Shown: piece after piece, positions 1 to 64,000 of the stretch
Position numbering within the stretch: the stretch's first letter is position 1
How the letters are laid out: the number at the start of each line of letters is the position of its first letter
Source: Reyranella sp.
GTDB taxonomy: Bacteria; Pseudomonadota; Alphaproteobacteria; Reyranellales; Reyranellaceae
Assembly: GCA_019750135.1 (NCBI GenBank)
Contig: JAIEOV010000005.1
Location: 124,001 to 188,000 of the forward strand
DNA: 64,000 nucleotides
Reading direction: 5' to 3'
The notes under the pieces: generated by a model
What the model saw: only the letters and a program-made list of their open reading frames with translations
Told to the model about the DNA's origin: nothing
Databases searched by the model: none
Made by a program: the position numbers and the translations under genes

Positions 1-633
1 ATGGAGATGGAGCAGCCCGGGATGGTCCCACGCCGCGGCGTCGGTTTGGAAGGCCTCGTCGAGCACGGCCATCGCCTCGAGCGTGTCGGCGCCCTCGGTC
101 GGCTGGCCGGTCTCGAGATTCCACATCTGCCAGGGCGTCTCGTTCATGATGGCGTCGACGAACAGGCAGCGGACGTCGAGGTCGCCCTTGTGCTTCCGGA
201 AGATCTCGCGCATCGCGCGCGTGTAGGCCTTGTCCCATAGCGTCATGGCCTCGCGCGGGTCGCCCGGCGGCGGGTCGCGCTGCGGGAAACGCGCCGGCAG
301 GGCCGAGATCAGCGCCTGCTCGACGGCCGTCGCCTCGGCGGCGCAGGCCAGCGCCTTCTTGGTGGCGTCGAACGACGTCGCCAATGCCTTGGCCTGGCCG
401 TTCGGGTCCATCAGCTCCCAGGGCACGTTGTAGTTGGGGCCGGCGGCGTAGGCCACGCCCCAGTGCGCCATGGCGCAGTCGGGATCGTGCTCCAGCGCCT
501 TCTGGAAGCACTTCACCGATTCCTCGTGGTTGAAGGCGTAGACCCAGGTCAGGCCGCGGTCGAACCACAGCTGCGCCTCGGATGAGGAGGTGGTGATGCG
601 GCGGCCGAATTTGCCGAGATCGTAGTAGGTCAT
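1..633 (-). CDS. TPR-repeat protein, 3' end outside the window
   Basis: The first 211 codons of a minus-strand gene are present; it runs off the left edge without a stop. The protein begins MTYYDLGKFGRR and then has a stretch (FDRGLTWVYAFNHEESVKCF) with the helix-turn-helix spacing of a tetratricopeptide repeat, followed by an aromatic-rich segment (AHWGVAYAAGPNYN). This matches long alphaproteobacterial TPR proteins of unknown role. The start at 633 is the first ATG after the upstream hairpin at 648-675. It lies downstream of the molybdenum hydroxylase operon in the same direction but is probably separated from it by that hairpin. No catalytic motif is visible. Function is unknown; TPR domains usually mediate protein contacts. 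Confidence 0.75.
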   Translation of the reverse strand, partial: MTYYDLGKFGRRITTSSSEAQLWFDRGLTWVYAFNHEESVKCFQKALEHDPDCAMAHWGVAYAAGPNYNVPWELMDPNGQAKALATSFDATKKALACAAEATAVEQALISALPARFPQRDPPPGDPREAMTLWDKAYTRAMREIFRKHKGDLDVRCLFVDAIMNETPWQMWNLETGQPTEGADTLEAMAVLDEAFQTDAAAWDHPGLLHLH

Positions 634-647
634 GATCGCCTCTTCCG

Positions 648-675
648 GGAGCGCGGACCTCCAGGTCCGCGCTCC
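648..675. terminator. Perfect 13-bp hairpin between two minus-strand genes
   Basis: Positions 648-660 and 663-675 are perfect inverted complements (GGAGCGCGGACCT and AGGTCCGCGCTCC) with almost no loop. It sits in the 62-base gap between the stop of the molybdopterin subunit and the start of the TPR gene. There is no clear T run, so it may be a weak intrinsic terminator or an RNA-stabilising hairpin. Confidence 0.5.
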
Positions 676-695
676 GGCAAGAGAAGACGCTGTTG

Positions 696-2996
696 TTACT
701 CCGCCGCCATCCTCATCGGCCTGGCGGCGTCGATGACCTCGCTGAGGCGCGGCGGGGACAGGGGGAGGTCGGTCACGCGCACGCCGATGGCGCGCGAGAC
801 GGCGTTGCCGACGGCGGCGATCGGCGGAACGATCGGCACTTCGCCGACGCCGCGCACGCCGTAGGGATGCTGCGGGTTGGGGACCTCGACCAGGATGGTC
901 TCGATCTTCGGCAGGTCCGAGGCCACCGGCATGCGGTAGTCGAGGAAGCCCGGATTATCGAGCTTGCCCTTGGCGTTGTAGATGTACTCCTCGTTCAACG
1001 CCCAGCCGATGCCCTGCACGGCGCCGCCCTGCAGCTGGCCCTCGACGTACGACGGATGGATCGCCGTGCCGACGTCCTGCGCCGCGGTGTAGCGGCCGAT
1101 ATGGACGCAGCCGGTATCCTCGTCGACCTTGAGATCGACGCAGTGCACGCCGAAGCCCGGGCCGGCGCCGGTGACGTTGAGCTGGGCATGGCCGTTGATC
1201 GGCCCGCCGGTCCGTCCCGCCTGGGCGGCGATGTCGGCCAGCGAGAGCGGCTCGAACGTGCCGACCTGGTTGCCGGCCGGCTTGGCCATGCCGCCCTCCC
1301 AGATCACCGCCTCCGGATCGATCTTCCAGATCTTGGCGGCGCGCACCTTGAGCTCGCGGATCATGTCGCGCACCGAGTTCACCACGGCGAGACCCGTGGC
1401 AAAGGTGACGCGGCTGCCGCCGGTCACGAAGTTGAAGCCGATCGACGCCGTATCGGCAATGATCGGCCGCACCTTGTTGTAGTCGACGCCGAGCTCCTCG
1501 GCCGCCATCAGGGCAAGCGAGGCGCGGCTGCCGCCGATGTCGGGATTGCCCGAGATCACCGTCACCGATCCGTCCTCGCCGACATGGCTGGCGGCGCTGG
1601 AATCGGCGCCGATGTTGAACCAGAAGCCGGCGGCGATGCCGCGGGCATAGCCGTGCTTCGGCGGCGTGCGGTAGTGCTGCGAGTGCTTCACCGCCTCCAA
1701 GGTCTCGACCATGCCGATGGTGTTGAAGGTGACGCCATAGGCCGTCTTGGTGCCGGCCTTGGCCGCGTTCTTCAGGCGCAGGTCGATCGGATCCATGTCG
1801 AGCTGCAGGGCGAGCATGTCGAGCGTCGACTCGACGGCCCACGCCGAGATCGGCGCGCCGGGGGCGCGATAGGCCGCGACCTTGGGCCGGTTGCTGACGA
1901 CGTCGAAGCCCTCGATGTAGACGTTGTCGATGTCGTAGCAGGCGAAGCTGCACATGCAGGCCGGTCCGACCGGCGAGCCCGGGAAGGCGCCCGCCTGCAT
2001 CTGGACGATGCACTCGGCGGCGACGATGCGGCCGTCCCGCATGGCGCCGATCTTGACCTTGACGTTGCCGCCCGGCGCCGGGCCGGAGGCGCGGAACACG
2101 TCCTCGCGCGACATCGTCATCTTCACCGGCTTGCCGGACTTCTGCGACAGCCGCATGGCCAGCGGCTCGAGATAGACCACGGTCTTGCCGCCGAACCCGC
2201 CGCCGATCTCGGTCGGCGTCACGCGGATCTGCGAGGTCTCGATGCCGAGCAGGCGGGCGCAGAAGCCGCGCACCTGGAAGTGGCCCTGCGTCGTCGTCCA
2301 GACCTGGACCTGGCCGTCCTCGGCGGCGGACGCCAAGGTGGCGTGCGGCTCGATGTAGCCCTGGTGCACGGCCTGCGTCGTGTAATCCTTCTCGATCACG
2401 ACCTCGGCCTCAGCGAAGCCCGCCTTGGCGTCGCCCTTCTTGAACTCGATGCGCTTGGCGATGTTCGACGGCGTGCTGGCCGGCGGGTTGGCGCCTTCGG
2501 TCAGCAGGTGGTCGTGCAGGATCGGCGCGCCGGGCTTCATCGCTTCGGCGACGTCGATGACGTGCGGCAGCACCTTGTAGTCGACCTTGATCAGGGCCAG
2601 CGCCTGCTTGGCGATCGCCTCCGACACCGCGGCGACGGCGGCGACGGGATGGCCCTCATAGAGCGCCTTCTCGCGCGCCATGATGTTGCGCGTGATGTCG
2701 CGCATGTTCACCTGCATCTCGCCGGTCGGCACGATGAGGTTGGCCTGGTCGGGAAAGTCGGCCGCGGTGATGACCGCCTTGACGCCGTTCAGCGCCAGGG
2801 CCTTCGAGGTGTCGATCGACTTGATCTCGGCATGGGGGTGCGGCGAACGCAGCACCTTGCCGATCAGCTGGCCCGGCAGGTTGAAGTCGGCGCCGAAGCG
2901 GGCGCGGCCGGTCACCTTGTCGGCGCCGTCGGGACGATCGGGGCGCGTGCCGATCCACTTGTACTTGCCTTCGGTATTGGGGCGATGCTCGCTCAT
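696..2996 (-). CDS. Molybdenum hydroxylase, molybdopterin-binding large subunit (xanthine dehydrogenase family)
   Basis: A 766-residue catalytic subunit expected to bind the Mo-molybdopterin cofactor and hydroxylate a substrate with water as oxygen donor. The N-terminal part (PDGADKVTGRARFGADFNL) is the usual start of the family. A GGGFGGK segment near residue 260 and AYRAPGAP near residue 375 are the cofactor and substrate loops. The C-terminal GVRGVGEVPIVPP carries the conserved Glu expected to act as catalytic base. The loop reads AYRAPG, not the AYRCSFR of true CO dehydrogenase, so this is not a CO oxidiser. The start at 2996 overlaps the stop of the iron-sulfur subunit (ATGA). Substrate is unknown; the neighbouring enolase-superfamily gene hints at catabolism of a hydroxy acid or aromatic. 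Confidence 0.9.
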   Translation of the reverse strand: MSEHRPNTEGKYKWIGTRPDRPDGADKVTGRARFGADFNLPGQLIGKVLRSPHPHAEIKSIDTSKALALNGVKAVITAADFPDQANLIVPTGEMQVNMRDITRNIMAREKALYEGHPVAAVAAVSEAIAKQALALIKVDYKVLPHVIDVAEAMKPGAPILHDHLLTEGANPPASTPSNIAKRIEFKKGDAKAGFAEAEVVIEKDYTTQAVHQGYIEPHATLASAAEDGQVQVWTTTQGHFQVRGFCARLLGIETSQIRVTPTEIGGGFGGKTVVYLEPLAMRLSQKSGKPVKMTMSREDVFRASGPAPGGNVKVKIGAMRDGRIVAAECIVQMQAGAFPGSPVGPACMCSFACYDIDNVYIEGFDVVSNRPKVAAYRAPGAPISAWAVESTLDMLALQLDMDPIDLRLKNAAKAGTKTAYGVTFNTIGMVETLEAVKHSQHYRTPPKHGYARGIAAGFWFNIGADSSAASHVGEDGSVTVISGNPDIGGSRASLALMAAEELGVDYNKVRPIIADTASIGFNFVTGGSRVTFATGLAVVNSVRDMIRELKVRAAKIWKIDPEAVIWEGGMAKPAGNQVGTFEPLSLADIAAQAGRTGGPINGHAQLNVTGAGPGFGVHCVDLKVDEDTGCVHIGRYTAAQDVGTAIHPSYVEGQLQGGAVQGIGWALNEEYIYNAKGKLDNPGFLDYRMPVASDLPKIETILVEVPNPQHPYGVRGVGEVPIVPPIAAVGNAVSRAIGVRVTDLPLSPPRLSEVIDAARPMRMAAE

Positions 2997-3475
2997 CGGG
3001 CGGACTCCCTCATTTCGGCGGCCACTTCGAGGACCGCGGTGACGATCTTGTCGTAACCCGTGCAGCGGCAGAGGTTGCCCGCCAGCCAGTAGCGGACCTC
3101 GTCCTCGGTCGGGTTGGGATACTTCTCGAGCAGGGACTTGGAGGCGATGAGGAAGCCCGGCGTGCAGATGCCGCACTGGAGCGCCGCCATCTCGACGAAC
3201 TTCTTTTGCAGCGGATGCAGCTTGTCGCCCTCGGCCATGCCTTCGATGGTCTCGATCTTCATGCCCTCAGTCTCGGCGGCGAGGACCAGGCAGGAGCAGA
3301 CCAAGCGGCCGTTGACGGTGACGCTGCAAGCGCCGCAGTCACCCGAGCCGCAGCCTTCCTTGCTGCCGGTGAGCCCGAGATTGTCGCGCAGGACATCGAG
3401 CAGGGTCTGGTTGGCGTCGCACAGGAACTCGGTGGGCGCGCCGTTGATGGTGGTGTTGACGTGGATCTTGGCCAT
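2993..3475 (-). CDS. Molybdenum hydroxylase, [2Fe-2S] subunit
   Basis: A 160-residue small subunit that passes electrons between the molybdenum centre and FAD. The N-terminal plant-ferredoxin-like domain has the cluster loop GCGSGDCGACSV (residues about 42-53) with a further Cys in RLVCSC. The C-terminal helical domain has CGICTPGF and LCRCTGY, which bind the second cluster. Length and order are normal for the CoxS/XdhA-small family. It starts with ATG at 3475, 17 bases after the FAD subunit stop, and ends in a 4-base overlap with the large subunit. Confidence 0.92.
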   Translation of the reverse strand: MAKIHVNTTINGAPTEFLCDANQTLLDVLRDNLGLTGSKEGCGSGDCGACSVTVNGRLVCSCLVLAAETEGMKIETIEGMAEGDKLHPLQKKFVEMAALQCGICTPGFLIASKSLLEKYPNPTEDEVRYWLAGNLCRCTGYDKIVTAVLEVAAEMRESAR

Positions 3476-3492
3476 GGTGCGTGAAATTCCTC

Positions 3493-4383
3493 TTAAACCG
3501 GACGGTGGCCGCGGTGTTCGATGCCGTTGATGCGATCGCGCGCGATCATGGCCGAGCGCTTGAGCAGCACGCCGGCGATCTTGGTGCGGTATTTGATGGT
3601 GCCGCGCTTGTCGTCGATCGGCTTGCAGGCTTCCGAGCAGGCCGCCGCCGCCGCATCGAGCGCCGCGTCGTCGAGCTTGGAGCCGATCAGCGCCTTGGCC
3701 GCCTTGTCGACCCGCAGCACGGTGGGCGCGACGGCGCCGAGGCCGACGCGCGCGTCGGTGACGGTGTCGCCCTTCATGGTCAGCGAGACGCCGACGCCGA
3801 CGACGGCGATGTCCATCTCGGTGCGCGGGATCAGGCGCAGGTAGGCGTCCGACGACCCCTTCGGGCGCTTGGGCAGGGTCAGGCTGACGACGATCTCGCC
3901 GGGCTTCAGCGAGGTCCTGCCCGGGCCGGTGCAGAACTCCTCGACCGGGACCTTGCGCTTGCCGGTGGGGCCAGCGACGTTGACGATGCAGCCCGCGGCG
4001 ACCAGGGCCGGGACGCTGTCGGCGGCCGGCGAGGCGTTGCACAGGTTGCCGCCGGCGGAGGCACGGCCCTGGACCTGCGTCGAGCCGATCAGGTTGCAGG
4101 CCTCGATCACGCCCGGCCAGGCCTTGCGCAGCTTCTTGTTCTCGCCCAGCACGGCGGCCGGCGTCGCGGCGCCGATGGTGAAGCTGCCGTCCTTCTCGGT
4201 GACGGTCACCATCTCGGGGATCTTCTTGACGTCGATGATCACCCCGGGGGTGCGGGCGCCGGACTTCATCTGGACCAGAAGGTCGGTGCCTCCGGCCAGG
4301 ATGTAGCCCTTGCCCTTGGCGGCCTGCATGTACTTCACCGCCTCTTTGACGGTTTTTGCAGACTGATATTGGATTTCACTCAT
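3493..4383 (-). CDS. Molybdenum hydroxylase, FAD-binding medium subunit
   Basis: A 296-residue CoxM-type flavoprotein subunit. The N-terminal FAD domain contains AGGTDLLVQMK (about residues 30-40) and the second flavin loop ASAGGNLCNASPAADSVPA (about residues 110-128). The C-terminal CO-dehydrogenase-flavoprotein domain follows. The order FAD, iron-sulfur, molybdopterin is the usual coxMSL order. It is the first hydroxylase gene after a 129-base gap from the mandelate-racemase-type gene, so it may have its own promoter or be read through from 5610. Confidence 0.92.
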   Translation of the reverse strand: MSEIQYQSAKTVKEAVKYMQAAKGKGYILAGGTDLLVQMKSGARTPGVIIDVKKIPEMVTVTEKDGSFTIGAATPAAVLGENKKLRKAWPGVIEACNLIGSTQVQGRASAGGNLCNASPAADSVPALVAAGCIVNVAGPTGKRKVPVEEFCTGPGRTSLKPGEIVVSLTLPKRPKGSSDAYLRLIPRTEMDIAVVGVGVSLTMKGDTVTDARVGLGAVAPTVLRVDKAAKALIGSKLDDAALDAAAAACSEACKPIDDKRGTIKYRTKIAGVLLKRSAMIARDRINGIEHRGHRPV

Positions 4384-4451
4384 GCGGCGGCGTCTCCCCT
4401 GAATCCCTTACGGTCGAAGGCGGTGTATCTGAGCGGACTGCAAGCCGCATA

Positions 4452-4502
4452 GCAAGCCAGACGTGGCCCTCCTTCGCTGCTGCGCGGCTTCGGAGGGCTT
4501 GC
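4452..4502. repeat. Nested inverted repeats in the gap before the hydroxylase genes
   Basis: GCCCTCC at 4466-4472 pairs with GGAGGGC at 4492-4498. GCAAGCC at 4452-4458 pairs with GGCTTGC at 4496-4502. The two stems share bases and cannot both form. This could be a processing or terminator-like site, or a copy of a dispersed intergenic repeat. Confidence 0.45.
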
Positions 4503-4512
4503 GCTACGAAAT

Positions 4513-5610
4513 TCACGCCCGGAACGACTTGATCGCGGCCTCGTCGAACGTCAAGCCGAGGCCCGGCTTCTGCGGCAGGACGAGGTGGCCGTCCTTGATC
4601 TCCGGCGTCTCCTCGTAGAGGCAGAGCATCCACGGCATGTATTCCACGGTCAAGCCGTTGGGGCAGGCCGCCACCATGTGCACCAAAATCTCGGGCATGA
4701 CGTGGCTGACGATCGGCAGGTTGAAGGCCTCGGCCATGCCGGCGACCTTCATCCATTGTGTGACGCCGCCGACGCGCGCCAGGTCGACCATGACGATGTC
4801 GACCGAGCAGGCTTCGATCATGTGGCGGAACGGCACGATGCCCCAGACATACTCGCCGCCGGCGATCGGCGTCTTGAGCGCGGCGGTGACGCGGGCGAGG
4901 CCGGGGAAGTCGTCGCAGGTGGTGACGTCCTCCAGCCAGAACAGGCCGACGCCCTCCTCCTCGACGCGATGGCCGATCTGGATCGCCTGCTCGGGCCGCC
5001 AGCGCTGGTTGATGTCGCACATCAGCTTGATGTCGGGGCCGATCGCCTCGCGCACGACGCGCACGCGGCGCACCTCTTCCGCCGGAGTCGGATTGCCGGG
5101 CAGCGCCATCTGGGTCTTCATCTCGCGGAAGCCCTTCTGGATCAGGATCTGCGCGGCGCGCTGCGCCTGGTCGTCCGAGAGGCCGCGGCGCAGCGAGCCT
5201 GAGGCATAGGTCGGCACGCGGTCGCGATGGCCGCCCAGAAGCTTCCAGAGGGGCTGGTCGAGGGCTTTGCCCTTGATGTCCCACAGCGCGGTGTCGATGG
5301 CGCTGATCGCCAGGGTGAAGATGCCGCCCAGCCCGCCGCCGGGATCGCCGACGCGCAGCTTGGCGATGACAGCCTCGACGCGCATCGGGTCCTCGCCGAC
5401 GGCCGCGGCCGCGAGATCCTCGATGGCGGCATGCAGGCTGCGCGTCAGCCGGCCGCCATAGAGCGTGACGCCGATGCCTTCGATGCCGGAATCGGTGCGC
5501 AGCCGCACGGTGACGATGGGCCGCTTGCGGCCGGCTTCCTCCGGCATGTTGGCCAGGGGATCGTCCTCGGGGACGAGCAAGGTGGCGACTTCATAGCTCG
5601 CGATCTTCAT
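4513..5610 (-). CDS. Mandelate racemase / muconate lactonizing enzyme family protein (enolase superfamily)
   Basis: A 365-residue enolase-superfamily enzyme that would abstract a proton alpha to a carboxylate. An N-terminal capping domain (MKIASYEVATLL onward) is followed by a barrel with metal ligands in LMCDINQRW, FWLEDVTTCDD and GGEYVWG, and a C-terminal His in IVSHVMPEILVH. The Lys-containing segment is GFREMKTQ rather than the typical KxK, so the exact reaction (racemase, dehydratase or cycloisomerase) cannot be assigned. It is the probable first gene of the minus-strand operon with the molybdenum hydroxylase, suggesting stepwise breakdown of one carboxylic acid. Confidence 0.88.
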   Translation of the reverse strand: MKIASYEVATLLVPEDDPLANMPEEAGRKRPIVTVRLRTDSGIEGIGVTLYGGRLTRSLHAAIEDLAAAAVGEDPMRVEAVIAKLRVGDPGGGLGGIFTLAISAIDTALWDIKGKALDQPLWKLLGGHRDRVPTYASGSLRRGLSDDQAQRAAQILIQKGFREMKTQMALPGNPTPAEEVRRVRVVREAIGPDIKLMCDINQRWRPEQAIQIGHRVEEEGVGLFWLEDVTTCDDFPGLARVTAALKTPIAGGEYVWGIVPFRHMIEACSVDIVMVDLARVGGVTQWMKVAGMAEAFNLPIVSHVMPEILVHMVAACPNGLTVEYMPWMLCLYEETPEIKDGHLVLPQKPGLGLTFDEAAIKSFRA

Positions 5611-6035
5611 GGCGCGCCTTCTCCCGGAATTGCTGTCAGCCCGCCGAAAACGCCGTCATCCCGAGCGTCGCGAGGGACCTGTTGTTGCGTGCCAGGAATT
5701 TCCGCATTTCTCGCATTTCGCGCTACCCCCCTCCGGCGGTGGTGCGCATCGCGGGAATTGCATGGTTCAGACGACGTTCAGACCTTGTCATGCACATCAT
5801 AACTGAAGTGCTCATTCAGGGCAAGGTCCCGGCTGTGAAAAGTCGACTTTTGAGCCTCCAGGAGACCCCAGGAATGGGCGTCCTCTGCGCGATCACACCA
5901 CTCGTTGTCTTCGACGAGTCGATCCATCGCGCGCCCACCGTCTTCGGTCGAGAGGGTTTTTGCGTCCCAAAGAGGCCCCAGCGGCGCAAAAACCCCTATT
6001 ACGTTTGTACGGCACGATACCAAAGGTGCGTCGGC
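5611..6035. other. Gene-poor AT-richer stretch with repeat fragments
   Basis: No convincing gene is seen. At about 5657-5683 there is GTCATCCCGAGCGTCGCGAG, a form typical of short dispersed intergenic repeats in alphaproteobacteria. The rest is visibly AT-richer than the flanks and contains the inverted repeat at 5954-5995. An 81-codon minus-strand frame (5778-6023) has no family resemblance. Confidence 0.4.
5954..5995. repeat. 11-bp perfect inverted repeat
   Basis: GGGTTTTTGCG at 5954-5964 and CGCAAAAACCC at 5985-5995 are perfect inverted complements 20 bases apart. It lies just downstream (minus sense) of the antitoxin gene. It may be its terminator, or a site left by a mobile element. Confidence 0.5.
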
Positions 6036-6320
6036 TCACGCTGCTTGCCTGACCCGCACCTCGACTCGAAGCCCGGCTGCACTTGCCATGTTTATCAGCG
6101 TATCGACGCCAAAGAGGTTGACCTTGCCTCGCATGAGATCGGACACGCGCGGCTGGGTGACGCCGAACATCGTCGCCGCCTCAGCCTGGGACAGGCCCTG
6201 CGCCTTGATGTGGTCTTTCAATGCCATCATGAGTTCCGAACGAAGCTTCATGTTCTCGGCCATTGCCGACGTATCTTCGATGGCATCCCAGACACTGGAG
6301 AAGCGCTTCTTCTTGCTCAT
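6036..6320 (-). CDS. higA: XRE-family antitoxin, HigA type
   Basis: A 94-residue DNA-binding antitoxin-like protein. An N-terminal helical part (DAIEDTSAMAENMKLRSEL) precedes a helix-turn-helix, LSQAEAATMFGVTQPRVSDL (about residues 43-62), and then RGKVNLFGVDTLINM. This is the layout of HigA antitoxins paired with Gp49-like HigB toxins, which normally lie just upstream and overlap by ATGA. Here the upstream partner is only a 41-codon remnant (6317-6439), so the antitoxin looks orphaned. It could still repress its own promoter or neutralise a toxin elsewhere. The surrounding DNA is AT-richer, consistent with transfer. Confidence 0.8.
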   Translation of the reverse strand: MSKKKRFSSVWDAIEDTSAMAENMKLRSELMMALKDHIKAQGLSQAEAATMFGVTQPRVSDLMRGKVNLFGVDTLINMASAAGLRVEVRVRQAA

Positions 6321-6439
6321 CGGTTCAACTCCTTCAACAGCGCACCAAAGCGCGACGTTGCCAGATCGAGATCAGCTTTGGATGTCTGCCGGGTCGTCTT
6401 CTTGGAGCTATTCCAGTCTATACAAATCTTTGTATATTC
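6317..6439 (-). pseudogene. HigB/RelE-type toxin remnant, C-terminal end only
   Basis: Reading minus-strand from 6439, an open frame of 40 codons ends in a TGA that overlaps the antitoxin ATG (6317-6320). It translates to a basic tail including SSKKTTRQTSKADLDLA and ends FGALLKELNR. This resembles the conserved C-terminus of Gp49-like HigB toxins, where a KKTxxTPKxxIxxA motif precedes the last helix. An in-frame TGA at 6440-6442 and unrelated sequence upstream show that the first two thirds of the toxin are gone. The catalytic core is therefore absent. Confidence 0.65.
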
Positions 6440-6637
6440 TCAAGGCGCCGCGCCGGCCCGACGCCACTTGCTTGGAAGACGAAGCGACGCAGCCGGCCAA
6501 AACGTTAGAGGGCAAAACGCTGGGTGCCGGCCCTGGGGCCTATAATGTTTTCCGGCGACCACGAAATCCTGGCCGAACGTTGGACACCGGAGTGTCAAAC
6601 GTTTCGTCACCGTTTCTCCAACGCGCGAGGCGCCAGG

Positions 6638-6832
6638 ATGAAGACCGAGCGCCAGAAGATGACGCGGGCGCGCGATCTCTGACAGGCGCTGAACGCCACG
6701 CGCGAGCCCGAGGCGGACGAGCCGGCGTTGTTCAACTTCACCTGCGTCGTGCTGGGCAAGCCCGTGCACATCGGCTCGGACGTATGGATGGCCGGCGGCG
6801 CGATCATCCTGCCCGGCGCGCGGAAGCGGGTA
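6638..6832 (+). pseudogene. Broken maltose/galactoside O-acetyltransferase (Maa/NodL-like)
   Basis: The frame begins MKTERQKM and continues ARDL, then an in-frame TGA (6680-6682), then QALNATREPEADE, PALFNF and PVHIGSDVWMAGGAIILPGA. These are recognisable start, middle and hexapeptide-repeat parts of sugar O-acetyltransferases, a family of about 185 residues. Here they are compressed into about 65 codons by internal deletions plus the stop. No function is expected. Confidence 0.7.
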
Positions 6833-7167
6833 GGTCGTTGGTTTCTCCGTCGCAGGTGACTCCGTCATTGAAGGCGAGCAGGGACGCGATGGAAGTCGGT
6901 GTCGTCTTCGCAGGATGGATGGCTCCGCTGGACGGCTTGCCGATGGCCACAGGCATCCGGTTGCCGGGGGTGTATCCCGGTCCCGATGCGATGCGGGTCG
7001 GTGTCGTCCGCTTCACGCCGATCCTCTGAAGGAGCGTCGGCAGACACAAGCCACAATTTCCGGTGAGGGAGTCAACCTCGCTTGTCGAAGGTTGGCCGGG
7101 ATAGGCCACAACTTTGCGCTACAGAGTCAAGCAGGTCCGGTCCGGCTCGACGTTGCCCTGGTGCGCT
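6833..7167. other. No recognisable gene
   Basis: Open frames exist on both strands but none has family resemblance. A near-direct repeat is visible: GTCGGTGTCGTC occurs at about 6896-6907 and again at about 6999-7010. The region looks like decayed intergenic DNA. Confidence 0.35.
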
Positions 7168-7380
7168 TCAGACTCCAGGGGAGACCTCGGCTTCGACCTC
7201 CGCGGCAAAGTCTGCGAGGGAGCACTTTTTATCCGCCGCGCGCGCGATCATCGCCGGGGTGGCGCCGCAGGCCGCCTGATAGACGACCTCGTCGCCGTCG
7301 ATGCTCTGGACAGTGCGCACCTCGTCACCAGGGGTGCGATACGACTTGCCAACCATGATGCTGTTCACGCCCATCGACAT
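7168..7380 (-). CDS. Small hypothetical protein
   Basis: A 70-residue product beginning MSMGVNSIMVGKSYRTPGDE, with a compact beta-rich middle (VRTVQSIDGDEVVYQA) and an acidic tail. The start at 7380 is supported by an AGGAGGA ribosome-binding site about 8 bases upstream in minus sense. No family is recognised. The two cysteines (QAACGAT and KKCSL) might form a disulfide or bind metal, but that is speculation. Confidence 0.5.
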   Translation of the reverse strand: MSMGVNSIMVGKSYRTPGDEVRTVQSIDGDEVVYQAACGATPAMIARAADKKCSLADFAAEVEAEVSPGV

Positions 7381-7448
7381 GCCCGACTCCTCCTGAAGCT
7401 TGCAAGACGGCAACGCGAGCCGCACAGGGTCGTTGCCCCTGACACCCC

Positions 7449-7649
7449 TCAGCTTTGCGGCGCTTCGGGCCGACGCGTGAGCGGGTGCGGCACGGGTGGC
7501 GGTGCCTCGCCCCGTGCGCTTGCGGTCGACCGGATTTCCTGGCGACTGAGAAGACCGGAGAGCGCCAGCATCACCAGGAGCATCCCTCCACCGCTGCCAG
7601 CACCGCTGCCGGAATTGCCAAATCTCCTCAGTAGGTGACGCCAGATCAT
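7449..7649 (-). CDS. Possible small membrane protein
   Basis: A 66-codon frame starting MIWRHLLRRFGNSG, with a glycine-rich stretch then one hydrophobic segment (GMLLVMLALSGLL) and a proline-rich tail. The arrangement of basic N-terminus and single helix is plausible for a membrane peptide. The ribosome-binding site is poor and the composition is GC-biased, so it may be chance. The rest of 7381-7761 holds nothing recognisable. Confidence 0.3.
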   Translation of the reverse strand: MIWRHLLRRFGNSGSGAGSGGGMLLVMLALSGLLSRQEIRSTASARGEAPPPVPHPLTRRPEAPQS

Positions 7650-7761
7650 GATGATGCGGTTTCCTCGCCCTCTACTCATGACAAGGAAGCGGCGGCCCAC
7701 GAGGTTGCGCTGAGCTGTCGAAATACCGGCAACCGCCCTCCGCCACCGTCGTTTTCAGGCG

Positions 7762-10308
7762 ATGGACGGCGCCACCCTCGACCGCAGCCGCGCGGGCTTC
7801 GTCCGTGTCCGGGGCGCGCGGGTGCACAACCTCAAGAACGTCGACCTCGAGCTGCCGCGCGACAGGCTGGTGGTGTTCACCGGCGTCTCGGGCTCGGGCA
7901 AGTCGTCGCTCGCCTTCGGCACCCTCTACGCCGAGGCGCAACGGCGCTACCTCGAATCGGTGTCGCCCTATGCCCGCCGGCTGTTCCACCAGATGGCGGT
8001 GCCCGAGGTCGATGCGATCGAAGGCCTGCCGCCCGCGGTGGCGCTGCAGCAGCAGCGCGGGACGCCGACCACGCGCTCTTCCGTGGGCAGCGTCACGACC
8101 CTCTCGAACCTGTTGCGCATGCTCTATTCGCGCGCCGGCGACTATCCGCCGAAACAGCCCCTGCTCTATGCCGAATCGTTCTCGCCCAACACGGCCGAGG
8201 GCGCCTGCCCGACCTGCCATGGGCTGGGCCGCGTCTACGAGGTGACCGAGCACACGATGGTGCCCGATCCCTCGCTCACCATCCGCGAGCGCGCCATCGC
8301 GTCGTGGCCGCCAGCGTGGCATGGCCAGAACCTGCGCGACATCCTGGTGTCGCTGGGCTTCGACGTCGACACGCCGTGGCGCGAGCTGCCGAAGAAGGAC
8401 CGCGACTGGATCCTGTTCACCGAGGAGACGCCGACCGTGCCGGTCTATGCCGGCTATACGCCGGCCGAGACGAAGCGCGCCCTGAAGGACAAGGAGGAGC
8501 CGTCCTACATGGGCACCTTCACCGGCTCGCGGCGCTATGTGCTGCAGACCTTCGCGAATACGCAGAGCCCGCTGATGAAGAAGCGCGTCGCGCGGTACAT
8601 GCTGGGCGCCGACTGCCCGGAGTGCAAAGGCAAGCGGCTGCGCAAGGAGGCGCTGTCGGTCACCTTCGCCGGCCTCGACATCGCCGAGCTGTCGCGGCTG
8701 CCGCTGAAGCGCCTGGCCAAACTGGTGGCGCCGTTCACCGGCGACACAAAGACAACGGAGAAAGCGCCGGAGAAGAAGATCGTCATCCAGCGCATCACCC
8801 GCGACCTGGCGGCGCGCCTCGACGTGCTGCTCGATCTCGGGCTGGGCTATCTCACGCTCGAGCGCAGCACGCCCACCCTCTCGCCCGGCGAGCTGCAGCG
8901 GCTCAGGCTGGCGACGCAGGTCCATTCCAACCTGTTCGGCGTGGTCTATGTGCTCGACGAGCCGTCGGCCGGGCTGCATCCCGCCGACACCGAGGCGCTG
9001 CTGCGCGCGCTCGGCCGGCTGAAGGACAGCGGCAACTCGCTGTTCGTGGTCGAGCACGAGCTCGACGTGGTGCGCGCCGCCGACTGGATCGTCGATGTCG
9101 GCCCGGGGCCAGGCGACCAGGGCGGGCTGATCCTCTACAGCGGGCCGCCTGAAGGCTTGCGCCGGGTGGCGATCTCGCGCACCGGCCAGCATCTCTTTCC
9201 CGACGCGCCGGCCGAGCGCCAGCCGCCGCGCCCGCCGGCGGGCTGGCTGAAGCTGCGCGGCGTCACACGCAACAACCTGCACGGCCTCGATGTCGACATC
9301 CCGCTCGGGGTGCTCACAAGCGTCACCGGCGTTTCCGGGTCGGGGAAGTCGACCTTGGTCAGCCAGTTCCTGGTCGAGGCGATGGCGGAGCGGCTGGGTC
9401 ATGCGCTGCCCACGCTCGAAGAGGAAGGAGACAAGCTTCACGACGCGCCGGTCGCCACGACGGCGGGCGAGATCGTCGACGAGCCCGGCGGCGGTCTCGG
9501 CGCCATCGCCCGCCTGGTCGTGGTCGACCAGAAGCCGATCGGGCGCACGCCGCGCTCCAATCTCGCGACCTATACCGGCCTGTTCGACCATGTGCGCCGG
9601 CTGTTCGCGGCCTCGCCGCAGGCCAAGGCGCGGCGCTACGACGCCGGTCGCTTCTCCTTCAACGTCGCCAAGGGGCGCTGCCCCAAGTGCGAGGGCGAGG
9701 GCTTCGTGTTCGTCGAGCTCTTGTTCCTGCCCAGCGTCTACGCGCCCTGCCCGGCCTGCCACGGCGCGCGCTACAACGACAAGACGCTGGAGATCAAGCT
9801 CGGCGGCCAGTCGATTGCCGATGTGCTGGCCATGACGGTCGACGCCGCGCATGGCTTCTTCCAGCACGAGGACTTCTCCAAGGGTGAGGCTGGCCTCGCC
9901 CATTCGCTGGAGACGCTGCGCAACGTCGGGCTGGGCTACCTGCGGCTGGGCCAGCCCGCCACCGAGCTGTCGGGCGGCGAGGCGCAGCGCATCAAGCTCG
10001 CCACCGAGCTGCAGCGCGCGCAGCGCGGCCGCACCCTCTACATCCTCGACGAGCCGACGACCGGCCTGCACCCGGTCGACGTCGAGCGTCTGGTCCTGCA
10101 GCTGCAGTCGCTGGTCGCGGCGGGCAACAGCGTGGTCGTGGTCGAGCACGACATGGCGGTGGTCGCCCAGAGCGACTGGGTGATCGACATCGGCCCAGGC
10201 GCCGGTGAGGACGGCGGGCGGGTGGTGGCGGCGGGATTGCCGGAGACGGTCGCGCGGGCAGAGGAGAGTCTCACGGGGACGTACCTCGCCCGGCACATGG
10301 CCGAGTGA
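7762..10308 (+). CDS. UvrA-like excinuclease ATPase (short class-II UvrA paralogue)
   Basis: An 848-residue tandem ABC ATPase, about 100 residues shorter than housekeeping UvrA (about 940-970). Walker A motifs are GVSGSGKSS (about residue 42) and GVSGSGKST (about 530). Signature motifs are [12 protein letters not shown] (first half, diverged) and [12 protein letters not shown] (second half). Walker B regions end [10 protein letters not shown] and [10 protein letters not shown]. Zinc-finger pairs [22 protein letters not shown] and CPACHG are present. Short UvrA paralogues are linked in other bacteria to DNA-intercalator tolerance rather than to core UvrABC repair; this role is inferred. It is monocistronic and ends 8 bases from the convergent cyclase gene. 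Confidence 0.9.
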
Positions 10309-10315
10309 GCCGGCC

Positions 10316-12130
10316 TTATTCGGGAAGCCCCGCCTTGCGCAGGCCCTCCGCCAATCGCTCGAAATGCTCCGGCAAGCGCAGGACGACGCGCTCGCCGAGC
10401 GTGGACAGGCGCAGGCCCGGGTCGAGCTGGCGCAGCAGCGACAGATACTTGGTGGCGTCCGCCGGCCGGCCCAGCAGCGCCGCGCTGGCCACGGCAATCC
10501 GGATGGCCGGCGACGCCAAGGGATTGCGCTGCAACGCCTTCTCGGCCCAGGCGTAGGCCTCGTCGTCGCGCCCGGCCATGAAGTGGGCCACCGCCATGCC
10601 CGTCTGCATGGAGAACATCAGGGCATCGACCGGGCTGTTGCGCATGGCGCGTTGCAGCTGGTGGATCGCGACCTCGGGCTCGCCCAGCCAAGTGCGCACG
10701 AACCCGCTCTGGACCAGGCCTACCGACGCGTTGGGATTGAGGGCAAGGGATTGGTCGATGAAGGCGGCCCCGCGCTCGAGCTCTCCCAGCACGCTCGCCA
10801 CGGCAAAGCCCGCCCCTCCCAGGGCAAAGAAGTTGTCGCGCCCGATCGCATCGACGCGGTCGGCCATGCGCCGCGTCTCGGCGCGCTCATGTTCGGGATC
10901 CGCCGACCAGCCCAGCGAGCGGCGCAGCGTGAAGCAGGTGAGGGCCAGGCCATAGGGCGTGGCGTAGTCGGGATCGAGCTCGATGGCGCGATAGGCGAGC
11001 TGCAGGGCCTTGTCGACGCCGTCGCGGCTCCAGGTATGGAAGAAGCCCAGCGCCTGCATGTAGGCGAGATGCGAATCGACGGAGCCGGTCGGCGCGCGGC
11101 GTGCGCGGTTCATCTCGGCCTGGCGCACCTGCGGCACCAGCGCACCGACCACGCTTTCGGCGACCTGGTCCTGCAGGGCGAAGATGTCGGAGATGTCGCC
11201 CTCGAAGCGATCCGACCAGATCTGGAGCGCCGTCGTGGCGTCGATCAGCTGGCCGCCGATGCGCAGCCGATTGCCCGAGCGCCGTACGTTGCCCTCGAGC
11301 AGGTAGCGCACGTTCAGCTCGCGGCCGACCTGCTTCACGTCGACGGTGCGGCCCTTGTAGGTGAAGGTCGAGTTGCGCGCGATCACGAACAGCAGGCTGC
11401 GATAGCGCGACAGGCCGTTGATGATGTCGTCGACCACGCCGTCGGCGAAGTAATCCTGGTCGGGCTCGGCGGTCAGGTTCTGGAACGGCAGGACGGCGAT
11501 CGACGGCATCTCGCTCGTCGTCACTGGGGTCGGGGGCGCCGGGGACGCGGGCTCGGCCGACGCTGACGCGGGCCCAGCGGCGGCAGCACTTTGCGCCGCG
11601 CCGGCCAGCTGCACGCGGTAGACGCGCACGGGCCGGGCGATGTTCTTCAGCTGGTGCTGGCCGTCGTCGACGAAAGCGACGTCGAGCCGGCCTTCGGCAT
11701 CCTCCTGGACGCGGGCCGAAACGGCGATGCCGCCCGGCTCGGCCAGCGCCTCCAGGCGCGCGGCGATGTTGACGCCGTCGCCGAAGATGTCGTTCTGCTC
11801 GACCACGATGTCGCCGACATGGATGCCCATGCGGAACTCGATGCGGCGATCGGCGGCGACCTCGGCATTGCGCGTCGCCATCGCCCGCTGCACGTCGACG
11901 GCGCAGCGCACGGCATCGACGACGCTGGGGAACTCGACCAGCAGGCCGTCGCCGGTGGTCTTCACCAGGCGGCCGCGATGGTGGGTGATGGCGGGCTCGA
12001 AAAGCTCGGTGCGGTGCGCCGTGAGCGCCGAGACGGTGCCTTCCTCGTCGAGGCCGATGAGGCGGCTGTAGCTTGCGACATCGGCCGCCAGCACGGCGGA
12101 AAGCCTCCGGTCCAAGCGATTCTGCGCCAT
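10316..12130 (-). CDS. Class III adenylate/guanylate cyclase with TolB-like and TPR domains
   Basis: A 604-residue soluble protein. Residues about 8-170 form a cyclase homology domain with metal-binding Asp in [12 protein letters not shown] and the second in [12 protein letters not shown], then [16 protein letters not shown]. An Ala/Pro-rich linker follows. A FlgO/TolB-like domain starts [20 protein letters not shown] and includes [16 protein letters not shown]. The C-terminal third is TPR helices ([28 protein letters not shown]). This architecture is common in Bradyrhizobium-like genomes, where many paralogues occur. The start at 12130 ([15 protein letters not shown]) is chosen because the cyclase domain begins there; the frame continues upstream without family sequence. 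The input sensed is unknown. Confidence 0.88.
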
Positions 12131-12800
12131 GACGTCCTGCGACTGTTGGAAACCTGGGACTCGGGGCCGAATGCAATCTTTAGTCGATAGACGCCGGCGG
12201 GCCAATCCCAATCCGCGTGGTCTCGGCGAGCGGCGGCCTCCCGCATCCAACGACACTTGATGTACTGGCCTGAGGTTCATCGCGATGGGGCGAACCGCTG
12301 GACGGGCATCGATCCGTCTGCCCCTTCCGGTCCTGGCGGCGGCCCAGCGCTGTCCTCTGAAAGCGGACAGAAGAGACATTTGGCGTTCCTTGGCACGACC
12401 GCTGGTCACGAGAGTTTCACTGGGTTTTGCTAGACCCCCAATCACCGGCGAAGCCATTGAATCTTCGATCTTTTCGAATTTCGCTAGTTTTGCTGGCCGT
12501 TTCACTCACTCCCCCGAACCGTGCTTCCGACGCGTCGCACGATGAAAACCAGGCCCGGCAGGGCTGCCGTCGGGCGATGGTATTGCGGATGAACGATGCA
12601 TAGAGCAGAGCCGCCGGAGGCGAGCACAAGGTCAATATAACTAAAGTGCCCTATCTAGTCAACTACGGTTTTAGTTATTGCGTCCCATAAGGGGGCTTTC
12701 GACGCAATATCTCCGGGGTCAGGCACCGTGCCAGCAGTGCAGGCAATCATCGGCCTCGCGCCAACCCGTCATGATCACCGGGCGGACCCGCTGGCCGGCC
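12131..12800. other. Long non-coding stretch with repeat-like and promoter-like sequence
   Basis: No supported gene is seen. Around 12340-12385 the segment CTCTGAAAGCGGACAG followed by AGAGACAT resembles short dispersed repeats common near alphaproteobacterial genes. An AT-rich island at about 12630-12680 holds the inverted repeat listed separately. The part 12680-12800 is GC-rich and featureless. It separates the cyclase gene from the truncated monooxygenase. Confidence 0.4.
12637..12678. promoter_or_regulatory. Orphan operator-like inverted repeat in an AT-rich promoter patch
   Basis: ATAACTAAA at 12637-12645 and TTTAGTTAT at 12670-12678 are perfect inverted complements about 24 bases apart, in locally AT-rich DNA. 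The arrangement resembles an operator flanking a promoter. No regulator or clear target gene starts next to it in either direction; the nearest is the minus-strand cyclase 500 bases away. It may be left over from a gene lost in rearrangement. Confidence 0.4.
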
Positions 12801-13745
12801 TCACGAGATCAGCGAGCCGCTGCGCCGATCCGTGACCTCCTTGCGGCCGGTCTTGGCGGCGCGTTCGGCGGCGTGCTTGTCGATCATGCGCTGGGCGGCC
12901 TCCTGGCGCTGGCGCGAGAGGACGTCGCGGTTGCGGGTCACCCAGTCGTAGGACTCGTTGCGCGCGACGTTGCTGCCGTCGAAGACCGGCATGACGTAGC
13001 GCGCATAGAGCTCGTAGGAGCGCTTGGTCGCCTCCCAGTCGGCGATGTTGTTGGCCATGTGCAGCATGACCCCGAACTCGCCCTGCTTGGCCTGGAGCTT
13101 GCGGATCTGGGCAATGGCATCGTCGGGCGTGCCGACGACGCCGATCTTCACCCTCATCCAGTAGTCGACGATGTCCTCGCCCGGCGGCACGTTGAAACGC
13201 GGCATGTTGTTGTTGATGTAGTCGACATAGGCCTGCATGCCGAAGCGCACGTTCTCGCGCGCCTTGTCGCGCGTCTCGGCGATGTGGAACGGCGCCACCA
13301 GGCGCAGCCGCCGCGGATCCATGGTGCGGCCGTGCTCGGCGGCGATCTCGCAAGCGGTCTGCCAGTTGGTGGTGAGCGCGTCGAAGCCGGTGGTCTCCGC
13401 CGCCGCGACGCACAGCATGCCGAGATCGTACTTGCCGGCCAGCCGGCCGCCCGACGGCGTGACGGCGCTGGCGACCGCGACCTCGGGGAACGGGTCGCTG
13501 TAGGGAAGCAGGTGCAGGCGGGCTTCCTTCAGCGAGTACCAGTCGGTCTTCTCGGTGACGACCTCGCCGCGGAACAGGCGCAGGATGAGGTCGAGCGCCT
13601 GCTCCATGCGGTCGCGCTGGGTGTTGGGATCGATGTCGAGCATCATGGCGTCCGACGCCAGCAGGCCGGGCCCGGCGCCGAACATGACGCGGCCGCGCGT
13701 CTGGTGGTCGAGCTGGATGATGCGGTTCTGCGCGCGCAATCTCTA
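12801..13745 (-). pseudogene. Luciferase-like flavin monooxygenase, N-terminus missing
   Basis: About 312 residues of an LLM-class flavin-dependent oxidoreductase remain, from RIIQLDHQTRGRVMFGAGPG through DWYSLKEARLHLLPYSDPFPE to the normal C-terminal helix. Family members are about 400-430 residues and begin with a strand and flavin-binding region of about 100 residues that is absent here. In minus sense, homology stops at about 13745, exactly where DNA becomes AT-richer and plus-strand genes begin. The gene appears to have been cut by the arrival of the 13.75-18.6 kb insert. A shortened protein starting MRAQNRIIQL is unlikely to be active. Confidence 0.75.
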
Positions 13746-13754
13746 CGGGTAGCA

Positions 13755-14066
13755 ATGCGATCACGACAGCGTTCTTGCCGGCAACAGTGCGCTCGATGCT
13801 TGGTCCGATTGGAACGCCTAGCCAAACCCGAGCGTCGCAGCAGGCTGGATGAGAAGCGGGAAAAATTTCGAGAGCTTGCTGAAGCAAGAACAAACAAAGC
13901 CATCGAGTCGATCGGTCGGATCGGGAATCTTTCGAACAGACAAATCTACGAGTATGAGCCTGCAGAAGTGCGAAAGGTCATTCGCGCTCTAAAGGACGCC
14001 GTTGCTTCCGTCGAAGCGCGCTTCGAATCGCCGCGCGGAAAGACGGGGGGGAGCTTCAAACTCTAA
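13755..14066 (+). CDS. Small helical protein, first gene of the GHKL ATPase operon
   Basis: A protein of up to 103 residues, highly charged and helical. The core is KREKFRELAEARTNKAIESI, then GRIGNLSNRQIYEYEPAEV and a helix RKVIRALKDAVASVEARF. The RTNKAI / IGNLSNR / YEY pattern looks like a conserved small family, but no function is known to me. It ends 9 bases before the ATPase start, so the two are almost certainly co-transcribed and co-translated. The ATG at 13755 is uncertain: it abuts the monooxygenase break, and a shorter protein from near 13850 would fit the conserved part. Codon use is AT-richer than the flanking genes. Confidence 0.6.
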   Translation: MRSRQRSCRQQCARCLVRLERLAKPERRSRLDEKREKFRELAEARTNKAIESIGRIGNLSNRQIYEYEPAEVRKVIRALKDAVASVEARFESPRGKTGGSFKL

Positions 14067-14075
14067 GAGGGATTT

Positions 14076-15902
14076 ATGACTACAGGCGCCGTGGCGGCTC
14101 TGGAGGTCGCCGACGAAGAATTTTTGGTCGCGAGTCTCATCGAGCGCTGTCCTAAGGCGATGATGATTCGCGAGTTGTTGATGAACGCGATAGAGGCGGC
14201 GCAGCAGGCTCCGCAAACTCGTCGTTTGATCGAAATAAGCGCAATCGAGATCGACAATACCCAGAAGCTGTGCATTTGGAACACAGGCCCTGGTATGGAT
14301 GCCGGCGAGTTGCTCAGAATCTGTAATATCGCATCATCCATTGGGAAAGAGAAAAGTCTCACCGGGAATTTCGGTATGGGTGCGAAGGTTGCATCACTGC
14401 CGTCGAACCAACGGGGCATGCGCTATCGATCCTGCAAAAAGGGCCGCGTGCATGAAGTGATTTTATGCAAGCGGGACGGCATCTACGGTAGGCTGCGGCG
14501 TCATTTTCCGGATACCGGTGAATACTTGGAAGTCATCGACGTCACTGACTTAGCGTCGAAAGAAGGCCGTTCTCTTGATGAGGACTGGACGGAAGTCGTC
14601 CTACTAGGCAATAGCGTTCATCAGGACACGGTCAAGGACCCCTATAGCGGGGACCCCGAGCAGGATAGCCAGTGGCTGGCAACTTATCTGTACCACCGAT
14701 TCTATCGACTTCCAGATGGAGTAAAAGTCACTCTTCTCAAAGGCACGAATAAACTCGATGGCAATCGACAATTCGAACCTATTCCCGCGAGGTTGCGGCA
14801 CTTCGAGAAGCATGAATCGGTACGCCTTCCAAGCGGCATCGTTGTGCATTACCTGTACGATGCACCCTACGACAAGGCGTCGGGGACTGGGCACAACAGG
14901 TCGATCAGTGGTGCGGTCGCTTCGGCAGTTAGTACAAGCGCAGTCGTATATCGAAATGAAATGTATGACGTTCGGCGAGGACGCAATTGGACATTTGATG
15001 CACCGATTTTCGGTATTCCGTTTGGTGCGAAGCACATCTCAATTCATATCGAAGTCCCCGATGATTTTACCGTTGTTCCCGACGCTTACCGCCAGTTCCT
15101 TCGCCACACGGCAGGTGAGCAACCGCATGTTGATGCGCGTGACTTTGCAGGCTTGGTTCGGGAGAACCGACCCGAATGGCTTATCGACCTAATCCGATCG
15201 CTCGCTCCGGATAGCGCATCCAATGACGAGGTCCGAAGCGAACTTCAGAAGCTACTCAACCATTTGCGCGTAAAGCGGGTCAGCCCAAAGGTTGTACCAA
15301 ACGGACCTACCAATGTGACAGCTGGAAGCGGCCCCGCAATCGACAACGCTGGTAGCGTGAGCAGCGGAAACGGGGGCGAAGGTGCACGGCCCAAGCCTTC
15401 CGACTTATCTATTGTTCCAACAGGTGCAAAACGGGCAGAGATGTTCAAGAATCTCGAACGTGCACCAGAAATATTTCTGCTCTACTCGGAGGCGGAGGTA
15501 GAGGAGAAAGGCATAAGAGGCCGCGCTGCCCTCTACACCATGGAGGTCGGGCAGCTATTTGTGAACATGCTTTATCCGGCAATAGGCGAGATGAAGTCGC
15601 AACTTGAGGCAGAGTACGCAGATACGAATGATCCCGATCTGATGCGCTCGCTCGTCCACCAGCACGCTGAAAAGACCATGATCCTTCGCGTTGGACGGAC
15701 GGTCGTTTACGCCCTGGCAAAGCAGTTGAACAAGGAATGGGATCAGAAGGCACTCGACACCGCGTCATCGCCTGAGAGCCTCAGCATGGCGGCCGACGAC
15801 TTCGGCGATGCAATGCAGAACGTGCGCCGTGCCATTGGCAAGGCACTTCGCATGAAGCGCAACGCTGGCGATGCAATAGAATCGACAGAAGCGGCTGCTT
15901 AA
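14076..15902 (+). CDS. GHKL-type ATPase (Hsp90/MORC-like), stand-alone
   Basis: A 608-residue protein with an N-terminal Bergerat ATP-binding fold. The N-box is RELLMNAIEAA (E33, N37). The G1 box is WNTGPGMD (N69, G71, G73), with Asn where Asp is usual. The G2 lid is GNFGMGAKVAS (G100, G102, K104). A second domain (about 170-370) follows, with VRLPSGIVVHYLYD and WTFDAPIFGIPFGAKHISIH. A Gly/Ser-rich linker lies at about 415-445, and the C-terminal third is helical. There is no kinase phosphoacceptor, receiver or DNA-gyrase domain. An AGAGGGA ribosome-binding site precedes the ATG at 14076. Similar stand-alone GHKL ATPases occur in bacterial defence gene clusters. That role is inference from the accessory context. 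Confidence 0.75.
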   Translation: MTTGAVAALEVADEEFLVASLIERCPKAMMIRELLMNAIEAAQQAPQTRRLIEISAIEIDNTQKLCIWNTGPGMDAGELLRICNIASSIGKEKSLTGNFGMGAKVASLPSNQRGMRYRSCKKGRVHEVILCKRDGIYGRLRRHFPDTGEYLEVIDVTDLASKEGRSLDEDWTEVVLLGNSVHQDTVKDPYSGDPEQDSQWLATYLYHRFYRLPDGVKVTLLKGTNKLDGNRQFEPIPARLRHFEKHESVRLPSGIVVHYLYDAPYDKASGTGHNRSISGAVASAVSTSAVVYRNEMYDVRRGRNWTFDAPIFGIPFGAKHISIHIEVPDDFTVVPDAYRQFLRHTAGEQPHVDARDFAGLVRENRPEWLIDLIRSLAPDSASNDEVRSELQKLLNHLRVKRVSPKVVPNGPTNVTAGSGPAIDNAGSVSSGNGGEGARPKPSDLSIVPTGAKRAEMFKNLERAPEIFLLYSEAEVEEKGIRGRAALYTMEVGQLFVNMLYPAIGEMKSQLEAEYADTNDPDLMRSLVHQHAEKTMILRVGRTVVYALAKQLNKEWDQKALDTASSPESLSMAADDFGDAMQNVRRAIGKALRMKRNAGDAIESTEAAA

Positions 15903-16047
15903 TCGCTGCTAGAAACCGACGCACGCGAACGGCATTGATCCTCGGTCGGAGGGCCGCTGCTCACGGGATCTCCGTTCGTCTGAAGCAGCGCGGGCGCCGA
16001 CGCCAGTTCGTTGAGCCCAGAAATGCCCAACGCACTCTCACACTGAG

Positions 16048-16650
16048 CTAGTCGTCAGTTCTATTGACCACCGTTGTGAGGAAATACAGTGCCCAGAGCA
16101 CTGTCACAGTAAGCACGGAAAGAGCGGCTGATAGTCCAAACACTCCTGACAAAAGTATAGCTTGCCGAACATTCGGCCGAGCCTTCGTCCAGACAAGTAT
16201 CGCGTCGTGCAAGAGGGTCGCGCCGACCGTCGCAATCAGCATAGCCAACCCGACGAAGCACAGGTAGCCAAGCAAATAGCAGACGAACTGCCTCAGCGTC
16301 AGAGCTTCACCGTCCAAAAGCAGCGGCGCTCCGACAATACGCCGATCAAGGTGTTGGCCTGGTGCGCCCATCGCCACAGCCGCAAGCGCACCGACCATAA
16401 ACGGAACAGCCATGATCAAAAGGTCGCGAACGAGCTTGATCGGGCCGCTATCCCCGAACAGCGGTGGCTTCGGGTCTATGAAACAGTAGCCAGCGAACAG
16501 CGCCAAGGTCCAAGCGGCGGGAACAAAGAAATCGTAAACGGATTTCTCTGGATGCTTGATCGATAGGTACCGCAGCGGCGCAAGCAGACGCTTCCGCGAC
16601 GGCGGTGGCCCGCTGTGAACGTCGCTCAGTTCTACTTGGTGTATTCCCAT
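16048..16650 (-). CDS. Four-helix membrane protein of the accessory island
   Basis: A 200-residue protein with four hydrophobic segments: about 42-60 (VPAAWTLALFAGYCFI), 75-95 (LIMAVPFMVGALAAVAM), 120-142 (FVCYLLGYLCFVGLAMLIA) and 163-190 (ILLSGVFGLSAALSVLTVTV). A basic N-terminal cytoplasmic stretch (SRKRLLAPLRYLSIKHPEK) comes first. The ATG at 16650 overlaps the end of the upstream gene by 19 bases in another frame, so translation is probably coupled. No enzymatic motif is seen. By size and topology it could be a pore-type effector or an anchor for the upstream soluble protein. It ends 145 bases from the convergent ATPase gene. Confidence 0.65.
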   Translation of the reverse strand: MGIHQVELSDVHSGPPPSRKRLLAPLRYLSIKHPEKSVYDFFVPAAWTLALFAGYCFIDPKPPLFGDSGPIKLVRDLLIMAVPFMVGALAAVAMGAPGQHLDRRIVGAPLLLDGEALTLRQFVCYLLGYLCFVGLAMLIATVGATLLHDAILVWTKARPNVRQAILLSGVFGLSAALSVLTVTVLWALYFLTTVVNRTDD

Positions 16651-17204
16651 ACCTTGTCCTTTTCGAGCAGCGCGATCATGTCGGCTACGGTCTTATCGTC
16701 TACATCGTTGCTCCACGACTTGTGGTTGTCCGGACGGTCAATGAAATCCCTCGGGCAAAGTAGCAAATCTTGCGCACTATCAAGTTGGTGATGCTGCACG
16801 CTGCCACCAAGGACGTCACCTTGTGCCGACTTGAAATAAATTTTCGTCTTGTACCCTCGCTCATCGTAAATTGCCCGCAATTGCGCGGCCCAGCCCAGTC
16901 GCTCCTGCTCATCCGCAGGGCCCTGGCCGGCACCAACGCGAATGGTCACATCGGCCAAAAAGTCTTTATCCTTGATAGCGGTCTTGTCGCCGATGCTCTG
17001 CTTCTCCGAGCGCTTCGTGAACACGAGGTGCGACAATTTCTGTCCTGCAGTAGTGCCGGCACCCAGGCGACGGCTCACGTCGGCCAGGAGCTCGAGCTTA
17101 GGCGTGTAGTGGTAAGGTCTTTCTTGGCGATCTACGTCGAGTACAGAATGCCTACAATGAAGCCGCGAGGAGACAAAACGACAACGCGCGTTTTGAAAAA
17201 GCAA
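16632..17204 (-). CDS. Unrecognised soluble protein coupled to the membrane protein
   Basis: The frame gives up to 190 residues; the start is uncertain because its first 30 codons overlap, antisense, the coding-like fragment at 17102-17332. The body has two similar segments, LELLADVSRRLGAGTTAGQ and DFLADVTIRVGAGQGPAD, suggesting an internal duplication of about 55 residues. A mixed alpha/beta region (AAQLRAIYDERGYKTKIYFK) and LLLCPRDFIDRPDNHKSW follow. I do not recognise the family and see no known catalytic motif. The 19-base overlap with the membrane protein implies joint function. AT-richer codon use matches the rest of the insert. Confidence 0.5.
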   Translation of the reverse strand: MLFQNARCRFVSSRLHCRHSVLDVDRQERPYHYTPKLELLADVSRRLGAGTTAGQKLSHLVFTKRSEKQSIGDKTAIKDKDFLADVTIRVGAGQGPADEQERLGWAAQLRAIYDERGYKTKIYFKSAQGDVLGGSVQHHQLDSAQDLLLCPRDFIDRPDNHKSWSNDVDDKTVADMIALLEKDKVWEYTK

Positions 17205-17332
17205 AGGCTAGGCAACCAATCGAAGAACTACTGATCGTCTTTGGCCCGTATCTCCTTGCGTTGGCCTTTGCGCTGAGATTTGCGCGGACTTCGGCCGATG
17301 TGCGATTTGAACGATTGAAGGCCTCCGCTTGA
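17102..17332 (+). pseudogene. C-terminal fragment of a plus-strand membrane protein
   Basis: A 76-codon frame with no ATG runs from an in-frame TAG (17099-17101) to a TGA (17330-17332). It translates to a strongly protein-like tail: VQNAYNEAARRQNDNARFEK, a hydrophobic segment IEELLIVFGPYLLALAFALR, then FARTSADVRFERLKASA. It reads as the last helix and tail of a membrane protein whose first part has been lost. It overlaps the start of the minus-strand gene at 16632-17204. Confidence 0.45.
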
Positions 17333-17417
17333 CAGGGATGAGCCTGTACCAAGATGCCAGCAAAGGCGAAATTCGTTTCAGCTCTGACAGTTGTCTCCCT
17401 TCCAGACTAGGTGGCTC

Positions 17418-18572
17418 CTAGGCCCAAGCAATTTCAAAGCTTCCCCCCGAGACAGGCCATGCGCAGCCAATACCGTGAGACCTCGCAAAGGCGATAACCC
17501 TTTTGGGAGGTCGACAGCCGACGACGATTACCAGAGCCTTAACACTGGCACGTTCGTAGAAGCGATACTCAAGAAGTTGCCCTACCGCTAGCCGTACAGC
17601 AAAACGGCTTGCCCCTGGCGTTGGTGCTGGCTTTATCTCTATAAACGTCCGCCCCTTAATCGAATGCTGTCCCACAAGGTCTACACTCTTATGGCGCCCA
17701 TCGAAGCTCATAAATCCAGCCGTTAGGCCAAATCGCACAAAGCTCTCCTTGAGCATTTCATGCTGAGGTTGAATCTCAACTTCGTATGCATCGACGTATT
17801 TTCGATAGGGTGAACTAGCAGCAGAACCAGTTCGTCGCCAAGAGAAGTCACTTCCCGCGCCGGCATTCTTGAAAGTGGCCGTCGAGCGAACCACGAACTC
17901 CTCGTCATCGGAGAACCATTCGAGAATAGAACCTTTGCATCCTGCATCTGCTAAGATCTTGCGAACCTTGTAAGGATTTTTGAGTGGCTGAGACTGTGCC
18001 CAGCGCCAAGTTAATGGGCTGCCACTTGCAGTAGTCAAATCAATCGACCGTAGAGGATACTCTTCCTCCGCCCACCAAAAGTCCCTGACTCGACACATCC
18101 AGGGAACATCAATGTTCAACAGAGCACGCAAGCTCAGTTTACGCGGGTCTCTGCTTCGCAATCGCCGGTCTTTGACTTCCTCAAGCACGGCAAGTTCGGG
18201 CCAAAAGGCTTGAGAACCGAATTTGGATCGCTTCTTTAAGTGCTGCTTCAACTTCTCATCGATCGGCCGGACATCCACGGCAGCGCCCACAAGACACCGT
18301 TGTCCGTTGTCGGGCTGGCGGCTAGTCATGATGATACCTACTCTTTGACTGGCAGCGAGTTCGCCGACCGGTCCACCATGCGCCGTTGTATAGAAACCGC
18401 GCCAAGCGCCTACGCGGTACAGCTCAGTATTGTTCCATTCCTCATGGCCAAAGCCATACTGTGCAGCAAACGACGGCGGATTGGCCGAGTAGTTCGATCT
18501 TGTGTCCAATGATGGGCATTTCCACTGCTTTGAGTTCCAAACCAAGCAATTGTGTTCGATGAATTTTGTCAT
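17418..18572 (-). CDS. Putative PD-(D/E)xK nuclease with an N-terminal recognition-like domain
   Basis: A 384-residue protein. The C-terminal domain (about 255-384) has the pattern of a restriction-endonuclease fold: D298 in SVDLVG, E312 and K314 in RTFIEIKPA, then Q332 and Y336 in AVGQLLEYRFY, a common motif-IV pair. The N-terminal part (about 1-130) contains YGFGHEEWNN and YRVGAWRGFYTT, as found at the front of several nuclease proteins; a base- or modification-reading role is only a guess. The middle (about 130-255) is unassigned. No methyltransferase is nearby, so a type IV-like or abortive-infection nuclease fits better than a classical restriction-modification system. The ATG at 18572 has a weak ribosome-binding site. 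Confidence 0.65.
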   Translation of the reverse strand: MTKFIEHNCLVWNSKQWKCPSLDTRSNYSANPPSFAAQYGFGHEEWNNTELYRVGAWRGFYTTAHGGPVGELAASQRVGIIMTSRQPDNGQRCLVGAAVDVRPIDEKLKQHLKKRSKFGSQAFWPELAVLEEVKDRRLRSRDPRKLSLRALLNIDVPWMCRVRDFWWAEEEYPLRSIDLTTASGSPLTWRWAQSQPLKNPYKVRKILADAGCKGSILEWFSDDEEFVVRSTATFKNAGAGSDFSWRRTGSAASSPYRKYVDAYEVEIQPQHEMLKESFVRFGLTAGFMSFDGRHKSVDLVGQHSIKGRTFIEIKPAPTPGASRFAVRLAVGQLLEYRFYERASVKALVIVVGCRPPKRVIAFARSHGIGCAWPVSGGSFEIAWA

Positions 18573-18685
18573 AGGGAGCCGCTTCTCGCCGAAGATGGCC
18601 TGAATACTGCAACAAAAAGTTGCATCGCCAAAGTCACGTTGCCACGCGAGCGCCCCTCTCGAAGCTTGGGGTGGCTGCGGTCGTC
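18573..18685 (-). promoter_or_regulatory. Upstream region of the nuclease gene with a short palindrome
   Basis: GCAAC-AAAAA-GTTGC at 18609-18623 is a perfect 5-bp inverted repeat around an A5 spacer, 37-51 bases upstream of the nuclease ATG. The position suits an operator or the start of the transcript. No other feature is seen in this stretch. Confidence 0.4.
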
Positions 18686-18916
18686 CTATGGGGTGTATCG
18701 CGCGTGAAAGCCCACGAGGCGCGCTTGGAATTTGTCGACGGATGATACAGGTGATTGGGCCGTACGACTGACCGCACTGGCATAGTACTCGATCACCACG
18801 GCGGACAGCGGCGACTGCATCCTGTTGGCGTGATCGACGATGACGTCGATCACGTAGTTGCCCAGGGCCTTGACGAACGTGGATTTGCAGTAGTTCTGCG
18901 TGCCGTCCGGACGCAT
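18686..18916 (-). pseudogene. Fragment of an FAD-linked (BBE-type) oxidase
   Basis: This encodes PDGTQNYCKSTFVKAL, VIDVIVDHANRMQSPLSA and VVIEYYASAVSRTA. These match the corresponding stretch of the intact oxidase at 31143-32528 almost residue for residue, and the DNA is nearly identical over about 130 bases (18783-18911 versus 31458-31587). Past that the match decays with a small internal deletion (FQARLVGFHARYTP versus FAARKAEYDVGFMAQWTDP). Only about one sixth of the gene is left. It marks the right edge of the rearranged region. Confidence 0.8.
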
Positions 18917-18982
18917 GCCCGCTTAAACGGCTAGAATCCCCCACGTCCCCGCTCGATCCAGCCACCCCTTCCCCCCCGTCCG

Positions 18983-20915
18983 TTGGGGACTGGCCGCCAA
19001 GTGTTCGCCATCCTCGCCCTGCTCGGCGCAATCGCGGTGCTGGTCACCAGCGTGCTGGGTTACCTGCAGGCGCGCGATGCGCTGCAAGGCCATCTACAAC
19101 CAGCTGACCTCGACCCGGAAGAGCAAGGTCCAGCAGGTCGAGATTTCCGCACCATCCGCAACGAGCTCTCGCAACTGGCCGGCTCGAAGGAAGCGATCGA
19201 CGCCGCGCGGGCGTTCCGCGCCACGTTCAACGAGCTCAATCGGGGCGAGGTGCCGGCCGATCTCCGCGGCAAGGTCGACGCCTGGTACGGCGCGCAGTTC
19301 ATGCCCGGCGTCCAGCGCCTGTCGGCCACGGAGGCAGACGTGAAGGCGTACCTGCCCGTCGATGCCGCCGGCTACTACCTGCAATACCACTACCTCGTCG
19401 CCAACCCCTACGACCGAGCGGCGCGAGCTGGTCGCCGATGCCGGCGACGGCAGCGCCTACAGCCAGCAGCACGCGATCTTCCACCCGCTGCTGCGCGACG
19501 CCGCCACGACTTTCGGCTTCTTCGACCTCATGCTGGCCGATCCGGCGTCCGGCCGCATCGTCTATGCCGTGCGCAAGGAAGTCGATTTCTCCGCCTCGCT
19601 GCGCAGCCCTCCCTTCCGGCAATCGAACCCCGCCCTGACGGTCGCCCACTGCGCCGGCGACGCCGACAAGGCGGTCGCCTGCCTGGAAGACTTCGCGCCC
19701 TATGCGCCCTCGGCCGGCGCGCCAATCGCCTTCATGGCCGCGCCGGTCATCGACAGGAACGCCGTGATCGGCGTGCCGATCGCGCAAGGGTCGTGACCGG
19801 CGGACGGCGCTGGCGCGAGGACGGATTCGGCGACACCGGCGAGGCCTATCTCGTCGGGTCCGACAACCGCGCGCGCTCCGGCCCGCGGGCGTTCTACGAA
19901 AACCGTACGCGCTTCCATGCCGAGCTCAAGGAGAGCGGCAGCGCCGACCAGGAGATCGACGCCATCCGCCGCTATGGCACGCCGGTGCTCCAGCAGCGCA
20001 TCGCCACCGAGGCCGTCCAGGCCGCGCTCGCCGGCACGGAGGGTGTCGGCGAGACCGTCGGCTATCGGGGGGTGCCGACGCTCGCCTCGTGGGGGCCGTT
20101 GTCGATTGCCGGCCTCAACTGGGTCCTGGTCGCCAAGATCGACGCCGCGGAGGCCTTCGCGCCGATCGACACGCTCCGGCGCAACCTGACCGTCGTCGGC
20201 GCCGTCGCCCTGCTGGTGGTGGTCGTGACCTCCGCCTGGCTGTCGGGCGCGCTGCTCGGACCGCTGCGGGAACTCACCGCCGGCGTGATGCGCTTTGCCG
20301 CCGGGGACTACGGCGCCCGGGTCGCCGTGCGCAGCCGCGACGAGATCGGCCGCCTGCGCACGGCGTTCAACGCCATGGTCGACGAGCTGCGCGAGAAGAA
20401 CACCCTCATCGAGAGCAAGAACCGCGAGAACGAGGAGCTGCTGCTCAACGTCCTGCCGGGGCCGATCGCCAACCGCCTGCGCGAGGCGAGAAGAACATCG
20501 CCGACGGCTTCGCCGAGGTCACGGTGGCCTTCGCCGACATCGTCGGCTTCACCGCCCTGTCGTCGCAGATGCCGCCGGCCGACGTCGTCACCCTGCTGAA
20601 CGGGCTGTTCACGCGGTTCGGCGAGGCGGCGCACGAGCTCGGCATCGAGAAGATCAAGACGCTGGGCGATGCCTCCATGGCGGTGCAGCGGCCCCGTCGT
20701 GGCCGGCGTGATCGGCAAGTCGAAGTACATCCATGACCTGTGGGGCGACACGGTGAACCTGGCGAGCCGCATGGAATCGGGCGGCTTGCCCGGCGCGATC
20801 CAGGTGACGCGGTCGGTGTACGACACGCTCAAAGGACCGCTTCGCCTTCGAGCCGCGCGGCCAGATCGACGTCAAGGGCCGCAGCGGCGTCGAGGCCTGG
20901 CTGCTGAAGATCTGA
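18983..20915 (+). pseudogene. Receptor-type adenylate cyclase broken by several frameshifts
   Basis: Joining three frames recovers a whole receptor cyclase: an N-terminal membrane helix (VFAILALLGAIAVLVTSVLG), a periplasmic sensor (QVEISA..., DFRTIRNELSQLAGSKEAID, ADVKAYLPVDAAGYYLQYHY), a second helix (VVGAVALLVVVVTSAWLSGA), HAMP (RELTAGVMRFAAGDYGARV) and a class III cyclase domain ([40 protein letters not shown]) ending GVEAWLLKI. The reading frame changes near 19083, 19140, 19412, 19795, 20490, 20690 and 20840. An upstream start could not be fixed; TTG at 18983 is the first candidate. With this many shifts it is a pseudogene unless the assembly is faulty here. Overall layout resembles the intact cyclase at 33829-35574. 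Confidence 0.8.
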
Positions 20916-21041
20916 GGCTCACGCCTCGAGGCGGCGATGCACGCCGTCGGCGCAACCTTGACATATATCAATCAGACGAAAGGGCCATCCGGTTACCATG
21001 CTGTCGGCCCGGACAGTCGGGCCAGCCACAGGGGGAAACAC

Positions 21042-21662
21042 ATGTTGAAGAAGTTCCTGATCGCGACGGCAGCTGGACTGCTGCTGGCGGCCTGCCAACA
21101 GCAGCCGCAGATGGCCAGCCCGGCACCCGTTACGCCAGTGAGGCAGTTGTTCGTCGTGTACTTCAACACCGGTCAATCGGACATATTGCCTGAAGGGCAG
21201 GCGACGATTGCCCAGGCCTCGGCAACCTTCAAGCAGGGCGGCACCAACGTGCTCGTGAAAGGCCATGCCGACCGCGTCGGCGATCAGGGGGCGAACCTGC
21301 GGCTTTCCATGGCGCGCACGGCGGCCGTGAAGGCCGCGCTGATGCGCGCCGGCGTGCCGGAGTCGGCGATCCGGTCGGGCAGCCTGGGTGAGGAAAGCCT
21401 GCCGGTCCCCACCGCCGACCAAGTCCCCGAGCGGCTCAACCGCAGTGTTCACATCACGGTCATCGGGCGGCCGGTCATGAGCGACAAGGACTATTGCGCC
21501 GCGCTGGCCAGGAAGTGGCGTTCGTATTCCCGGACGGGCGCACAGGGTCCGGCGCCGCAGGCGATCGCCCAGTGCGATTCCGGAAACTACGACGCGGGCA
21601 TCACGGTTCTGGAGCAGGTCCTGACGGACGACAGGGTCGTGTTGCCGTCGCGCTATCTGTAG
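21042..21662 (+). CDS. OmpA-family lipoprotein
   Basis: A 206-residue outer-membrane lipoprotein. The signal peptide [18 protein letters not shown] ends in a lipobox (LLAAC). The OmpA C-terminal domain (about 35-150) binds peptidoglycan: [20 protein letters not shown], then [20 protein letters not shown] with the usual D and R positions. A tail of about 55 residues ([14 protein letters not shown]...[10 protein letters not shown]) is extra to the domain. A GGGGGA ribosome-binding site precedes the ATG at 21042. It is followed by an intrinsic terminator, so it is probably monocistronic. It would tether the outer membrane to the cell wall. Confidence 0.88.
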
Positions 21663-21689
21663 CCTGATCCGGCTCGACTAGATTGTAGA

Positions 21690-21719
21690 GGGCGGTCCTC
21701 CTGCGAGGGCCGCCCTTTT
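21690..21719 (+). terminator. Intrinsic terminator of the OmpA-like gene
   Basis: GGGCGGTCCTC (21690-21700) and GAGGGCCGCCC (21705-21715) form an 11-bp stem with one G-U pair around a CTGC loop, followed by TTTT. It also lies just past the stop of the convergent cupin gene and may serve both. Confidence 0.85.
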
Positions 21720-21726
21720 CAGTCGA

Positions 21727-22275
21727 TCACGCCCGGCGACAGGCCTTGCCGACGATGTAGGCCACACCTTCCGCCCCGACCTGCGCCGTATGCATGCATC
21801 CCGCCGCGATCTCGCAGTGGTCGCCGGCCTTGAACGTCTCCGCCTTGTTGTCTCGGACGATGGTGATCTCGCCGCTCAGCACCATGATACGCGCGTCGAA
21901 GTCGTGGGCGTGCAGGTCCTCGGCAAAGCAGGGCTTCTGGCCGCCATGCACGACCTCGAAGCCCTCGCGCCGCAGGTCGCTCTCGAACGCCTCGCGGCTG
22001 AGCGGGCCGGTGCGGCGGCGGCCCGACAGCAGGGCGACGCCTTCCGGCCCGACCTGCTCGGCATGCATGCAGCCCATCGGGACCTCGAAGCATTGACCGG
22101 CGCGGAAGGTGACGGGGGCGTTGTCGCGGGTGATGGTGATTTCGCCGCCCAGGACGAAGGCCTTGGCGTCGAAGTCATGGCAGTGATTGGGGGTCGCCAG
22201 GTACGGCTTCTGGCTGGTGTTCACGACCCGATAGCCATCGCGACGCAGGTCTGCTTCGAATTCGGTCCGGTCCAT
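21727..22275 (-). CDS. Tandem-cupin protein
   Basis: A 182-residue protein made of two similar halves of about 90 residues. Each half has a lead-in (EFEADLRRDGYRVV / AFESDLRREGFEVV), a His-containing strand (NHCHDFDAKAFVLGGEITIT / LHAHDFDARIMVLSGEITIV) and a closing GCMH(A/T)xQVGxEGV. The histidines fit cupin metal binding. The halves are so alike that a recent internal duplication is likely. It is divergent from, and 66 bases away from, an XRE-cupin regulator. That regulator is the probable controller. The substrate is unknown. Confidence 0.8.
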   Translation of the reverse strand: MDRTEFEADLRRDGYRVVNTSQKPYLATPNHCHDFDAKAFVLGGEITITRDNAPVTFRAGQCFEVPMGCMHAEQVGPEGVALLSGRRRTGPLSREAFESDLRREGFEVVHGGQKPCFAEDLHAHDFDARIMVLSGEITIVRDNKAETFKAGDHCEIAAGCMHTAQVGAEGVAYIVGKACRRA

Positions 22276-22341
22276 GGCGGCTGCTTCCTCTGCTTGCGTG
22301 TGCTTGCGTGGGCGGCCGGAATGTGCGCTATAGAGGATATC

Positions 22342-22911
22342 ATGTCAACTTTAGAGGACGAGATCAGCCTGCGGACAGGACGGGCGGTCAAGCAACAGCG
22401 CGAGGCCCGGGGCTTCAGCTTGCGCGAGCTGGCGGCGCGCAGCGGCATCTCCTCCTCGATGATCTCGGACATCGAGCGCGGCGCGAAGTCGCCGACCGTC
22501 ATCACCGTGGTGCGGCTCGCCGAGGCGCTGGGGGTCGGCGCCGCTCTCCTGGTCGACGGCGGGCCGGGTGCGGCGACGCGCATCCGCGTCCTGCGGCGCG
22601 GCGAGGGCAAGGGCGGCGAGCACCCCGCCCGCTGGCAAACCCTGGGGCCGGCGACACAAGGCAGCCGCATCGACTTCGTGCGCTACGAGATCCCGCCGTC
22701 GACCGTGCTCGGCCCGACCGACGGGCACGCCGCGGGCACGGTCGAGCACATGCATGTCGCCACCGGCACCGTCCGCGTCACCGTGGGCGACGAGACGGCC
22801 GAGCTCGCGGCGGGCGACAGCTGCAGCTGCCGCACCGACGTCGTGCATGCGATCGAGAATCCCGATCCGTCGGCCGAGGCGCTGGTCTACCTGATCGTCG
22901 AGCGCGGTTGA
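22342..22911 (+). CDS. XRE-family regulator with C-terminal cupin sensor
   Basis: A 189-residue transcription factor. A helix-turn-helix (about residues 15-65) includes FSLRELAARSGISSSMISDI. A cupin_2 domain (about 105-188) includes VEHMHVATGTVRVTVGDETA and ends SAEALVYLIVERG. Such proteins bind small ligands in the cupin barrel and control neighbouring catabolic or amine genes. The start at 22342 (MSTLEDE) is chosen as the first ATG after an AGAGGA-like site. Divergent placement suggests control of the tandem-cupin gene from the shared 66-base region. Confidence 0.88.
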   Translation: MSTLEDEISLRTGRAVKQQREARGFSLRELAARSGISSSMISDIERGAKSPTVITVVRLAEALGVGAALLVDGGPGAATRIRVLRRGEGKGGEHPARWQTLGPATQGSRIDFVRYEIPPSTVLGPTDGHAAGTVEHMHVATGTVRVTVGDETAELAAGDSCSCRTDVVHAIENPDPSAEALVYLIVERG

Positions 22912-22973
22912 TCCGGCACGACGCGCGCGGGGGCCTCGCAGAACGAGCTCACATGGACGCCCCGCGCCGCGCG

Positions 22974-23060
22974 GTGTACGGTCGCGCACCATCGTCCCCC
23001 AAATGCCGGCCTACGATGGCTGAGAGAGACGTGCGCTCCCGCCCCCATCGCGAGGTGCAC
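22974..23060 (+). promoter_or_regulatory. Structured 5' leader element, copy 1 (upstream of hflK)
   Basis: Three stems are visible. P1: GTGTAC (22974-22979) with GTGCAC (23055-23060). P2: CCATCG (22989-22994) with CGATGG (23014-23019), running directly into GGCTGAGAGA (23018-23027). P3: CTC-(CC)-GC (23036-23042) with GC-GAG (23050-23054). The GAGG at 23052-23055, a likely ribosome-binding site, is inside P3/P1. A TTG at 23063 lies 7 bases further on and opens a 27-codon frame that overlaps the hflK start at 23136. Copy 2 at 24311-24398 has the same layout with compensating base changes in P1. Ligand or trigger unknown. Confidence 0.6.
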
Positions 23061-23135
23061 GCTTGAAACGCCGGCCCATCCTGCCCGCTCGTCGTCGTCC
23101 GCCCGTGCCTGCCCGCCGTCTCGCGGAGCCGGTCC

Positions 23136-24284
23136 ATGGCGAATGACGGCGGCAACGGCGGCGGCCCGTGGGCCAGCGGTCGCGGTGGCGGCACGCGCGG
23201 CGGCCGCAACGGCCCGCGCCGCCCGACCGACATCGACAACGTGGTGCGCCTCGGCCGGGAGCGGCTGAAGAACCTCGCGCCCGGCGGCTTCGGGTCCTCC
23301 CGGGGCATCGTGCTGGTCGTGCTGCTGGGCATCGCGATCTGGCTGGCCACCGGCTTCTTCCGCGTGCAGCCCAACCAGCAGGCGATCCAGCTGGTGTTCG
23401 GCAAGCCCTACGGCAAGCCGGTCGAGCCTGGCCTGCACTACAACCTGCCGGGCCCGATCGGCGACGTCATCGTGGTCGACGTGCAGGACCAGCGCCGCGT
23501 CGTGATCGGCGCGCGCGGCGCCGACCGCCCGGCCTCGACGCGCGGCGGCCCGCGCACGACCTCGACCGAGAACCTGATGCTGATGGGCGACGAGAACATC
23601 GTCGACATCGAGTTCGCCGTGCTGTGGCAGATCAAGGACGTCTTCAAGTACGCCTTCGACGTGCGCAATCCGGAGGAGAACGTGCGCGATGCCGCCGAGG
23701 CGGCGATGCGCGAGGTCATCGGCCGCTCGACCCTGCAATATGCCCAGACCGAGGGCCGCAGCCGCATCGAGCAGGACGCCAAGGAGCTGATGCAGCGCAT
23801 CCTCGACGGATACGGGCTGGGGGTGCGCATCTCCACCGTCCAGCTGCTGCGTGTCGACCCGCCGCAGGAGGTCATCGCGGCGTTCCGCGACGTGCAGGCG
23901 GCACGCGCCGACAAGGAGAAGAGCATCAACGAGGCCAACACCTATCGGAACCAGGTGCTGCCGCGCGCCAAGGGCGAGGCCGAATCGATCATCCAGCGCG
24001 GCGAGGCCTACAAGGCCGAGACCGTCGCGCGGGCGAGCGGCGACGCCCAGCGCTTCGACCAGGTCCGCGAGCAATACGACAAGGCCCGCGACATCACCAC
24101 CGAGCGGCTCTACCTCGACACGATGGAGGAAGTGCTGCGTGGCGTGAACAAGGTGCTGGTCGACAGGAACGCGTCGGGCGCCGGCGGCGTGGTGCCGTAT
24201 CTGCCCCTCTCATTCGGGCCCCTATCATCCGGGCCACTATCATCCGGAAAGGCGCGCGAGCCGGCGCCGGCAACGTCTCGATAA
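23136..24284 (+). CDS. hflK: HflK-like SPFH/prohibitin membrane protein, no HflC beside it
   Basis: A 382-residue protein of the HflK family, which with HflC controls the FtsH protease in the inner membrane. A Gly/Arg-rich cytoplasmic N-terminus is followed by one membrane helix (GIVLVVLLGIAIWLATGFF, about 57-75). The SPFH domain has RVQPNQQAIQLVFGKPYGKP, NLMLMGDENIVDIEFAVLWQ and the coiled-coil region RDVQAARADKEKSINEANTY. The C-terminus carries a short repeat (LPLSFGPLSSGPLSSG) from a 15-base tandem repeat. HflC normally follows immediately; here the next genes are unrelated small proteins. This may be a secondary copy, with the main hflKC pair elsewhere. Confidence 0.85.
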   Translation: MANDGGNGGGPWASGRGGGTRGGRNGPRRPTDIDNVVRLGRERLKNLAPGGFGSSRGIVLVVLLGIAIWLATGFFRVQPNQQAIQLVFGKPYGKPVEPGLHYNLPGPIGDVIVVDVQDQRRVVIGARGADRPASTRGGPRTTSTENLMLMGDENIVDIEFAVLWQIKDVFKYAFDVRNPEENVRDAAEAAMREVIGRSTLQYAQTEGRSRIEQDAKELMQRILDGYGLGVRISTVQLLRVDPPQEVIAAFRDVQAARADKEKSINEANTYRNQVLPRAKGEAESIIQRGEAYKAETVARASGDAQRFDQVREQYDKARDITTERLYLDTMEEVLRGVNKVLVDRNASGAGGVVPYLPLSFGPLSSGPLSSGKAREPAPATSR

Positions 24285-24310
24285 GGTTCATGGACGCAGC
24301 CGCCGGCGGG

Positions 24311-24398
24311 GTGTATGGCTGCTGCACCATCGCCCACTCAACGTCGGCCTGCGATGGCTGAGAGATGCGTGTGCTCCCGCCTTACCGGCGAGGTACAC
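24311..24398 (+). promoter_or_regulatory. Structured 5' leader element, copy 2 (upstream of a 29-residue peptide)
   Basis: Same architecture as the element at 22974-23060. P1: GTGTAT (24311-24316) with GTACAC (24393-24398). P2: CCATCG (24327-24332) with CGATGG (24352-24357), then GGCTGAGAGA. P3: CTC-(CC)-GCC (24374-24381) with GGC-GAG (24387-24392). GAGG at 24390-24393 is buried in the stems and sits 7 bases before the ATG at 24401, the same spacing as in copy 1. In P1, the fourth and sixth pairs differ between copies (T-G/C-G versus T-A/T-G) yet pairing is kept. This supports a conserved RNA that gates translation. Confidence 0.65.
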
Positions 24399-24400
24399 AC

Positions 24401-24490
24401 ATGAAGGATTGGCTCGTACCGCCCGTCCTGTTCCCGTTTTTCCTGATTCTGCTGATCATCGGCTACGCGATCCTGCGTACGCCGACCTGA
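24401..24490 (+). CDS. 29-residue single-pass membrane peptide
   Basis: The frame starts MKDWLVPPVLFPFF, continues LILLIIGYAILR and ends TPT. It is one hydrophobic helix with short polar ends. The ATG follows directly after the structured leader, with GAGG 7 bases upstream. Short size means it would be missed by routine annotation. A role as a small membrane-protein regulator is possible because hflK lies just upstream, but nothing in the sequence proves it. The next gene starts 29 bases downstream and may be in the same transcript. Confidence 0.55.
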   Translation: MKDWLVPPVLFPFFLILLIIGYAILRTPT

Positions 24491-24519
24491 CGGCCGCGCG
24501 CGGCCGGAAAGGATTCGCC

Positions 24520-24882
24520 ATGAAACTCCCGAAGGACACCAAGCCCCTGATCCAGGGTGCCGCCATCGGCGCCGTCATCTGCGCCATCGTCGGCTTCACC
24601 TGGGGCGGCTGGGTGACGGGCGCCACGGCGCGCAAGGATGCCGCGGTGTCGGCGCACAACGCGACAGTGGCTACACTGGCGCCCTTCTGTGCCGAGCGTT
24701 TCCGCGCCCAGAGCGATGCCACGACGCGCATGGCCGAGCTCGCCAAGGCAAGCACCTGGGAACGCAGCAGCGTCGTCGAGAAGAGCGGATTCGCCGCCAT
24801 GCCCGGCAGCAAGACCGGCGATTCCGACATCGCCCGCGCCTGCGTCGAGCTGTTGCTGGCGCCCGCGACGCCCAAGACGTGA
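24520..24882 (+). CDS. Conserved hypothetical protein with one membrane helix
   Basis: A 120-residue protein. A basic N-terminus (MKLPKDTKPLIQ) leads into one membrane helix (GAAIGAVICAIVGFTWGGW, about 13-31). The rest is a periplasmic domain with two Cys (APFCAERF, ARACVELL) and the segment EKSGFAAMPGSKTGDSDI. This layout recurs in rhizobia-like genomes as a family of unknown function. A GGAAAGGA ribosome-binding site precedes the ATG. The stop overlaps the GTG start of the next gene. Confidence 0.75.
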   Translation: MKLPKDTKPLIQGAAIGAVICAIVGFTWGGWVTGATARKDAAVSAHNATVATLAPFCAERFRAQSDATTRMAELAKASTWERSSVVEKSGFAAMPGSKTGDSDIARACVELLLAPATPKT

Positions 24883-25241
24883 CGCCCGCCACCGCCGTCG
24901 TCGCTGGTTCCGTCCTGGCCGCGGCGCTGCTGATGACGGCCTGCGACGGCTTTCATGCCGGCCACATCAGCGCTGGCGGCGCGCCGGTCGGCACGGCGCG
25001 CGGCATCGACGAAGCCTACGCCCAGCGCGACGCCTGCCTGGCGCGCAACGCTGCCGAACGCGCGCTGGCCGGCGCCTCGCTTCACGCGCGCGCCCAGGCG
25101 CTGGCCCTCGCCTGCGCGACCGAAACCAACGCGCTGATCACAGCCTCGAGCCGCGGCGACTCCGCGATCGCCGGCGCCATCCGCGACGACTCGGCATTCC
25201 GCGCCCTGGGCGTCGTGCTCAGGACGCCCGCCGTAAACTGA
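24879..25241 (+). CDS. Small putative lipoprotein
   Basis: A 120-residue product starting with GTG that overlaps the previous stop (GTGA). The N-terminus TAVVAGSVLAAALLMTAC has a hydrophobic core and a lipobox-like LMTAC, so export and lipidation are likely. The mature part is Ala-rich and helical with two further Cys (RDACLARN, LALACATE). No family is recognised. Close coupling to both neighbours suggests a small operon of envelope proteins (24401-25574). Confidence 0.6.
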   Translation: MTPATAVVAGSVLAAALLMTACDGFHAGHISAGGAPVGTARGIDEAYAQRDACLARNAAERALAGASLHARAQALALACATETNALITASSRGDSAIAGAIRDDSAFRALGVVLRTPAVN

Positions 25242-25253
25242 GAGAGCTGCCCG

Positions 25254-25574
25254 ATGACCGACGAGCCGATCGAACTCGACCAGCGCCGCGGCCTGGCCGC
25301 CCAGAAAGCGACAGGCTCGCGCCGCCTGCTCGCCGAGGTCGAAGCCAACGAACACGCCCTGCGCCAACGCCGCGACGAGCTGGAAGCGCACCTGATCGCC
25401 GCGCCCGCCGCCAACTGGGCGGAAGCGGCGGGCAAGGCGCGCTACGTCATCGAGCTCTATGCCGCGAGCCTCGGCGCCGGCGACACCCAGCGCCGCACGC
25501 TGGTCGCGGCCGTGCTGGCCGACTTCGCGCGGCTCGAGCTCGACGAAGCGCCCGAACCCGCTGCAGAGGCGTGA
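25254..25574 (+). CDS. Small helical hypothetical protein
   Basis: A 106-residue acidic and helical protein starting MTDEPIELDQRRGLAAQKA. A likely coiled coil is LLAEVEANEHALRQRRDELE (about 26-45), followed by WAEAAGKARYVIELYAASLG. The ribosome-binding site is GAGAG, 7 bases upstream. It is the last gene before a shared terminator. Function unknown. Confidence 0.65.
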   Translation: MTDEPIELDQRRGLAAQKATGSRRLLAEVEANEHALRQRRDELEAHLIAAPAANWAEAAGKARYVIELYAASLGAGDTQRRTLVAAVLADFARLELDEAPEPAAEA

Positions 25575-25590
25575 GACGCCGCACAAGCAA

Positions 25591-25622
25591 AAGGCCCAGC
25601 TGGCTTTCGCCGCGGGGCCTTC
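25591..25622. terminator. Bidirectional terminator between convergent genes
   Basis: AAGGCCC (25591-25597) and GGGCCTT (25615-25622, with one extra G) form a stem flanked by A-rich and T-rich ends on opposite sides. It sits between the stop of the helical protein at 25574 and the stop of the cold-shock gene at 25656. Confidence 0.65.
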
Positions 25623-25655
25623 GTAAGTCGCCGGCCTGCGCCGGCGCAGGATCGA

Positions 25656-25868
25656 TCAGTCGATCCGCTTGAGATTGTCGGCCGACATCTTGCCGCTGCG
25701 GCGGTCGGAGACCAGCTCGAACTCGACTTTCTGTCCCTCGACCAGCCGGTCGATGCCGGCGCGCTCGACGGCGCTGATATGGACGAAGGCGTCCTTGCCG
25801 CCGTCATCGGGCTGGATGAAGCCGAAGCCCTTGGTCGCGTTGAACCACTTCACGGTTCCCGTCGTCAT
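25656..25868 (-). CDS. Cold-shock protein, CspA family
   Basis: A 70-residue single-strand nucleic-acid-binding protein of normal length. RNP1 is [11 protein letters not shown] and RNP2 is DAFVHISAV. The tail [13 protein letters not shown] is typical. The start [10 protein letters not shown] is clear. About 255 bases upstream (25869-26124) contain no gene. A long 5' untranslated region is usual for csp genes and may act in temperature or stress control. Confidence 0.93.
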
Positions 25869-26124
25869 GGGAAACCCTTTCTCTACATAGGCCTGCTAGC
25901 CCGCCCGCGAAGGGCCGGCCGTCGAATTCGCATTTTCTTCGGGAGCAAGTCGGAGGCAGGCGCCAACTCCGAAATGGGCGCGGCCAAGTCGTCAATCCGT
26001 GTATCGACCCTTTGGATATGGGCTCTGCCGCCGCCTTTTACAAGCGGCATCGTGCCGCCCGCCCTGCGCCGGTGCGGCGGAATACCCATATAGAGGCCTC
26101 GCCCCCGTCGCCCTGGAGGAGCCA

Positions 26125-26403
26125 TTGTCGTCATCGTCCCCCTTCAAGCTCACGACCGACGAAGAGGTCACGCTGCGGCGCGTGGCGTTCGGCCAATCCG
26201 AGGTGCGCGCCCTGCGTCGCGAAGACCTCGTCCGCCTGCGCGGGCTGCGCCTGATCGAGGACGCCAAGGATGGGCCGCGGCTGACGGCGGACGGCAGGCT
26301 GCACTTCGAGACGCTCGGCCGGCCGTCGCTGCTGGGCACGGACCGGCGACACGACGCGATGATGGCCGAGTTCACGCGGCGCACGCCGAAGCGGTCGGGC
26401 TGA
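26125..26403 (+). CDS. Small hypothetical protein
   Basis: A 92-residue protein probably starting at TTG 26125, which has a GGAGGA site 5-10 bases upstream; no ATG fits as well. The sequence is charged and helical (TTDEEVTLRRVAFGQSEVRA, then LVRLRGLRLIEDAKDGPRLT). It ends with a winged-helix-like closing strand (RLTADGRLHFETLG), so a small DNA-binding role is possible but unproven. Confidence 0.55.
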   Translation: MSSSSPFKLTTDEEVTLRRVAFGQSEVRALRREDLVRLRGLRLIEDAKDGPRLTADGRLHFETLGRPSLLGTDRRHDAMMAEFTRRTPKRSG

Positions 26404-26424
26404 TCCGGTTTCAGCCCGTCTTGT

Positions 26425-26646
26425 TCAACCCGTCCTGGCCTCCACCGCTGCCTTCTCCAGGCGCGAGGCGCTTTCCTCCAGCTCGTCGACATAGCGGGCA
26501 AGGCGGCGACGGTCGCCCTCGTCGGTCGCGGTGCCCGTCAGGCGGCGGGCGCGACGGGCGAGCTCGCGCATCTGGTCAGCCTGCTTGAGGAAGTCCTCCT
26601 TGCTGGGAGGCCGCACACGGGGCGCCGACGGGGTCTTTTCGAACAT
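26425..26646 (-). CDS. Small helical protein, RARRL family member 1
   Basis: A 73-residue protein starting MFEKTPSAPRVRPPSKED. Two helices follow: MRELARRARRLTGTATDEGD and RRLARYVDELEESASRLEK. The same pattern (RELAKRARRLA ... EELDEKAAKLAAA) recurs in the gene at 28711-28905, so these are paralogues. Small proteins of this form are frequent in rhizobia-like genomes and have no known role. A typical AGGAGAAG ribosome-binding site precedes the ATG. Confidence 0.65.
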   Translation of the reverse strand: MFEKTPSAPRVRPPSKEDFLKQADQMRELARRARRLTGTATDEGDRRRLARYVDELEESASRLEKAAVEARTG

Positions 26647-26879
26647 GGCTTCTCCTTGGTGGCGCCCGATGGTCAGGGCGCATGCGCATTGGTCGGCGCC
26701 GGCGAACGAATCGCCGGCGGCGGGACGCGATGTCAGGAAGTTCCGGTCGGCACCTGACGGCCGCCAGGCGGCGCGAAAGGGTCTCGCACCAGCCATAGCA
26801 GGCAGGGCCCGCCGTGACCATCGCCGAGGACACGGGGGCAGCGCTTGAAAGGGCGTGCCGCTTCGCCCAAGGATGATCG

Positions 26880-27137
26880 ATGAACACACCCACCAAGTCC
26901 GCGCAGCTGTCCGACCGGCGCCGACGGCTCGGCGCCTCGCGCGAGACCATGGCCGCCGGGCTCGGCCTGCCGGTCGACACCGTGAAAGCGATCGAGGACG
27001 GCACGGCGGCCGACCAGCAGCACGACCACTACGATGCCTGGCTCGGCCGCATCGAGGCGTGGCCGGCCGACATGCGGGCCCGGCAGTTCCTGGTTGCCGG
27101 CAAAGGCGGCCGCTTCGACGGCGACGACCCGCAATAG
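26880..27137 (+). CDS. Small XRE-type helix-turn-helix protein
   Basis: An 85-residue protein with a helix-turn-helix near the N-terminus: RRLGASRETMAAGLGLPVDT followed by VKAIEDGTA, matching the first four helices of XRE regulators. The C-terminal half (YDAWLGRIEAWPADMRARQF) is unassigned. No toxin partner lies adjacent. Its target is unknown. The stretch 26647-26879 upstream has no other gene. Confidence 0.6.
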   Translation: MNTPTKSAQLSDRRRRLGASRETMAAGLGLPVDTVKAIEDGTAADQQHDHYDAWLGRIEAWPADMRARQFLVAGKGGRFDGDDPQ

Positions 27138-27206
27138 CCGCGCGTCGGGCGGCGCGTGCCCAACAAAGGGCGCTTTGACCTCCTACTGAGGGGCAGGAGG
27201 GAGATC

Positions 27207-27488
27207 ATGGAAAACCTGCGCGACAGGGTGAGCCGGGTCATCGCCGAACAGTTCCGCGTCGGCAACGACCGCATCACCGAGGCGGCCACCCTGGACGACG
27301 ATCTCGGCGCCACCAGCCTCGACCGCGTCGAGGTGGTGATGTCGCTCGAGGACGAGTTCGAGATCGACATCTCCGACGACGAGGCCGCGCGCCTGCACAC
27401 CGTGGCCGATGTCCTCGCCTGCGTGGCCGCCAGCGTGGGCAAAGCGCGCGTCGGACAAGGAAGAGCGGCGGCCAGCCGGCCCATCTGA
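27207..27488 (+). CDS. Acyl carrier protein, stand-alone
   Basis: A 93-residue ACP-like protein. The phosphopantetheine site is DDDLGATSLDRVEVVM, in which the Ser of TSLD is the attachment residue (usual form DSLD). The acidic helix II (SLEDEFEIDISDDEAARLH) and the closing TVADVLACV are normal. A tail of about 15 basic residues is extra. GGCAGGAGGG precedes the ATG at 27207. No acyl-transferase, synthase or phosphopantetheinyl transferase lies beside it. It is therefore probably a specialised carrier rather than the fatty-acid AcpP. Confidence 0.82.
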   Translation: MENLRDRVSRVIAEQFRVGNDRITEAATLDDDLGATSLDRVEVVMSLEDEFEIDISDDEAARLHTVADVLACVAASVGKARVGQGRAAASRPI

Positions 27489-27524
27489 TTGTTCACGCCT
27501 GATTGTTCACGTCTGATTGTTCCC
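27485..27524 (+). repeat. 14-base tandem repeat, three units
   Basis: CTGATTGTTCACGC (27485-27498), CTGATTGTTCACGT (27499-27512) and CTGATTGTTCCC (27513-27524) lie head to tail. The first unit contains the ACP stop codon. Copy number may vary between strains. Confidence 0.85.
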
Positions 27525-27526
27525 TT

Positions 27527-27627
27527 GCGCCCGGTCGCCGCGGCGCCCATCTTCACCTGATCGTCGGCAGCGACCACCGGGCGCCGGCGGCTGAGAGACA
27601 CGGGTGCGCTTGCCCCATGCTCCCGCC
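27527..27627 (+). promoter_or_regulatory. Possible third, diverged copy of the structured leader element
   Basis: A long stem, GCGCCCGG (27527-27534) with CCGGGCGC (27577-27584) and TCGC (27535-27538) with GCGA (27570-27573), is followed by GGCTGAGAGA (27589-27598) and then GCTCCCGCC (27619-27627). The order stem, GGCTGAGAGA, CTCCCGCC matches the two elements at 22974 and 24311. The closing GAGG half of P3 is absent, so it is a weaker match. A small gene begins at 27670. Confidence 0.4.
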
Positions 27628-27669
27628 TGTTCATGCCCGACCCTATTCATGCCCGACATAAGGTGAATC

Positions 27670-27864
27670 GTGGACCGCCAGTCCCTTTCCGTCGACCGGC
27701 TCATCCGGCGCGAGCTCACGCTGCTGCGGAGCCTCGGGCGCGATCGCCGCACGGCGTCCGCCCGCCTGACACCCTTGATTCGCAGCGGACCGGCGGCGCT
27801 CGCCGCGCGACCGGCGCTGCGGCGCAAGGATGCGAGACGCGAGCCGACGTTGATCTCCGGATGA
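27670..27864 (+). CDS. Possible small basic protein
   Basis: A 64-codon frame starting with GTG after an AAGG motif 8 bases upstream. It begins MDRQSLSVDRLIRRELTLLR and is Arg-rich throughout. No family is recognised. It follows the third leader-like element and a repeated TTCATGCCCGAC. The reading frame could be chance in GC-rich DNA. Confidence 0.35.
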   Translation: MDRQSLSVDRLIRRELTLLRSLGRDRRTASARLTPLIRSGPAALAARPALRRKDARREPTLISG

Positions 27865-27874
27865 GCCGCAACCC

Positions 27875-28204
27875 ATGAGTCGGAACTGGCACGGCAGGAT
27901 GCGCCACCTCGGCGCGCTGCGCGGCGGCGGAACGCTCCGCCGCGGCGATGTCGTGCTCGGCGCCGCCCGCTACGAGATCGACTGCTTCACCACCAAGCCC
28001 GGCGAGGTCGTGGGATCGGGCGAGATCAGCATGGCGCCGGCCGAACTCGCCAACGCGCTCGGCCGCTCGGACCTCGAGCTCGCGACCGACGACGGCCGGA
28101 TCCTGGCGCTGCGCTTCTCCAACGGCCGGCAGGACACCGCTTCGGGCGTGGCGCACGCCGACATCCTGGGCGGCCTGCCGGCCGAGGAGGAATGGCGGCG
28201 CTGA
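27875..28204 (+). CDS. Hypothetical protein
   Basis: A 109-residue protein. A basic N-terminus (MSRNWHGRMRHLGALRGGGT) leads into beta-rich sequence (VVLGAARYEIDCFTTKPGEV, GSGEISMAPAELANALGRSD, LATDDGRILALRFSN). The strand pattern suggests a small barrel. Similar proteins occur in alphaproteobacteria without known function. It starts 10 bases after the previous stop. Confidence 0.6.
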   Translation: MSRNWHGRMRHLGALRGGGTLRRGDVVLGAARYEIDCFTTKPGEVVGSGEISMAPAELANALGRSDLELATDDGRILALRFSNGRQDTASGVAHADILGGLPAEEEWRR

Positions 28205-28272
28205 GCGGGCGCCGCCGTCAGGTCGGCTCATTGCTGGGAGCGCGCCACGGCATCGGCGAATGGTTGGTCTGA

Positions 28273-28593
28273 CTACTTCGTCTCCGCCATCAGCTGCGTC
28301 TTCGCCTCGGCCATCAGCCGCTGCGCCTGCTTGCGGATGGCCTGTTCATCGGTGGGCTTCCCGGCGGCGGCGAAGTCCTGCACCAGCTTCTGTATGACGT
28401 CGTCGTCTCCCGGCTTCTCGAAGTCGGCGAGGACGACCTCCTTGGCGTAGGCTTCGGCGTCGCCCTTGCCCATGATTCCGGCCGCCCACAGACCGAGCAG
28501 CTTGTTCTTCCGCGCATTGACCTTGAACTGAAGGTCCTGGTCCCGTTCGAACTTCTTTTCAAAGGACTTCTGGCGATCGTCGAACGCGCTCAT
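28273..28593 (-). CDS. F1-ATPase inhibitor zeta subunit (DUF1476)
   Basis: A 106-residue helical protein of the alphaproteobacterial zeta family, which blocks F1-ATPase hydrolysis by inserting its N-terminus. The diagnostic start MSAFDDRQKSFEKKFERDQD is present, followed by ARKNKLLGLWAAGIMG and the four-helix core. Length is normal. In most genomes the gene is separate from the atp operon, as here. The start at 28593 fixes the inhibitory N-terminus. Confidence 0.9.
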   Translation of the reverse strand: MSAFDDRQKSFEKKFERDQDLQFKVNARKNKLLGLWAAGIMGKGDAEAYAKEVVLADFEKPGDDDVIQKLVQDFAAAGKPTDEQAIRKQAQRLMAEAKTQLMAETK

Positions 28594-28710
28594 GGCCGCT
28601 CCCTGGATTGAGTCTTCATGCTGGAACATAGGGGCGTCGGCACGATCTTTCCACGCTCGCCCGCAACTACGGAATGGTGACCCGCGTAGTCGATGCAAAG
28701 GATGCATCCG

Positions 28711-28905
28711 ATGGCGTACAAGTCGCACCATGAAGTCCAAGCTGCCGCGTGGCGGGAACTGGCGAAGCGAGCCAGGCGATTGGCGGCGAACCTTCTGGAC
28801 GACCCGGCAAGGGACACGCTTCTCAAGTACTCCGAGGAGCTCGATGAAAAGGCGGCGAAGTTGGCAGCCGCTGCCGAACCTCGCGACGAGCGCGACAGGT
28901 CTTAG
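28711..28905 (+). CDS. Small helical protein, RARRL family member 2
   Basis: A 64-residue protein from MAYKSHHEVQAAAWRELAKR. Its helices RELAKRARRLAANLLDD and LKYSEELDEKAAKLAAAAE match the protein at 26425-26646 in order and spacing. An AAAGGA site lies 8 bases before the ATG at 28711; an earlier ATG at 28702 is also possible. It converges on the NepR-like gene with a 4-base overlap. Confidence 0.6.
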   Translation: MAYKSHHEVQAAAWRELAKRARRLAANLLDDPARDTLLKYSEELDEKAAKLAAAAEPRDERDRS

Positions 28906-29081
28906 CCCTCACGGGAGCAGGATTGGTGGTCGATCTCGTACATCGATTGCAGCTGCTTCTCCAACCACATGTCGAAGGGCCGCGCGGCGGGCGACGCGGC
29001 GCGGCGCCGAGTGGTTCCGGGCGCCCGCTCCGGCGCTGGCTCGCCAAGCTCCAATTCGGGCCGCCGGGTGTCGCAATCCAT
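28902..29081 (-). CDS. NepR-like anti-sigma candidate, downstream of the ECF sigma gene
   Basis: A 59-residue protein starting MDCDTRRPELELGEPAPERA. The C-terminal segment RPFDMWLEKQLQSMYEIDHQ resembles the first helix of NepR anti-sigma factors (a WL..QL..MY pattern). The second helix with the usual PDRF motif is missing, so it is shorter than typical NepR. It starts 7 bases after the sigma-factor stop and is surely co-transcribed. In the standard general stress response nepR precedes ecfG; here the order is reversed. The assignment is a hypothesis. Confidence 0.5.
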   Translation of the reverse strand: MDCDTRRPELELGEPAPERAPGTTRRRAASPAARPFDMWLEKQLQSMYEIDHQSCSREG

Positions 29082-29088
29082 GACGGCG

Positions 29089-29661
29089 CTAATCGAGATG
29101 CGCCGCGTCGCCGTCGTGTTCGGCCGCCACACCGGTGCGGATCTTCGAACGCGGCCTTGTCTCGCCCTCCAGCAGCAGGCGCTCGAGCGCGTCGCGTCCA
29201 CGGCTGATGCGGCTCTTCACCGTGCCCACCGACACGCCGGTGTGCTCGCCGATCACGTCGTAGGGCAGGCCCTCGAGCACGGCCAGCAGAACGGCCTCGC
29301 GCTGCGTCGGCGGAAGCTTGCCAAAGGCAGACACGAACTCGCGCATCACCAGACCGCTCTCCTGAAGGGCGGGCTGGGACAGCCGCTCGGCGACCTCCGT
29401 GTCGATCGGGACCGTAGGCCGCCGCTTGCGCAATCCGGAGATGAACTCATTCCGTTGGATACGGAACAACCATGCCGCCAGGTTGGTGCCCGGCTGGAAG
29501 CTGTGGCGCCCGTTCAGTGCCTTGATGACGGTGTCCTGCACCAGGTCGTCGGCCGCGTCACGATCGCGAGTCAGCGAGAGCGCGTAAATCCGGAGCCGCG
29601 GAAGGATCGCCTTCAGCTGCTCGTGGAAGTCACGAACGTCGTTGCTCAACTCGGCAGCCAT
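29089..29661 (-). CDS. ECF RNA polymerase sigma factor, EcfG-like
   Basis: A 190-residue group IV sigma factor. Region 2 (RIYALSLTRDRDAADDLVQD, then AAWLFRIQRNEFISGLRKR) binds core polymerase and the -10 element. Region 4 (KLPPTQREAVLLAVLEGLPY followed by VSVGTVKSRISRGRDALERL) binds the -35. This form is typical of EcfG, the alphaproteobacterial general stress sigma factor. The ATG at 29661 (MAAELSN) has GGAG 8 bases upstream and is preferred over 29676 and 29706. The neighbouring stress genes (29794, 30403) may be its targets. Confidence 0.85.
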   Translation of the reverse strand: MAAELSNDVRDFHEQLKAILPRLRIYALSLTRDRDAADDLVQDTVIKALNGRHSFQPGTNLAAWLFRIQRNEFISGLRKRRPTVPIDTEVAERLSQPALQESGLVMREFVSAFGKLPPTQREAVLLAVLEGLPYDVIGEHTGVSVGTVKSRISRGRDALERLLLEGETRPRSKIRTGVAAEHDGDAAHLD

Positions 29662-29793
29662 GTAGGTCTCCAGCATGGTTTCAGACCTGCAACCAACGCT
29701 GGACATCGTGAAAGGTTACACGCACGGCGGTCATCGGGAGCGCGGCGGACCCCTGCGCGGGCTCAGAAAGCCCGCCAGCGCCGCCCTTGCGCT

Positions 29794-30282
29794 CTAGTGC
29801 CGCAGTCCGACTTCGCCGACCTTGTCCTGGTAGTCCTTCTTCGGATCCATGCCGAGCAGCATCTTGATGCCGGCGACGATGCTCGAGGCGTCGAGCCAGA
29901 CCTCGGCCTTCTCGGCGTCCAGGCGCAGCAGCACAAGGTTGGGATCGTCCTTGCCCCCCGGGTACCAGGCGGCGATGAAGCGGTTCCACAGGCGGTCCAT
30001 CATCGTGCGATCGGTCTCGATGCTGAGCGAGCCGTGCAAGGTGGCGAAGAGATCGTGGTTCTTGGCGGCGAAGGTCGCGATGGCGCGGTTGCCCGGCGCG
30101 AGCTTCTGCACCAGCGCGTTGTCGCGCGCCGTGAAGAACCAGATCGGTCCCTTGTCGCCATGGAGCTGCGCCGTCATCGGACGCGCATGCCCGTCCTCGA
30201 CGCCGTCGAGGCCGAGCATCATCGTTCGGTCCGATTTCAAGGCGGACCACAGTCTGTCTTCGAGCTCACGCGCGTCGGCCAT
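29794..30282 (-). CDS. Pyridoxamine-phosphate-oxidase-fold general stress protein
   Basis: A 162-residue protein of the general-stress-protein-26 group, which has a split-barrel flavin-binding fold. It begins MADARELEDRLWSALKSDRT and contains ARPMTAQLHGDKGPIWFFTA and ATFAAKNHDLFATLHGSLSI; a trailing helix contains IVAGIKMLLGMDPKKDYQDK. Members bind FMN or F420-like cofactors; catalytic activity is unproven. AAGGAG lies just before the ATG at 30282. An EcfG-like promoter is visible at 30346-30370, fitting control by the adjacent sigma factor. Confidence 0.85.
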   Translation of the reverse strand: MADARELEDRLWSALKSDRTMMLGLDGVEDGHARPMTAQLHGDKGPIWFFTARDNALVQKLAPGNRAIATFAAKNHDLFATLHGSLSIETDRTMMDRLWNRFIAAWYPGGKDDPNLVLLRLDAEKAEVWLDASSIVAGIKMLLGMDPKKDYQDKVGEVGLRH

Positions 30283-30345
30283 CGGTACTCCTTGCGAGGA
30301 CAATTGCCCGGGGTGAACGACGTCCCAGCGAGCCGGTTGCGGCGC

Positions 30346-30370
30346 AACGTTTGCGCCAAGCGCCACGTTC
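30346..30370 (-). promoter_or_regulatory. EcfG-type promoter candidate
   Basis: In minus sense, GAAC (30370-30367) and CGTT (30349-30346) are separated by 17 bases. This fits the GGAAC-N16/17-CGTT pattern of general-stress promoters except for one base in the -35 (AGAAC). It lies 64 bases upstream of the stress-protein ATG at 30282. The region is shared with the divergent PRC-barrel gene. Confidence 0.4.
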
Positions 30371-30402
30371 TCCGGTACCACCAGCCATCAAAGGAGAGAC
30401 AC

Positions 30403-30771
30403 ATGGCGAGCGAAGAGACCAAGATCACGTCCGGCAGCCTGATCGCGGCCGAGAAGGTCGAAGGAACCGACGTCTACAATCGGGAGGGCGAGAAGCTCGG
30501 CACGGTCGACGACATCATGCTCGACAAGGTGAGCGGCAAGGCGATCTACGCCATCATGTCGTTCGGCGGCTTTCTGGGCATCGGCGAGAAGTACCATCCC
30601 CTGCCGTGGTCGACCTTGACCTACGACCAGAGCAAGGGCGGCTACGTCGTCAATCTCGACAAGAAGATGCTCGAAAGCGCCCCGACCTACGGCATGGACG
30701 AGGACTTCCTCTGGACGCCGGACTACGGCCGCCGGGTGGACAAGTACTACAACGCCCCGAGCTACTGGTAG
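30403..30771 (+). CDS. PRC-barrel domain protein
   Basis: A 122-residue protein with one PRC-barrel (about 18-95): LIAAEKVEGTDVYNREGEKL, GTVDDIMLDKVSGKAIYAIM and GEKYHPLPWSTLTYD. The tail LWTPDYGRRVDKYYNAPSYW is typical of stress-linked PRC proteins in alphaproteobacteria. GGAGAGAC precedes the ATG. It is divergent from the flavin-fold stress protein. It is likely cytoplasmic and involved in stress adaptation; molecular role unknown. Confidence 0.88.
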   Translation: MASEETKITSGSLIAAEKVEGTDVYNREGEKLGTVDDIMLDKVSGKAIYAIMSFGGFLGIGEKYHPLPWSTLTYDQSKGGYVVNLDKKMLESAPTYGMDEDFLWTPDYGRRVDKYYNAPSYW

Positions 30772-30793
30772 GTCTTGAGGCGAAACGAAGCGA

Positions 30794-30823
30794 GGGGCGT
30801 CGCGCCAGCGGGCGCGGCGCCCC
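30794..30823 (+). terminator. Strong GC-rich hairpin after the PRC-barrel gene
   Basis: GGGGCGTCGCGCC (30794-30806) and GGCGCGGCGCCCC (30811-30823) form a 13-bp stem with one G-U pair and an AGCG loop. It lies 23 bases after the stop and just before the convergent gene's stop at 30836. The T run is weak. Confidence 0.7.
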
Positions 30824-30835
30824 TTGCCGTTGCGA

Positions 30836-31054
30836 TCAGTGAACCGTCGCCGGCTGGTCCAGATCGGACGGCCGGTAGACGATCGTCGCGGTCCAGCCCG
30901 GCGCCGCGCCGGCCGGCTGGTCGGCCGCCGGCAGGGTCCATCCGCTGATCCTGTCGAAGCCGCTCTGCTCGGCCCACCAGGTTGCCGCCGCCTTCTCCGC
31001 TTCCGCGCGGGTCGCCGCCGTGAAGGCGCGCCAGTACTTCGCTTTCTTCAACAT
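30836..31054 (-). CDS. Small hypothetical protein
   Basis: A 72-residue protein. The first half is a helix (MLKKAKYWRAFTAATRAEAE then KAAATWWAEQSGFD) and the second half is beta-rich (GWTLPAADQPAG, GWTATIVYRPSDL). No family is recognised. It has its own short upstream gap (31055-31142) and may be monocistronic. Confidence 0.6.
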   Translation of the reverse strand: MLKKAKYWRAFTAATRAEAEKAAATWWAEQSGFDRISGWTLPAADQPAGAAPGWTATIVYRPSDLDQPATVH

Positions 31055-31142
31055 TGTCGTCGGTCTCTCCCGGCGACGATCCTAGAGAATCGCCGTCCGG
31101 GCGACACCTGCAAAGGCCGGCTTACCCACACCGCCCTGCGTT

Positions 31143-32528
31143 CTACGCCGCCGGCTGAATGTTCTGGTTGATGCTGAAGAAGTTCGTCGGGTCGTACTTC
31201 TTCTTCACCTCGGCGAGGCGCGGGTAGTTGGCGCCGAACGCCGCCTTGATCGTGTCGGCGTCCTCTTCGCTCAGGAAGTTCAGCAGGTAGGCGCCGCTGG
31301 AATGGGGCTTCATCGCCTCCGCCATGTCGCGCGCCCAGGCCGTGTGCTTCGCGTTCTCCGCCGGGTCGGTCCATTGCGCCATGAAGCCCACGTCGTACTC
31401 CGCCTTGCGGGCGGCGAAGGCGCTGTCGCCGGCGCCGGTGCGGCCGGCCGCGCCGGCATAGTACTCGATCACGACGGCGGACAGCGGCGACTGCATCCGG
31501 TTGGCGTGATCGACGATGACGTCGATCGCCTCGTCGGTCATGGCCTTGAGGAAGGTCGACTTCCAGTAGTTCTGCGTGCCGTCCGGGAAGGCGTCGTCGA
31601 GGAGCTTCTGCATCGCCGGGAACGGCATCGGCTGGACCGCGTCCATCGCCGGCGCGCCGAACCCGCGCAGCGGCTTCAAGGTGCGTTCGCCCTCGGCGAG
31701 GTCGCCGCACCAGCAGACGATGACGCCGACGACAGGCGAGCCGTCGGGCCCCGTGATCAGCCCGACATAGGCGGTCAGCTCCTCGGGCGCCGACGCCATG
31801 AAGTCGCGATAGTGGCGGATGACCTCGCCGGCCTTGTCGCGCGGGTAGACGATCAGCCCGCCCAGCACGGTCGAGACGGGATGCGTCCGGTAGAGGAACG
31901 ACGTCACGATGCCGAAATTGCCGCCGCCGCCGCGCAGCGCCCAGAACAGGTCGGCGTTCTCGTCGGCGCTCGCGGTCACGATGTCGCCCTCGGCCGTCAC
32001 GACCTCGCAGGACAGGAGGTTGTCGCAGGTGAGGCCATACTTGCGGACCAGCCAGCCGACGCCGCCGCCCAAGGTGAGGCCGGCAATGCCGGTGCGCGAC
32101 ACCACGCCGACCGGGACGGCCCGGCCGAAGGCATGGGTCTCGCGGTCGACGTCGCCCAGGGTCGCGCCGCCCTGGACGCGCGCCGTCGCCTTGGCCGGAT
32201 CCACGAACACCGCCTTCATGCCCGACAGGTCGATCACGATGCCGTCGTTGCAGAGCGCCCGGCCGGCGACGTTGTGGCCGCCGCCGCGGACGGCGACCAG
32301 CACGTTGTTCGCCCGCGCGAACTTCACCGCCTGCACGACGTCGGCCGTGCCGGCGCAGCGCACGATCAAACCGGGCTGCTTCTGGACGTGGGCGTTCCAG
32401 ATGCGACGCGCCTGCTCGTAGTCGGCATCGCCGGGACGAATGGCCTTGCCGGCGAGGGTCGCGGCGAAGCCGTCGATGGCTTCCCTGGCGATCGGCAAGC
32501 CCTTGCGATCCTTCAACATCGTCGTCAT
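31143..32528 (-). CDS. FAD-binding oxidoreductase, VAO/BBE family
   Basis: A 461-residue flavoprotein oxidase. The FAD-binding domain (about 35-205) has VAVRGGGHNVAGRALCNDGI, where the His may carry covalent FAD, and GGGVGWLVRKYGLTCDNL. A substrate domain follows. The C-terminal berberine-bridge segment YPRLAEVKKKYDPTNFFSIN is intact. Members oxidise sugars or phenolic alcohols with O2. A near-identical fragment of this gene sits at 18686-18916. The small secreted peptide gene at 32539-32667 lies 10 bases upstream in the same direction. No export signal is visible. Confidence 0.9.
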   Translation of the reverse strand: MTTMLKDRKGLPIAREAIDGFAATLAGKAIRPGDADYEQARRIWNAHVQKQPGLIVRCAGTADVVQAVKFARANNVLVAVRGGGHNVAGRALCNDGIVIDLSGMKAVFVDPAKATARVQGGATLGDVDRETHAFGRAVPVGVVSRTGIAGLTLGGGVGWLVRKYGLTCDNLLSCEVVTAEGDIVTASADENADLFWALRGGGGNFGIVTSFLYRTHPVSTVLGGLIVYPRDKAGEVIRHYRDFMASAPEELTAYVGLITGPDGSPVVGVIVCWCGDLAEGERTLKPLRGFGAPAMDAVQPMPFPAMQKLLDDAFPDGTQNYWKSTFLKAMTDEAIDVIVDHANRMQSPLSAVVIEYYAGAAGRTGAGDSAFAARKAEYDVGFMAQWTDPAENAKHTAWARDMAEAMKPHSSGAYLLNFLSEEDADTIKAAFGANYPRLAEVKKKYDPTNFFSINQNIQPAA

Positions 32529-32538
32529 GGAGGTGCTC

Positions 32539-32667
32539 CTACTTCTTGCGCGGATCGTCGGCCGGGTTGACGTAGGTGACGCCCTGCGGCCCGGTGCCGT
32601 GGTGATCCATGGCCATGGCGGGCATGGCCCGCGCCGAGAATAAAGTCAGCAGGATCGTCGTTCTCAT
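32539..32667 (-). CDS. Small secreted peptide
   Basis: A 42-residue product below normal annotation size. MRTTILLTLFSARAMPAMAM is a signal peptide with an AMA cleavage site, leaving a mature peptide of about 22 residues that starts MDHHGTGPQG and ends NPADDPRKK. GGAGGA lies 6 bases before the ATG at 32667. It is 10 bases upstream of the FAD oxidase and likely shares its transcript. The two His might bind metal. Function unknown. Confidence 0.5.
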   Translation of the reverse strand: MRTTILLTLFSARAMPAMAMDHHGTGPQGVTYVNPADDPRKK

Positions 32668-32830
32668 CGTTCCTCCATGGCGCCAGGGGGCTGCGCCATC
32701 CTCGTCCAGGGCATGGAAAACGTCATTGGCCGGCCTGCCGGGAGGTTTGATCGAGATGCCGCCTTCACATGTTCCGCAATTCAAGCCGCACCGCTATGCT
32801 TGCGACGGGAGGAGAGCGAGGTTGCTTTCA

Positions 32831-33832
32831 ATGCGCCGAACCTTTGCCGACGCCGCCGGTCAGCCGGGGCGACGCGGCTTCATTGCGCTCGCCGGCGCGG
32901 CGGCCTCGACGCGTGTCTGGGCGCAGAGCCCGCCGGTCATCGGCTATCTCGGCTCGGAATCGCCGGAGCGTTACGCCAGCCGGCTCGCGGCGTTCCGCGA
33001 AGGCCTGGCCGATTCAGGTCTCGCCGAAGGGCGCAATGTCGCGGTCGAGTACCGCTGGGCCGACGGCCAGTACAACCGGCTGCCGGCGCTGGCCAAGGAG
33101 CTGGCGGGCCTGTCGCCGACCGTCATCGTGGCGCCCGGCGGCGCCGAGGTCGCGCTGGCGGCCAAGTCGGCGACGACCAAGATCCCCATCGTGTTCGAGA
33201 TGGGCGGCGATCCCGTGGCGCTCGGCGTGGTCGAGAGCCTGTCGCAGCCGGGCGGCAACATGACCGGCGTGTCGAGCCTCAGCGTCGAGGTCTCGCGCAA
33301 GCGGCTGGAATTCATGCGCGAGGTGCGGCCGACCGCGGGCCGCTTCACCTTCGCCGTCAATCCGCGGAGCCCGACATCGGAATCGCAGACCAAGAACCTG
33401 CAGGCCGCGGCGACGGCCCTCGGGGTCGAGCTGATCGTGCTGAAGGCCAGCGCCGAGGCGGAGTTCGAGGCCCTGTTCACCACGACGCGCAGCGAGGGCG
33501 CCGGCGGGCTGGTGTTCAGCTCCGATCCCTACTTCGCCTACCGCAGCCAGCAGCTCGCCGCGCTCGCCGTCCAGCACAAGGTGGCGGCGATCACCCAGTC
33601 GCGCGACTTTCCGCTGGCCGGGGGCCTCATGAGCTACGGCGGCGACTTCAGCCAGTCGCACCGCCAGGCCGGACGCCATGCCGGCCGCATCCTGAAGGGC
33701 GAGAAGCCGTCGGAGCTGCCGGTGCAGCGCGTCACCAAGGTCGAGCTGGTCATCAACCTCAAGGCCGCCGCCGATCTCGGCATCGCCGTTCCGCTCTCGC
33801 TGCTGACCAGCGCCGACCGGGTCATCGAATGA
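32831..33832 (+). CDS. ABC-type solute-binding protein (TrpX-like), coupled to a cyclase
   Basis: A 333-residue periplasmic binding protein. The N-terminus contains a Tat-like pair and hydrophobic core (RRGFIALAGAAASTRVWAQS). The body begins PPVIGYLGSESPERYASRLA and includes VIVAPGGAEVALAAKSATTK, PIVFEMGGDPVALGVVESLS and GGLMSYGGDFSQSHRQAGRH, as in the TrpX/DUF534 family that binds amino acids or nucleoside-like ligands. There is no permease or ATPase gene. The stop overlaps the ATG of a membrane adenylate cyclase (ATGA). The pair may work as a ligand-sensing unit. The start MRRTFADAAG is the first ATG after the upstream GAGCGAGG. Confidence 0.82.
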   Translation: MRRTFADAAGQPGRRGFIALAGAAASTRVWAQSPPVIGYLGSESPERYASRLAAFREGLADSGLAEGRNVAVEYRWADGQYNRLPALAKELAGLSPTVIVAPGGAEVALAAKSATTKIPIVFEMGGDPVALGVVESLSQPGGNMTGVSSLSVEVSRKRLEFMREVRPTAGRFTFAVNPRSPTSESQTKNLQAAATALGVELIVLKASAEAEFEALFTTTRSEGAGGLVFSSDPYFAYRSQQLAALAVQHKVAAITQSRDFPLAGGLMSYGGDFSQSHRQAGRHAGRILKGEKPSELPVQRVTKVELVINLKAAADLGIAVPLSLLTSADRVIE

Positions 33833-35574
33833 AAGTGAGCGACGGCCCGCGCCGCACGTCGCTGTTCTGGAAGTACTTCGCCACGCTCTTCGCCGCCGTC
33901 GTGGCGCCCTTGCTGATCGCGGGCGGCAGCGAGGCCTGGCTGGGCTATCGCGACGAGCGGGCGCGGCTGAACGACATCCTGAACGCCGAAGCCCGCCTTG
34001 CGGCGGTGAAGATCGACGACTTCCTCGACGGCATCCGCGAGCAGCTCGGCTGGACCGTGCAGCTGCCGTGGACCGAGGAGAGCGGCGAGCGTCATCGACT
34101 CGACGCGCTCGGCCTGCTGCGCCAGGTCCCCGCCGTCGAGAGCCTGACCCTGGTCGACGCCGCGGGCCGCGAACGGCTGTTCGTCTCGCGCCTCGGGCTG
34201 AACCGGATCGACGCCCGCAGCGATCTCTCGCTCAGGCCGGCGGTGCAGGGTGCGCGGGCCAACGGCGCGTGGTTCGGGCCGGTGCGATTTGAGGGCGGCT
34301 CGGAGCCCTTCATGATGATCGCGGTCGCCGGCAACCGCTCGTCGGTCGGCGTGGCGATCGCCGAGGTCAACCTCAAGCTGATCTGGGAAGTGATCTCGGG
34401 CATCAAGGTCGGGCGCACGGGCGATGCCTTCGTGCTCGACAACCCGGGACGCCTGATCGCCCATCCCGACATCAACCTGGTGCTGCGCGCCGACGAAGCG
34501 GGCCAGCGGCCGTTCCAGGCCCTGCGCGGCGCCATCCTCGCCCGGCCCGGCGAAGCGGCGACCGGCCGCGACAATGCCGGCGAGACGGTGCTGGCCGCGA
34601 TGGCGCCGATCCCCAGCGTCGACTGGAGCGTCGTCGTCAAGCAGCCGCTGGCCGAAGCCTTCGGGCCGCTCTATGCGGCGCTGCTGCGCACGGCGGTGCT
34701 GCTGGTCGCCGGCGCGATGCTGGCCGCCGCGCTGGCGGGGTGGCTGGCGCGGCGCATGATCGGCCCTATTCGATTGCTGGAGGACGGCGTCAGCCGCATC
34801 GGCGCCGGGCAGTTCGACCATCGCATCGAGCTCAGGACCGGCGACGAGTTCGAGCGGCTGGCCAGCCGCTTCAACGAGATGGCGGCCGAGCTGCAAGTCT
34901 CGCAGGAGCGCTCGCAGCGCATCACGCGGCTGAAGCGGTTCCTGGCGCCGCAGGTGGCCGAGCTGGTCGACCGCACCGGCGACGACAGCGTGCTCGACGG
35001 GCGGCGCGTCGAGCTGGTCGTGGTGTTCTGCGACCTCAGGGGCTTCACCGCCTTCTCGGCGCGCGCCGACACCGATACCGTCATCATGGTATTGCGGCGC
35101 TACTACGAAGTGCTCGAAAAAGCCGTGAATGCTTATGAGGGAACGCTGATCCGCTTCTCCGGCGACGGCGCCATGATCCTGCTGAACGCCCCGGTCTCGA
35201 TTCCCGAACCGGCACGGCGCGCCGTCGCCATGGCGGCCGACATGCAGCGCGACGTGCAGGAGCTTCTGGCCGGCTGGCGTGCGCTGGAGGCCCGACTGGG
35301 CTTCGGCGTCGGCATCGCCATGGGGCCGGCGACGGTGGGCGGGATCGGCTCGGAAGGGCGGCTCGACTACACCGCCGTCGGCAACGCGGTGAACCTCGCC
35401 TCGCGGCTGTGCGACAGCGCGCGGGACAACCAGATCCTGGTCGATCGCGTCGCCGCGCAGGCGATCGGGGCGGCGACCCCTCTGGTGCCGCTGGCGGCGC
35501 TCGACCTGAAAGGGATCGACCAGCCTGTCCCCGTGTTTGCCGTTGGCATGCACGGGACGCAGCCGGCAAAATAA
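33829..35574 (+). CDS. Membrane receptor-type class III adenylate/guanylate cyclase
   Basis: A 581-residue receptor. The first membrane helix is SLFWKYFATLFAAVVAPLLI (about 11-30). A periplasmic dCache-like sensor (about 35-285) includes RTGDAFVLDNPGRLIAHPDI. The second helix is AVLLVAGAMLAAALAGWLA. HAMP follows (IGPIRLLEDGVSRIGAGQFD). The catalytic domain starts VELVVVFCDLRGFTAFSARA, with the two metal Asp in FCDLRGFT and RFSGDGAMILLN, and ends in YTAVGNAVNLASRLCDSARD. Translation is coupled to the upstream solute-binding protein by a 4-base overlap. That suggests the binding protein presents its ligand to the sensor domain. Confidence 0.9.
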   Translation: MKVSDGPRRTSLFWKYFATLFAAVVAPLLIAGGSEAWLGYRDERARLNDILNAEARLAAVKIDDFLDGIREQLGWTVQLPWTEESGERHRLDALGLLRQVPAVESLTLVDAAGRERLFVSRLGLNRIDARSDLSLRPAVQGARANGAWFGPVRFEGGSEPFMMIAVAGNRSSVGVAIAEVNLKLIWEVISGIKVGRTGDAFVLDNPGRLIAHPDINLVLRADEAGQRPFQALRGAILARPGEAATGRDNAGETVLAAMAPIPSVDWSVVVKQPLAEAFGPLYAALLRTAVLLVAGAMLAAALAGWLARRMIGPIRLLEDGVSRIGAGQFDHRIELRTGDEFERLASRFNEMAAELQVSQERSQRITRLKRFLAPQVAELVDRTGDDSVLDGRRVELVVVFCDLRGFTAFSARADTDTVIMVLRRYYEVLEKAVNAYEGTLIRFSGDGAMILLNAPVSIPEPARRAVAMAADMQRDVQELLAGWRALEARLGFGVGIAMGPATVGGIGSEGRLDYTAVGNAVNLASRLCDSARDNQILVDRVAAQAIGAATPLVPLAALDLKGIDQPVPVFAVGMHGTQPAK

Positions 35575-35603
35575 GGCGACACAGCCCCACGAGCGGAGAC
35601 GGC

Positions 35604-35978
35604 ATGCCCATCAGCTTCACGATCGACCACAAGGCGCGCTTCGTCGACGCGACGTTCGATGGCTATCTCGTCCTGAAGGACATCGAGGATTTCTGCGATG
35701 CCGTGGTCGGGCAGAACGGGCTGCCTTATCGCAAGCTGATCGACGGCCGGACCGCCCACGGCACCTATAACGATGCCGACGTCATGGCGCTGGGCGCCCG
35801 CCTCGCCGCCTATGCCGAGTACGGGCCGCGCGGCGCCCTGGCGCTCATTCCGGCCGTCGACCTTTCCCTGGAACTGATCGACCGGCTGCTGAACCTCGCC
35901 AAGGGCGGCCGGCCGGCCAAGGCCTTCCGCTCGGTCGACGCCGCCCGCAAGTGGCTTGCGGAGCAGCCCGAGGCCTAG
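35604..35978 (+). CDS. STAS/SpoIIAA-like protein
   Basis: A 124-residue protein with an alternating strand-helix pattern: ISFTIDHKARFVDATFDGYL, RKLIDGRTAHGTYNDADVMA and GALALIPAVDLSLELIDRLL, closing KAFRSVDAARKWLAEQ. This fits the SpoIIAA/STAS-like fold used in signalling. It starts 29 bases after the cyclase stop and may be part of the same operon. No phosphorylatable Ser is obvious. Confidence 0.65.
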   Translation: MPISFTIDHKARFVDATFDGYLVLKDIEDFCDAVVGQNGLPYRKLIDGRTAHGTYNDADVMALGARLAAYAEYGPRGALALIPAVDLSLELIDRLLNLAKGGRPAKAFRSVDAARKWLAEQPEA

Positions 35979-36064
35979 ACCGAGAAAATCAACTTATTGC
36001 AGTGGCGACGCATTGATCGTGCGGCGGCCGCCGGGCTACCAATGACGATCAGAGGTCCGCCGCC

Positions 36065-39000
36065 ATGCCCACGGTCATCAACAACTCGACGTTCCTCGAT
36101 GCCTTTGCCGCAGGGCAGTACACCAACCAGCAGTATCAGACGGTGGTCGCGGCGACCTTGTCCTCGAACCTCCAGGTCATAGCGGCGGCCGACCAGGTCG
36201 TTACCAGCCTCTTCCAGTACGGGCCGACCCCCTCGACCTTCGCCACGGCCGGGAGCGACACGCAGATCACCGTCGGACTGATGCTCGCGCGCAACGCGCC
36301 GCTGACCCAACTGGACAACCTGCTGGCCGGTACCTGGGGAGAGCGACAGGCGGCGTTGGCGGCATTTCCCAACCAGGCGGCGGTGTGGGCGACCTACGGC
36401 GCCGATCCCGGCGTGTACAATACGGTCCAAACCGAGATCCGGACCGCGCTGACAGGGGTCGCCGGCAGCGATCCCTTCACGACGGCCACCGCGGCCGGGT
36501 ACATCTCGACGCCCGAGGATCGGACGATCTGGCTGACCCTCAATCCCAACCAGTTCTTCGCGCTGTTCACCACGCTGCCGTTCAAGATCACGAATTCCAA
36601 TCCGAACGACAGCGGCAATACCATCGCCTGGATCGGCAATCTCGCCCTCAACGACGCCCTCTCGCCCGCGTCGGTCGCGGCGATCGACGGCCTCTGGGTC
36701 GAGCGCAACGTTGCGCTGACCAATCCGCTGGTCACAGCCAGCACGCTGGTCGCACCGCCGCTCGGTCCCCAGGGCATCGGCAATGCCGCCGACCAGGCCA
36801 AGGTGGTGGCGACGCCGGCCGCAATCGCGGCGAGCTACAATTTCCCGCTGCCGACCAACGTCGCCACCGATCCGGTGGCGCTGGTCGAGACCTACTACGG
36901 CAATACCACGGTATTGACGAACAGCTATAACCAGTACCGTCAGGCGGTGGGCCTGGCCCCGGGAACGCTGCAATACGTCTCGGGCACCAACCTCACCGGC
37001 AACAAGAACGTCGCGAGCGGCGAACTCACGCTCGACATGTCGGTGGTCTCGGGCGCCGTGCCCAACAGCACCATCCGGATGTACTCCGACCTGGCGGGCA
37101 CGCCGTACAACGCCTACCAGCAGGTCTTCTTCGACGCCAACCGCCCCGGCGTGCTGTCCTCGTCCTTCCCTATCGTCGGCCAGTCGACGGCCGGCTCGCC
37201 GTTCCAGTGGGCGTTCCAGCAGCTCATGATCGACGGGGTGCTGGCCAACGTCACGGTGCACATGGCGGGCGGCGACGAGGGCGCCAGCGCCAACATCCCC
37301 AACGGCAACGTCAACGTCACCAGCGGACATTCCTCGCCCTACACCATCCTGGTCGGCGGCACGTCCATCGCGACCCTGTCGAGCGCAATGGCCGATCCCA
37401 CCCTGAACACGCCGGTCAGCCCGGCGGTGCAGAGCCTCGTGCAGCTGGCGCTGAACAACGATCGCGCGACCGTCTTCACCATGGTTGCGGCCGGGCTGAA
37501 GACGCTGCCCAGCCACCTTTCGGCCGCGGCACCGGGACCCGACGGCGCTGCCACCCAGCTGACCAAGATGTTCGAGACGGTGTGGCAGGAGCTGACCGTC
37601 ACGCCGGGCGTGGCGAACAATGCGCCGACGACATCGGGCGTGCTGAACAACGTCCCGGTCCTCAACGCCAGCTACGGCGAGCATCTCACCGGCTCGGGCG
37701 GCGTCACCAACCTCGTGGGCCCGCCCGACTACCAGACGGCCTTCGGGCTCGGCCTGAGCGGCCGCGCCACGCCCGACGTCACCGCGCTTTCCGCCGGCGA
37801 CGCTAGGTACTCGACGCTGAACGACGACTACGTGAACTGGCTGGCCGGCGTGCCCGGGTCGTCCGCCTCGCCGCTGCTCACGCCCAACGGCGGCACGAGC
37901 GCCGCCTCGCCGTTCTGGGCGTCGCTGACGACGCAGTTCAACGTCATCTTCAAGGACCAGGGACTGCCCAAGCTCGGCTATTACACCGACCTGCTCTACA
38001 TCGCCGACGTGATCGCGCCCGGCTCGTTCAACGACATCCAGCTCGGCAACAACGTCAACGGCTTTTACACCACGGGCTACCAGACCGCATACTTCAACCC
38101 CATCACGTCCGACGGCAACGGGTTGGGCCTGTTCGAGATTCCGACGGGCCTCGGATATACCGCCCACCCGGGCTTCGACCTGACGAGCGGGCTCGGCTCT
38201 CCCAACGGCCTGTTGCTGGCTCGGGCGCTGACCGCGATCGCGCATCAGCAGGTCACCTACAGCACCAGCCCGGAGATGCTCGACAGCAACGGCGGCGGCG
38301 GCTGGGTTGCCGGGACGAACGAGTCGCTGCTGTTCCAGACCTTCTCGCATGACGGCGACGCCACCGTCGGCATGCATGTCGGCAACGGCACGACCGTCCT
38401 GTCGAGCGCGGTGACCGCACCCTGGGCGTGGACGGCGCGGCTCGCCCAGCAGTCGCTGCAGTCCGATTTCGATCCCGGCCTGGTGCTGCTGTTCGACAGG
38501 CAGGGCCAGGGCTCGGTGGGCTACCACAACGTCGCCGCCGGCCAGTCGGTCGGCGTCAGCATCGACGGCCAGACGGCCCACGCGCTGCAGGCGAGCATGA
38601 GCAATCCGTTCGGCTTCGTCGAGTTCTTCGCCGGCGGCGATGCCGTGCACGTCTCGCGCGCGGTCTCGATCGCCGAGACCGTGGGCGGCGCCAACGACCA
38701 GCTCGCGGTCGTGCGCATGCGCCAGGGCGGCGAGAATTCCCTGCAGATCACCTTGTATCGTGTCGACGACTACAGCGGGACGATCGACGGCAAGGCGCCG
38801 GGCCACGCCGACTATGCCGGGCTGGTGGCGGGCCGCGCCTACCAGACCACCGACGGCCGCACCGCCATTTCAGGGGCGGGCTACGGCCAGTTCAGCGAAG
38901 CGCTGCTGAAGGGCGTCGACGCCAACGACGTCATCGCCATGCGCCTGGACAACGTCACCACCGGCGCCGTCTTCTGGGCGTTCGCCCAGGCCAACGAGAC

Positions 39001-39154
39001 GGTCAACGGCCAGCCCGCGGTCCACATGATCAACCAGGGCCTCAACACCTGGGGCTGGGAGGACACGGTCGGGCTGGGCGACCATGACTACAACGACCTG
39101 ACGGTGCAGCTCGACTTCACCAGCGCGCACGGCAATGGCTGGCTGGTGCGCTGA
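36065..39154 (+). CDS. Sedolisin-type (S53) serine-carboxyl peptidase with DUF4114-like C-terminal domain
   Basis: A 1029-residue secreted-type protease. Catalytic residues fit S53: E320 and D324 in GELTLDMSVV, D404 in MAGGDEGAS (usual form GDSG) and S612 in NGGTSAASPFWASL. The GYTAHPGFDLTSGLGSPNG segment ends the protease domain with its usual Ca-binding loop. Residues about 720-1029 form a second module ending GWEDTVGLGDHDYNDLTVQL, the hallmark of DUF4114 surface domains. There is no N-terminal signal peptide (MPTVINNSTFLDAFAAGQYT), and the acidic C-terminus suggests type I secretion, although no transporter is nearby. The about 200 residues before the catalytic part do not look like a standard S53 propeptide. 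Confidence 0.82.
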   Translation: MPTVINNSTFLDAFAAGQYTNQQYQTVVAATLSSNLQVIAAADQVVTSLFQYGPTPSTFATAGSDTQITVGLMLARNAPLTQLDNLLAGTWGERQAALAAFPNQAAVWATYGADPGVYNTVQTEIRTALTGVAGSDPFTTATAAGYISTPEDRTIWLTLNPNQFFALFTTLPFKITNSNPNDSGNTIAWIGNLALNDALSPASVAAIDGLWVERNVALTNPLVTASTLVAPPLGPQGIGNAADQAKVVATPAAIAASYNFPLPTNVATDPVALVETYYGNTTVLTNSYNQYRQAVGLAPGTLQYVSGTNLTGNKNVASGELTLDMSVVSGAVPNSTIRMYSDLAGTPYNAYQQVFFDANRPGVLSSSFPIVGQSTAGSPFQWAFQQLMIDGVLANVTVHMAGGDEGASANIPNGNVNVTSGHSSPYTILVGGTSIATLSSAMADPTLNTPVSPAVQSLVQLALNNDRATVFTMVAAGLKTLPSHLSAAAPGPDGAATQLTKMFETVWQELTVTPGVANNAPTTSGVLNNVPVLNASYGEHLTGSGGVTNLVGPPDYQTAFGLGLSGRATPDVTALSAGDARYSTLNDDYVNWLAGVPGSSASPLLTPNGGTSAASPFWASLTTQFNVIFKDQGLPKLGYYTDLLYIADVIAPGSFNDIQLGNNVNGFYTTGYQTAYFNPITSDGNGLGLFEIPTGLGYTAHPGFDLTSGLGSPNGLLLARALTAIAHQQVTYSTSPEMLDSNGGGGWVAGTNESLLFQTFSHDGDATVGMHVGNGTTVLSSAVTAPWAWTARLAQQSLQSDFDPGLVLLFDRQGQGSVGYHNVAAGQSVGVSIDGQTAHALQASMSNPFGFVEFFAGGDAVHVSRAVSIAETVGGANDQLAVVRMRQGGENSLQITLYRVDDYSGTIDGKAPGHADYAGLVAGRAYQTTDGRTAISGAGYGQFSEALLKGVDANDVIAMRLDNVTTGAVFWAFAQANETVNGQPAVHMINQGLNTWGWEDTVGLGDHDYNDLTVQLDFTSAHGNGWLVR

Positions 39155-39157
39155 CCA

Positions 39158-40366
39158 TCAGTCGCGCCGGCGCGCTGCGACGCTGAGGACCTTGAAGCGA
39201 GTGCGAACACCGTCCGGTGCGGCGTTGCGCAAAACGAGATAACGCAGATCGGCGCTCCTTGCCGCGACGACGATGCGCTGGCTGAGAGGCATGGCGCTGA
39301 GGGTGCGCTCCGGCGCGCAGAAGCTCGACAGGTCGGCGCCGGCGAGGACGATGCCGAGCTTGCCCTCCATGACCTCAACGCCGACTTCGATGCTGACGAC
39401 GCCCGAGGGCGGGCCAGCATCGAGGCCGAGAACGAGGGCGTAGCTCCAGGCCAGCGGCCGCGTCTCGATGGCCACGTCGACGACGTCGCGGAAGGCGAGG
39501 CCGCCCTCCCGGCGCAGCAGGCTTTTCGCTCGCGAGATGAGCGTGCCGCCTTGCCGCGGTGCGACGACGACGCCCTCCTGTACCTCGGCCTTGGCGACGA
39601 AGGCGCCTCCCAGGGGTTCTCCCGCCGAAGACGGCAGGGCTTCGTCGAAGCGGAGCAGCGGTGGAAAGACCAGCTCCAGGCTGACCTCGCCCCGCGCGCC
39701 CGGCCTGTCTGCAGGCTGGCGCTGCAGCACGAAGTTGTCGTTGTCGAGGACCAGCGCCTGGCGATAGCCGCGGTGAGCCAGCCACGCCAGCGCCTCGCCG
39801 ACGCCCTGGTTGCGCAGGCCGAGCGCATGATTGAGCTCGACGACGACAACGGGATTGCGCTCGGCCAGCGTGCGCTCGGCGCCGCGCAGGACCTCGAAGT
39901 CGAAGCTGTCGACGTCGATCTTCAGGCAGTCGACGCGGTCGATGCCATGCCGGGCGATGAAATCGTCGAAGGCGTAAAAGGGATAGGTCCTGACCTCGCC
40001 CTCCGTTCCCCACAGTCGGAAGATCCGGTCCTCGCGCTCGCCCGTCGTCGCCGCCAGGGCGACGTCGTGGACCTCGGCATTGCCGACGCCGTTGTGCCGA
40101 AGGTTCTGCCGCAGCATCTCCGCCGTGGCGGTCGGCTCGAAGGCGAACACGCGGCCGCGCGGGGCGAGCTGCGAAAACAGGATCGTGTAGTACCCGACAT
40201 TCGCGCCGATATCGAAGATCCACCAGTCGTCGCGGACGTGGTCGGCGAACCATCGCTTCGTTTCCAGCTCGCAGTAGGGATAGTAGTCGCGGAACTGTTC
40301 GTAGTAGGCGACGAGCTCGATCGGATCCCGCCCGGGAATCGTCGTTGCAACGGGATCGCGCTTCAT
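39158..40366 (-). CDS. FkbM-family methyltransferase with a C-terminal accessory domain
   Basis: A 402-residue protein. The FkbM SAM-binding domain (about 48-240) has WWIFDIGANVGYYTILFSQL, GRVFAFEPTATAEMLRQNLR and VDCLKIDVDSFDFEVLRGAE. Residues about 310-402 form an accessory module (VVSIEVGVEVMEGKLGIVLA, ADLRYLVLRNAAPDGVRTRF). This module matches the N-terminal module of the next protein upstream (40363-41637). FkbM enzymes O-methylate sugars or lipids. ATGA overlap with the upstream gene implies a common operon. The start at 40366 gives MKRDPVATTIPGRDP. Confidence 0.85.
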   Translation of the reverse strand: MKRDPVATTIPGRDPIELVAYYEQFRDYYPYCELETKRWFADHVRDDWWIFDIGANVGYYTILFSQLAPRGRVFAFEPTATAEMLRQNLRHNGVGNAEVHDVALAATTGEREDRIFRLWGTEGEVRTYPFYAFDDFIARHGIDRVDCLKIDVDSFDFEVLRGAERTLAERNPVVVVELNHALGLRNQGVGEALAWLAHRGYRQALVLDNDNFVLQRQPADRPGARGEVSLELVFPPLLRFDEALPSSAGEPLGGAFVAKAEVQEGVVVAPRQGGTLISRAKSLLRREGGLAFRDVVDVAIETRPLAWSYALVLGLDAGPPSGVVSIEVGVEVMEGKLGIVLAGADLSSFCAPERTLSAMPLSQRIVVAARSADLRYLVLRNAAPDGVRTRFKVLSVAARRRD

Positions 40367-41637
40367 GTGGGTTTCCGTTCGCCAACCAGGATCCAGCTCC
40401 GGCGGATCCAGTACAGGCGGTCGAACAGCGGCCGCCAGCGGGTGAAATTCTCGACGATCGCCTGCACGACGCCGAGCGGCGCCAGGTTGTGCGACAGCGC
40501 CGCGGGATCGGGACAGAAGTCGTGCCAGACGCAGAAGCCTCCGGGACGCAGCACGCTCAACGCCTTGTCCGTGTCGTTGGCGACGAGATCCGGCGTGTGT
40601 CCGCCGTCGATCAGGACCGTGTCGAAGAAATCGCCGGCGAAGTCGCCGGTCCTGAAGTCGCGGCTGTCGCACAGAAGCTGATGCACGCGCGGGCCGAGGC
40701 CTGCCGACCGGTAGCGCCAGCCGATGCCGCCGCCGGTATCGGACCCGGCGTAGAGCGATTCGCCGTCGCTGCCGGCTTCTCCCTGCGGCAGGTTGACGGT
40801 CCAGATCTCGGCGTCGGTGCTGTGGCCGACCAGGGCCGCGCCGAAGCCCTCCCAGGTGCCGAACTCGAGATGTCGGCGAGGCCGTCGCAGCCGCCACAGG
40901 AATTCGAGGATCGGCGCGTCGTCGGTCTCCATCTTCCAGCGGTCGAGCGGCTTGTCCTGGCCGGGCGGAGGCCAGGCCGGCGGCGCCGGTTGTCCGTAGA
41001 GCGCGGGCAGATCGGCTACGTCCACGATGTCGATCGAACCGCCCTGACCGGCGTTGAGCGCTGCCGCAGGGAAAGGATCGTCCCACGCACGACGGGCCCA
41101 GGCGACGAGGCGGCCGAGTTCGCGCACCTCGATGGTCCTGGCGGACGGCTGCGACCATGACGCCGCGAAGCTGCCTTCGCCCGCCAGGCGATCGGCCAGC
41201 AGTTCGAAGACCTCGAAGCGCGTTGGACGTCCTTCGGGATCGATGTTGCGGAACACCAGGAAACGGGCGTCCGACGGCTCATCGACCCAGACTCGCGGCT
41301 GCTGGATCTCCGGAGCGGCAGGGAGCGTCCGTTCCCGGGAGGCGTAGGTCGAGCCGTCCGCCTTGACGACGCCGATGCCGAGCCGCCCCTCCCGAACGCG
41401 GACCCGGCACTCCACGAGCAGGCCGTCATCGGCGGACCAGTTGCGCAGGCGGTCGCCCGCCAGCTCCAGGTCGACGGCGTTGTTCCAGCGTCCGCGGGGC
41501 GTCGTCACCGAGAGCAAAGGGCGCCGCTCGCGCCATGGCATCACGGCCTGCAGAAGCCGTGCCGGCAGCGGCAGGCGGTGGCACGAGGCTCCCTCGAACA
41601 GCCGAGGCACGTCGCGGATGAGTCGTTCGATGCGCAT
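40363..41637 (-). CDS. Class I methyltransferase (Methyltransf_24) with an N-terminal accessory domain
   Basis: A 424-residue protein. Residues about 45-150 form the accessory module shared with the downstream FkbM protein: LLVECRVRVREGRLGIGVVK and DARFLVFRNIDPEGRPTRFE. The C-terminal half is a SAM-dependent methyltransferase: RHLEFGTWEGFGAALVG (SAM loop), FFDTVLIDGGHTPDLVANDT and LRPGGFCVWHDFCPDPAAL. The combination suggests that both enzymes act on the same glycan through the shared module. The start MRIERLIRDVPRLF follows 3 bases after the SGNH gene stop. Confidence 0.82.
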   Translation of the reverse strand: MRIERLIRDVPRLFEGASCHRLPLPARLLQAVMPWRERRPLLSVTTPRGRWNNAVDLELAGDRLRNWSADDGLLVECRVRVREGRLGIGVVKADGSTYASRERTLPAAPEIQQPRVWVDEPSDARFLVFRNIDPEGRPTRFEVFELLADRLAGEGSFAASWSQPSARTIEVRELGRLVAWARRAWDDPFPAAALNAGQGGSIDIVDVADLPALYGQPAPPAWPPPGQDKPLDRWKMETDDAPILEFLWRLRRPRRHLEFGTWEGFGAALVGHSTDAEIWTVNLPQGEAGSDGESLYAGSDTGGGIGWRYRSAGLGPRVHQLLCDSRDFRTGDFAGDFFDTVLIDGGHTPDLVANDTDKALSVLRPGGFCVWHDFCPDPAALSHNLAPLGVVQAIVENFTRWRPLFDRLYWIRRSWILVGERKPT

Positions 41638-41640
41638 CGT

Positions 41641-42936
41641 TCAGCGCGTCGGCGCGGGGGCGGCAACCAGCTGCTGCCGGGCCGACAGCAGCGCGTCGGC
41701 GATTCTGTCGGCAGACAGCTGCGTGCCGCGATCGGTCCAGTGACCGTCGGTCAGGCGATAGGTTCCAGGCGCACCGTCGAGGACGTCGCGCAGGTCGACG
41801 ACCTGCAGCCCGTTCTGCCGCAGCGCAGCCGCCAGCCGGCGATGGCGCGCATCGGCGCTCAACGAATACGAATAGTAGCGCGGCCATGGACGCCAGAACG
41901 CGACATAGTCCGGATCGACCGTGCCGACGGGGATCAGGGCAATCACCAGCCGCTTGCCGTCGGCTGCAACCAGCCGCTCCATCGCCTGAAGCCAGCTCAG
42001 CGTCTCGCCCACCATGGCGTCGCCGGCCATTTGCCCGGCCTCGTCGGCGTTGCGCGGGACGGCCCAGTCCCCTGTCTCCCACTCGACGATGCCGGACAGC
42101 AGCCAGCCGCCGAGAAACTCCCGATCGTGCCGGCGATTGCGCACCGCGTGATGCAGCCGGCCATCGCCGCGCATCAGGATTTCACCGATCGTCTGTTCGC
42201 TGAGATTCGGGAAGTAGTGCAGCCGCATGTGGCGCGCGACCTTACCAACCGGCTCGGCCGTCGGCTGCTGCGCCCATTCGCCGAGCAGGGCGTCCTCACC
42301 CGGTATGGCCTTGTTCGCCCGGCCGATCTCGGACAGGCGCAGGCGGTTGGCGAGCAGCCACGTCGTGCGCGGCGCGACCGAGCCCAGGATCGATGGCGCC
42401 GGCAGTTCGTCGATAAAGGGCGGCAGCGAGAAGGGATCGAACGGCCGATCCATCATGTCGTTGCCGACATAGACGAAGACCGCGACGACATCGGGATCGA
42501 GGGCAAGCGCCACTTTCTTGATGCGCGCGTAGTACTGTCGCGGACCAGTGGCGGCGGCCGCCAGGTTGATCGCTTCCATGTCGGCGAGGCCCCGGGCAAC
42601 CCAGCGGCGCTCGACGAGCTCGGCCAGCGGCGCCGGAATGTAGTAGCCCTCGAGGAAGCTGTCGCCCATCAGCACGGAGCGGAACGGCACGCCTCGCGGA
42701 CGGGCGATCGAACGCGGACGGTCGCGCATCGCCCAATCGTTGTACGTCGGAACCAGTTCGGGAGTGTCGGCAAACACCGTCTTCACGTTGACCGTCAGCG
42801 CATCGATGGGAATGGGCCGCAGGCCGCGGGCTGGCCAGGACGGAGCAGACCAGGAGGCGATGTATTCCGCTCCGACGACAACCACCCCGACCAGCAGCAG
42901 TCCGTAAATCGGCCAGAACCAGAACCGCTTCGTCAT
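41641..42936 (-). CDS. Membrane-anchored SGNH-fold hydrolase or acetyltransferase
   Basis: A 431-residue protein. An N-terminal membrane anchor (FWFWPIYGLLLVGVVVVGAE, about 5-24) is followed by an SGNH domain: RSVLMGDSFLEGYY (block I Ser), INLAAAATGPRQYY (block II Gly), VFVYVGNDMMDR (block III Asn) and RLTDGHWTDRGTQL (block V Asp and His). The fold resembles AlgJ/AlgX-like polysaccharide O-acetylation proteins. Placed first in an operon with two methyltransferases, it probably edits acetyl groups on an exported glycan. The exact reaction is not known. Confidence 0.8.
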   Translation of the reverse strand: MTKRFWFWPIYGLLLVGVVVVGAEYIASWSAPSWPARGLRPIPIDALTVNVKTVFADTPELVPTYNDWAMRDRPRSIARPRGVPFRSVLMGDSFLEGYYIPAPLAELVERRWVARGLADMEAINLAAAATGPRQYYARIKKVALALDPDVVAVFVYVGNDMMDRPFDPFSLPPFIDELPAPSILGSVAPRTTWLLANRLRLSEIGRANKAIPGEDALLGEWAQQPTAEPVGKVARHMRLHYFPNLSEQTIGEILMRGDGRLHHAVRNRRHDREFLGGWLLSGIVEWETGDWAVPRNADEAGQMAGDAMVGETLSWLQAMERLVAADGKRLVIALIPVGTVDPDYVAFWRPWPRYYSYSLSADARHRRLAAALRQNGLQVVDLRDVLDGAPGTYRLTDGHWTDRGTQLSADRIADALLSARQQLVAAPAPTR

Positions 42937-43020
42937 GGAATGCGTTGCTACAGTCGCCCGGTTCAACGTCAACGGCACAATTATACCACGGTCTTGGAAC
43001 AAACTTCTCAGGTCGGCGTA

Positions 43021-44199
43021 GTGCCCATAGCCAGGTGCGTGGACGTGTCGAGGCTTCAGACGCAAACGACTGAAATATCGGCCTCCCAGGCGGCCTTGGA
43101 CGCCTGGCGCAAGATAATCGCGATCGTGGGCGGCAACTGGCGCCCCAACCTCGCGCGAGGATCCGATCCCGAGCTCCAGTATCTGCGGACGATCGTACGG
43201 CTTCGTACTGATCCCCTCGAAGCATCGGAGCGGCGGTTCGCGGAACTGATGAAAGCAGATCCCACGGCATTCCATGCCGTGGAAGAACACGCCGGCATCC
43301 TGGACCGCATGGGACAACACGACGCCGCCCTTGCCGAATACGAATCGGCAAGACGGGGGCGGCAGTTGGTCAGGCGAGGCATGCCGGACCGACCCTTCTT
43401 CACGCGCCATCGGACCACGTCCGTGGCCGAGATCGACGGTTATACGAAGGTGCTGAGGGCCGGGGCGTCGAACGAGGGAGTCTTTCCCTATGTGGCACGC
43501 GGTCATGCCTACCTCGCGACGCGACGCCCGCGGCTTGCGCTTCTCGACTATGACGAAGCCCTGAAACGAGCGCCGCTGGAAGCCGGCCTTCTCCTCGCGC
43601 GAGGCGAAGCGCTGGCGGCACTGGGCCGCCACGCCGAGGCCTTGCTGGCGTTCGACCAGGCCGTCGCCCGCTGCCCTCGAGATCCCGAAGCGCTCGGAAG
43701 CCGGGCCATCGTGCGCCTGGTGCTGGGTCGCGTCGCCGAGGCCGACGCCGACTGGTCGCGGCAGCTCGAGCTGTTGCCGCCGGAGCGCCACGCCGCGCGC
43801 GCCTCGGTGCTGCTGCGACTGGCAGAATACGACAGGGCGTCGGACGAGCTGGAGCGGGCCATCGAACGCGACTGCGGCGATCCCTACCTGCAGCTCTATC
43901 TGGTGATGGCGCTGCGACGGCTCGGTCGCACCATCCGAGCGAGAACCGATCCCGCGACGACCTGGCCCGGTCCTCTGATCGCGCTTCACCACGGCACGCT
44001 CCATCCAAGCGACGTCCTGGCGGCCGCCGACAATCCCGAGCGCCGTGCCGAAGCGCTGTTCCAGCTCGGCATATGGTCATACGCCCACGACCGGGCCGAG
44101 GCCGGCCGGTTGTGGCGGCAAGTGGCGGAGATTGCCGCTCCCGACACGATCGAGCACGCAGCGGCACGGCACGAAATCGAAAGACTGGGCATGGAATGA
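43021..44199 (+). CDS. TPR-repeat protein of the glycan cluster
   Basis: A protein of about 392 residues with at least five TPR units in its second half: VFPYVARGHAYLATRRPRLA, LLDYDEALKRAPLEAGLLLA, ALLAFDQAVARCPRDPEALG and RASDELERAIERDCGDPYLQ. The N-terminal 130 residues are helical with LDRMGQHDAALAEYESARRG. There is no signal peptide. The start is uncertain: GTG at 43021 is in frame, but no strong ribosome-binding site was found. The stop overlaps the ATG of a small membrane protein (ATGA). It probably organises a membrane-bound glycan-modifying complex. Confidence 0.75.
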   Translation: MPIARCVDVSRLQTQTTEISASQAALDAWRKIIAIVGGNWRPNLARGSDPELQYLRTIVRLRTDPLEASERRFAELMKADPTAFHAVEEHAGILDRMGQHDAALAEYESARRGRQLVRRGMPDRPFFTRHRTTSVAEIDGYTKVLRAGASNEGVFPYVARGHAYLATRRPRLALLDYDEALKRAPLEAGLLLARGEALAALGRHAEALLAFDQAVARCPRDPEALGSRAIVRLVLGRVAEADADWSRQLELLPPERHAARASVLLRLAEYDRASDELERAIERDCGDPYLQLYLVMALRRLGRTIRARTDPATTWPGPLIALHHGTLHPSDVLAAADNPERRAEALFQLGIWSYAHDRAEAGRLWRQVAEIAAPDTIEHAAARHEIERLGME

Positions 44200-44468
44200 T
44201 CGGCGCCATCGTCACCCTGGCGGCATGTGCGCTGCTGTGCTCCGGCCTTGCGACGCTCGGCAACCACGCCATTGCGCGCGAGTTCCGCGACTTCGATCTC
44301 CGCAAGAACACGGAGATCCTCATGGATCCGACGATAGCGGTGCGCTACGCCGAATACCGGCTGGCGACGAACATCTTCTATCGGCAAAGCCTGGTGCTCT
44401 GGACCGTCCTCGGCCTGTCGGTCGCCTACGTGGTCGTCGGGACTTTTCTGGAGCGCTATGTGCCTTAG
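44196..44468 (+). CDS. Small two-helix membrane protein
   Basis: A 90-residue protein with helices at about 3-22 (GAIVTLAACALLCSGLATLG) and about 66-84 (SLVLWTVLGLSVAYVVVGTF). A charged loop (REFRDFDLRKNTEILMDPTI) lies between them. It is translationally coupled to the TPR protein and is probably its membrane anchor. It ends in a 4-base convergent overlap with the FkbM gene. Confidence 0.7.
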   Translation: MIGAIVTLAACALLCSGLATLGNHAIAREFRDFDLRKNTEILMDPTIAVRYAEYRLATNIFYRQSLVLWTVLGLSVAYVVVGTFLERYVP

Positions 44469-45199
44469 AGGGCCAACAGGCTCGGGGCCACGAACACGGC
44501 GTCGGCCCAGCGCAGCACGGCACGATTGACGGCATGGTGCCGCTGATCGTGGATGCCTTGCAGAGCATAGCCCCACGAGCGGAGATGGTCGGCGATATCC
44601 CAGAAGGTCGGCTGGTCGCGATACAGCGGCTGGAAGAGGACTTCCAGCGCAATCAGGCCGATCGCCTGACGGGCAAGCAGGCTCGCGGCGCCGCGCAACG
44701 CCAACAGCTCCGCGCCCTGGATGTCCATCTTGAGGATGTCCAGTCGGTCGAGCCCGTGGCTGGCACACAGCGAGTCGAGCGAGACCGCCTGGACTTCGAT
44801 CGGCGGCAACGTCTCGACGGGTGCATCGTAGTAACGCATGTCGCCGACCTCGAGCAGCGAGTGCGCCCCGCTGTGCGAGGTCCGGCGGAGCGAGACACTG
44901 CCGCCCGATTCGGCCAGCGCACAGGGCAGCAGTTCAACGCGATCGCCGAACGGCGCCAGCGCCTGCCGCGCGAGGGCGAAATTCTCCGGCTCGGGCTCGA
45001 GGGCGATGACGCGACTGCGCGGGAAGTGTTTCAGGTACTCGATCGTCGTCTGGCCATGGTGCGCTCCGGCATCGACCACCGACAACGAAGGTGCGCTGGC
45101 AAATATTCGAAGCTGTGCCGCCAGCAGGTCAGGCAATTCAGGACCTGCCGGCTCTCGTTCTTTCGGCGCAGAGGGCGTGGCTCGCCTCCACCGGAACAT
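44465..45199 (-). CDS. FkbM-family methyltransferase
   Basis: A 244-residue single-domain FkbM protein: LSVVDAGAHHGQTTIEYLKH (SAM loop), SRVIALEPEPENFALARQAL and LDILKMDIQGAELLALRGAA. It lacks the accessory module of the FkbM protein at 39158. Its ATG shares a base with the stop of the upstream solute-binding protein (TGATG), so the two are coupled, an unusual pairing. The target is probably a sugar or lipid hydroxyl. Confidence 0.85.
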   Translation of the reverse strand: MFRWRRATPSAPKEREPAGPELPDLLAAQLRIFASAPSLSVVDAGAHHGQTTIEYLKHFPRSRVIALEPEPENFALARQALAPFGDRVELLPCALAESGGSVSLRRTSHSGAHSLLEVGDMRYYDAPVETLPPIEVQAVSLDSLCASHGLDRLDILKMDIQGAELLALRGAASLLARQAIGLIALEVLFQPLYRDQPTFWDIADHLRSWGYALQGIHDQRHHAVNRAVLRWADAVFVAPSLLAL

Positions 45200-46782
45200 C
45201 AGCCCTCCTTCGCCACCTCCCAGAACGCCGGCACGATCGTCTCCCCGACGCCGGTGACGTTCGTCCGCACGGCGGTGAACTGCTTCCATTGGCCGCCGTT
45301 GATGTAGGGCACGACCTGGTACGCGCGCTCCTGGATGCGGTCGGCGAGCTTGGCGCGTTCGGCTTCGTCGGTGCTCTCCCACCAGCTGCGGCGCAGGCGC
45401 TGCAGTTCCTCGTCACAGGGGAAGCCGGCGATCTCGTTGGGGCACGGCGTCGCGAGGTAGACGTTGGTGAGCGGCGTCGAGGCATCGAGCGCCGTGGCGA
45501 TGGTGATGAACAGGTTCCAGCCGCCTTTGTCGACCGGGCCTTTGTTGTTGCGGCGTTGCGAGAGGGTGCCCCAGTCGAGCGGCTGGACGTCGACCTTGAA
45601 GCCCGCCTTGCGCATGCCGTCGGCGACCACGACGGTGGCGTTGAAGTTGGCGCTGAGATCGCTCGGCTGCATGAAGACGACCGGCCGGCCGTCGTAGCCC
45701 GATTCCTTCAGCAGGGCCTTCGCCTTCTCGAAGTCCGGCTTTTCGAGGCCGGCGGTGCCGGCCGACGTCTCCATCGGCGTGCCGCACATGAAGAACGACC
45801 CGCAGAACGGCCGCATGTTCTCAGGCGGCGCGCCAAGAGACTGCAGGATCGCCGTCTGGTCGATCGTGTGCAGCAACGCCAGGCGGGCCTTCGGGTTGTC
45901 GAACGGCGGCTGCAGGTGATTGGGCCGGATCCACGCCATGCTGCCGCTCGGGTCGACCGTGACCAGACGTACCTTCTTGTCCGCCTTCAGTACGGGATAA
46001 GTGTCCATCGCCGGGTTCTGCAGGTAGTCGATCTCGCCCGCCGTCAGCGCCGAGATGGCGGTGTTGGGATCGGGCATCGACAGCCATTCGATGCGGTCGA
46101 CCTTGGCCACCTTGCCGCCGGCGAGGCCGTCGGGCTTCTCCTGGCGCGGCACGTAGTGGGGATTGCGGACGTAGACTGCCTTCGAGCCTGGCCGCCATTC
46201 CTCCTTCACGAAGATGAAGGGCCCGGAGCCGACGGCGCTGGAGATCTGCGCCGTCGCAGGTGTCTTCGCCACCGCCTCGGGCATGACGAACAGCGCGTTC
46301 GAGAGCGGCTTGGCCAGCGCGTCCAGTACCAGGCCGAACGGATCGCGCAGCGCCAGGGTGAAGGTGAGATCGTCGACCGCCTCGAGCTGGGCGCCGGCCG
46401 AGAACAGCGCCTTGCCGACGATATCGCGATCCTTCCAGCGCAGGATCGAGGCGACGGCGTCGGCAGCCCGCACCGGGCTGCCGTCATGGAACTTCTGGCC
46501 GGGGCGCAGGCGGAACTTGTAGGTCTTGCGGTCGGGCGAGACCTCCCAGGTGTCGACCATCTGGGGCTGCGGCTTGCCTTTCGAATCGAGCGCGAAGAGC
46601 TGATCGTAGACCAGGTAGCCGTGATAGGCCGCGTAGGTCGCGGTGTTGAACACCGGGTCGATGCCCTTGAGGTCGCTGACCAGGACGACCTTCAGCACCT
46701 TGTCGGCCGAACGCGCGTTCGTGGCGATGAGGACCGGCGCGGCGCCGGCCAGCGCCATCAGGGCGCGTCGTGTGAACTGCAT
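45199..46782 (-). CDS. Family-5 ABC solute-binding protein (peptide/nickel type)
   Basis: A 527-residue periplasmic binding protein (SBP_bac_5). The signal peptide is RRALMALAGAAPVLIATNARS with a Tat-like RR. Core segments are VLVSDLKGIDPVFNTATYAA, YKFRLRPGQKFHDGSPVRAA, GSGPFIFVKEEW and AFWEVAKEG near the end. Size is normal for oligopeptide or glycoside binders. No permease or ATPase follows; the next gene is an FkbM methyltransferase. Either the transporter is elsewhere or the protein works as a stand-alone binder. Confidence 0.88.
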   Translation of the reverse strand: MQFTRRALMALAGAAPVLIATNARSADKVLKVVLVSDLKGIDPVFNTATYAAYHGYLVYDQLFALDSKGKPQPQMVDTWEVSPDRKTYKFRLRPGQKFHDGSPVRAADAVASILRWKDRDIVGKALFSAGAQLEAVDDLTFTLALRDPFGLVLDALAKPLSNALFVMPEAVAKTPATAQISSAVGSGPFIFVKEEWRPGSKAVYVRNPHYVPRQEKPDGLAGGKVAKVDRIEWLSMPDPNTAISALTAGEIDYLQNPAMDTYPVLKADKKVRLVTVDPSGSMAWIRPNHLQPPFDNPKARLALLHTIDQTAILQSLGAPPENMRPFCGSFFMCGTPMETSAGTAGLEKPDFEKAKALLKESGYDGRPVVFMQPSDLSANFNATVVVADGMRKAGFKVDVQPLDWGTLSQRRNNKGPVDKGGWNLFITIATALDASTPLTNVYLATPCPNEIAGFPCDEELQRLRRSWWESTDEAERAKLADRIQERAYQVVPYINGGQWKQFTAVRTNVTGVGETIVPAFWEVAKEG

Positions 46783-46854
46783 CTGTCTCTACCTGCGAAC
46801 TGGAAGATAGCGAGGATATTGCCCTTCAAGGGGCAGCGGGTGAAATAGCGATCT

Positions 46855-48009
46855 ATGACCCCGAAGTCTCTACCCACCCCTTCTTCCGCAGACCGGGCGG
46901 CGATGCCGCGTCCCGCCGAACAATTCATGTGGAATGACGCGCAGAAGCTGGTGGCGCATCGCAACATGCATCACCTGTTCCCGACCCAGGTCATCAAGGC
47001 CGGCGCGCCGGTCCGGGCGCTGCCGCGGCGGGAGATGGATATCGACGTGGCCGCCTACATGGCCGAGGCCGAGGTCACGGGGCTGCTGGCCATCCGGCGC
47101 GGCGAGATCGTGCTCGAGCGCTATGCGCGCGGCAACGACGAGTCGACTGTGTGGGCTTCGCGCTCGATGGCGAAATCGATCACGTCGCTGATGGTCGGCA
47201 CGGCCGTGCGGTCGGGGCACATCGAGTCGGTGGACGACCCGGTCGTGCGGTACGTGCCGGAGCTCGCGGGCACGCATTACGACACCGTCACCTTGCGCCA
47301 CTGCCTGCAAATGACGTCCGGCGTCGCCTATTCCGAGGACTACCTGGACCGGTCGAGCGATGTCGCCCGGCTGCAGCTCTGCACGGTCCAGGGCAAGAAG
47401 GGTGCGTTCCTGAATTTCCTGAAGGATCTCGGCAGCCGGCGGGACCGCAAGACCAATACACCCGGCTCGGTGTTCAACTACTGCAGCGCCGATTCCGTGC
47501 TGCTCGGCCTGGTGCTGGAGCGTGCGCTCGGCTGGACGGCGCCGGTCCAGCTCGAGCGCGAGCTGTGGAGCCGGGCCGGCATGGAGGGCGATGCCTACTG
47601 GAACCTCGAAGCCCCCGGCGGCAGCGCGTTCACGGCGTCGGGCTTCGGCGCGACCTTGCGCGACTATGGCCGCCTGGCGCTGTTCGTCCTGGGCAGCGGG
47701 GACGAGTGGATGCGGGAATCGGCGATCCCCTCGCGCGCGTCGATCGAGGCCGGCTCGCCCTACGGTTTCCAATGGTGGCTGCACGAGCATCGCGGCGTCG
47801 TGTCGAGCAAGGTCGGCGCCGGCGATGCCACGCTGCGCGGCGGCAGCAGCGTCTTCTATGCGCTCGGCAATGCGGGCCAGGTCATCCTGGTGAACCCGGC
47901 CGAGGACACGGTGGTCGTCAAATGGGCGATCTGGGGCGCGCCGGCGCAGTTCGAGGAGCGGCGGCGCCAGGACCGCGCGTTCTTCGCCGCGCTGTTCGAC
48001 GCCTTCTAG
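46855..48009 (+). CDS. Beta-lactamase-fold serine hydrolase (class C-like)
   Basis: A 384-residue penicillin-binding-protein-like hydrolase. The catalytic SxxK is SMAK in WASRSMAKSITSLMVGTAV. The YxN-like motif is YCSADS in GSVFNYCSADSVLLGLVLER. HYDTVTLRHCLQMTSGVAYS is the usual connecting strand. The last motif (KTG-like) is not obvious, as often in esterase-type members. There is no clear signal peptide. Members include esterases, D-aminopeptidases and 6-aminohexanoate hydrolases, so the substrate is open. The start could also be the ATG at 46903. It is divergent from the solute-binding protein. Confidence 0.82.
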   Translation: MTPKSLPTPSSADRAAMPRPAEQFMWNDAQKLVAHRNMHHLFPTQVIKAGAPVRALPRREMDIDVAAYMAEAEVTGLLAIRRGEIVLERYARGNDESTVWASRSMAKSITSLMVGTAVRSGHIESVDDPVVRYVPELAGTHYDTVTLRHCLQMTSGVAYSEDYLDRSSDVARLQLCTVQGKKGAFLNFLKDLGSRRDRKTNTPGSVFNYCSADSVLLGLVLERALGWTAPVQLERELWSRAGMEGDAYWNLEAPGGSAFTASGFGATLRDYGRLALFVLGSGDEWMRESAIPSRASIEAGSPYGFQWWLHEHRGVVSSKVGAGDATLRGGSSVFYALGNAGQVILVNPAEDTVVVKWAIWGAPAQFEERRRQDRAFFAALFDAF

Positions 48010-48419
48010 GCGTTGTCCGTTTTGCCATAGGCGAGGCTCAGCACCACGCCGCCGGCCTCATCGTCGAAGACCAGCTCGTCTTCAGGCACCTGCAACGATG
48101 CCCCCTGCTTCATCTTCGACCGAGCCCAGCCCTGGCCCGCCGTGCTGAACACGTGAAGCACCAGCCAAAAGCTCACGAGGCCGACGGCAGGAAGGTCGAG
48201 CTCCAGCTTCTCGTCGTGGCCGGGCCGCAATTCACGATCATCGAACCACCAGACCTTCGACATCTTGCTGGGAGCTTCGGCCGCGGAGATGCGCACGAGC
48301 TGGCGTCGGCCAGATTTCGCGTGAGCCGTGACGCGCAAGGGACGCTTGCCGTCAGCCACCTTTACATAGACGGGTTCCACCATGCCCTCCCAGGTGGTGT
48401 TCTCGCCGATGCCGGACAA
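48006..48419 (-). CDS. Hypothetical beta-rich protein
   Basis: A 137-residue protein, or 125 from the internal ATG at 48383 (MVEPVYVKV). It is mostly beta: VKVADGKRPLRVTAHAKSGR, RQLVRISAAEAP, LVSFWLVLHVFSTAG and EDELVFDDEAGGVVLSLAYG. No family is recognised. It converges with the serine hydrolase gene with a 4-base overlap. Confidence 0.6.
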   Translation of the reverse strand: MSGIGENTTWEGMVEPVYVKVADGKRPLRVTAHAKSGRRQLVRISAAEAPSKMSKVWWFDDRELRPGHDEKLELDLPAVGLVSFWLVLHVFSTAGQGWARSKMKQGASLQVPEDELVFDDEAGGVVLSLAYGKTDNA

Positions 48420-48498
48420 GGCGTCGAGGGGCGTACGCTATTGCACTCGGCGCGCGCAATCCATACCCGGTCACGGCCAGGTCACTCGCATACTCGTT

Positions 48499-49293
48499 CT
48501 ATTTCGGACAGGCCGGCGCCTCGCGCATCTGCAGGTCGCGCAGGTGCGCCGCTACCGTGATCACGCCTGCGTCGGCGACCACGCCGTCCATGACGCCCGA
48601 ATCGTAAAGACGGCCTCGCAGCGTTACGATGGGCTTTACGTCGGTCCGGCCCGCCCGCGTGACAGCCAGGCTGAACGGCCACGACTGCTTGGCCGGCACC
48701 TCGACGCGGCGCTGCGACGGCGGCGGCTTGTCGGCGGCGCCCGTGGCCGCGCGCTTCACGTCGAGCAGGAAAGCGCCGCCTTCGGCCTCGGGGACGAACA
48801 CGAGCAGCGGGAAAGCCTCGCTTCCGGCCGCCAGCCGCCGCGCCAGCCAGTCCACCGCCGCAACGGGCATGTGGGTGAACGAGGGCAGCAGCGATGGCTG
48901 CGGGCCGTCGGGCGTGGTTCTGTCGACCCGCCAGGCGCCGTGCTCTCTCTCCGCCTTCCCCTGCACCTCGCGGTCGGCTCCGTTCAGAACCTGGACGCCG
49001 CGCCAGGAGAAGTCGGTGCCGCGCGGTTCCTCGCCAACCAGGCGCGAGGTGAAGCGCACCTTGAACGAGGGGGTGAGCGAGGCGTCGACGGTAAGCTCGC
49101 GCCGGATCCGCCACCCGTCGCAGGTGAGCTCGACGTCCTGGACGATGGTGCCGATGCGCGTCGCGTTCAGCGCGGTGCCGAGGCGCAGTGTGTATTCCGC
49201 GCGATGAGGGCGCATCTGCGCATCGGCGGATCCGGCGACCAGCAGCGCCGCGCCGGCCGACAAGAAAGCAGCGATCCCGGCAATGCCCTTCAT
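48499..49293 (-). CDS. EipB-like periplasmic envelope protein (DUF1849)
   Basis: A 264-residue exported protein. The signal peptide is MKGIAGIAAFLSAGAALLVA ending SADA. The mature part starts QMRPHRAEYTLRLG and contains IVQDVELTCDGWRIRRELTV, FSWRGVQVLNGADREVQGKA and a C-terminal EAPACPK. The two Cys (CDGW and APAC) match the conserved disulfide of EipB, a spiral beta protein needed for envelope integrity in Brucella. Its ATG overlaps the stop of hpnN (ATGA), linking envelope stability to hopanoid transport in one operon. Confidence 0.8.
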   Translation of the reverse strand: MKGIAGIAAFLSAGAALLVAGSADAQMRPHRAEYTLRLGTALNATRIGTIVQDVELTCDGWRIRRELTVDASLTPSFKVRFTSRLVGEEPRGTDFSWRGVQVLNGADREVQGKAEREHGAWRVDRTTPDGPQPSLLPSFTHMPVAAVDWLARRLAAGSEAFPLLVFVPEAEGGAFLLDVKRAATGAADKPPPSQRRVEVPAKQSWPFSLAVTRAGRTDVKPIVTLRGRLYDSGVMDGVVADAGVITVAAHLRDLQMREAPACPK

Positions 49294-51860
49294 TGCACCG
49301 CCTCCCGCGGCGGAACGGCGAGCAGCGCCGGACGGAACAGCAGCGTCACCAGCAGCTCCCAGCCCAGCGAGATCATCAGCAGGCGCCCCATGCTGGCGGT
49401 GCCGGGATGGCTCGACAGCCAGAGTGCGCCGAACGCCGTCGCCGTGGTGAGCGCGCTGAAGACGACGGCGCGCATCAGGCTCGACTGCAGCGGCGCGGTC
49501 TCGCCGGCACGCCACGCCATGACGAAGTAGATGTTGAAGGCCACGCCGACGCCGAACAGCAGCGGCAACGCGATGATGTTGGCGAAGTTCAGCGGCAGGT
49601 CGAGGACGGCCGACGTCGCGAAGGTGAGAAGTCCGCTCAGCAACACCGGCACCATGGTGAGCACGACGTCGCGCACACGCCGCAACGCTGCCGCGAGGAT
49701 AACGACGATCGCTGCGAACGACCAGACGCCGGCCTGCAGGAAGGCCGCGACCACGCTGTCGCCGGCGGCGTGGATCGAGATCGGCACGCCGGTCGCGTCG
49801 GGGGCGACGGCCTGGACGGCGTGCGCGAAGCGCCACAAGCCGTCATCGGTCTCGAGCGCGCGCTGCGGGAAGACCTGGATACGAGCGCGGCCGTCGCGCG
49901 CGATCCAATCGGCGACGATATCGGCCGGAAGCTGCTCCAGCGTGACCGGACCGGCCTGAAGCATTGCCCGCACCTGCCCGAGCATGACGCCGAGCGGCAG
50001 CACGACCGCCGTCGCAGCGGCAGCCCGCACGTCAGGCGGGGCCTCGTCAAGGCGGTCGAGGGCATCGGCCAGGCGCAGCGCTGCTTGAGAAGAAGGCGTT
50101 TGGCGCAACAGCGGCACCGTTGCGGCCAGCGCCCGGCAGATCTCTTCATCGGACGGCGGCGGGGCAGCCGGCACGCGGAGCGCAGGCTCGAGCCGCTCGG
50201 CGGCGGCGCGGATGAGCGCGAGCTTCTCGACCTGTCCTTGCGGCACGAAGCTCGCGAGGGTGAGCACGCGCGAGACTTCCGGCAGGGCCGCGAGCCGCTG
50301 CTCGATCGGTCCGGCAGCCGTTGCCGAGGGCGCAATGACGTTGATGGTGTTGGGCGTCCAGTCGGGGTCGGCGGCAAGATCCGCGAGGGTCGTCATCGAT
50401 TCGACCTCCGGACTCTTGAGATGCAGGGGGTTGAAGTCGAAGCGCACGAAGGGGAGCGTGGCCGCCGCCGCGACCGCGACCACGAGGCCGAGGCTGAGCA
50501 CGCCGCGACGATGGCGACCCAGGAAGCCCTCGATCGGCGCCAACCGAGAGAAGCCCACTTCCATCCTGCCGGGCGGCGGCCGCAGCAGCGCCAGTAAGGC
50601 CGGCAACAGGGTGATCGTGAGCACGAAGGCGACAGCCATGCCGAGGCCGGCAATCAGGCCAAGCTCGGCGACGCCAACATAGTCGGTCGGCAGGAAGGCG
50701 AAGAAGCCCGCGCCGATGGCGGCGGCGGCCACCGCGAGCGGCAGACCGACGCCCCGGCCGGCGCCGACCAGCGCCTCGCGGAGGCCGGGATGAAAATGCC
50801 GCTCGGCCAGGAAACGCACGCTGAACTGGATGCTGAAGTCGATGCCGAGCCCGACGAACAGCGGGATGAAGGCGACCGAGATCAGGTTGAAGCGGCCGGT
50901 CACCAGCAGCCCGAGGGCGGCCGTCATGATCAGGCCCATGAAGGTGGCCAGCAGGATCGCCAACACCACGCGGGCCGAATGCACGGCCCACCATAGGATC
51001 CCCAGCAGGGCGATCACCATGGCCGCGGCGACCAAGTGCCAGTCCTCGGCCAGCGACGCGAATTCCTCGTCAGCCAACGGGACCGGGCCGGTCAGGCGGA
51101 TGCGGACACCGTGGGCCTCGTCGAGGTCGAGCGAGCGGGCCGCCGCGCGGATCGCCCTGCTCGCCGCTTCGCCGGGCTGCAAGGCGCTGAAGTCCATCAC
51201 CGGTTGGACGATGAGGACGCGTCGCGTCTGGCGGCCGACATCCGACGCCCCCACGAGGTCCTGCCAGGAGAAGAAGGCCGGCTGGCCCGCCGCCGCCTTG
51301 TCGAATGTGTCGGCGAGCGCCGCCAGCATTGGCTGGACCTCGTCGAGCTTCGCCTGGCCGTGCTGGACTCCCTGAACGAGGCGAGACACGGTTGTCGCCA
51401 CGCCGCGCAGCGACGGATCCGCCGCCAGCGACGCCATCAGGGGCCGCGAGCGCGACAGGCCGTCGACCGTCGTCTGAACCTGCGGCAGCGGCAGGAACAA
51501 CAATCCGTTGCGATCGAAGAACGGTCCGCCATCGGGACGCCGGACGACCTGGAACAGCTCGGGTTGGTGCGCCAGGGCGACCGACAACCGGCTCGCCGCG
51601 TCCTCGGCCAGTTCCGGCGTCGCGCCGTCTATCACCGCGATCGTCAGCCTCTGCAGCGAGGGGAAGGCGCGTTCATAGGCCAGCTCGCGCTGACGCCAGT
51701 CGTGCCGTGTCGAGATGAGCTCTGCGGTATCGGCGGTCATGGCGAAATGACCGACGGCATAGGCCAACGCGCCACCCGTCAGGCCGAGCGACAAAAGCAG
51801 CACGATAAAGGGCCGCCGCGCAGCAGCCGCGGCGACACGACCGACCCACGCAGTCACCAT
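49290..51860 (-). CDS. hpnN: Hopanoid-associated RND transporter HpnN
   Basis: An 856-residue RND/MmpL-like membrane protein that moves hopanoids from the inner to the outer membrane. Helix 1 is RRPFIVLLLSLGLTGGALAY. The first periplasmic domain begins HFAMTADTAELISTRHDWRQ. Helices 2-6 (AAAMVIALLGILWWAVHSA, ILLATFMGLIMTAALGLLV, LFVGLGIDFSIQFSVRFLA) carry the family GxDFSI motif. The second half repeats this plan, ending LLMISLGWELLVTLLFRPAL. The start overlaps the dxs stop (TGATG), so isoprenoid supply and hopanoid export are co-expressed. Confidence 0.92.
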   Translation of the reverse strand: MVTAWVGRVAAAAARRPFIVLLLSLGLTGGALAYAVGHFAMTADTAELISTRHDWRQRELAYERAFPSLQRLTIAVIDGATPELAEDAASRLSVALAHQPELFQVVRRPDGGPFFDRNGLLFLPLPQVQTTVDGLSRSRPLMASLAADPSLRGVATTVSRLVQGVQHGQAKLDEVQPMLAALADTFDKAAAGQPAFFSWQDLVGASDVGRQTRRVLIVQPVMDFSALQPGEAASRAIRAAARSLDLDEAHGVRIRLTGPVPLADEEFASLAEDWHLVAAAMVIALLGILWWAVHSARVVLAILLATFMGLIMTAALGLLVTGRFNLISVAFIPLFVGLGIDFSIQFSVRFLAERHFHPGLREALVGAGRGVGLPLAVAAAAIGAGFFAFLPTDYVGVAELGLIAGLGMAVAFVLTITLLPALLALLRPPPGRMEVGFSRLAPIEGFLGRHRRGVLSLGLVVAVAAAATLPFVRFDFNPLHLKSPEVESMTTLADLAADPDWTPNTINVIAPSATAAGPIEQRLAALPEVSRVLTLASFVPQGQVEKLALIRAAAERLEPALRVPAAPPPSDEEICRALAATVPLLRQTPSSQAALRLADALDRLDEAPPDVRAAAATAVVLPLGVMLGQVRAMLQAGPVTLEQLPADIVADWIARDGRARIQVFPQRALETDDGLWRFAHAVQAVAPDATGVPISIHAAGDSVVAAFLQAGVWSFAAIVVILAAALRRVRDVVLTMVPVLLSGLLTFATSAVLDLPLNFANIIALPLLFGVGVAFNIYFVMAWRAGETAPLQSSLMRAVVFSALTTATAFGALWLSSHPGTASMGRLLMISLGWELLVTLLFRPALLAVPPREAVQ

Positions 51861-53794
51861 CAGCTGGTGTGGGCGAGGGCGGGCTTGCGCAGGGTTTCAG
51901 TTCTGTCGAGCGCACCCACGACCGTCGCAACGATCTGGGGTGCGTTGAGTTCCGCCGCCTCGTATTGCCGTGGCTGGCTGTCGTGATCGATGAGGCGGTC
52001 GGGCAAGGTCATGGGGCGTATCTTCAGCCGACCGTCGAGCAGGCCGCGCCAGGCGAGATGCTGCATCACCATCGACCCGAAACCGCCCGCGACGCCCTCC
52101 TCCACCGTCACCAGCACCTCGTGCTCGCGGGCGAGGCGCTCGACCAGGTTGGTGTCGAGCGGCTTGGCGAAACGGGCATCCGCCACGGTGCACAGGATCC
52201 CGCGCGCCGCGAGTTCCTCGGCCGCCGCCAGGCATTCGCCGAGACGCGCGCCGTAGGACAGGATGGCCGTCCCCAGCCCCTGCCGAAGGACCCGTCCGCG
52301 CCCGATCTCGAGCGGCGTGCCGCGCGCCGGCAACGCGAGTCCGCGCCCCTCGCCGCGCGGATAACGGAAAGCCGACGGCCGATCGTCGATAGCCGCCGCC
52401 GTGGCGACCATGTGCATCAACTCCTGCTCGTCGGCCGCGGCCATCAGGACCATGTTGGGCAGGCAGCCGAGATAGGCGATGTCGAAGGCGCCGGCATGCG
52501 TGGCACCGTCGGCGCCCACCAGGCCGGCGCGATCGAGGGCAAAGCGCACCGGCAGGCTTTGCAGGGCCACGTCGTGCACCACCTGGTCGTAGGCCCGCTG
52601 CAGGAACGTCGAGTAGATCGCACAGAACGGCTTCATGCCTTCGGTCGCCATGCCGGCGGCGAAGGTGACGGCATGCTGCTCGGCAATGCCGACATCGAAG
52701 GTCCGGTCCGGGAAGCGCTTGGCGAAGAGATCGAGGCCGGTGCCCGACGGCATCGCCGCCGTCACGGCAACGATCCGCGGATCGGCCGCGGCTTCCGCGA
52801 CCAGCGCCTCGGCGAAGACTTTGGTGTAGGACGGCGGACCGGGCGGGCTCTTGGACTGCTCGCCGGTGACGACATTGAACTTCACGACGCCATGGTACTT
52901 GTCGGCGCTGCGCTCGGCGGGCGCGTAGCCCTTGCCCTTCTGGGTCACGACATGGAGCAGGATCGGGCCCTGATGATCCGTGTCCCTGAGGTTGCGCAGC
53001 ACCGGCATCAGGTGATCGAGATCGTGCCCGTCGATCGGGCCGACATAATAGAAGCCCAGCTCCTCGAACAGCGTCCCGCCGGTCAACAGGCCGCGCGTGA
53101 ACTCGTCGGCGCGCCGGGCCACCTGCTCGAGCGGACGCGGGAAGCGGCGCGCCAACTTCGCCATCAGCTCGCGCAAGGACAGGAAAGGCCGCGAAGAAAT
53201 GAGCCGCGACAGGTAGGCGCTCATGGCGCCGACCGGCGGTGCGATCGACATGTCGTTGTCGTTCAGCACCACGATCATGCTGGCCCGGCTCGCGCCGGCG
53301 TTGTTCATGGCCTCATAGGCCATGCCGGCACTGAGTGCGCCGTCGCCGATAACGGCGATGACGTTGCGGTCCTCGCCCTTCAGCCCGCGCGCCACCGCCA
53401 TACCCAAGCCGGCCGAGATCGACGTCGAGGAATGAGCCGCGCCAAACGGGTCGTACTCGCTTTCGGCACGACGCGTGAAGCCGGACAGGCCACCGCCCTG
53501 CCGCAACGTGCGCATGCGATCACGACGGCCGGTGAGGATCTTGTGCGGGTAGGCCTGATGGCCGACATCCCAGATCAAGCGGTCGTGCGGCGTGTCGAAC
53601 ACCGCGTGGAGGGCCACGGTCAGCTCGACCACGCCGAGCGAGGCGCCGAGGTGACCGCCTGTGACGGAAACAGCATCGATGGTCTCGGCGCGCAATTCCG
53701 CGGCGAGCTCCTTCAGCTGCTCGGTCGACAGATTGCGCAGATCGGCCGGATGCTTCACCCGGTCCAGGAATGGGGTCTTTGACGGTACGCTCAT
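51860..53794 (-). CDS. dxs: 1-deoxy-D-xylulose-5-phosphate synthase
   Basis: A 644-residue enzyme of the MEP pathway: pyruvate plus glyceraldehyde-3-phosphate to DXP, using thiamine diphosphate. [20 protein letters not shown] carries the substrate-binding His; [20 protein letters not shown] is the TPP/Mg motif; [20 protein letters not shown] holds the conserved Glu. The C-terminal transketolase domain is complete. Length is normal. As the first gene of dxs-hpnN-eipB it likely supplies extra isoprenoid flux for hopanoids; a second housekeeping copy may exist elsewhere. Confidence 0.95.
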
Positions 53795-54193
53795 CGACGA
53801 TCCTTCACTGCGCCCTAATGCCCTTGCTTACGTGGGGGCGTGCTTGTGCCTGTTCACTGCGCATTTGAAGGCGCAATCGCGCGACATCTTGCCGCCACCG
53901 GCGGCTGCATGAACAGCGGCAAGGAAACCAACGTCCGATCGGCCGTCTGGGTTCGATCGAGAACAAATCCGATGCGGAATGCGCACAATCCTTGCATGCA
54001 ACTGCCAAGGGTTGCGCCCGCGTTCACAGTATCGGACAATCAATCGCGTCGGGAAACGGTCGATCCCCGCAGGGTGACTTGGTGACTTTTCCACCTGCGT
54101 TTCAGTGCCAGGCAGGCTGAATTGCCCCTGGCAAAACAGGCCGCAAATGCCGACATCCGACCCTGGCGTGCGCGGTCGAGGAGTAGATCTGGA
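53795..54193. other. Divergent promoter region between dxs and ispH
   Basis: About 400 bases without a supported gene, AT-richer than its surroundings. Promoters for both MEP-pathway genes must lie here, but no clear -35/-10 pair was identified. A tandem GTGACTT occurs at about 54075-54090. Short open frames on both strands lack family resemblance. Confidence 0.5.
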
Positions 54194-55156
54194 ATGCGGG
54201 TTATCTTGGCTCAGCCTCGAGGCTTCTGTGCCGGCGTAGTCCGCGCGATCGAGATCGTCGAACGCTCCCTCGAGAAATTCGGCGCGCCGGTCTATGTGCG
54301 GCACGAAATCGTGCACAATCGTCATGTCGTCGAGCGCCTCGAGCGCATGGGCGCCGTTTTCGTCGAGGAGCTGGACGAGATTCCCGACGGCGCCGTCATG
54401 ATCTTCAGCGCCCATGGCGTTGCCCAGTCGATCATCGACGAAGCGAAGACGCGCGGCCTGCCGGTGCTGGATGCCACCTGCCCGCTGGTGTCGAAGGTCC
54501 ATCTCCAGGGCAAACGCTACGTGTCGCGCGGCCGCGAGCTGATCCTGATCGGCCATGCCGGGCATCCCGAGGTCGAGGGGACCAAGGGGCAGGTCGGCGC
54601 TCCCGTCCACCTGGTTTCGACGGTCGAGGACGTCGCCCGGCTCGCGCTGGCGGACGATGCGCCCGTCGCCTACGTCACACAGACGACGCTCAGCGTCGAC
54701 GACACGCGTGGCGTGATCGCGGCCCTGCAGGCGCGGTTCAGCGACCTCGAAGGGCCCAATATCACCGACATCTGCTACGCCACGCAGCACCGCCAGTCCG
54801 CGGTCCGCGATCTCTGTGCGGTGGCGGACCTGCTGCTGGTCGTGGGTAGCCGCAACAGCTCGAACTCCAACCGGCTGCGCGAGATCGGGGTCGAGCAGGG
54901 CCTGCCGAGCTACCTGATCTCCGACGGCCGCGAGCTCGATGCGGCGTGGCTGAAGGGCGTCAAGACCGTGGGCCTCACCGCCGGCGCCTCGGCACCCGAG
55001 GATCTGGTGCTCGACGTCATCGAAGCGCTGCGCCGGCACGGCGACGTCGAAGTCGAGACGATGGACGGCGTGCGCGAGAACATCGAGTTCCGCCTTCCTC
55101 CCGAATTGCGGGCGGACGAGGCACCGCGCAAGACCGCGGCAACGACGGTACGCTGA
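54194..55156 (+). CDS. ispH: 4-hydroxy-3-methylbut-2-enyl diphosphate reductase
   Basis: A 320-residue iron-sulfur enzyme, the last step of the MEP pathway, making IPP and DMAPP. Cluster cysteines are C12 ([11 protein letters not shown]), C96 ([11 protein letters not shown]) and C194 ([10 protein letters not shown]). The proton-relay Glu is in [11 protein letters not shown], and diphosphate-binding residues lie in [12 protein letters not shown]. The ATG at 54194 ([10 protein letters not shown]) is the family start; an in-frame upstream extension has no homology. It is followed 7 bases later by hpnH, tying C5 supply to hopanoid side-chain synthesis. Confidence 0.95.
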
Positions 55157-55163
55157 GGCACCC

Positions 55164-56327
55164 ATGGGAATCCCCCTCCACCAGGCCGCCCGCATCGGCA
55201 CCTACCTGTTGCGCCAGCATCTCAGCGGCCGCGAGCGCTATCCGCTGGTGCTGATGCTGGAGCCGTTGTTCCGCTGCAACCTGGCCTGCGCCGGCTGCGG
55301 CAAGATCGACTATCCGGCGGAGATCCTCGACCAGCGGCTGTCGTACGACGACTGCATGGCGGCGATCGACGAATGCTGCGCCCCCGTCGTCTCGATCGCC
55401 GGCGGCGAGCCGCTGCTGCATCGCGAGATGCCGCAAATCGTGAAGGGTTATCTCGAACGCAAGAAGTTCGTCATCCTGTGCACCAACGCGCTGCTGCTGG
55501 CCAAGAAGATCGACGACTACAAGCCGCATCCCTCGTTCACCTGGTCGATCCACCTCGACGGCAATCAGGCGATGCACGACAAGTCGGTGTGCCAGAAGGG
55601 GACGTACGACAAGGCGGTCGACGCCATCAAGCTCGCCAAGTCGAAGGGTTTCCGCGTCAGCATCAACTGCACGCTGTTCAACGATGCCGATCCCGCCGAG
55701 GTGGCGGCCTTCCTCGACGACATGAAGGCGCTCGGTCTGGACGGCATCACCGTTTCGCCGGGCTATGCCTACGAGCGCGCGCCCGACCAGCAGCATTTTC
55801 TCAATCGCAACAAGACCAAGGAGCTGTTCCGCGGCATCCTGGCCCGCGGTCGCGGCGGCAAGGCCTGGCCGTTCAGCCAGTCGATCAACTTCCTGAACTT
55901 CCTCGCCGGCAACGAGGCCTACCAGTGCACGCCGTGGGGCAACCCGACGCGCACCGTGTTCGGCTGGCAGAAGCCCTGCTACCTGCTGGGCGAAGGCTAC
56001 GCCAAGACCTTCCGCGAGCTGATGGACACCACCGAGTGGGACAAGTACGGCGTCGGCAAGTACGAGAAGTGCGCCGACTGCATGGTCCATTGCGGCTTCG
56101 AGGCCTCGGCGGTGAAGGACATGGTCCGGCGTCCGTTCAGGGCGGCGACCGTTGCGCTGCGCGGCGTGCGTACTCAGGGGGCGATGGCCAAGGACATTCC
56201 CCTGGAAGGCCAGCGTCGTGCAGAGTTCGTCTTCTCAGACCATGTCGGGCGGAAGCTCACCGAGATTCGGGCTGGGAAGAGTGGGGCTGGCAAGTCCGGG
56301 ACCCAGCATCCGGTAGCCGCGGAGTAA
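55164..56327 (+). CDS. hpnH: Hopanoid radical SAM protein HpnH (adenosylhopane synthase)
   Basis: A 387-residue radical SAM enzyme that joins the 5'-deoxyadenosyl group to diploptene to make adenosylhopane. The cluster motif CNLACAGC (CxxxCxxC) lies near residue 37. SIAGGEPLLHREMPQI is the SAM-binding GGEP, and TWSIHLDGNQAMHDKSV is typical of HpnH. A C-terminal SPASM-like Cys pair is in KYEKCADCMVHCGFEASAV. It ends inside the 3' end of hpnG on the other strand (93-base convergent overlap). Confidence 0.95.
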   Translation: MGIPLHQAARIGTYLLRQHLSGRERYPLVLMLEPLFRCNLACAGCGKIDYPAEILDQRLSYDDCMAAIDECCAPVVSIAGGEPLLHREMPQIVKGYLERKKFVILCTNALLLAKKIDDYKPHPSFTWSIHLDGNQAMHDKSVCQKGTYDKAVDAIKLAKSKGFRVSINCTLFNDADPAEVAAFLDDMKALGLDGITVSPGYAYERAPDQQHFLNRNKTKELFRGILARGRGGKAWPFSQSINFLNFLAGNEAYQCTPWGNPTRTVFGWQKPCYLLGEGYAKTFRELMDTTEWDKYGVGKYEKCADCMVHCGFEASAVKDMVRRPFRAATVALRGVRTQGAMAKDIPLEGQRRAEFVFSDHVGRKLTEIRAGKSGAGKSGTQHPVAAE

Positions 56328-56912
56328 GGCGCGAAACGCCGCCTCGGCCTCGAGGCCGGTGCGGATCAGCGCCGGCAATTGCCAGGGCGCCAGCAGAAGA
56401 GACCGCACGACGGCCGGCAGATCGACATTACCGTCGCTCTTCATGCCGACGCGCGCCGCCACGGGCAGTGTTCGGTCCGCCGCGTCCGAGATGACGCGCG
56501 CCGCGACGAACGGCAGGCCGTGTCGCTGCGCGGCGCGGGCGGCGCGGTGAGATTCCATGTCGACGGCGATGGCGCCGGTGGCGCGGTGCAGGGCCGCCTT
56601 CTGCACCGCCGTCGCGGCGATCGCGTCGTCGCCACAGAACACGCCGCGCCGCGCGGCCGGCAGGCGCGAGGCGAGGCGCGCGGTCCAATCCCGATCGGTC
56701 GGCAGGAGTTCATCGCGATCACGCACGGCATCGGCGACCACCCAGTCGCCCGGCTTCAGACCAGGCGCCAGGGCGCCCGCAATGCCGATGCTGATGACGC
56801 CCTGCTTGCCCGCGGCACGGAGATCGAGGTCGCCGCCGCCCGCCACCACCTCGATGCCGGGACCGGCGAGGATGCGCGCCTCGCGCTGCAGCCCGGTGAC
56901 GGCGAGGATCAT
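56235..56912 (-). CDS. hpnG: Hopanoid-associated nucleoside phosphorylase HpnG
   Basis: A 225-residue MTA/SAH-nucleosidase-like phosphorylase that removes adenine from adenosylhopane to give ribosylhopane. It starts MILAVTGLQREARILAGPGI, has VISIGIAGALAPGLKPGDWV, and the catalytic region GAIAVDMESHRAARAAQRHG followed by VISDAADRTL, which holds the purine-contacting Asp. The ATG overlaps the shc stop (TGATG). Its last 31 codons are antisense to the end of hpnH. Confidence 0.92.
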   Translation of the reverse strand: MILAVTGLQREARILAGPGIEVVAGGGDLDLRAAGKQGVISIGIAGALAPGLKPGDWVVADAVRDRDELLPTDRDWTARLASRLPAARRGVFCGDDAIAATAVQKAALHRATGAIAVDMESHRAARAAQRHGLPFVAARVISDAADRTLPVAARVGMKSDGNVDLPAVVRSLLLAPWQLPALIRTGLEAEAAFRALLRGYRMLGPGLASPTLPSPNLGELPPDMV

Positions 56913-58843
56913 CACATGCCGTAGGCGACGCGCCGGCTGTTGGTGCGGCGCAGGTTGCGATAGCGGGCGAGCGCCCACAGCGGGAAGTACGCCGGATAGC
57001 CGTGATAGCGCAGGTAGAAGACGCGCGGGAAGCCGCCGCCGGTATAGGCGTCCTGCTTCCACAATCCACCCTCGTCCTGATGCTTGCGGAGCCAGGCGAC
57101 GCCGCGCTCGACGGCAGGATGGTCGACCTCCCCTGCCGCCATCAGCCCCAACAGCGCCCAGGCGGTCTGCGACGCGGTAGAGGGCGCGGACTCGTAACCG
57201 CGATAGTCGAGCTTGTAGCTGGTGCAGTCCTCGCCCCAGCCGCCGTCCTCATTCTGGATCGCGATCAACCAGTCCGCAGCTTTGGCGACGCTCGGCCTCG
57301 TCCTGTCGAAGCCTGCAGCGCCCAGCGCGCAGAGCGCCGACCAGGTGCCGTAGATGTAGTTGACGCCCCAGCGACCGAACCAGCTGCCGTCCCGCATCTG
57401 GTCGCGCTCGAGATAGTCGATGCCGGCGCGCAGGGCGGGGTTCGCCGTCGTCTCGCCGAGCTGGGCCAGCATGCTGATGCAGCGCGCGCTGACATCCGCG
57501 GTCGGCGGATCGAGCAGCGCGCCATGATCGGCGAACGGAATGTTGTTGAGGTAGTGATCGACATTGTCTGCATCGAAGGCGGCCCAGCCGCCGTTGCCGC
57601 TTTGCAGGCCGTTGATCCATTCGACGCCGCGGGCGATGGCCTCGTCATAGCCGGGGCCTGCCCCACTCTGGCGGCGCGCCCGATCCATCGCCATGACCAC
57701 AACGGCCGTGTCGTCGAGGTCGGGATAATGGGCGTTGCGGTACTGGAACGCCCAGCCGCCGGGACGCACCTCGGGCCGCCGCTCGCTCCAGTCGCCTTTC
57801 ACCTCGAGCTCCTGCAACGGCTTCAGCCAGCGCAGCCCGCGCAACGCCGCAGCGGATGCCTCGCCCTCCTCAACCTCCAGCATCGCCTGGGCGGCGAGCG
57901 CGGTGTCCCAGACCGGCGAGACGCAGGGCTGGCAGTAGGCTTCGTCGTCACCGACCACCAGCAGCTTCTCGATCGACCGGCGGGCCGTCACGTAATCCGG
58001 ATGATCCGGCGGATAACCCAGCGCGTCGTACATCATCACGGAGTTCGCCATGGCGGGATAGATCGCGCCAAGCCCGTCCTCGCCGTTCAATCTCTCCGTG
58101 ACGAAAGCGACGCAGCGTTCGACGGCGCGCCGGCGCATCTTCTTCGGCCACAGCGGCTCGGCTGCCTTCAGCACCCGGTCGAGCGTGTTGAAGAAGAACG
58201 CCCAGCCGCGGTGCGCATGCGCGGCCCGCCGCGGCGGCGACCGATCCGCCGTCGCGAACAGCTCCTGGATGCCGATGCCGCGCGGATTGCGCGCGCGCTT
58301 GCGCACTGCCGCCAGCACCAGCAGAGGTACGATGACGGTGCGCGCCCAATAGGACATGCGCGACAGATGGATCGGGAACCAGCGCGGCAGCAGGATGATC
58401 TCGACCGGCATGGTCGGTACGTGCGCCCAGGAGAGCTGGCCGAACTGCGCCAGCATGATGCGGGTGAAGACGTTGGCCCGTTCGGCGCCGCCGTAGGCCA
58501 GGATGGCGCTGCGCGCCTTCACCATGTGCGGCGCGTCCATATTGTCGCCGACCATCTTCAGGCAGAAATAGGCCTTCACCGACGCGCTGATGTCGAAAGC
58601 GCCGCCGTGGAACAGCGGCCAGCCGCCATGATCGCCCTGGATGCGGCGGAGATAGACGGCGATCTTGCGCTCGAGCTCCAGGTCGTCGGGCTCGCCGAGA
58701 TAATGGCGCAGCAGGATGTATTCCGACGGGATCGTGGCGTCGGCTTCGAGCTCGAACACCCAGTGCCCGTCGGGGCGCTGCCGGCGTACAAGGGCCTGCA
58801 CGGCGCGATCGATATCGGCTTCGAGCCCGGCGAGATCATGCAT
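56912..58843 (-). CDS. shc: Squalene-hopene cyclase
   Basis: A 643-residue monotopic membrane enzyme that cyclises squalene to hopene/diplopterol. The acid motif is DLDD in YPDLDDTAVVVMAMDR. QW repeats include QNEDGGWGEDC, QSGNGGWAAF and GSWFGRWGVNYIYGTW. Length is normal for the family. The start at 58843 (MHDLAGLEADIDRAV) lies 2 bases after the hpnE stop; an in-frame upstream extension has no homology. It is hpnF of the hopanoid operon. Confidence 0.96.
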   Translation of the reverse strand: MHDLAGLEADIDRAVQALVRRQRPDGHWVFELEADATIPSEYILLRHYLGEPDDLELERKIAVYLRRIQGDHGGWPLFHGGAFDISASVKAYFCLKMVGDNMDAPHMVKARSAILAYGGAERANVFTRIMLAQFGQLSWAHVPTMPVEIILLPRWFPIHLSRMSYWARTVIVPLLVLAAVRKRARNPRGIGIQELFATADRSPPRRAAHAHRGWAFFFNTLDRVLKAAEPLWPKKMRRRAVERCVAFVTERLNGEDGLGAIYPAMANSVMMYDALGYPPDHPDYVTARRSIEKLLVVGDDEAYCQPCVSPVWDTALAAQAMLEVEEGEASAAALRGLRWLKPLQELEVKGDWSERRPEVRPGGWAFQYRNAHYPDLDDTAVVVMAMDRARRQSGAGPGYDEAIARGVEWINGLQSGNGGWAAFDADNVDHYLNNIPFADHGALLDPPTADVSARCISMLAQLGETTANPALRAGIDYLERDQMRDGSWFGRWGVNYIYGTWSALCALGAAGFDRTRPSVAKAADWLIAIQNEDGGWGEDCTSYKLDYRGYESAPSTASQTAWALLGLMAAGEVDHPAVERGVAWLRKHQDEGGLWKQDAYTGGGFPRVFYLRYHGYPAYFPLWALARYRNLRRTNSRRVAYGM

Positions 58844-58845
58844 GC

Positions 58846-60087
58846 TCAGGCGCCGCCCAGCGCCAGCGTGGCGGCCCGATTGCCCGACCGCAGCGCGCCC
58901 TCGATCGTCGCCGGCAGGCCGGTGTCGGTCCAGTCGCCGGCAAGGAACAGGTTGGACCACTCGGTGCGTGCCGGCGGGCGCCGCGCATTCTCGGCCGGCG
59001 TCGCGGCGAAGGTGGCCCGCTTCTCCTTGACGATCCGGCAGGGCGGCACCGGTACGGTCAGGTCGTGGACCACGGCGACGTCGCGCCACAACAGCAGGGT
59101 CAGGGCATCGCTATCGATGTCCATGAGGTGATCGGCGGCGCTGACGGTGACGGACAGCCGATCCTCGAAGGCGAAGACCCATTCCGCCGTGCCGCCGATC
59201 ACGCCGACCATGGCCACCGCCAGCGGCGGCGGCACGATCTGGAAATGCGCGTTCAGGATGGCGTGGAACGTCTGCGGCGCGGTCATGCCGGGCAGCAGCT
59301 TCTCGGCCGCCCAGGGCGGCACGGCGACGATCACGCGATCGTCGGGCTGCACGGCTTCCTCTTCGCCGTCGAAAGCCAGCGCCGCCGCCTTGCCGTGGGT
59401 GAACCGGACGGCGCGCAGCGAACGGCCCAGCCGGACCTCCGCACCCTGGCGCTGCAGGCGATCGATGGCGGGGTCGATGAAGGCGGCAGCGAGATTGGGC
59501 GTGCTGATGAGGGGGCGCATGTGGCGTCCGCCCTTGGCAAAGGTCTCGCGCACGATGGCGCCGGCAAGGTCGGCCGAGGCCGCTTCGGGCGCGGTGTTCA
59601 GGGCGGACAGAAGGACAGGCCGCAGGAACTTCTCCCACAGGACGGTGTCGCGGCGGACGACTTCGTCGATGCGGCGGCCGGGATGGCGCCGCATCAGGGC
59701 GAGCAAGGCGAGGTAGTCGCGGGCGCGCGTCCCCGGCACGCGGCGGTCGGCATGGAGGATCCACCAGGGCACCGGGCCGTCGTCGGGCCGCAGCGTCCAC
59801 CGGCCGCCGAGCTGGAAATCGAAGAAGTGGAATTCGGGCCGCTCGGGTCCGGTCACGCGTCCTTCCGCGCCGATGTCGCGCAGGTAGCGATCGACCGCCA
59901 TGTTGCCGGACAGGACGAGATGGTTGCCGTTGTCGATCGTCATGTCGAGCATGCCGTCGTGATAGGAGCGGCACCTGCCGCCGGCGTGCCGTGCCGCCTC
60001 GGAAAGGATGACGCGCTCGCCGCGGCCTGCCACGGCAATCGCCGCCGACAAGCCGGCCAGCCCGCCACCGATGACGTGAATGGTCAT
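58846..60087 (-). CDS. hpnE: Hydroxysqualene dehydroxylase HpnE
   Basis: A 413-residue FAD-dependent oxidoreductase that reduces hydroxysqualene to squalene, the third of the HpnCDE steps. The N-terminal Rossmann loop is IHVIGGGLAGLSAAIAVAGR. SYHDGMLDMTIDNGNHLVLS is the family flavin loop. The C-terminal FAD contact is NLFLAGDWTDTGLPATIEGA. It starts in a 4-base overlap with hpnD. Confidence 0.94.
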   Translation of the reverse strand: MTIHVIGGGLAGLSAAIAVAGRGERVILSEAARHAGGRCRSYHDGMLDMTIDNGNHLVLSGNMAVDRYLRDIGAEGRVTGPERPEFHFFDFQLGGRWTLRPDDGPVPWWILHADRRVPGTRARDYLALLALMRRHPGRRIDEVVRRDTVLWEKFLRPVLLSALNTAPEAASADLAGAIVRETFAKGGRHMRPLISTPNLAAAFIDPAIDRLQRQGAEVRLGRSLRAVRFTHGKAAALAFDGEEEAVQPDDRVIVAVPPWAAEKLLPGMTAPQTFHAILNAHFQIVPPPLAVAMVGVIGGTAEWVFAFEDRLSVTVSAADHLMDIDSDALTLLLWRDVAVVHDLTVPVPPCRIVKEKRATFAATPAENARRPPARTEWSNLFLAGDWTDTGLPATIEGALRSGNRAATLALGGA

Positions 60088-60926
60088 CCGAACACGCTGC
60101 AGCGGATAATAAGGTAAAGCAGATACGGCTTGCCGATGCGCACCCGCTGCCGCGGCGGCTTCCAGCCTTCGGCCAGCATGCGATCGAGCAGCGCGCGATA
60201 GACGGCGCCCATCAGCCGGGGTGCCAGGAGGCTGCCGCGTGGCCTCGATCGCATCAGCCGATCCGCCGCCGAGAAGTACTCGAGCGCCTGGGCGGCGAGC
60301 GCCCGGCAGGCGCCGTCGACCCGCGGATCGGCGATGACGGCGTCGGGTTCGGTGCTCTCGATGCCAGCCTGCACCAGCAGTTCGCGCGGCAGGTAGAGAC
60401 GGCCGATCCCGGCATCCTCGTCGAGGTCGCGCAGGATATTGGTGAGCTGCAGCGCGCGACCGAGCTGGTGCGCCAACTCGGCGCCGGGCGCCTCGTCCAT
60501 GCCGAAGACCCGGGTCGACAGGCGGCCGACGGCGACGGCGACACGGTCGCAATAGAGGGCAAGCGTCGCCGCGTCGGGCGCATGGATGTCGGCCACAACA
60601 TCCATCTCCATGCCGTCGATCACGGCGAGGAAATCGGCGTGCTTCAGGCCGAAGGCCCGCACCGGCTCCTCGAGGAAATCCGCCTGGCCGGCCGGCCGAC
60701 CGGCGTACAGCGCATCGAGGTCGCCGCGCCATTCCGCCAGCGCCGCGGCGCGGGCCGGCCGCGGCCGCGTGCCGTCGTCGGCAATGTCGTCGACCAGCCG
60801 ACAGAACATGTAGATCGCGAACATCGCCTCGCGCTCGACCTTCGGCATGAGGCGCATGGCGGTGTAGAACGAGCTGCCGGAAACGCGCGCCCGGATCGCG
60901 TCGACGTCGGATGGCGCGACGGTCAT
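60084..60926 (-). CDS. hpnD: Presqualene diphosphate synthase HpnD
   Basis: A 280-residue trans-prenyltransferase that condenses two farnesyl diphosphates to presqualene diphosphate. Asp-rich motifs are FCRLVDDIADD (about 41-51) and LTNILRDLDEDAGIGRLYLP. FYTAMRLMPKVEREAMFAIY is the substrate-binding start. The ATG at 60926 (MTVAPSDVDAIRA) overlaps the hpnC stop. The frame is open far upstream but without homology. Confidence 0.94.
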   Translation of the reverse strand: MTVAPSDVDAIRARVSGSSFYTAMRLMPKVEREAMFAIYMFCRLVDDIADDGTRPRPARAAALAEWRGDLDALYAGRPAGQADFLEEPVRAFGLKHADFLAVIDGMEMDVVADIHAPDAATLALYCDRVAVAVGRLSTRVFGMDEAPGAELAHQLGRALQLTNILRDLDEDAGIGRLYLPRELLVQAGIESTEPDAVIADPRVDGACRALAAQALEYFSAADRLMRSRPRGSLLAPRLMGAVYRALLDRMLAEGWKPPRQRVRIGKPYLLYLIIRCSVFG

Positions 60927-61807
60927 GGTTGGCCGTGCAGGCTGGGTTGACGCAAGCCGACCAGGCGGCCGAGCCGTCTCGCGGCGACGCCGAGGCCGCC
61001 CCGCAGGGCGAGCGCCGCGGCTTCGGCCGGACGATGGTGAACGCGCTCGGACAGCGGATCGCGCCGCTCCAGGCGATGCACGAGGCTGTCGGCAAGCGCC
61101 TGGATGACGCCGACCTCGAGCGCCAGCCGTCGATCGGCGATGCGATCGGCGAACGGCCTCGATTGATCGAGCAGCGCGCCCGTGCGTCGCGCCAGGCCCG
61201 CGATCACCGTGCGAAGCGCCGGCGAGGCTTGTCGATCGGCGAGCGCTTCCACCGCCAGGCCATGCGCGCCAAGCGCATCGAGCGGCACATAGATGCGATC
61301 GAGCTCGCGATAGTCCTTGGCGCAATCCTGGAGATGGTTGATGACCTGGAGTGCGGCGCACAACGCGTCGTTCTGCGGCCACAGCGCCTGAGCCTCGCCA
61401 TGCAGGTCGAGCACGAAGCGGCCGACCGGAGCCGCCGAATAGCGGCAGTAGTCCATGAGCTCGTCCCAGTCGGCGTAGCGCCGCTTGGTGACGTCGCGCC
61501 GGAAGGCCTCCAGGAGATCGAGCGCATGACGGTCGGTGAGATCCCTCGCCTGCAGGGCAGACCGCAGCCTCTTGCCTTCCTCGGAAGCGCCAGCCTCGCC
61601 GCGCAGCCCGGCTTCCAGCCGATCGAGCTCGGCGAGCTTCTGCCAGGAATCGGCGGTGGCGTGGTCGGCGACATCGTCGGCCGCGCGCGCGAAACGATAG
61701 AAGGCGAGGATCGTCGGGCGCAGCTCGGCGCGCACGAGCCGCGAGGCCACCGGAAAATTCTCGTCGCGGTGTCCCTTGCCGGACGAGAAGTCGGCCGCGC
61801 CGGTCAC
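60923..61807 (-). CDS. hpnC: Hydroxysqualene synthase HpnC
   Basis: A 294-residue squalene-synthase-like enzyme that converts presqualene diphosphate to hydroxysqualene. It starts at GTG 61807 with TGAADFSSGKGHRDENFPVA, the typical HpnC N-terminus. Asp motifs are FYRFARAADDVADHA and VINHLQDCAKDYRELDRIYV. The GTG overlaps the hpnB stop (GTGA), which decides this start over longer in-frame options. Confidence 0.94.
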   Translation of the reverse strand: MTGAADFSSGKGHRDENFPVASRLVRAELRPTILAFYRFARAADDVADHATADSWQKLAELDRLEAGLRGEAGASEEGKRLRSALQARDLTDRHALDLLEAFRRDVTKRRYADWDELMDYCRYSAAPVGRFVLDLHGEAQALWPQNDALCAALQVINHLQDCAKDYRELDRIYVPLDALGAHGLAVEALADRQASPALRTVIAGLARRTGALLDQSRPFADRIADRRLALEVGVIQALADSLVHRLERRDPLSERVHHRPAEAAALALRGGLGVAARRLGRLVGLRQPSLHGQP

Positions 61808-62952
61808 GCGTCGCCTGCCATGGCCTGGACCCGCCCCTTCCACAGGCCGCCGCGGCCCCGCCAGAAGTCGATCGCCGACTGGACGGTGAAGACCGTGTAG
61901 GCGGCGCCGATGGCGGGAAGCGCCAGGCCCCAGAGCGGCGACCGGCGATAGAAGCGCAACATCGGCTGGAAGGTGACCGCCATCACCAGCCAGGCGCACA
62001 AGCCCAGCCAGCGCGCCGGCCCCTCGCCCAGCAGCGCCAGCATTGGCGGCGCCAGGTAGACCAGCCCCATGGCGGCAACGGTGCCCGCCAGCGCCAACGG
62101 CGAGTAGCCGAGCTGGGCGTAGGCCGATCGCGAAATCATGCCGCCGATCTTCAGGAAGCCGCCGTAGGGACGCAAGCTCACGGCACGCCGCGTCAGGCCG
62201 AGCCAGATCGGCCCCTCGGCCTTGAGGCGGCGCGCCAGCGCGCAATCATCGATGATCTCCGACCTGATGGCGGCGATGCCGCCGGCGCGTTCCAGCGCAT
62301 CACGCCGCACCAGCGTGCAGCCGCCGGCGGCGGCGGCCACTTTGTGGTCGTGCCGTGCGACCCAGGCAAAGGGATAGAGCATCTGGAAGAAATAGACGAA
62401 AGCAGGAATAAGGAAACGCTCGGCTGCACTCACACAGGAAAGCTCGGCCATCAGCGAGACCTGGACACGGCCGTCGCGCTCGGCACGCGCAACCAACCGG
62501 CTGACATTGTCGGACGCATGGCCGATGTCGGCATCGGTCAGCAGGAGATAGTCGACGGCCTCGCCCGCGGCCGCGGCGTGGCGGACTCCCTGTTCCAGCG
62601 CCCACAGCTTGCCCGTCCAGCCCGCGGGCAACGCCGCTCCGGCAAGCACATCGAGACGGCGCTGTCCTTCGACGGCTTTGGCAACAGCGGCCGTGCCGTC
62701 ACTGCTGCCGTCGTCGACCAGCACGACCCGCAACGGCCCTGCATAGTCCTGGGCGAGCAGGCTGCCGATGGATCGCGCGATCACGTCGGCCTCGTTGCGG
62801 GCGGGAACGACCGCCACGACGGCAGGCCAGCGTGACGGCGAGGCAAGCACGCCGTCATCGCGCTCGCGCGCCAGCCAATAGCCGCCGCGCGCGGCAAGCA
62901 GGTAGAGCCATACCGCGAGAGAAAGCAGACCGATGCCGACCCACAAGGTCAT
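61804..62952 (-). CDS. hpnB: Hopanoid-associated glycosyltransferase HpnB
   Basis: A 382-residue membrane GT2-family protein. It has an N-terminal membrane helix (LWVGIGLLSLAVWLYLLAAR), then VVAVVPARNEADVIARSIGS, the nucleotide-sugar motif VVLVDDGSSDGTAAVAKAV and the metal-binding LLTDADIGH. C-terminal helices (ALAGTVAAMGLVYLAPPMLA, WLGLCAWLVMAVTFQPMLRF) complete it. It probably glycosylates a hopanoid, though its substrate is not established. The ATG overlaps the hpnA stop. Confidence 0.92.
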   Translation of the reverse strand: MTLWVGIGLLSLAVWLYLLAARGGYWLARERDDGVLASPSRWPAVVAVVPARNEADVIARSIGSLLAQDYAGPLRVVLVDDGSSDGTAAVAKAVEGQRRLDVLAGAALPAGWTGKLWALEQGVRHAAAAGEAVDYLLLTDADIGHASDNVSRLVARAERDGRVQVSLMAELSCVSAAERFLIPAFVYFFQMLYPFAWVARHDHKVAAAAGGCTLVRRDALERAGGIAAIRSEIIDDCALARRLKAEGPIWLGLTRRAVSLRPYGGFLKIGGMISRSAYAQLGYSPLALAGTVAAMGLVYLAPPMLALLGEGPARWLGLCAWLVMAVTFQPMLRFYRRSPLWGLALPAIGAAYTVFTVQSAIDFWRGRGGLWKGRVQAMAGDA

Positions 62953-63962
62953 GTCAGGTAGCCGGCGGTACGGAACCAGTCGAGAGCGTCGACGACGCCT
63001 TCGCGATAAGGCCGGCTGCGATAGCCGAGCTCGCGCTCGGCCTTGGCCGAGGTGAAGAACATGTGATAGCGCGACATGCGCAGGCCATCGAGCGTGAGCA
63101 ACGGCTCCTTGCCCGTCAGGCGCGCGACACGCTCGGCGGCGAAGGCGAGCGGCATCAAGGGCGCACGCGGCAGCTTGATCTTCGGCGCCTTGCGGCCGGC
63201 GAGCTCGGCGATGGTCGCGAGCAGCTGCTGCAGGGTCAGGTTCTCGCCGCCCAGGATGTAGCGTTCGCCGATGCGGCCCTTCTCGAAGGCCAGCAGATGG
63301 CCGGCCGCGACGTCGTCGACATGGACGAAGTTCAACCCCGTATCGACGAAGGCCGGGATGCGGCCGCGCGCGGCATCGAGCAGGATGCGACCCGTCGGCG
63401 TCGGCCGGATGTCGCGCGGCCCGATAGGCGTCGTGGGACTGACGATGATCGCGGGCAGCCCTTCGCGCAGGATCATGTCCTCGACCGCGCGCTCGGCCAT
63501 GGTCTTGCTGCGCTTGTAGGCGCCGATCGCCTCCTCGGGCATGAGCGCCGCCGTCTCGTCGACTGGCGCCGTGGCGCCGGCCACGCGCAGGGCAGCGACG
63601 CTGCTGGTATAGACGATGCGTTCGACGCCGGCGGCCATCGCCTCACGCTTGAGGTTCAGGGTACCCTCGACGTTGGCGCGGATGATCTCGGCGGGATCGC
63701 GCGCCCACAGCCGATAATCGGCGGCGACATGGAACAGGTAGCGCACGTCCTTGAGCGCCGCCTTCAGGGAGTCGCGGTCGGTGAGATCGCCGACCACCAC
63801 CTCGCAATCGAGGCCGTCGAGATTGCCGCGCGGACTGCTGCCGCGGACCAGGGCACGCACGCGCGCGCCGCGCTCGATCAGGGCGCGCACGACGGCCGAT
63901 CCGAGAAAGCCCGATCCGCCGGTGACGAGGGTCAGATCGCCCGGCCGCAAGGTTGCACTCAT
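62949..63962 (-). CDS. hpnA: Hopanoid-associated sugar epimerase HpnA
   Basis: A 337-residue short-chain dehydrogenase of the extended NAD-epimerase type. The cofactor loop is LVTGGSGFLGSAVVRALIER. DLTDRDSLKAALKDVRYLFH and HVAADYRLWARDPAEIIRAN are typical of HpnA. The catalytic YxxxK is YKRSK. It is the first gene of the operon hpnABCDE-shc-hpnG; all junctions downstream are overlaps or gaps of 2 bases. The 38 bases remaining to the window edge are too few to show the promoter. Confidence 0.93.
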   Translation of the reverse strand: MSATLRPGDLTLVTGGSGFLGSAVVRALIERGARVRALVRGSSPRGNLDGLDCEVVVGDLTDRDSLKAALKDVRYLFHVAADYRLWARDPAEIIRANVEGTLNLKREAMAAGVERIVYTSSVAALRVAGATAPVDETAALMPEEAIGAYKRSKTMAERAVEDMILREGLPAIIVSPTTPIGPRDIRPTPTGRILLDAARGRIPAFVDTGLNFVHVDDVAAGHLLAFEKGRIGERYILGGENLTLQQLLATIAELAGRKAPKIKLPRAPLMPLAFAAERVARLTGKEPLLTLDGLRMSRYHMFFTSAKAERELGYRSRPYREGVVDALDWFRTAGYLT

Positions 63963-64000
63963 TGTCGATACCTTCGGCGCCGCGAAGTCGGCTGAAGTAT

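Follow-up and report, generated by a model that had tools for sequence, protein, structure and literature searches.

A small protein recurs upstream of GHKL-type ATPases and pairs with one of them in a putatively mosaic low-GC block of Reyranella

Introduction

GHKL ATPases were described in restriction-modification (R-M) loci in 2008, when MORC and paraMORC GHKL proteins were reported from R-M operons (Iyer et al. 2008, PMC2292703); in the passages of that source drawn on here, paraMORC1-5 are characterized by family-specific C-termini (RE fold, TIR, ExxxH and others) combined with an R-M operon. A GHKL-Shedu fusion protein of V. cholerae, VcSduA, has been reported to act in phage defence (PMC12137116, in the part used here), and CapK and CapS are presented, in the corresponding part of PMC13373217, as HTH-STAS-GHKL and STAS-wHTH proteins, respectively. 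GHKL ATPases in R-M loci (PMC2292703) and GHKL-Shedu (PMC12137116), to the extent of these passages, as well as the PADLOC phage-defence candidates PDC-M33 and PDC-M53, are thus known already.

Here we describe a locus from a 64,000-nt stretch of a Reyranella sp. genome, referred to throughout as the window (positions 124001-188000 of contig C152 of genome G000 in our numbering). It holds a GHKL ATPase directly preceded by a small protein, and we consider the part that is new and worth following to be that this small protein is common to several GHKL families. Among the literature matches listed, mainly open-access papers on GHKL/MORC proteins and PADLOC candidates, neither the small partner nor its sharing across GHKL families is described.

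Results and discussion

The low-GC block and its surroundings

A preliminary description of this DNA had proposed an AT-richer insert of about 5 kb, and the drop in GC content against both flanks was confirmed: 500-bp windows between 13.75 and 18.75 kb lie at 0.51-0.58 and the flanking windows at 0.62-0.75, with exceptions outside the block at 12250-12749 (0.574) and in the edge window 13500-13999 (0.604). Five convergent ORFs, two on the plus and three on the minus strand, are present as had been stated (Table 1). On the left the block does break a monooxygenase gene, which has lost 89 of 397 residues; the remnant comprises residues 90-397 relative to the intact 397-aa protein of genome G071, homology ends at 13727/13728, and the first 89 residues were not found elsewhere within the window. 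Stretches resembling the gene fragment at the right edge (84-88% identity) were identified at 31448-31586 of the window (88%), in the sister species Reyranella soli (88%) and in two other genomes. Within 13400-19200 the repeats are a direct repeat of 15 nt and two inverted pairs, both imperfect (73-78%), and as none of these brackets the block, transposon-like ends were ruled out for this interval.

Table 1. Features of the low-GC block and its edges (window coordinates)
Feature	Coordinates	Strand	Size	Evidence
Luciferase-like monooxygenase remnant (left mosaic edge)	12801..13727	-		PF00296, 5.7e-17
P0005, small helical protein (helicity by sequence reading)	13755..14066	+	103 aa from ATG	Alignments; homologues before ATPase at other loci
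P0001, GHKL ATPase	14076..15902	+	608 aa	PF13589, 2.2e-06
P0002, PDC-M53B-like membrane protein, intact	16048..16650	-	200 aa	PADLOC PDC-M53B, 2.5e-17; phrog_8257, 4.8e-09; R. soli synteny
P0003, PDC-M53A-like gene, 5'-truncated	16632..17204	-	190-aa ORF	Comparison with R. soli P0129
P0004, rare nuclease-like protein	17418..18572	-	384 aa	Motif reading; plasmid relatives of last third
Gene fragment, putative FAD oxidase (label from the preliminary description; right mosaic edge)	18760..18911		152 bp	

Contig C31 of R. soli is collinear with stretches of window positions 1-6661, down to C31 position 177890. Two genes matching window positions 16045-17114 at 90% identity come next, at 177635 of the same contig, and this counterpart ends inside a gene, contrary to the earlier view of the block as a single insert. 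Long collinearity returns at window position 31143, preceded by scattered shared pieces, for example 18929-20915 and 30386-31120. Because collinearity is broken between about 6.7 and 31.1 kb, this interval appears to be a variable hotspot in both Reyranella species. Further genes of the R. soli hotspot code for an AAA ATPase and an HNH protein, which we take to be Septu-like in look, and for what is presumably an sce7726-like nuclease. From these comparisons, the low-GC block of the window appears to be a mosaic of three unrelated modules rather than one five-gene system.

A degraded PDC-M53-like module and a nuclease-like protein

The gene initially listed as coding for an unknown protein turned out to be a 5'-truncated PDC-M53A-like gene (P0003), with 190 aa against the 323 aa of its R. 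soli homologue, P0129. The two are homologous only from 16632 to about 17114-17120, a stretch in which P0003 is 93% identical to P0129 residues 162-323; since DNA homology to R. soli stops inside the gene at about 17114, P0003 has lost its 5' part and retains the C-terminal half. P0129, carried by R. soli (G012) at 100% identity, matches PADLOC PDC-M53A weakly (4.4e-05), and the window ORF itself has no PADLOC match. In R. soli both genes, coding for P0129 and the membrane protein, stand whole in the corresponding hotspot, and M53A homologues were identified in 2 of the 61 genomes of the genus sample, the genome of the window included. Phage records contain no match to P0129 and a single one to P0002, from a Salmonella phage. 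As the A gene is truncated, the PDC-M53 system is presumably dead in the window.

The third minus-strand protein, P0004, belongs to a family of only three proteins in a large database, itself counted. Its C-terminal region presumably resembles PD-(D/E)XK (VDLVGQH..FIEIKP..QLLEY), and its last third matches plasmid stretches in 12 records, the match covering residues ~248-384 in the 10 that were listed. Because the AF2 model (pLDDT 36.9) is too poor for use, the nuclease assignment draws on the motif and on the plasmid relatives of the last third of the protein; inspection of two related plasmid neighbourhoods revealed no system.

These findings bear on the proposal that the five genes together make up a single undescribed defence system, for which their presence in one low-GC block speaks. 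At 15 other loci of the ATPase, covered up to 10 kb on each side and less on short contigs, the membrane, unknown and nuclease proteins have matches at none, and the small protein at eight. M53AB, moreover, stands in R. soli (G012), where no ATPase homologue was detected, and the M53A-like gene of the window is truncated at about 17114. On the lack of co-occurrence and the truncated gene we reject the five-gene system, which we regard as hardly credible. The related suggestion of a defence island holds for the defence flavour of the modules, whose activity we infer, and fails for a single system.

The GHKL ATPase and its small upstream protein

The Pfam match of P0001 to PF13589 (28.2 bits against a curated cut-off of 25) assigns it a Bergerat fold, and no Pfam domain besides GHKL was detected. 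ATP-site residues E33, N37, G71, G73, N98, G100, G102 and K104 are invariant in alignments of 18, 36 and 42 rows, and N69 is invariant in the first two and nearly so in the third. In the AF2 model (pLDDT 73.7) an N-terminal Bergerat fold and S5-like transducer (about 11-379) are followed by a low-confidence linker (399-460) and a mixed/helical C-terminal part (460-600). The model matches Hsp90, MORC/MORC2, SMCHD1 and Top6B over residues 11-379, consistent with a GHKL plus S5/transducer architecture; by sequence, the sole PDB matches are to TRAP1 (E 0.3-1). That the genes match no named system remains true of the ATPase, whose best PADLOC hit has E=0.037 and which has no match to PDC-M33A at E<=1, and fails for two of the other genes, which correspond to the PADLOC candidate PDC-M53. 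The window's own genome is the only one of 61 in the genus sample with an ATPase of this family, as expected of the acquired, patchy block that had been proposed. A phage origin of P0001 was rejected on its absence from 50,697 phage records (tblastn) and from IMG/VR, where none of 74 pattern matches was confirmed.

Directly upstream, P0005 ends 9 nt before the start of P0001. Its conserved core is formed by the last ~70 aa, the true start being uncertain, and carries the motif KREKF..LAE.RT..A...I..IGNLSN...Y with FKL at the C-terminus; the sequence reads as probably helical. FKL occurs within the last eight residues in 33 of 56 small-protein hits and F-x-[LIF] in 49 (counted by hand). At E<=0.001 P0005 has no family match in Pfam, PADLOC, NCBIfam or PHROGs, and its Planococcus homologue has none in Pfam or PADLOC. 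Homologues were found on Bacillota and Deinococcota plasmids and in Pseudomonadota genomes; IMG/VR contributes 11 contigs and the phage collection 3-4 records. With the window's own genome counted, they are present in 9 of 398 genomes of the Pseudomonadota phylum sample and in 21 of 385 of the class sample, five of the latter with no more than weak hits (best E 7e-9 to 2.4e-7).

The pair of small protein and ATPase recurs without the other three genes of the block in Alphaproteobacteria and on plasmids (seven plasmid records), and the ATPase frame is split at two loci (L009 and L133). At the eight ATPase loci with a P0005 homologue, this gene stands directly before the ATPase; the remaining seven have no P0005 match, and visual inspection of 420 nt of upstream sequence revealed none there either. 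The gap to the ATPase start is 10-18 nt at nine listed loci of the window's family (L007 and L015, where another start was chosen, left out). Such a small gene directly upstream might suggest a toxin-antitoxin-like pair, with the small protein neutralising a toxic ATPase, but this is improbable given that ATPases of the same family stand without the small gene at 7 of 15 loci.

Four ATPase families follow the small protein

To look beyond the window's own family, we considered the gene following the small protein at 47 loci retrieved through the small protein alone (55 loci minus eight found via the ATPase). A GHKL-type ATPase comes next at 33 of these 47 loci, some of which are closely related to one another (L056/L057, L120/L121, L059/L060), and at 33 of 43 when only strong hits with sequence left are retained (L062, at a contig end, and L134-L136, with E>1e-9, being removed). 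Three plasmid records, three of the four phage records and two weak genome places lie outside the retrieved loci. Ten of the 43 strong loci have another next gene: a cytosine methylase-like gene at L061, GmrSD_N/PDC-M55C at L119, and other genes not of GHKL type at L065, L066, L067 (IS-disrupted), L072, L073 and L131, while at L120 and L121 the GHKL-type gene stands one position further on.

The motif pattern behind these assignments is post hoc, the N-box spacing having been corrected after the sequences were seen, which raised the matches from 3 of 56 to 36 of 56. Among control ORFs no shorter than 300 aa, a set that surely includes many non-genes, 7 of 295 match, three of them being GHKL genes of the set itself (P0001 of the window, L120 and L121), which leaves 4 of 292. 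Five more GHKL-type loci were assigned by blastp homology. The 36 motif-positive ATPases, including those of seven of the eight ATPase-found loci, fall into four groups unlinked by blastp at 1e-3: group A, the window's family (10 members); group B, of about 800 aa (4 members); group C, of about 630 aa, with PDC-M33A among its 12 members; and group D, of about 830 aa (10 members), which L063 joins. Comparison of all four by hhalign, with shallow profiles, yielded no link. Among the members of groups B, C and D that were scanned, none has a Pfam or NCBIfam match above cut-off, and L063 of group D alone has a sub-threshold GHKL match; on the post hoc motif, these three groups are putative GHKL-type ATPases. 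The small protein thus recurs as the partner encoded upstream in four families of GHKL-type ATPases without detectable mutual sequence similarity.

Neighbours of the pair in other genomes

On an Agrobacterium plasmid, 55 nt separate the pair from GajA (7.9e-221), behind which comes GajB (3.1e-178), a full Gabija operon according to PADLOC. In Dinoroseobacter the pair is followed by one 461-aa protein and then by an ATP-binding/UvrD pair homologous to that of Agrobacterium. A DRT gene (RT_UG13a) lies upstream on the opposite strand in G678, and a NERD/UvrD-type protein (C3a187, 5.2e-27) upstream at L004. Against a defence reading, four loci of the window's ATPase family (L005, L006, L008 and L009) have housekeeping-like neighbours and no defence gene by eye, and two on the branch without the small protein (L010 and L012) lie beside glycosyltransferase-like genes (by eye). 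These neighbours, together with the seven plasmid records, would suit a non-defence role of the pair, in mobile-element maintenance or surface polysaccharide regulation, with proximity to defence genes arising from shared mobility. We consider such a role unlikely in view of the Gabija and DRT neighbours, and of the same small protein partnering PDC-M33A and R-M-linked ATPases.

Associations with R-M are found mainly for ATPase families other than that of the window. Group C ATPases with M33B and DUF6339 (M33C) lie beside AlwI R-M, Vsr and Dcm genes in Planococcus, and their Deinococcus neighbours are Dcm and Vsr; in Priestia, group C is followed by an annotated DUF6339 gene, with a MutH/Sau3AI enzyme near. 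On plasmids of Ensifer, Priestia, Planococcus, Deinococcus and Vescimonas, genes annotated as methylase, Vsr or restriction enzyme lie close to the small protein. At genome loci, inspection by eye identified Dcm- or Vsr-like genes (L111, L118, L122, L128, L129) and a convergent methylase-like gene (L112, L116, L127). These plasmid and genome neighbours, and the MORC/paraMORC proteins placed in R-M operons by the passages cited (PMC2292703), are in line with the ATPase and small protein being accessory repair or DNA-maintenance factors of R-M, similar to MutL/Vsr, rather than effectors, with the window pair a solo remnant. However, no methylase was seen by eye adjoining the ATPase at the 13 listed loci of the window's family, and the two-gene form stands alone; this explanation does not seem likely to us.

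Proposed function of the pair

We consider it probable that the block is a mosaic of defence modules in which the complete module consists of a small protein gating a GHKL-S5 ATPase clamp, of the MORC/Hsp90 kind, directed against invading DNA; the defence activity of the pair is one we infer. The small protein itself is best read as a subunit, for docking or regulation, that MORC/Hsp90-like ATPases of defence and restriction-modification have in common. More tentatively, the widespread ~70-aa F-x-L protein could be a modular trigger or adaptor common to at least four GHKL immune systems unrelated by sequence, the window pair representing the minimal form.

Under the gated-clamp model, the small protein would dock on the ATPase, with its conserved helix and F-x-L tail as possible contacts, and gate it; ATP-dependent closure of the ATPase dimer would then clamp invading DNA or a complex bound to it. 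Where the pair stands alone, as in the window, the clamp might silence DNA directly; in larger operons the signal may instead pass to partner proteins, with M33B and M33C as possible effectors. Because no nuclease is consistently linked to the two-gene form, its output is more likely to be direct silencing or clamping.

To our knowledge, no description exists of what switches on the GHKL ATPases of R-M loci. A shared small partner would provide one handle on otherwise unlinked GHKL families, serving as a marker for new systems, and one and the same protein could be tested for binding to each of the ATPases. The two-gene form, furthermore, may show how a bacterial MORC-like clamp acts without a nuclease.

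Comparison with known systems

MORC and paraMORC proteins, in the passages cited (PMC2292703), share with this locus the combination of GHKL and S5-type domains, a sporadic and mobile distribution, and an R-M and nuclease context. They differ in two respects: the MORC-specific S5 motif GhXhhpXXRhl has no regex match in P0001, which is therefore not a MORC proper, nor in the other proteins downstream of the small protein; and the same passages contain no small upstream partner. VcSduA, as far as the cited part goes (PMC12137116), resembles P0001 as a GHKL ATPase in a phage-defence protein, but its GHKL and nuclease parts are fused and P0001 has no matched nuclease domain. CapK and CapS, from the portion of PMC13373217 used here, likewise comprise two genes, one of them GHKL, tied to immune operons, and differ by STAS/HTH domains, none of which was matched in P0001 or P0005. 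T4-type RIIA is suggested by a weak profile match to P0001 (phrog_2979, 0.0013) and by model matches; P0001 has no tblastn match in phage records.

Regarding the systems catalogued by PADLOC, GajA and GajB of Gabija are absent from the window block, and as an ATPase GajA is of another type. Of PDC-M53AB, the window retains the M53B component and, in place of a full-length M53A partner, an M53A-like gene reduced to its C-terminal half, unlike the system as listed. PDC-M33ABC differs in that P0001 is not M33A and that M33B and M33C (DUF6339) are absent from the nine block and edge proteins scanned, but its M33A ATPase is preceded by the same small protein as P0001.

Partners and arrangements of the small protein

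At one locus (L119; G095:C16), the gene directly after the small protein encodes not a GHKL ATPase but a GmrSD_N/DUF262-type protein, which matches the phage-defence candidate PDC-M55C (1.2e-58); this is a hint that the small protein has partners other than GHKL ATPases. In two genomes (L120 and L121), the small protein is followed by a 219-aa protein and then by a 558-aa protein with GHKL motifs, a layout which is a fifth arrangement of the small protein with a GHKL-type gene. A homologue of the small protein was also identified in the cyanophages Synechococcus S-CRES1/2 (L072), with no GHKL-type gene found adjoining it in S-CRES1; the cyanophage homologue may represent a decoy or a distinct use. 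Within the P0001 ATPase family, one branch (39-45% identity), comprising L010, two copies in L012, and L014, lacks the small protein upstream of the ATPase, and a second function is possible for this branch. Its ATPase is adjoined by glycosyltransferase-like genes in L010 and L012, and by genes annotated as a TPR protein and an epimerase in L014.

Further matches and the Reyranella soli hotspot

A further GHKL-type match in the window's own genome (L028; 631-aa open frame) shares 31% identity across query residues 6-214; a tRNA-like stretch was read by eye nearby. The block's right-edge fragment also has a second copy (88%).

Coordinates of features outside the block
Feature	Location	Positions	Content
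R. soli hotspot stretch	L024 (G012:C31:167001-187000)	3554-8236	Genes beside intact PDC-M53AB
GHKL-type match	L028 (G000:C148)	67243-67890
Second copy of right-edge fragment	Window	31448-31586

In the R. soli hotspot, a 332-aa beta-type protein, what is presumably an sce7726-like nuclease, and an AAA ATPase and HNH pair that, by eye, we take to be Septu-like all lie beside the intact PDC-M53AB.
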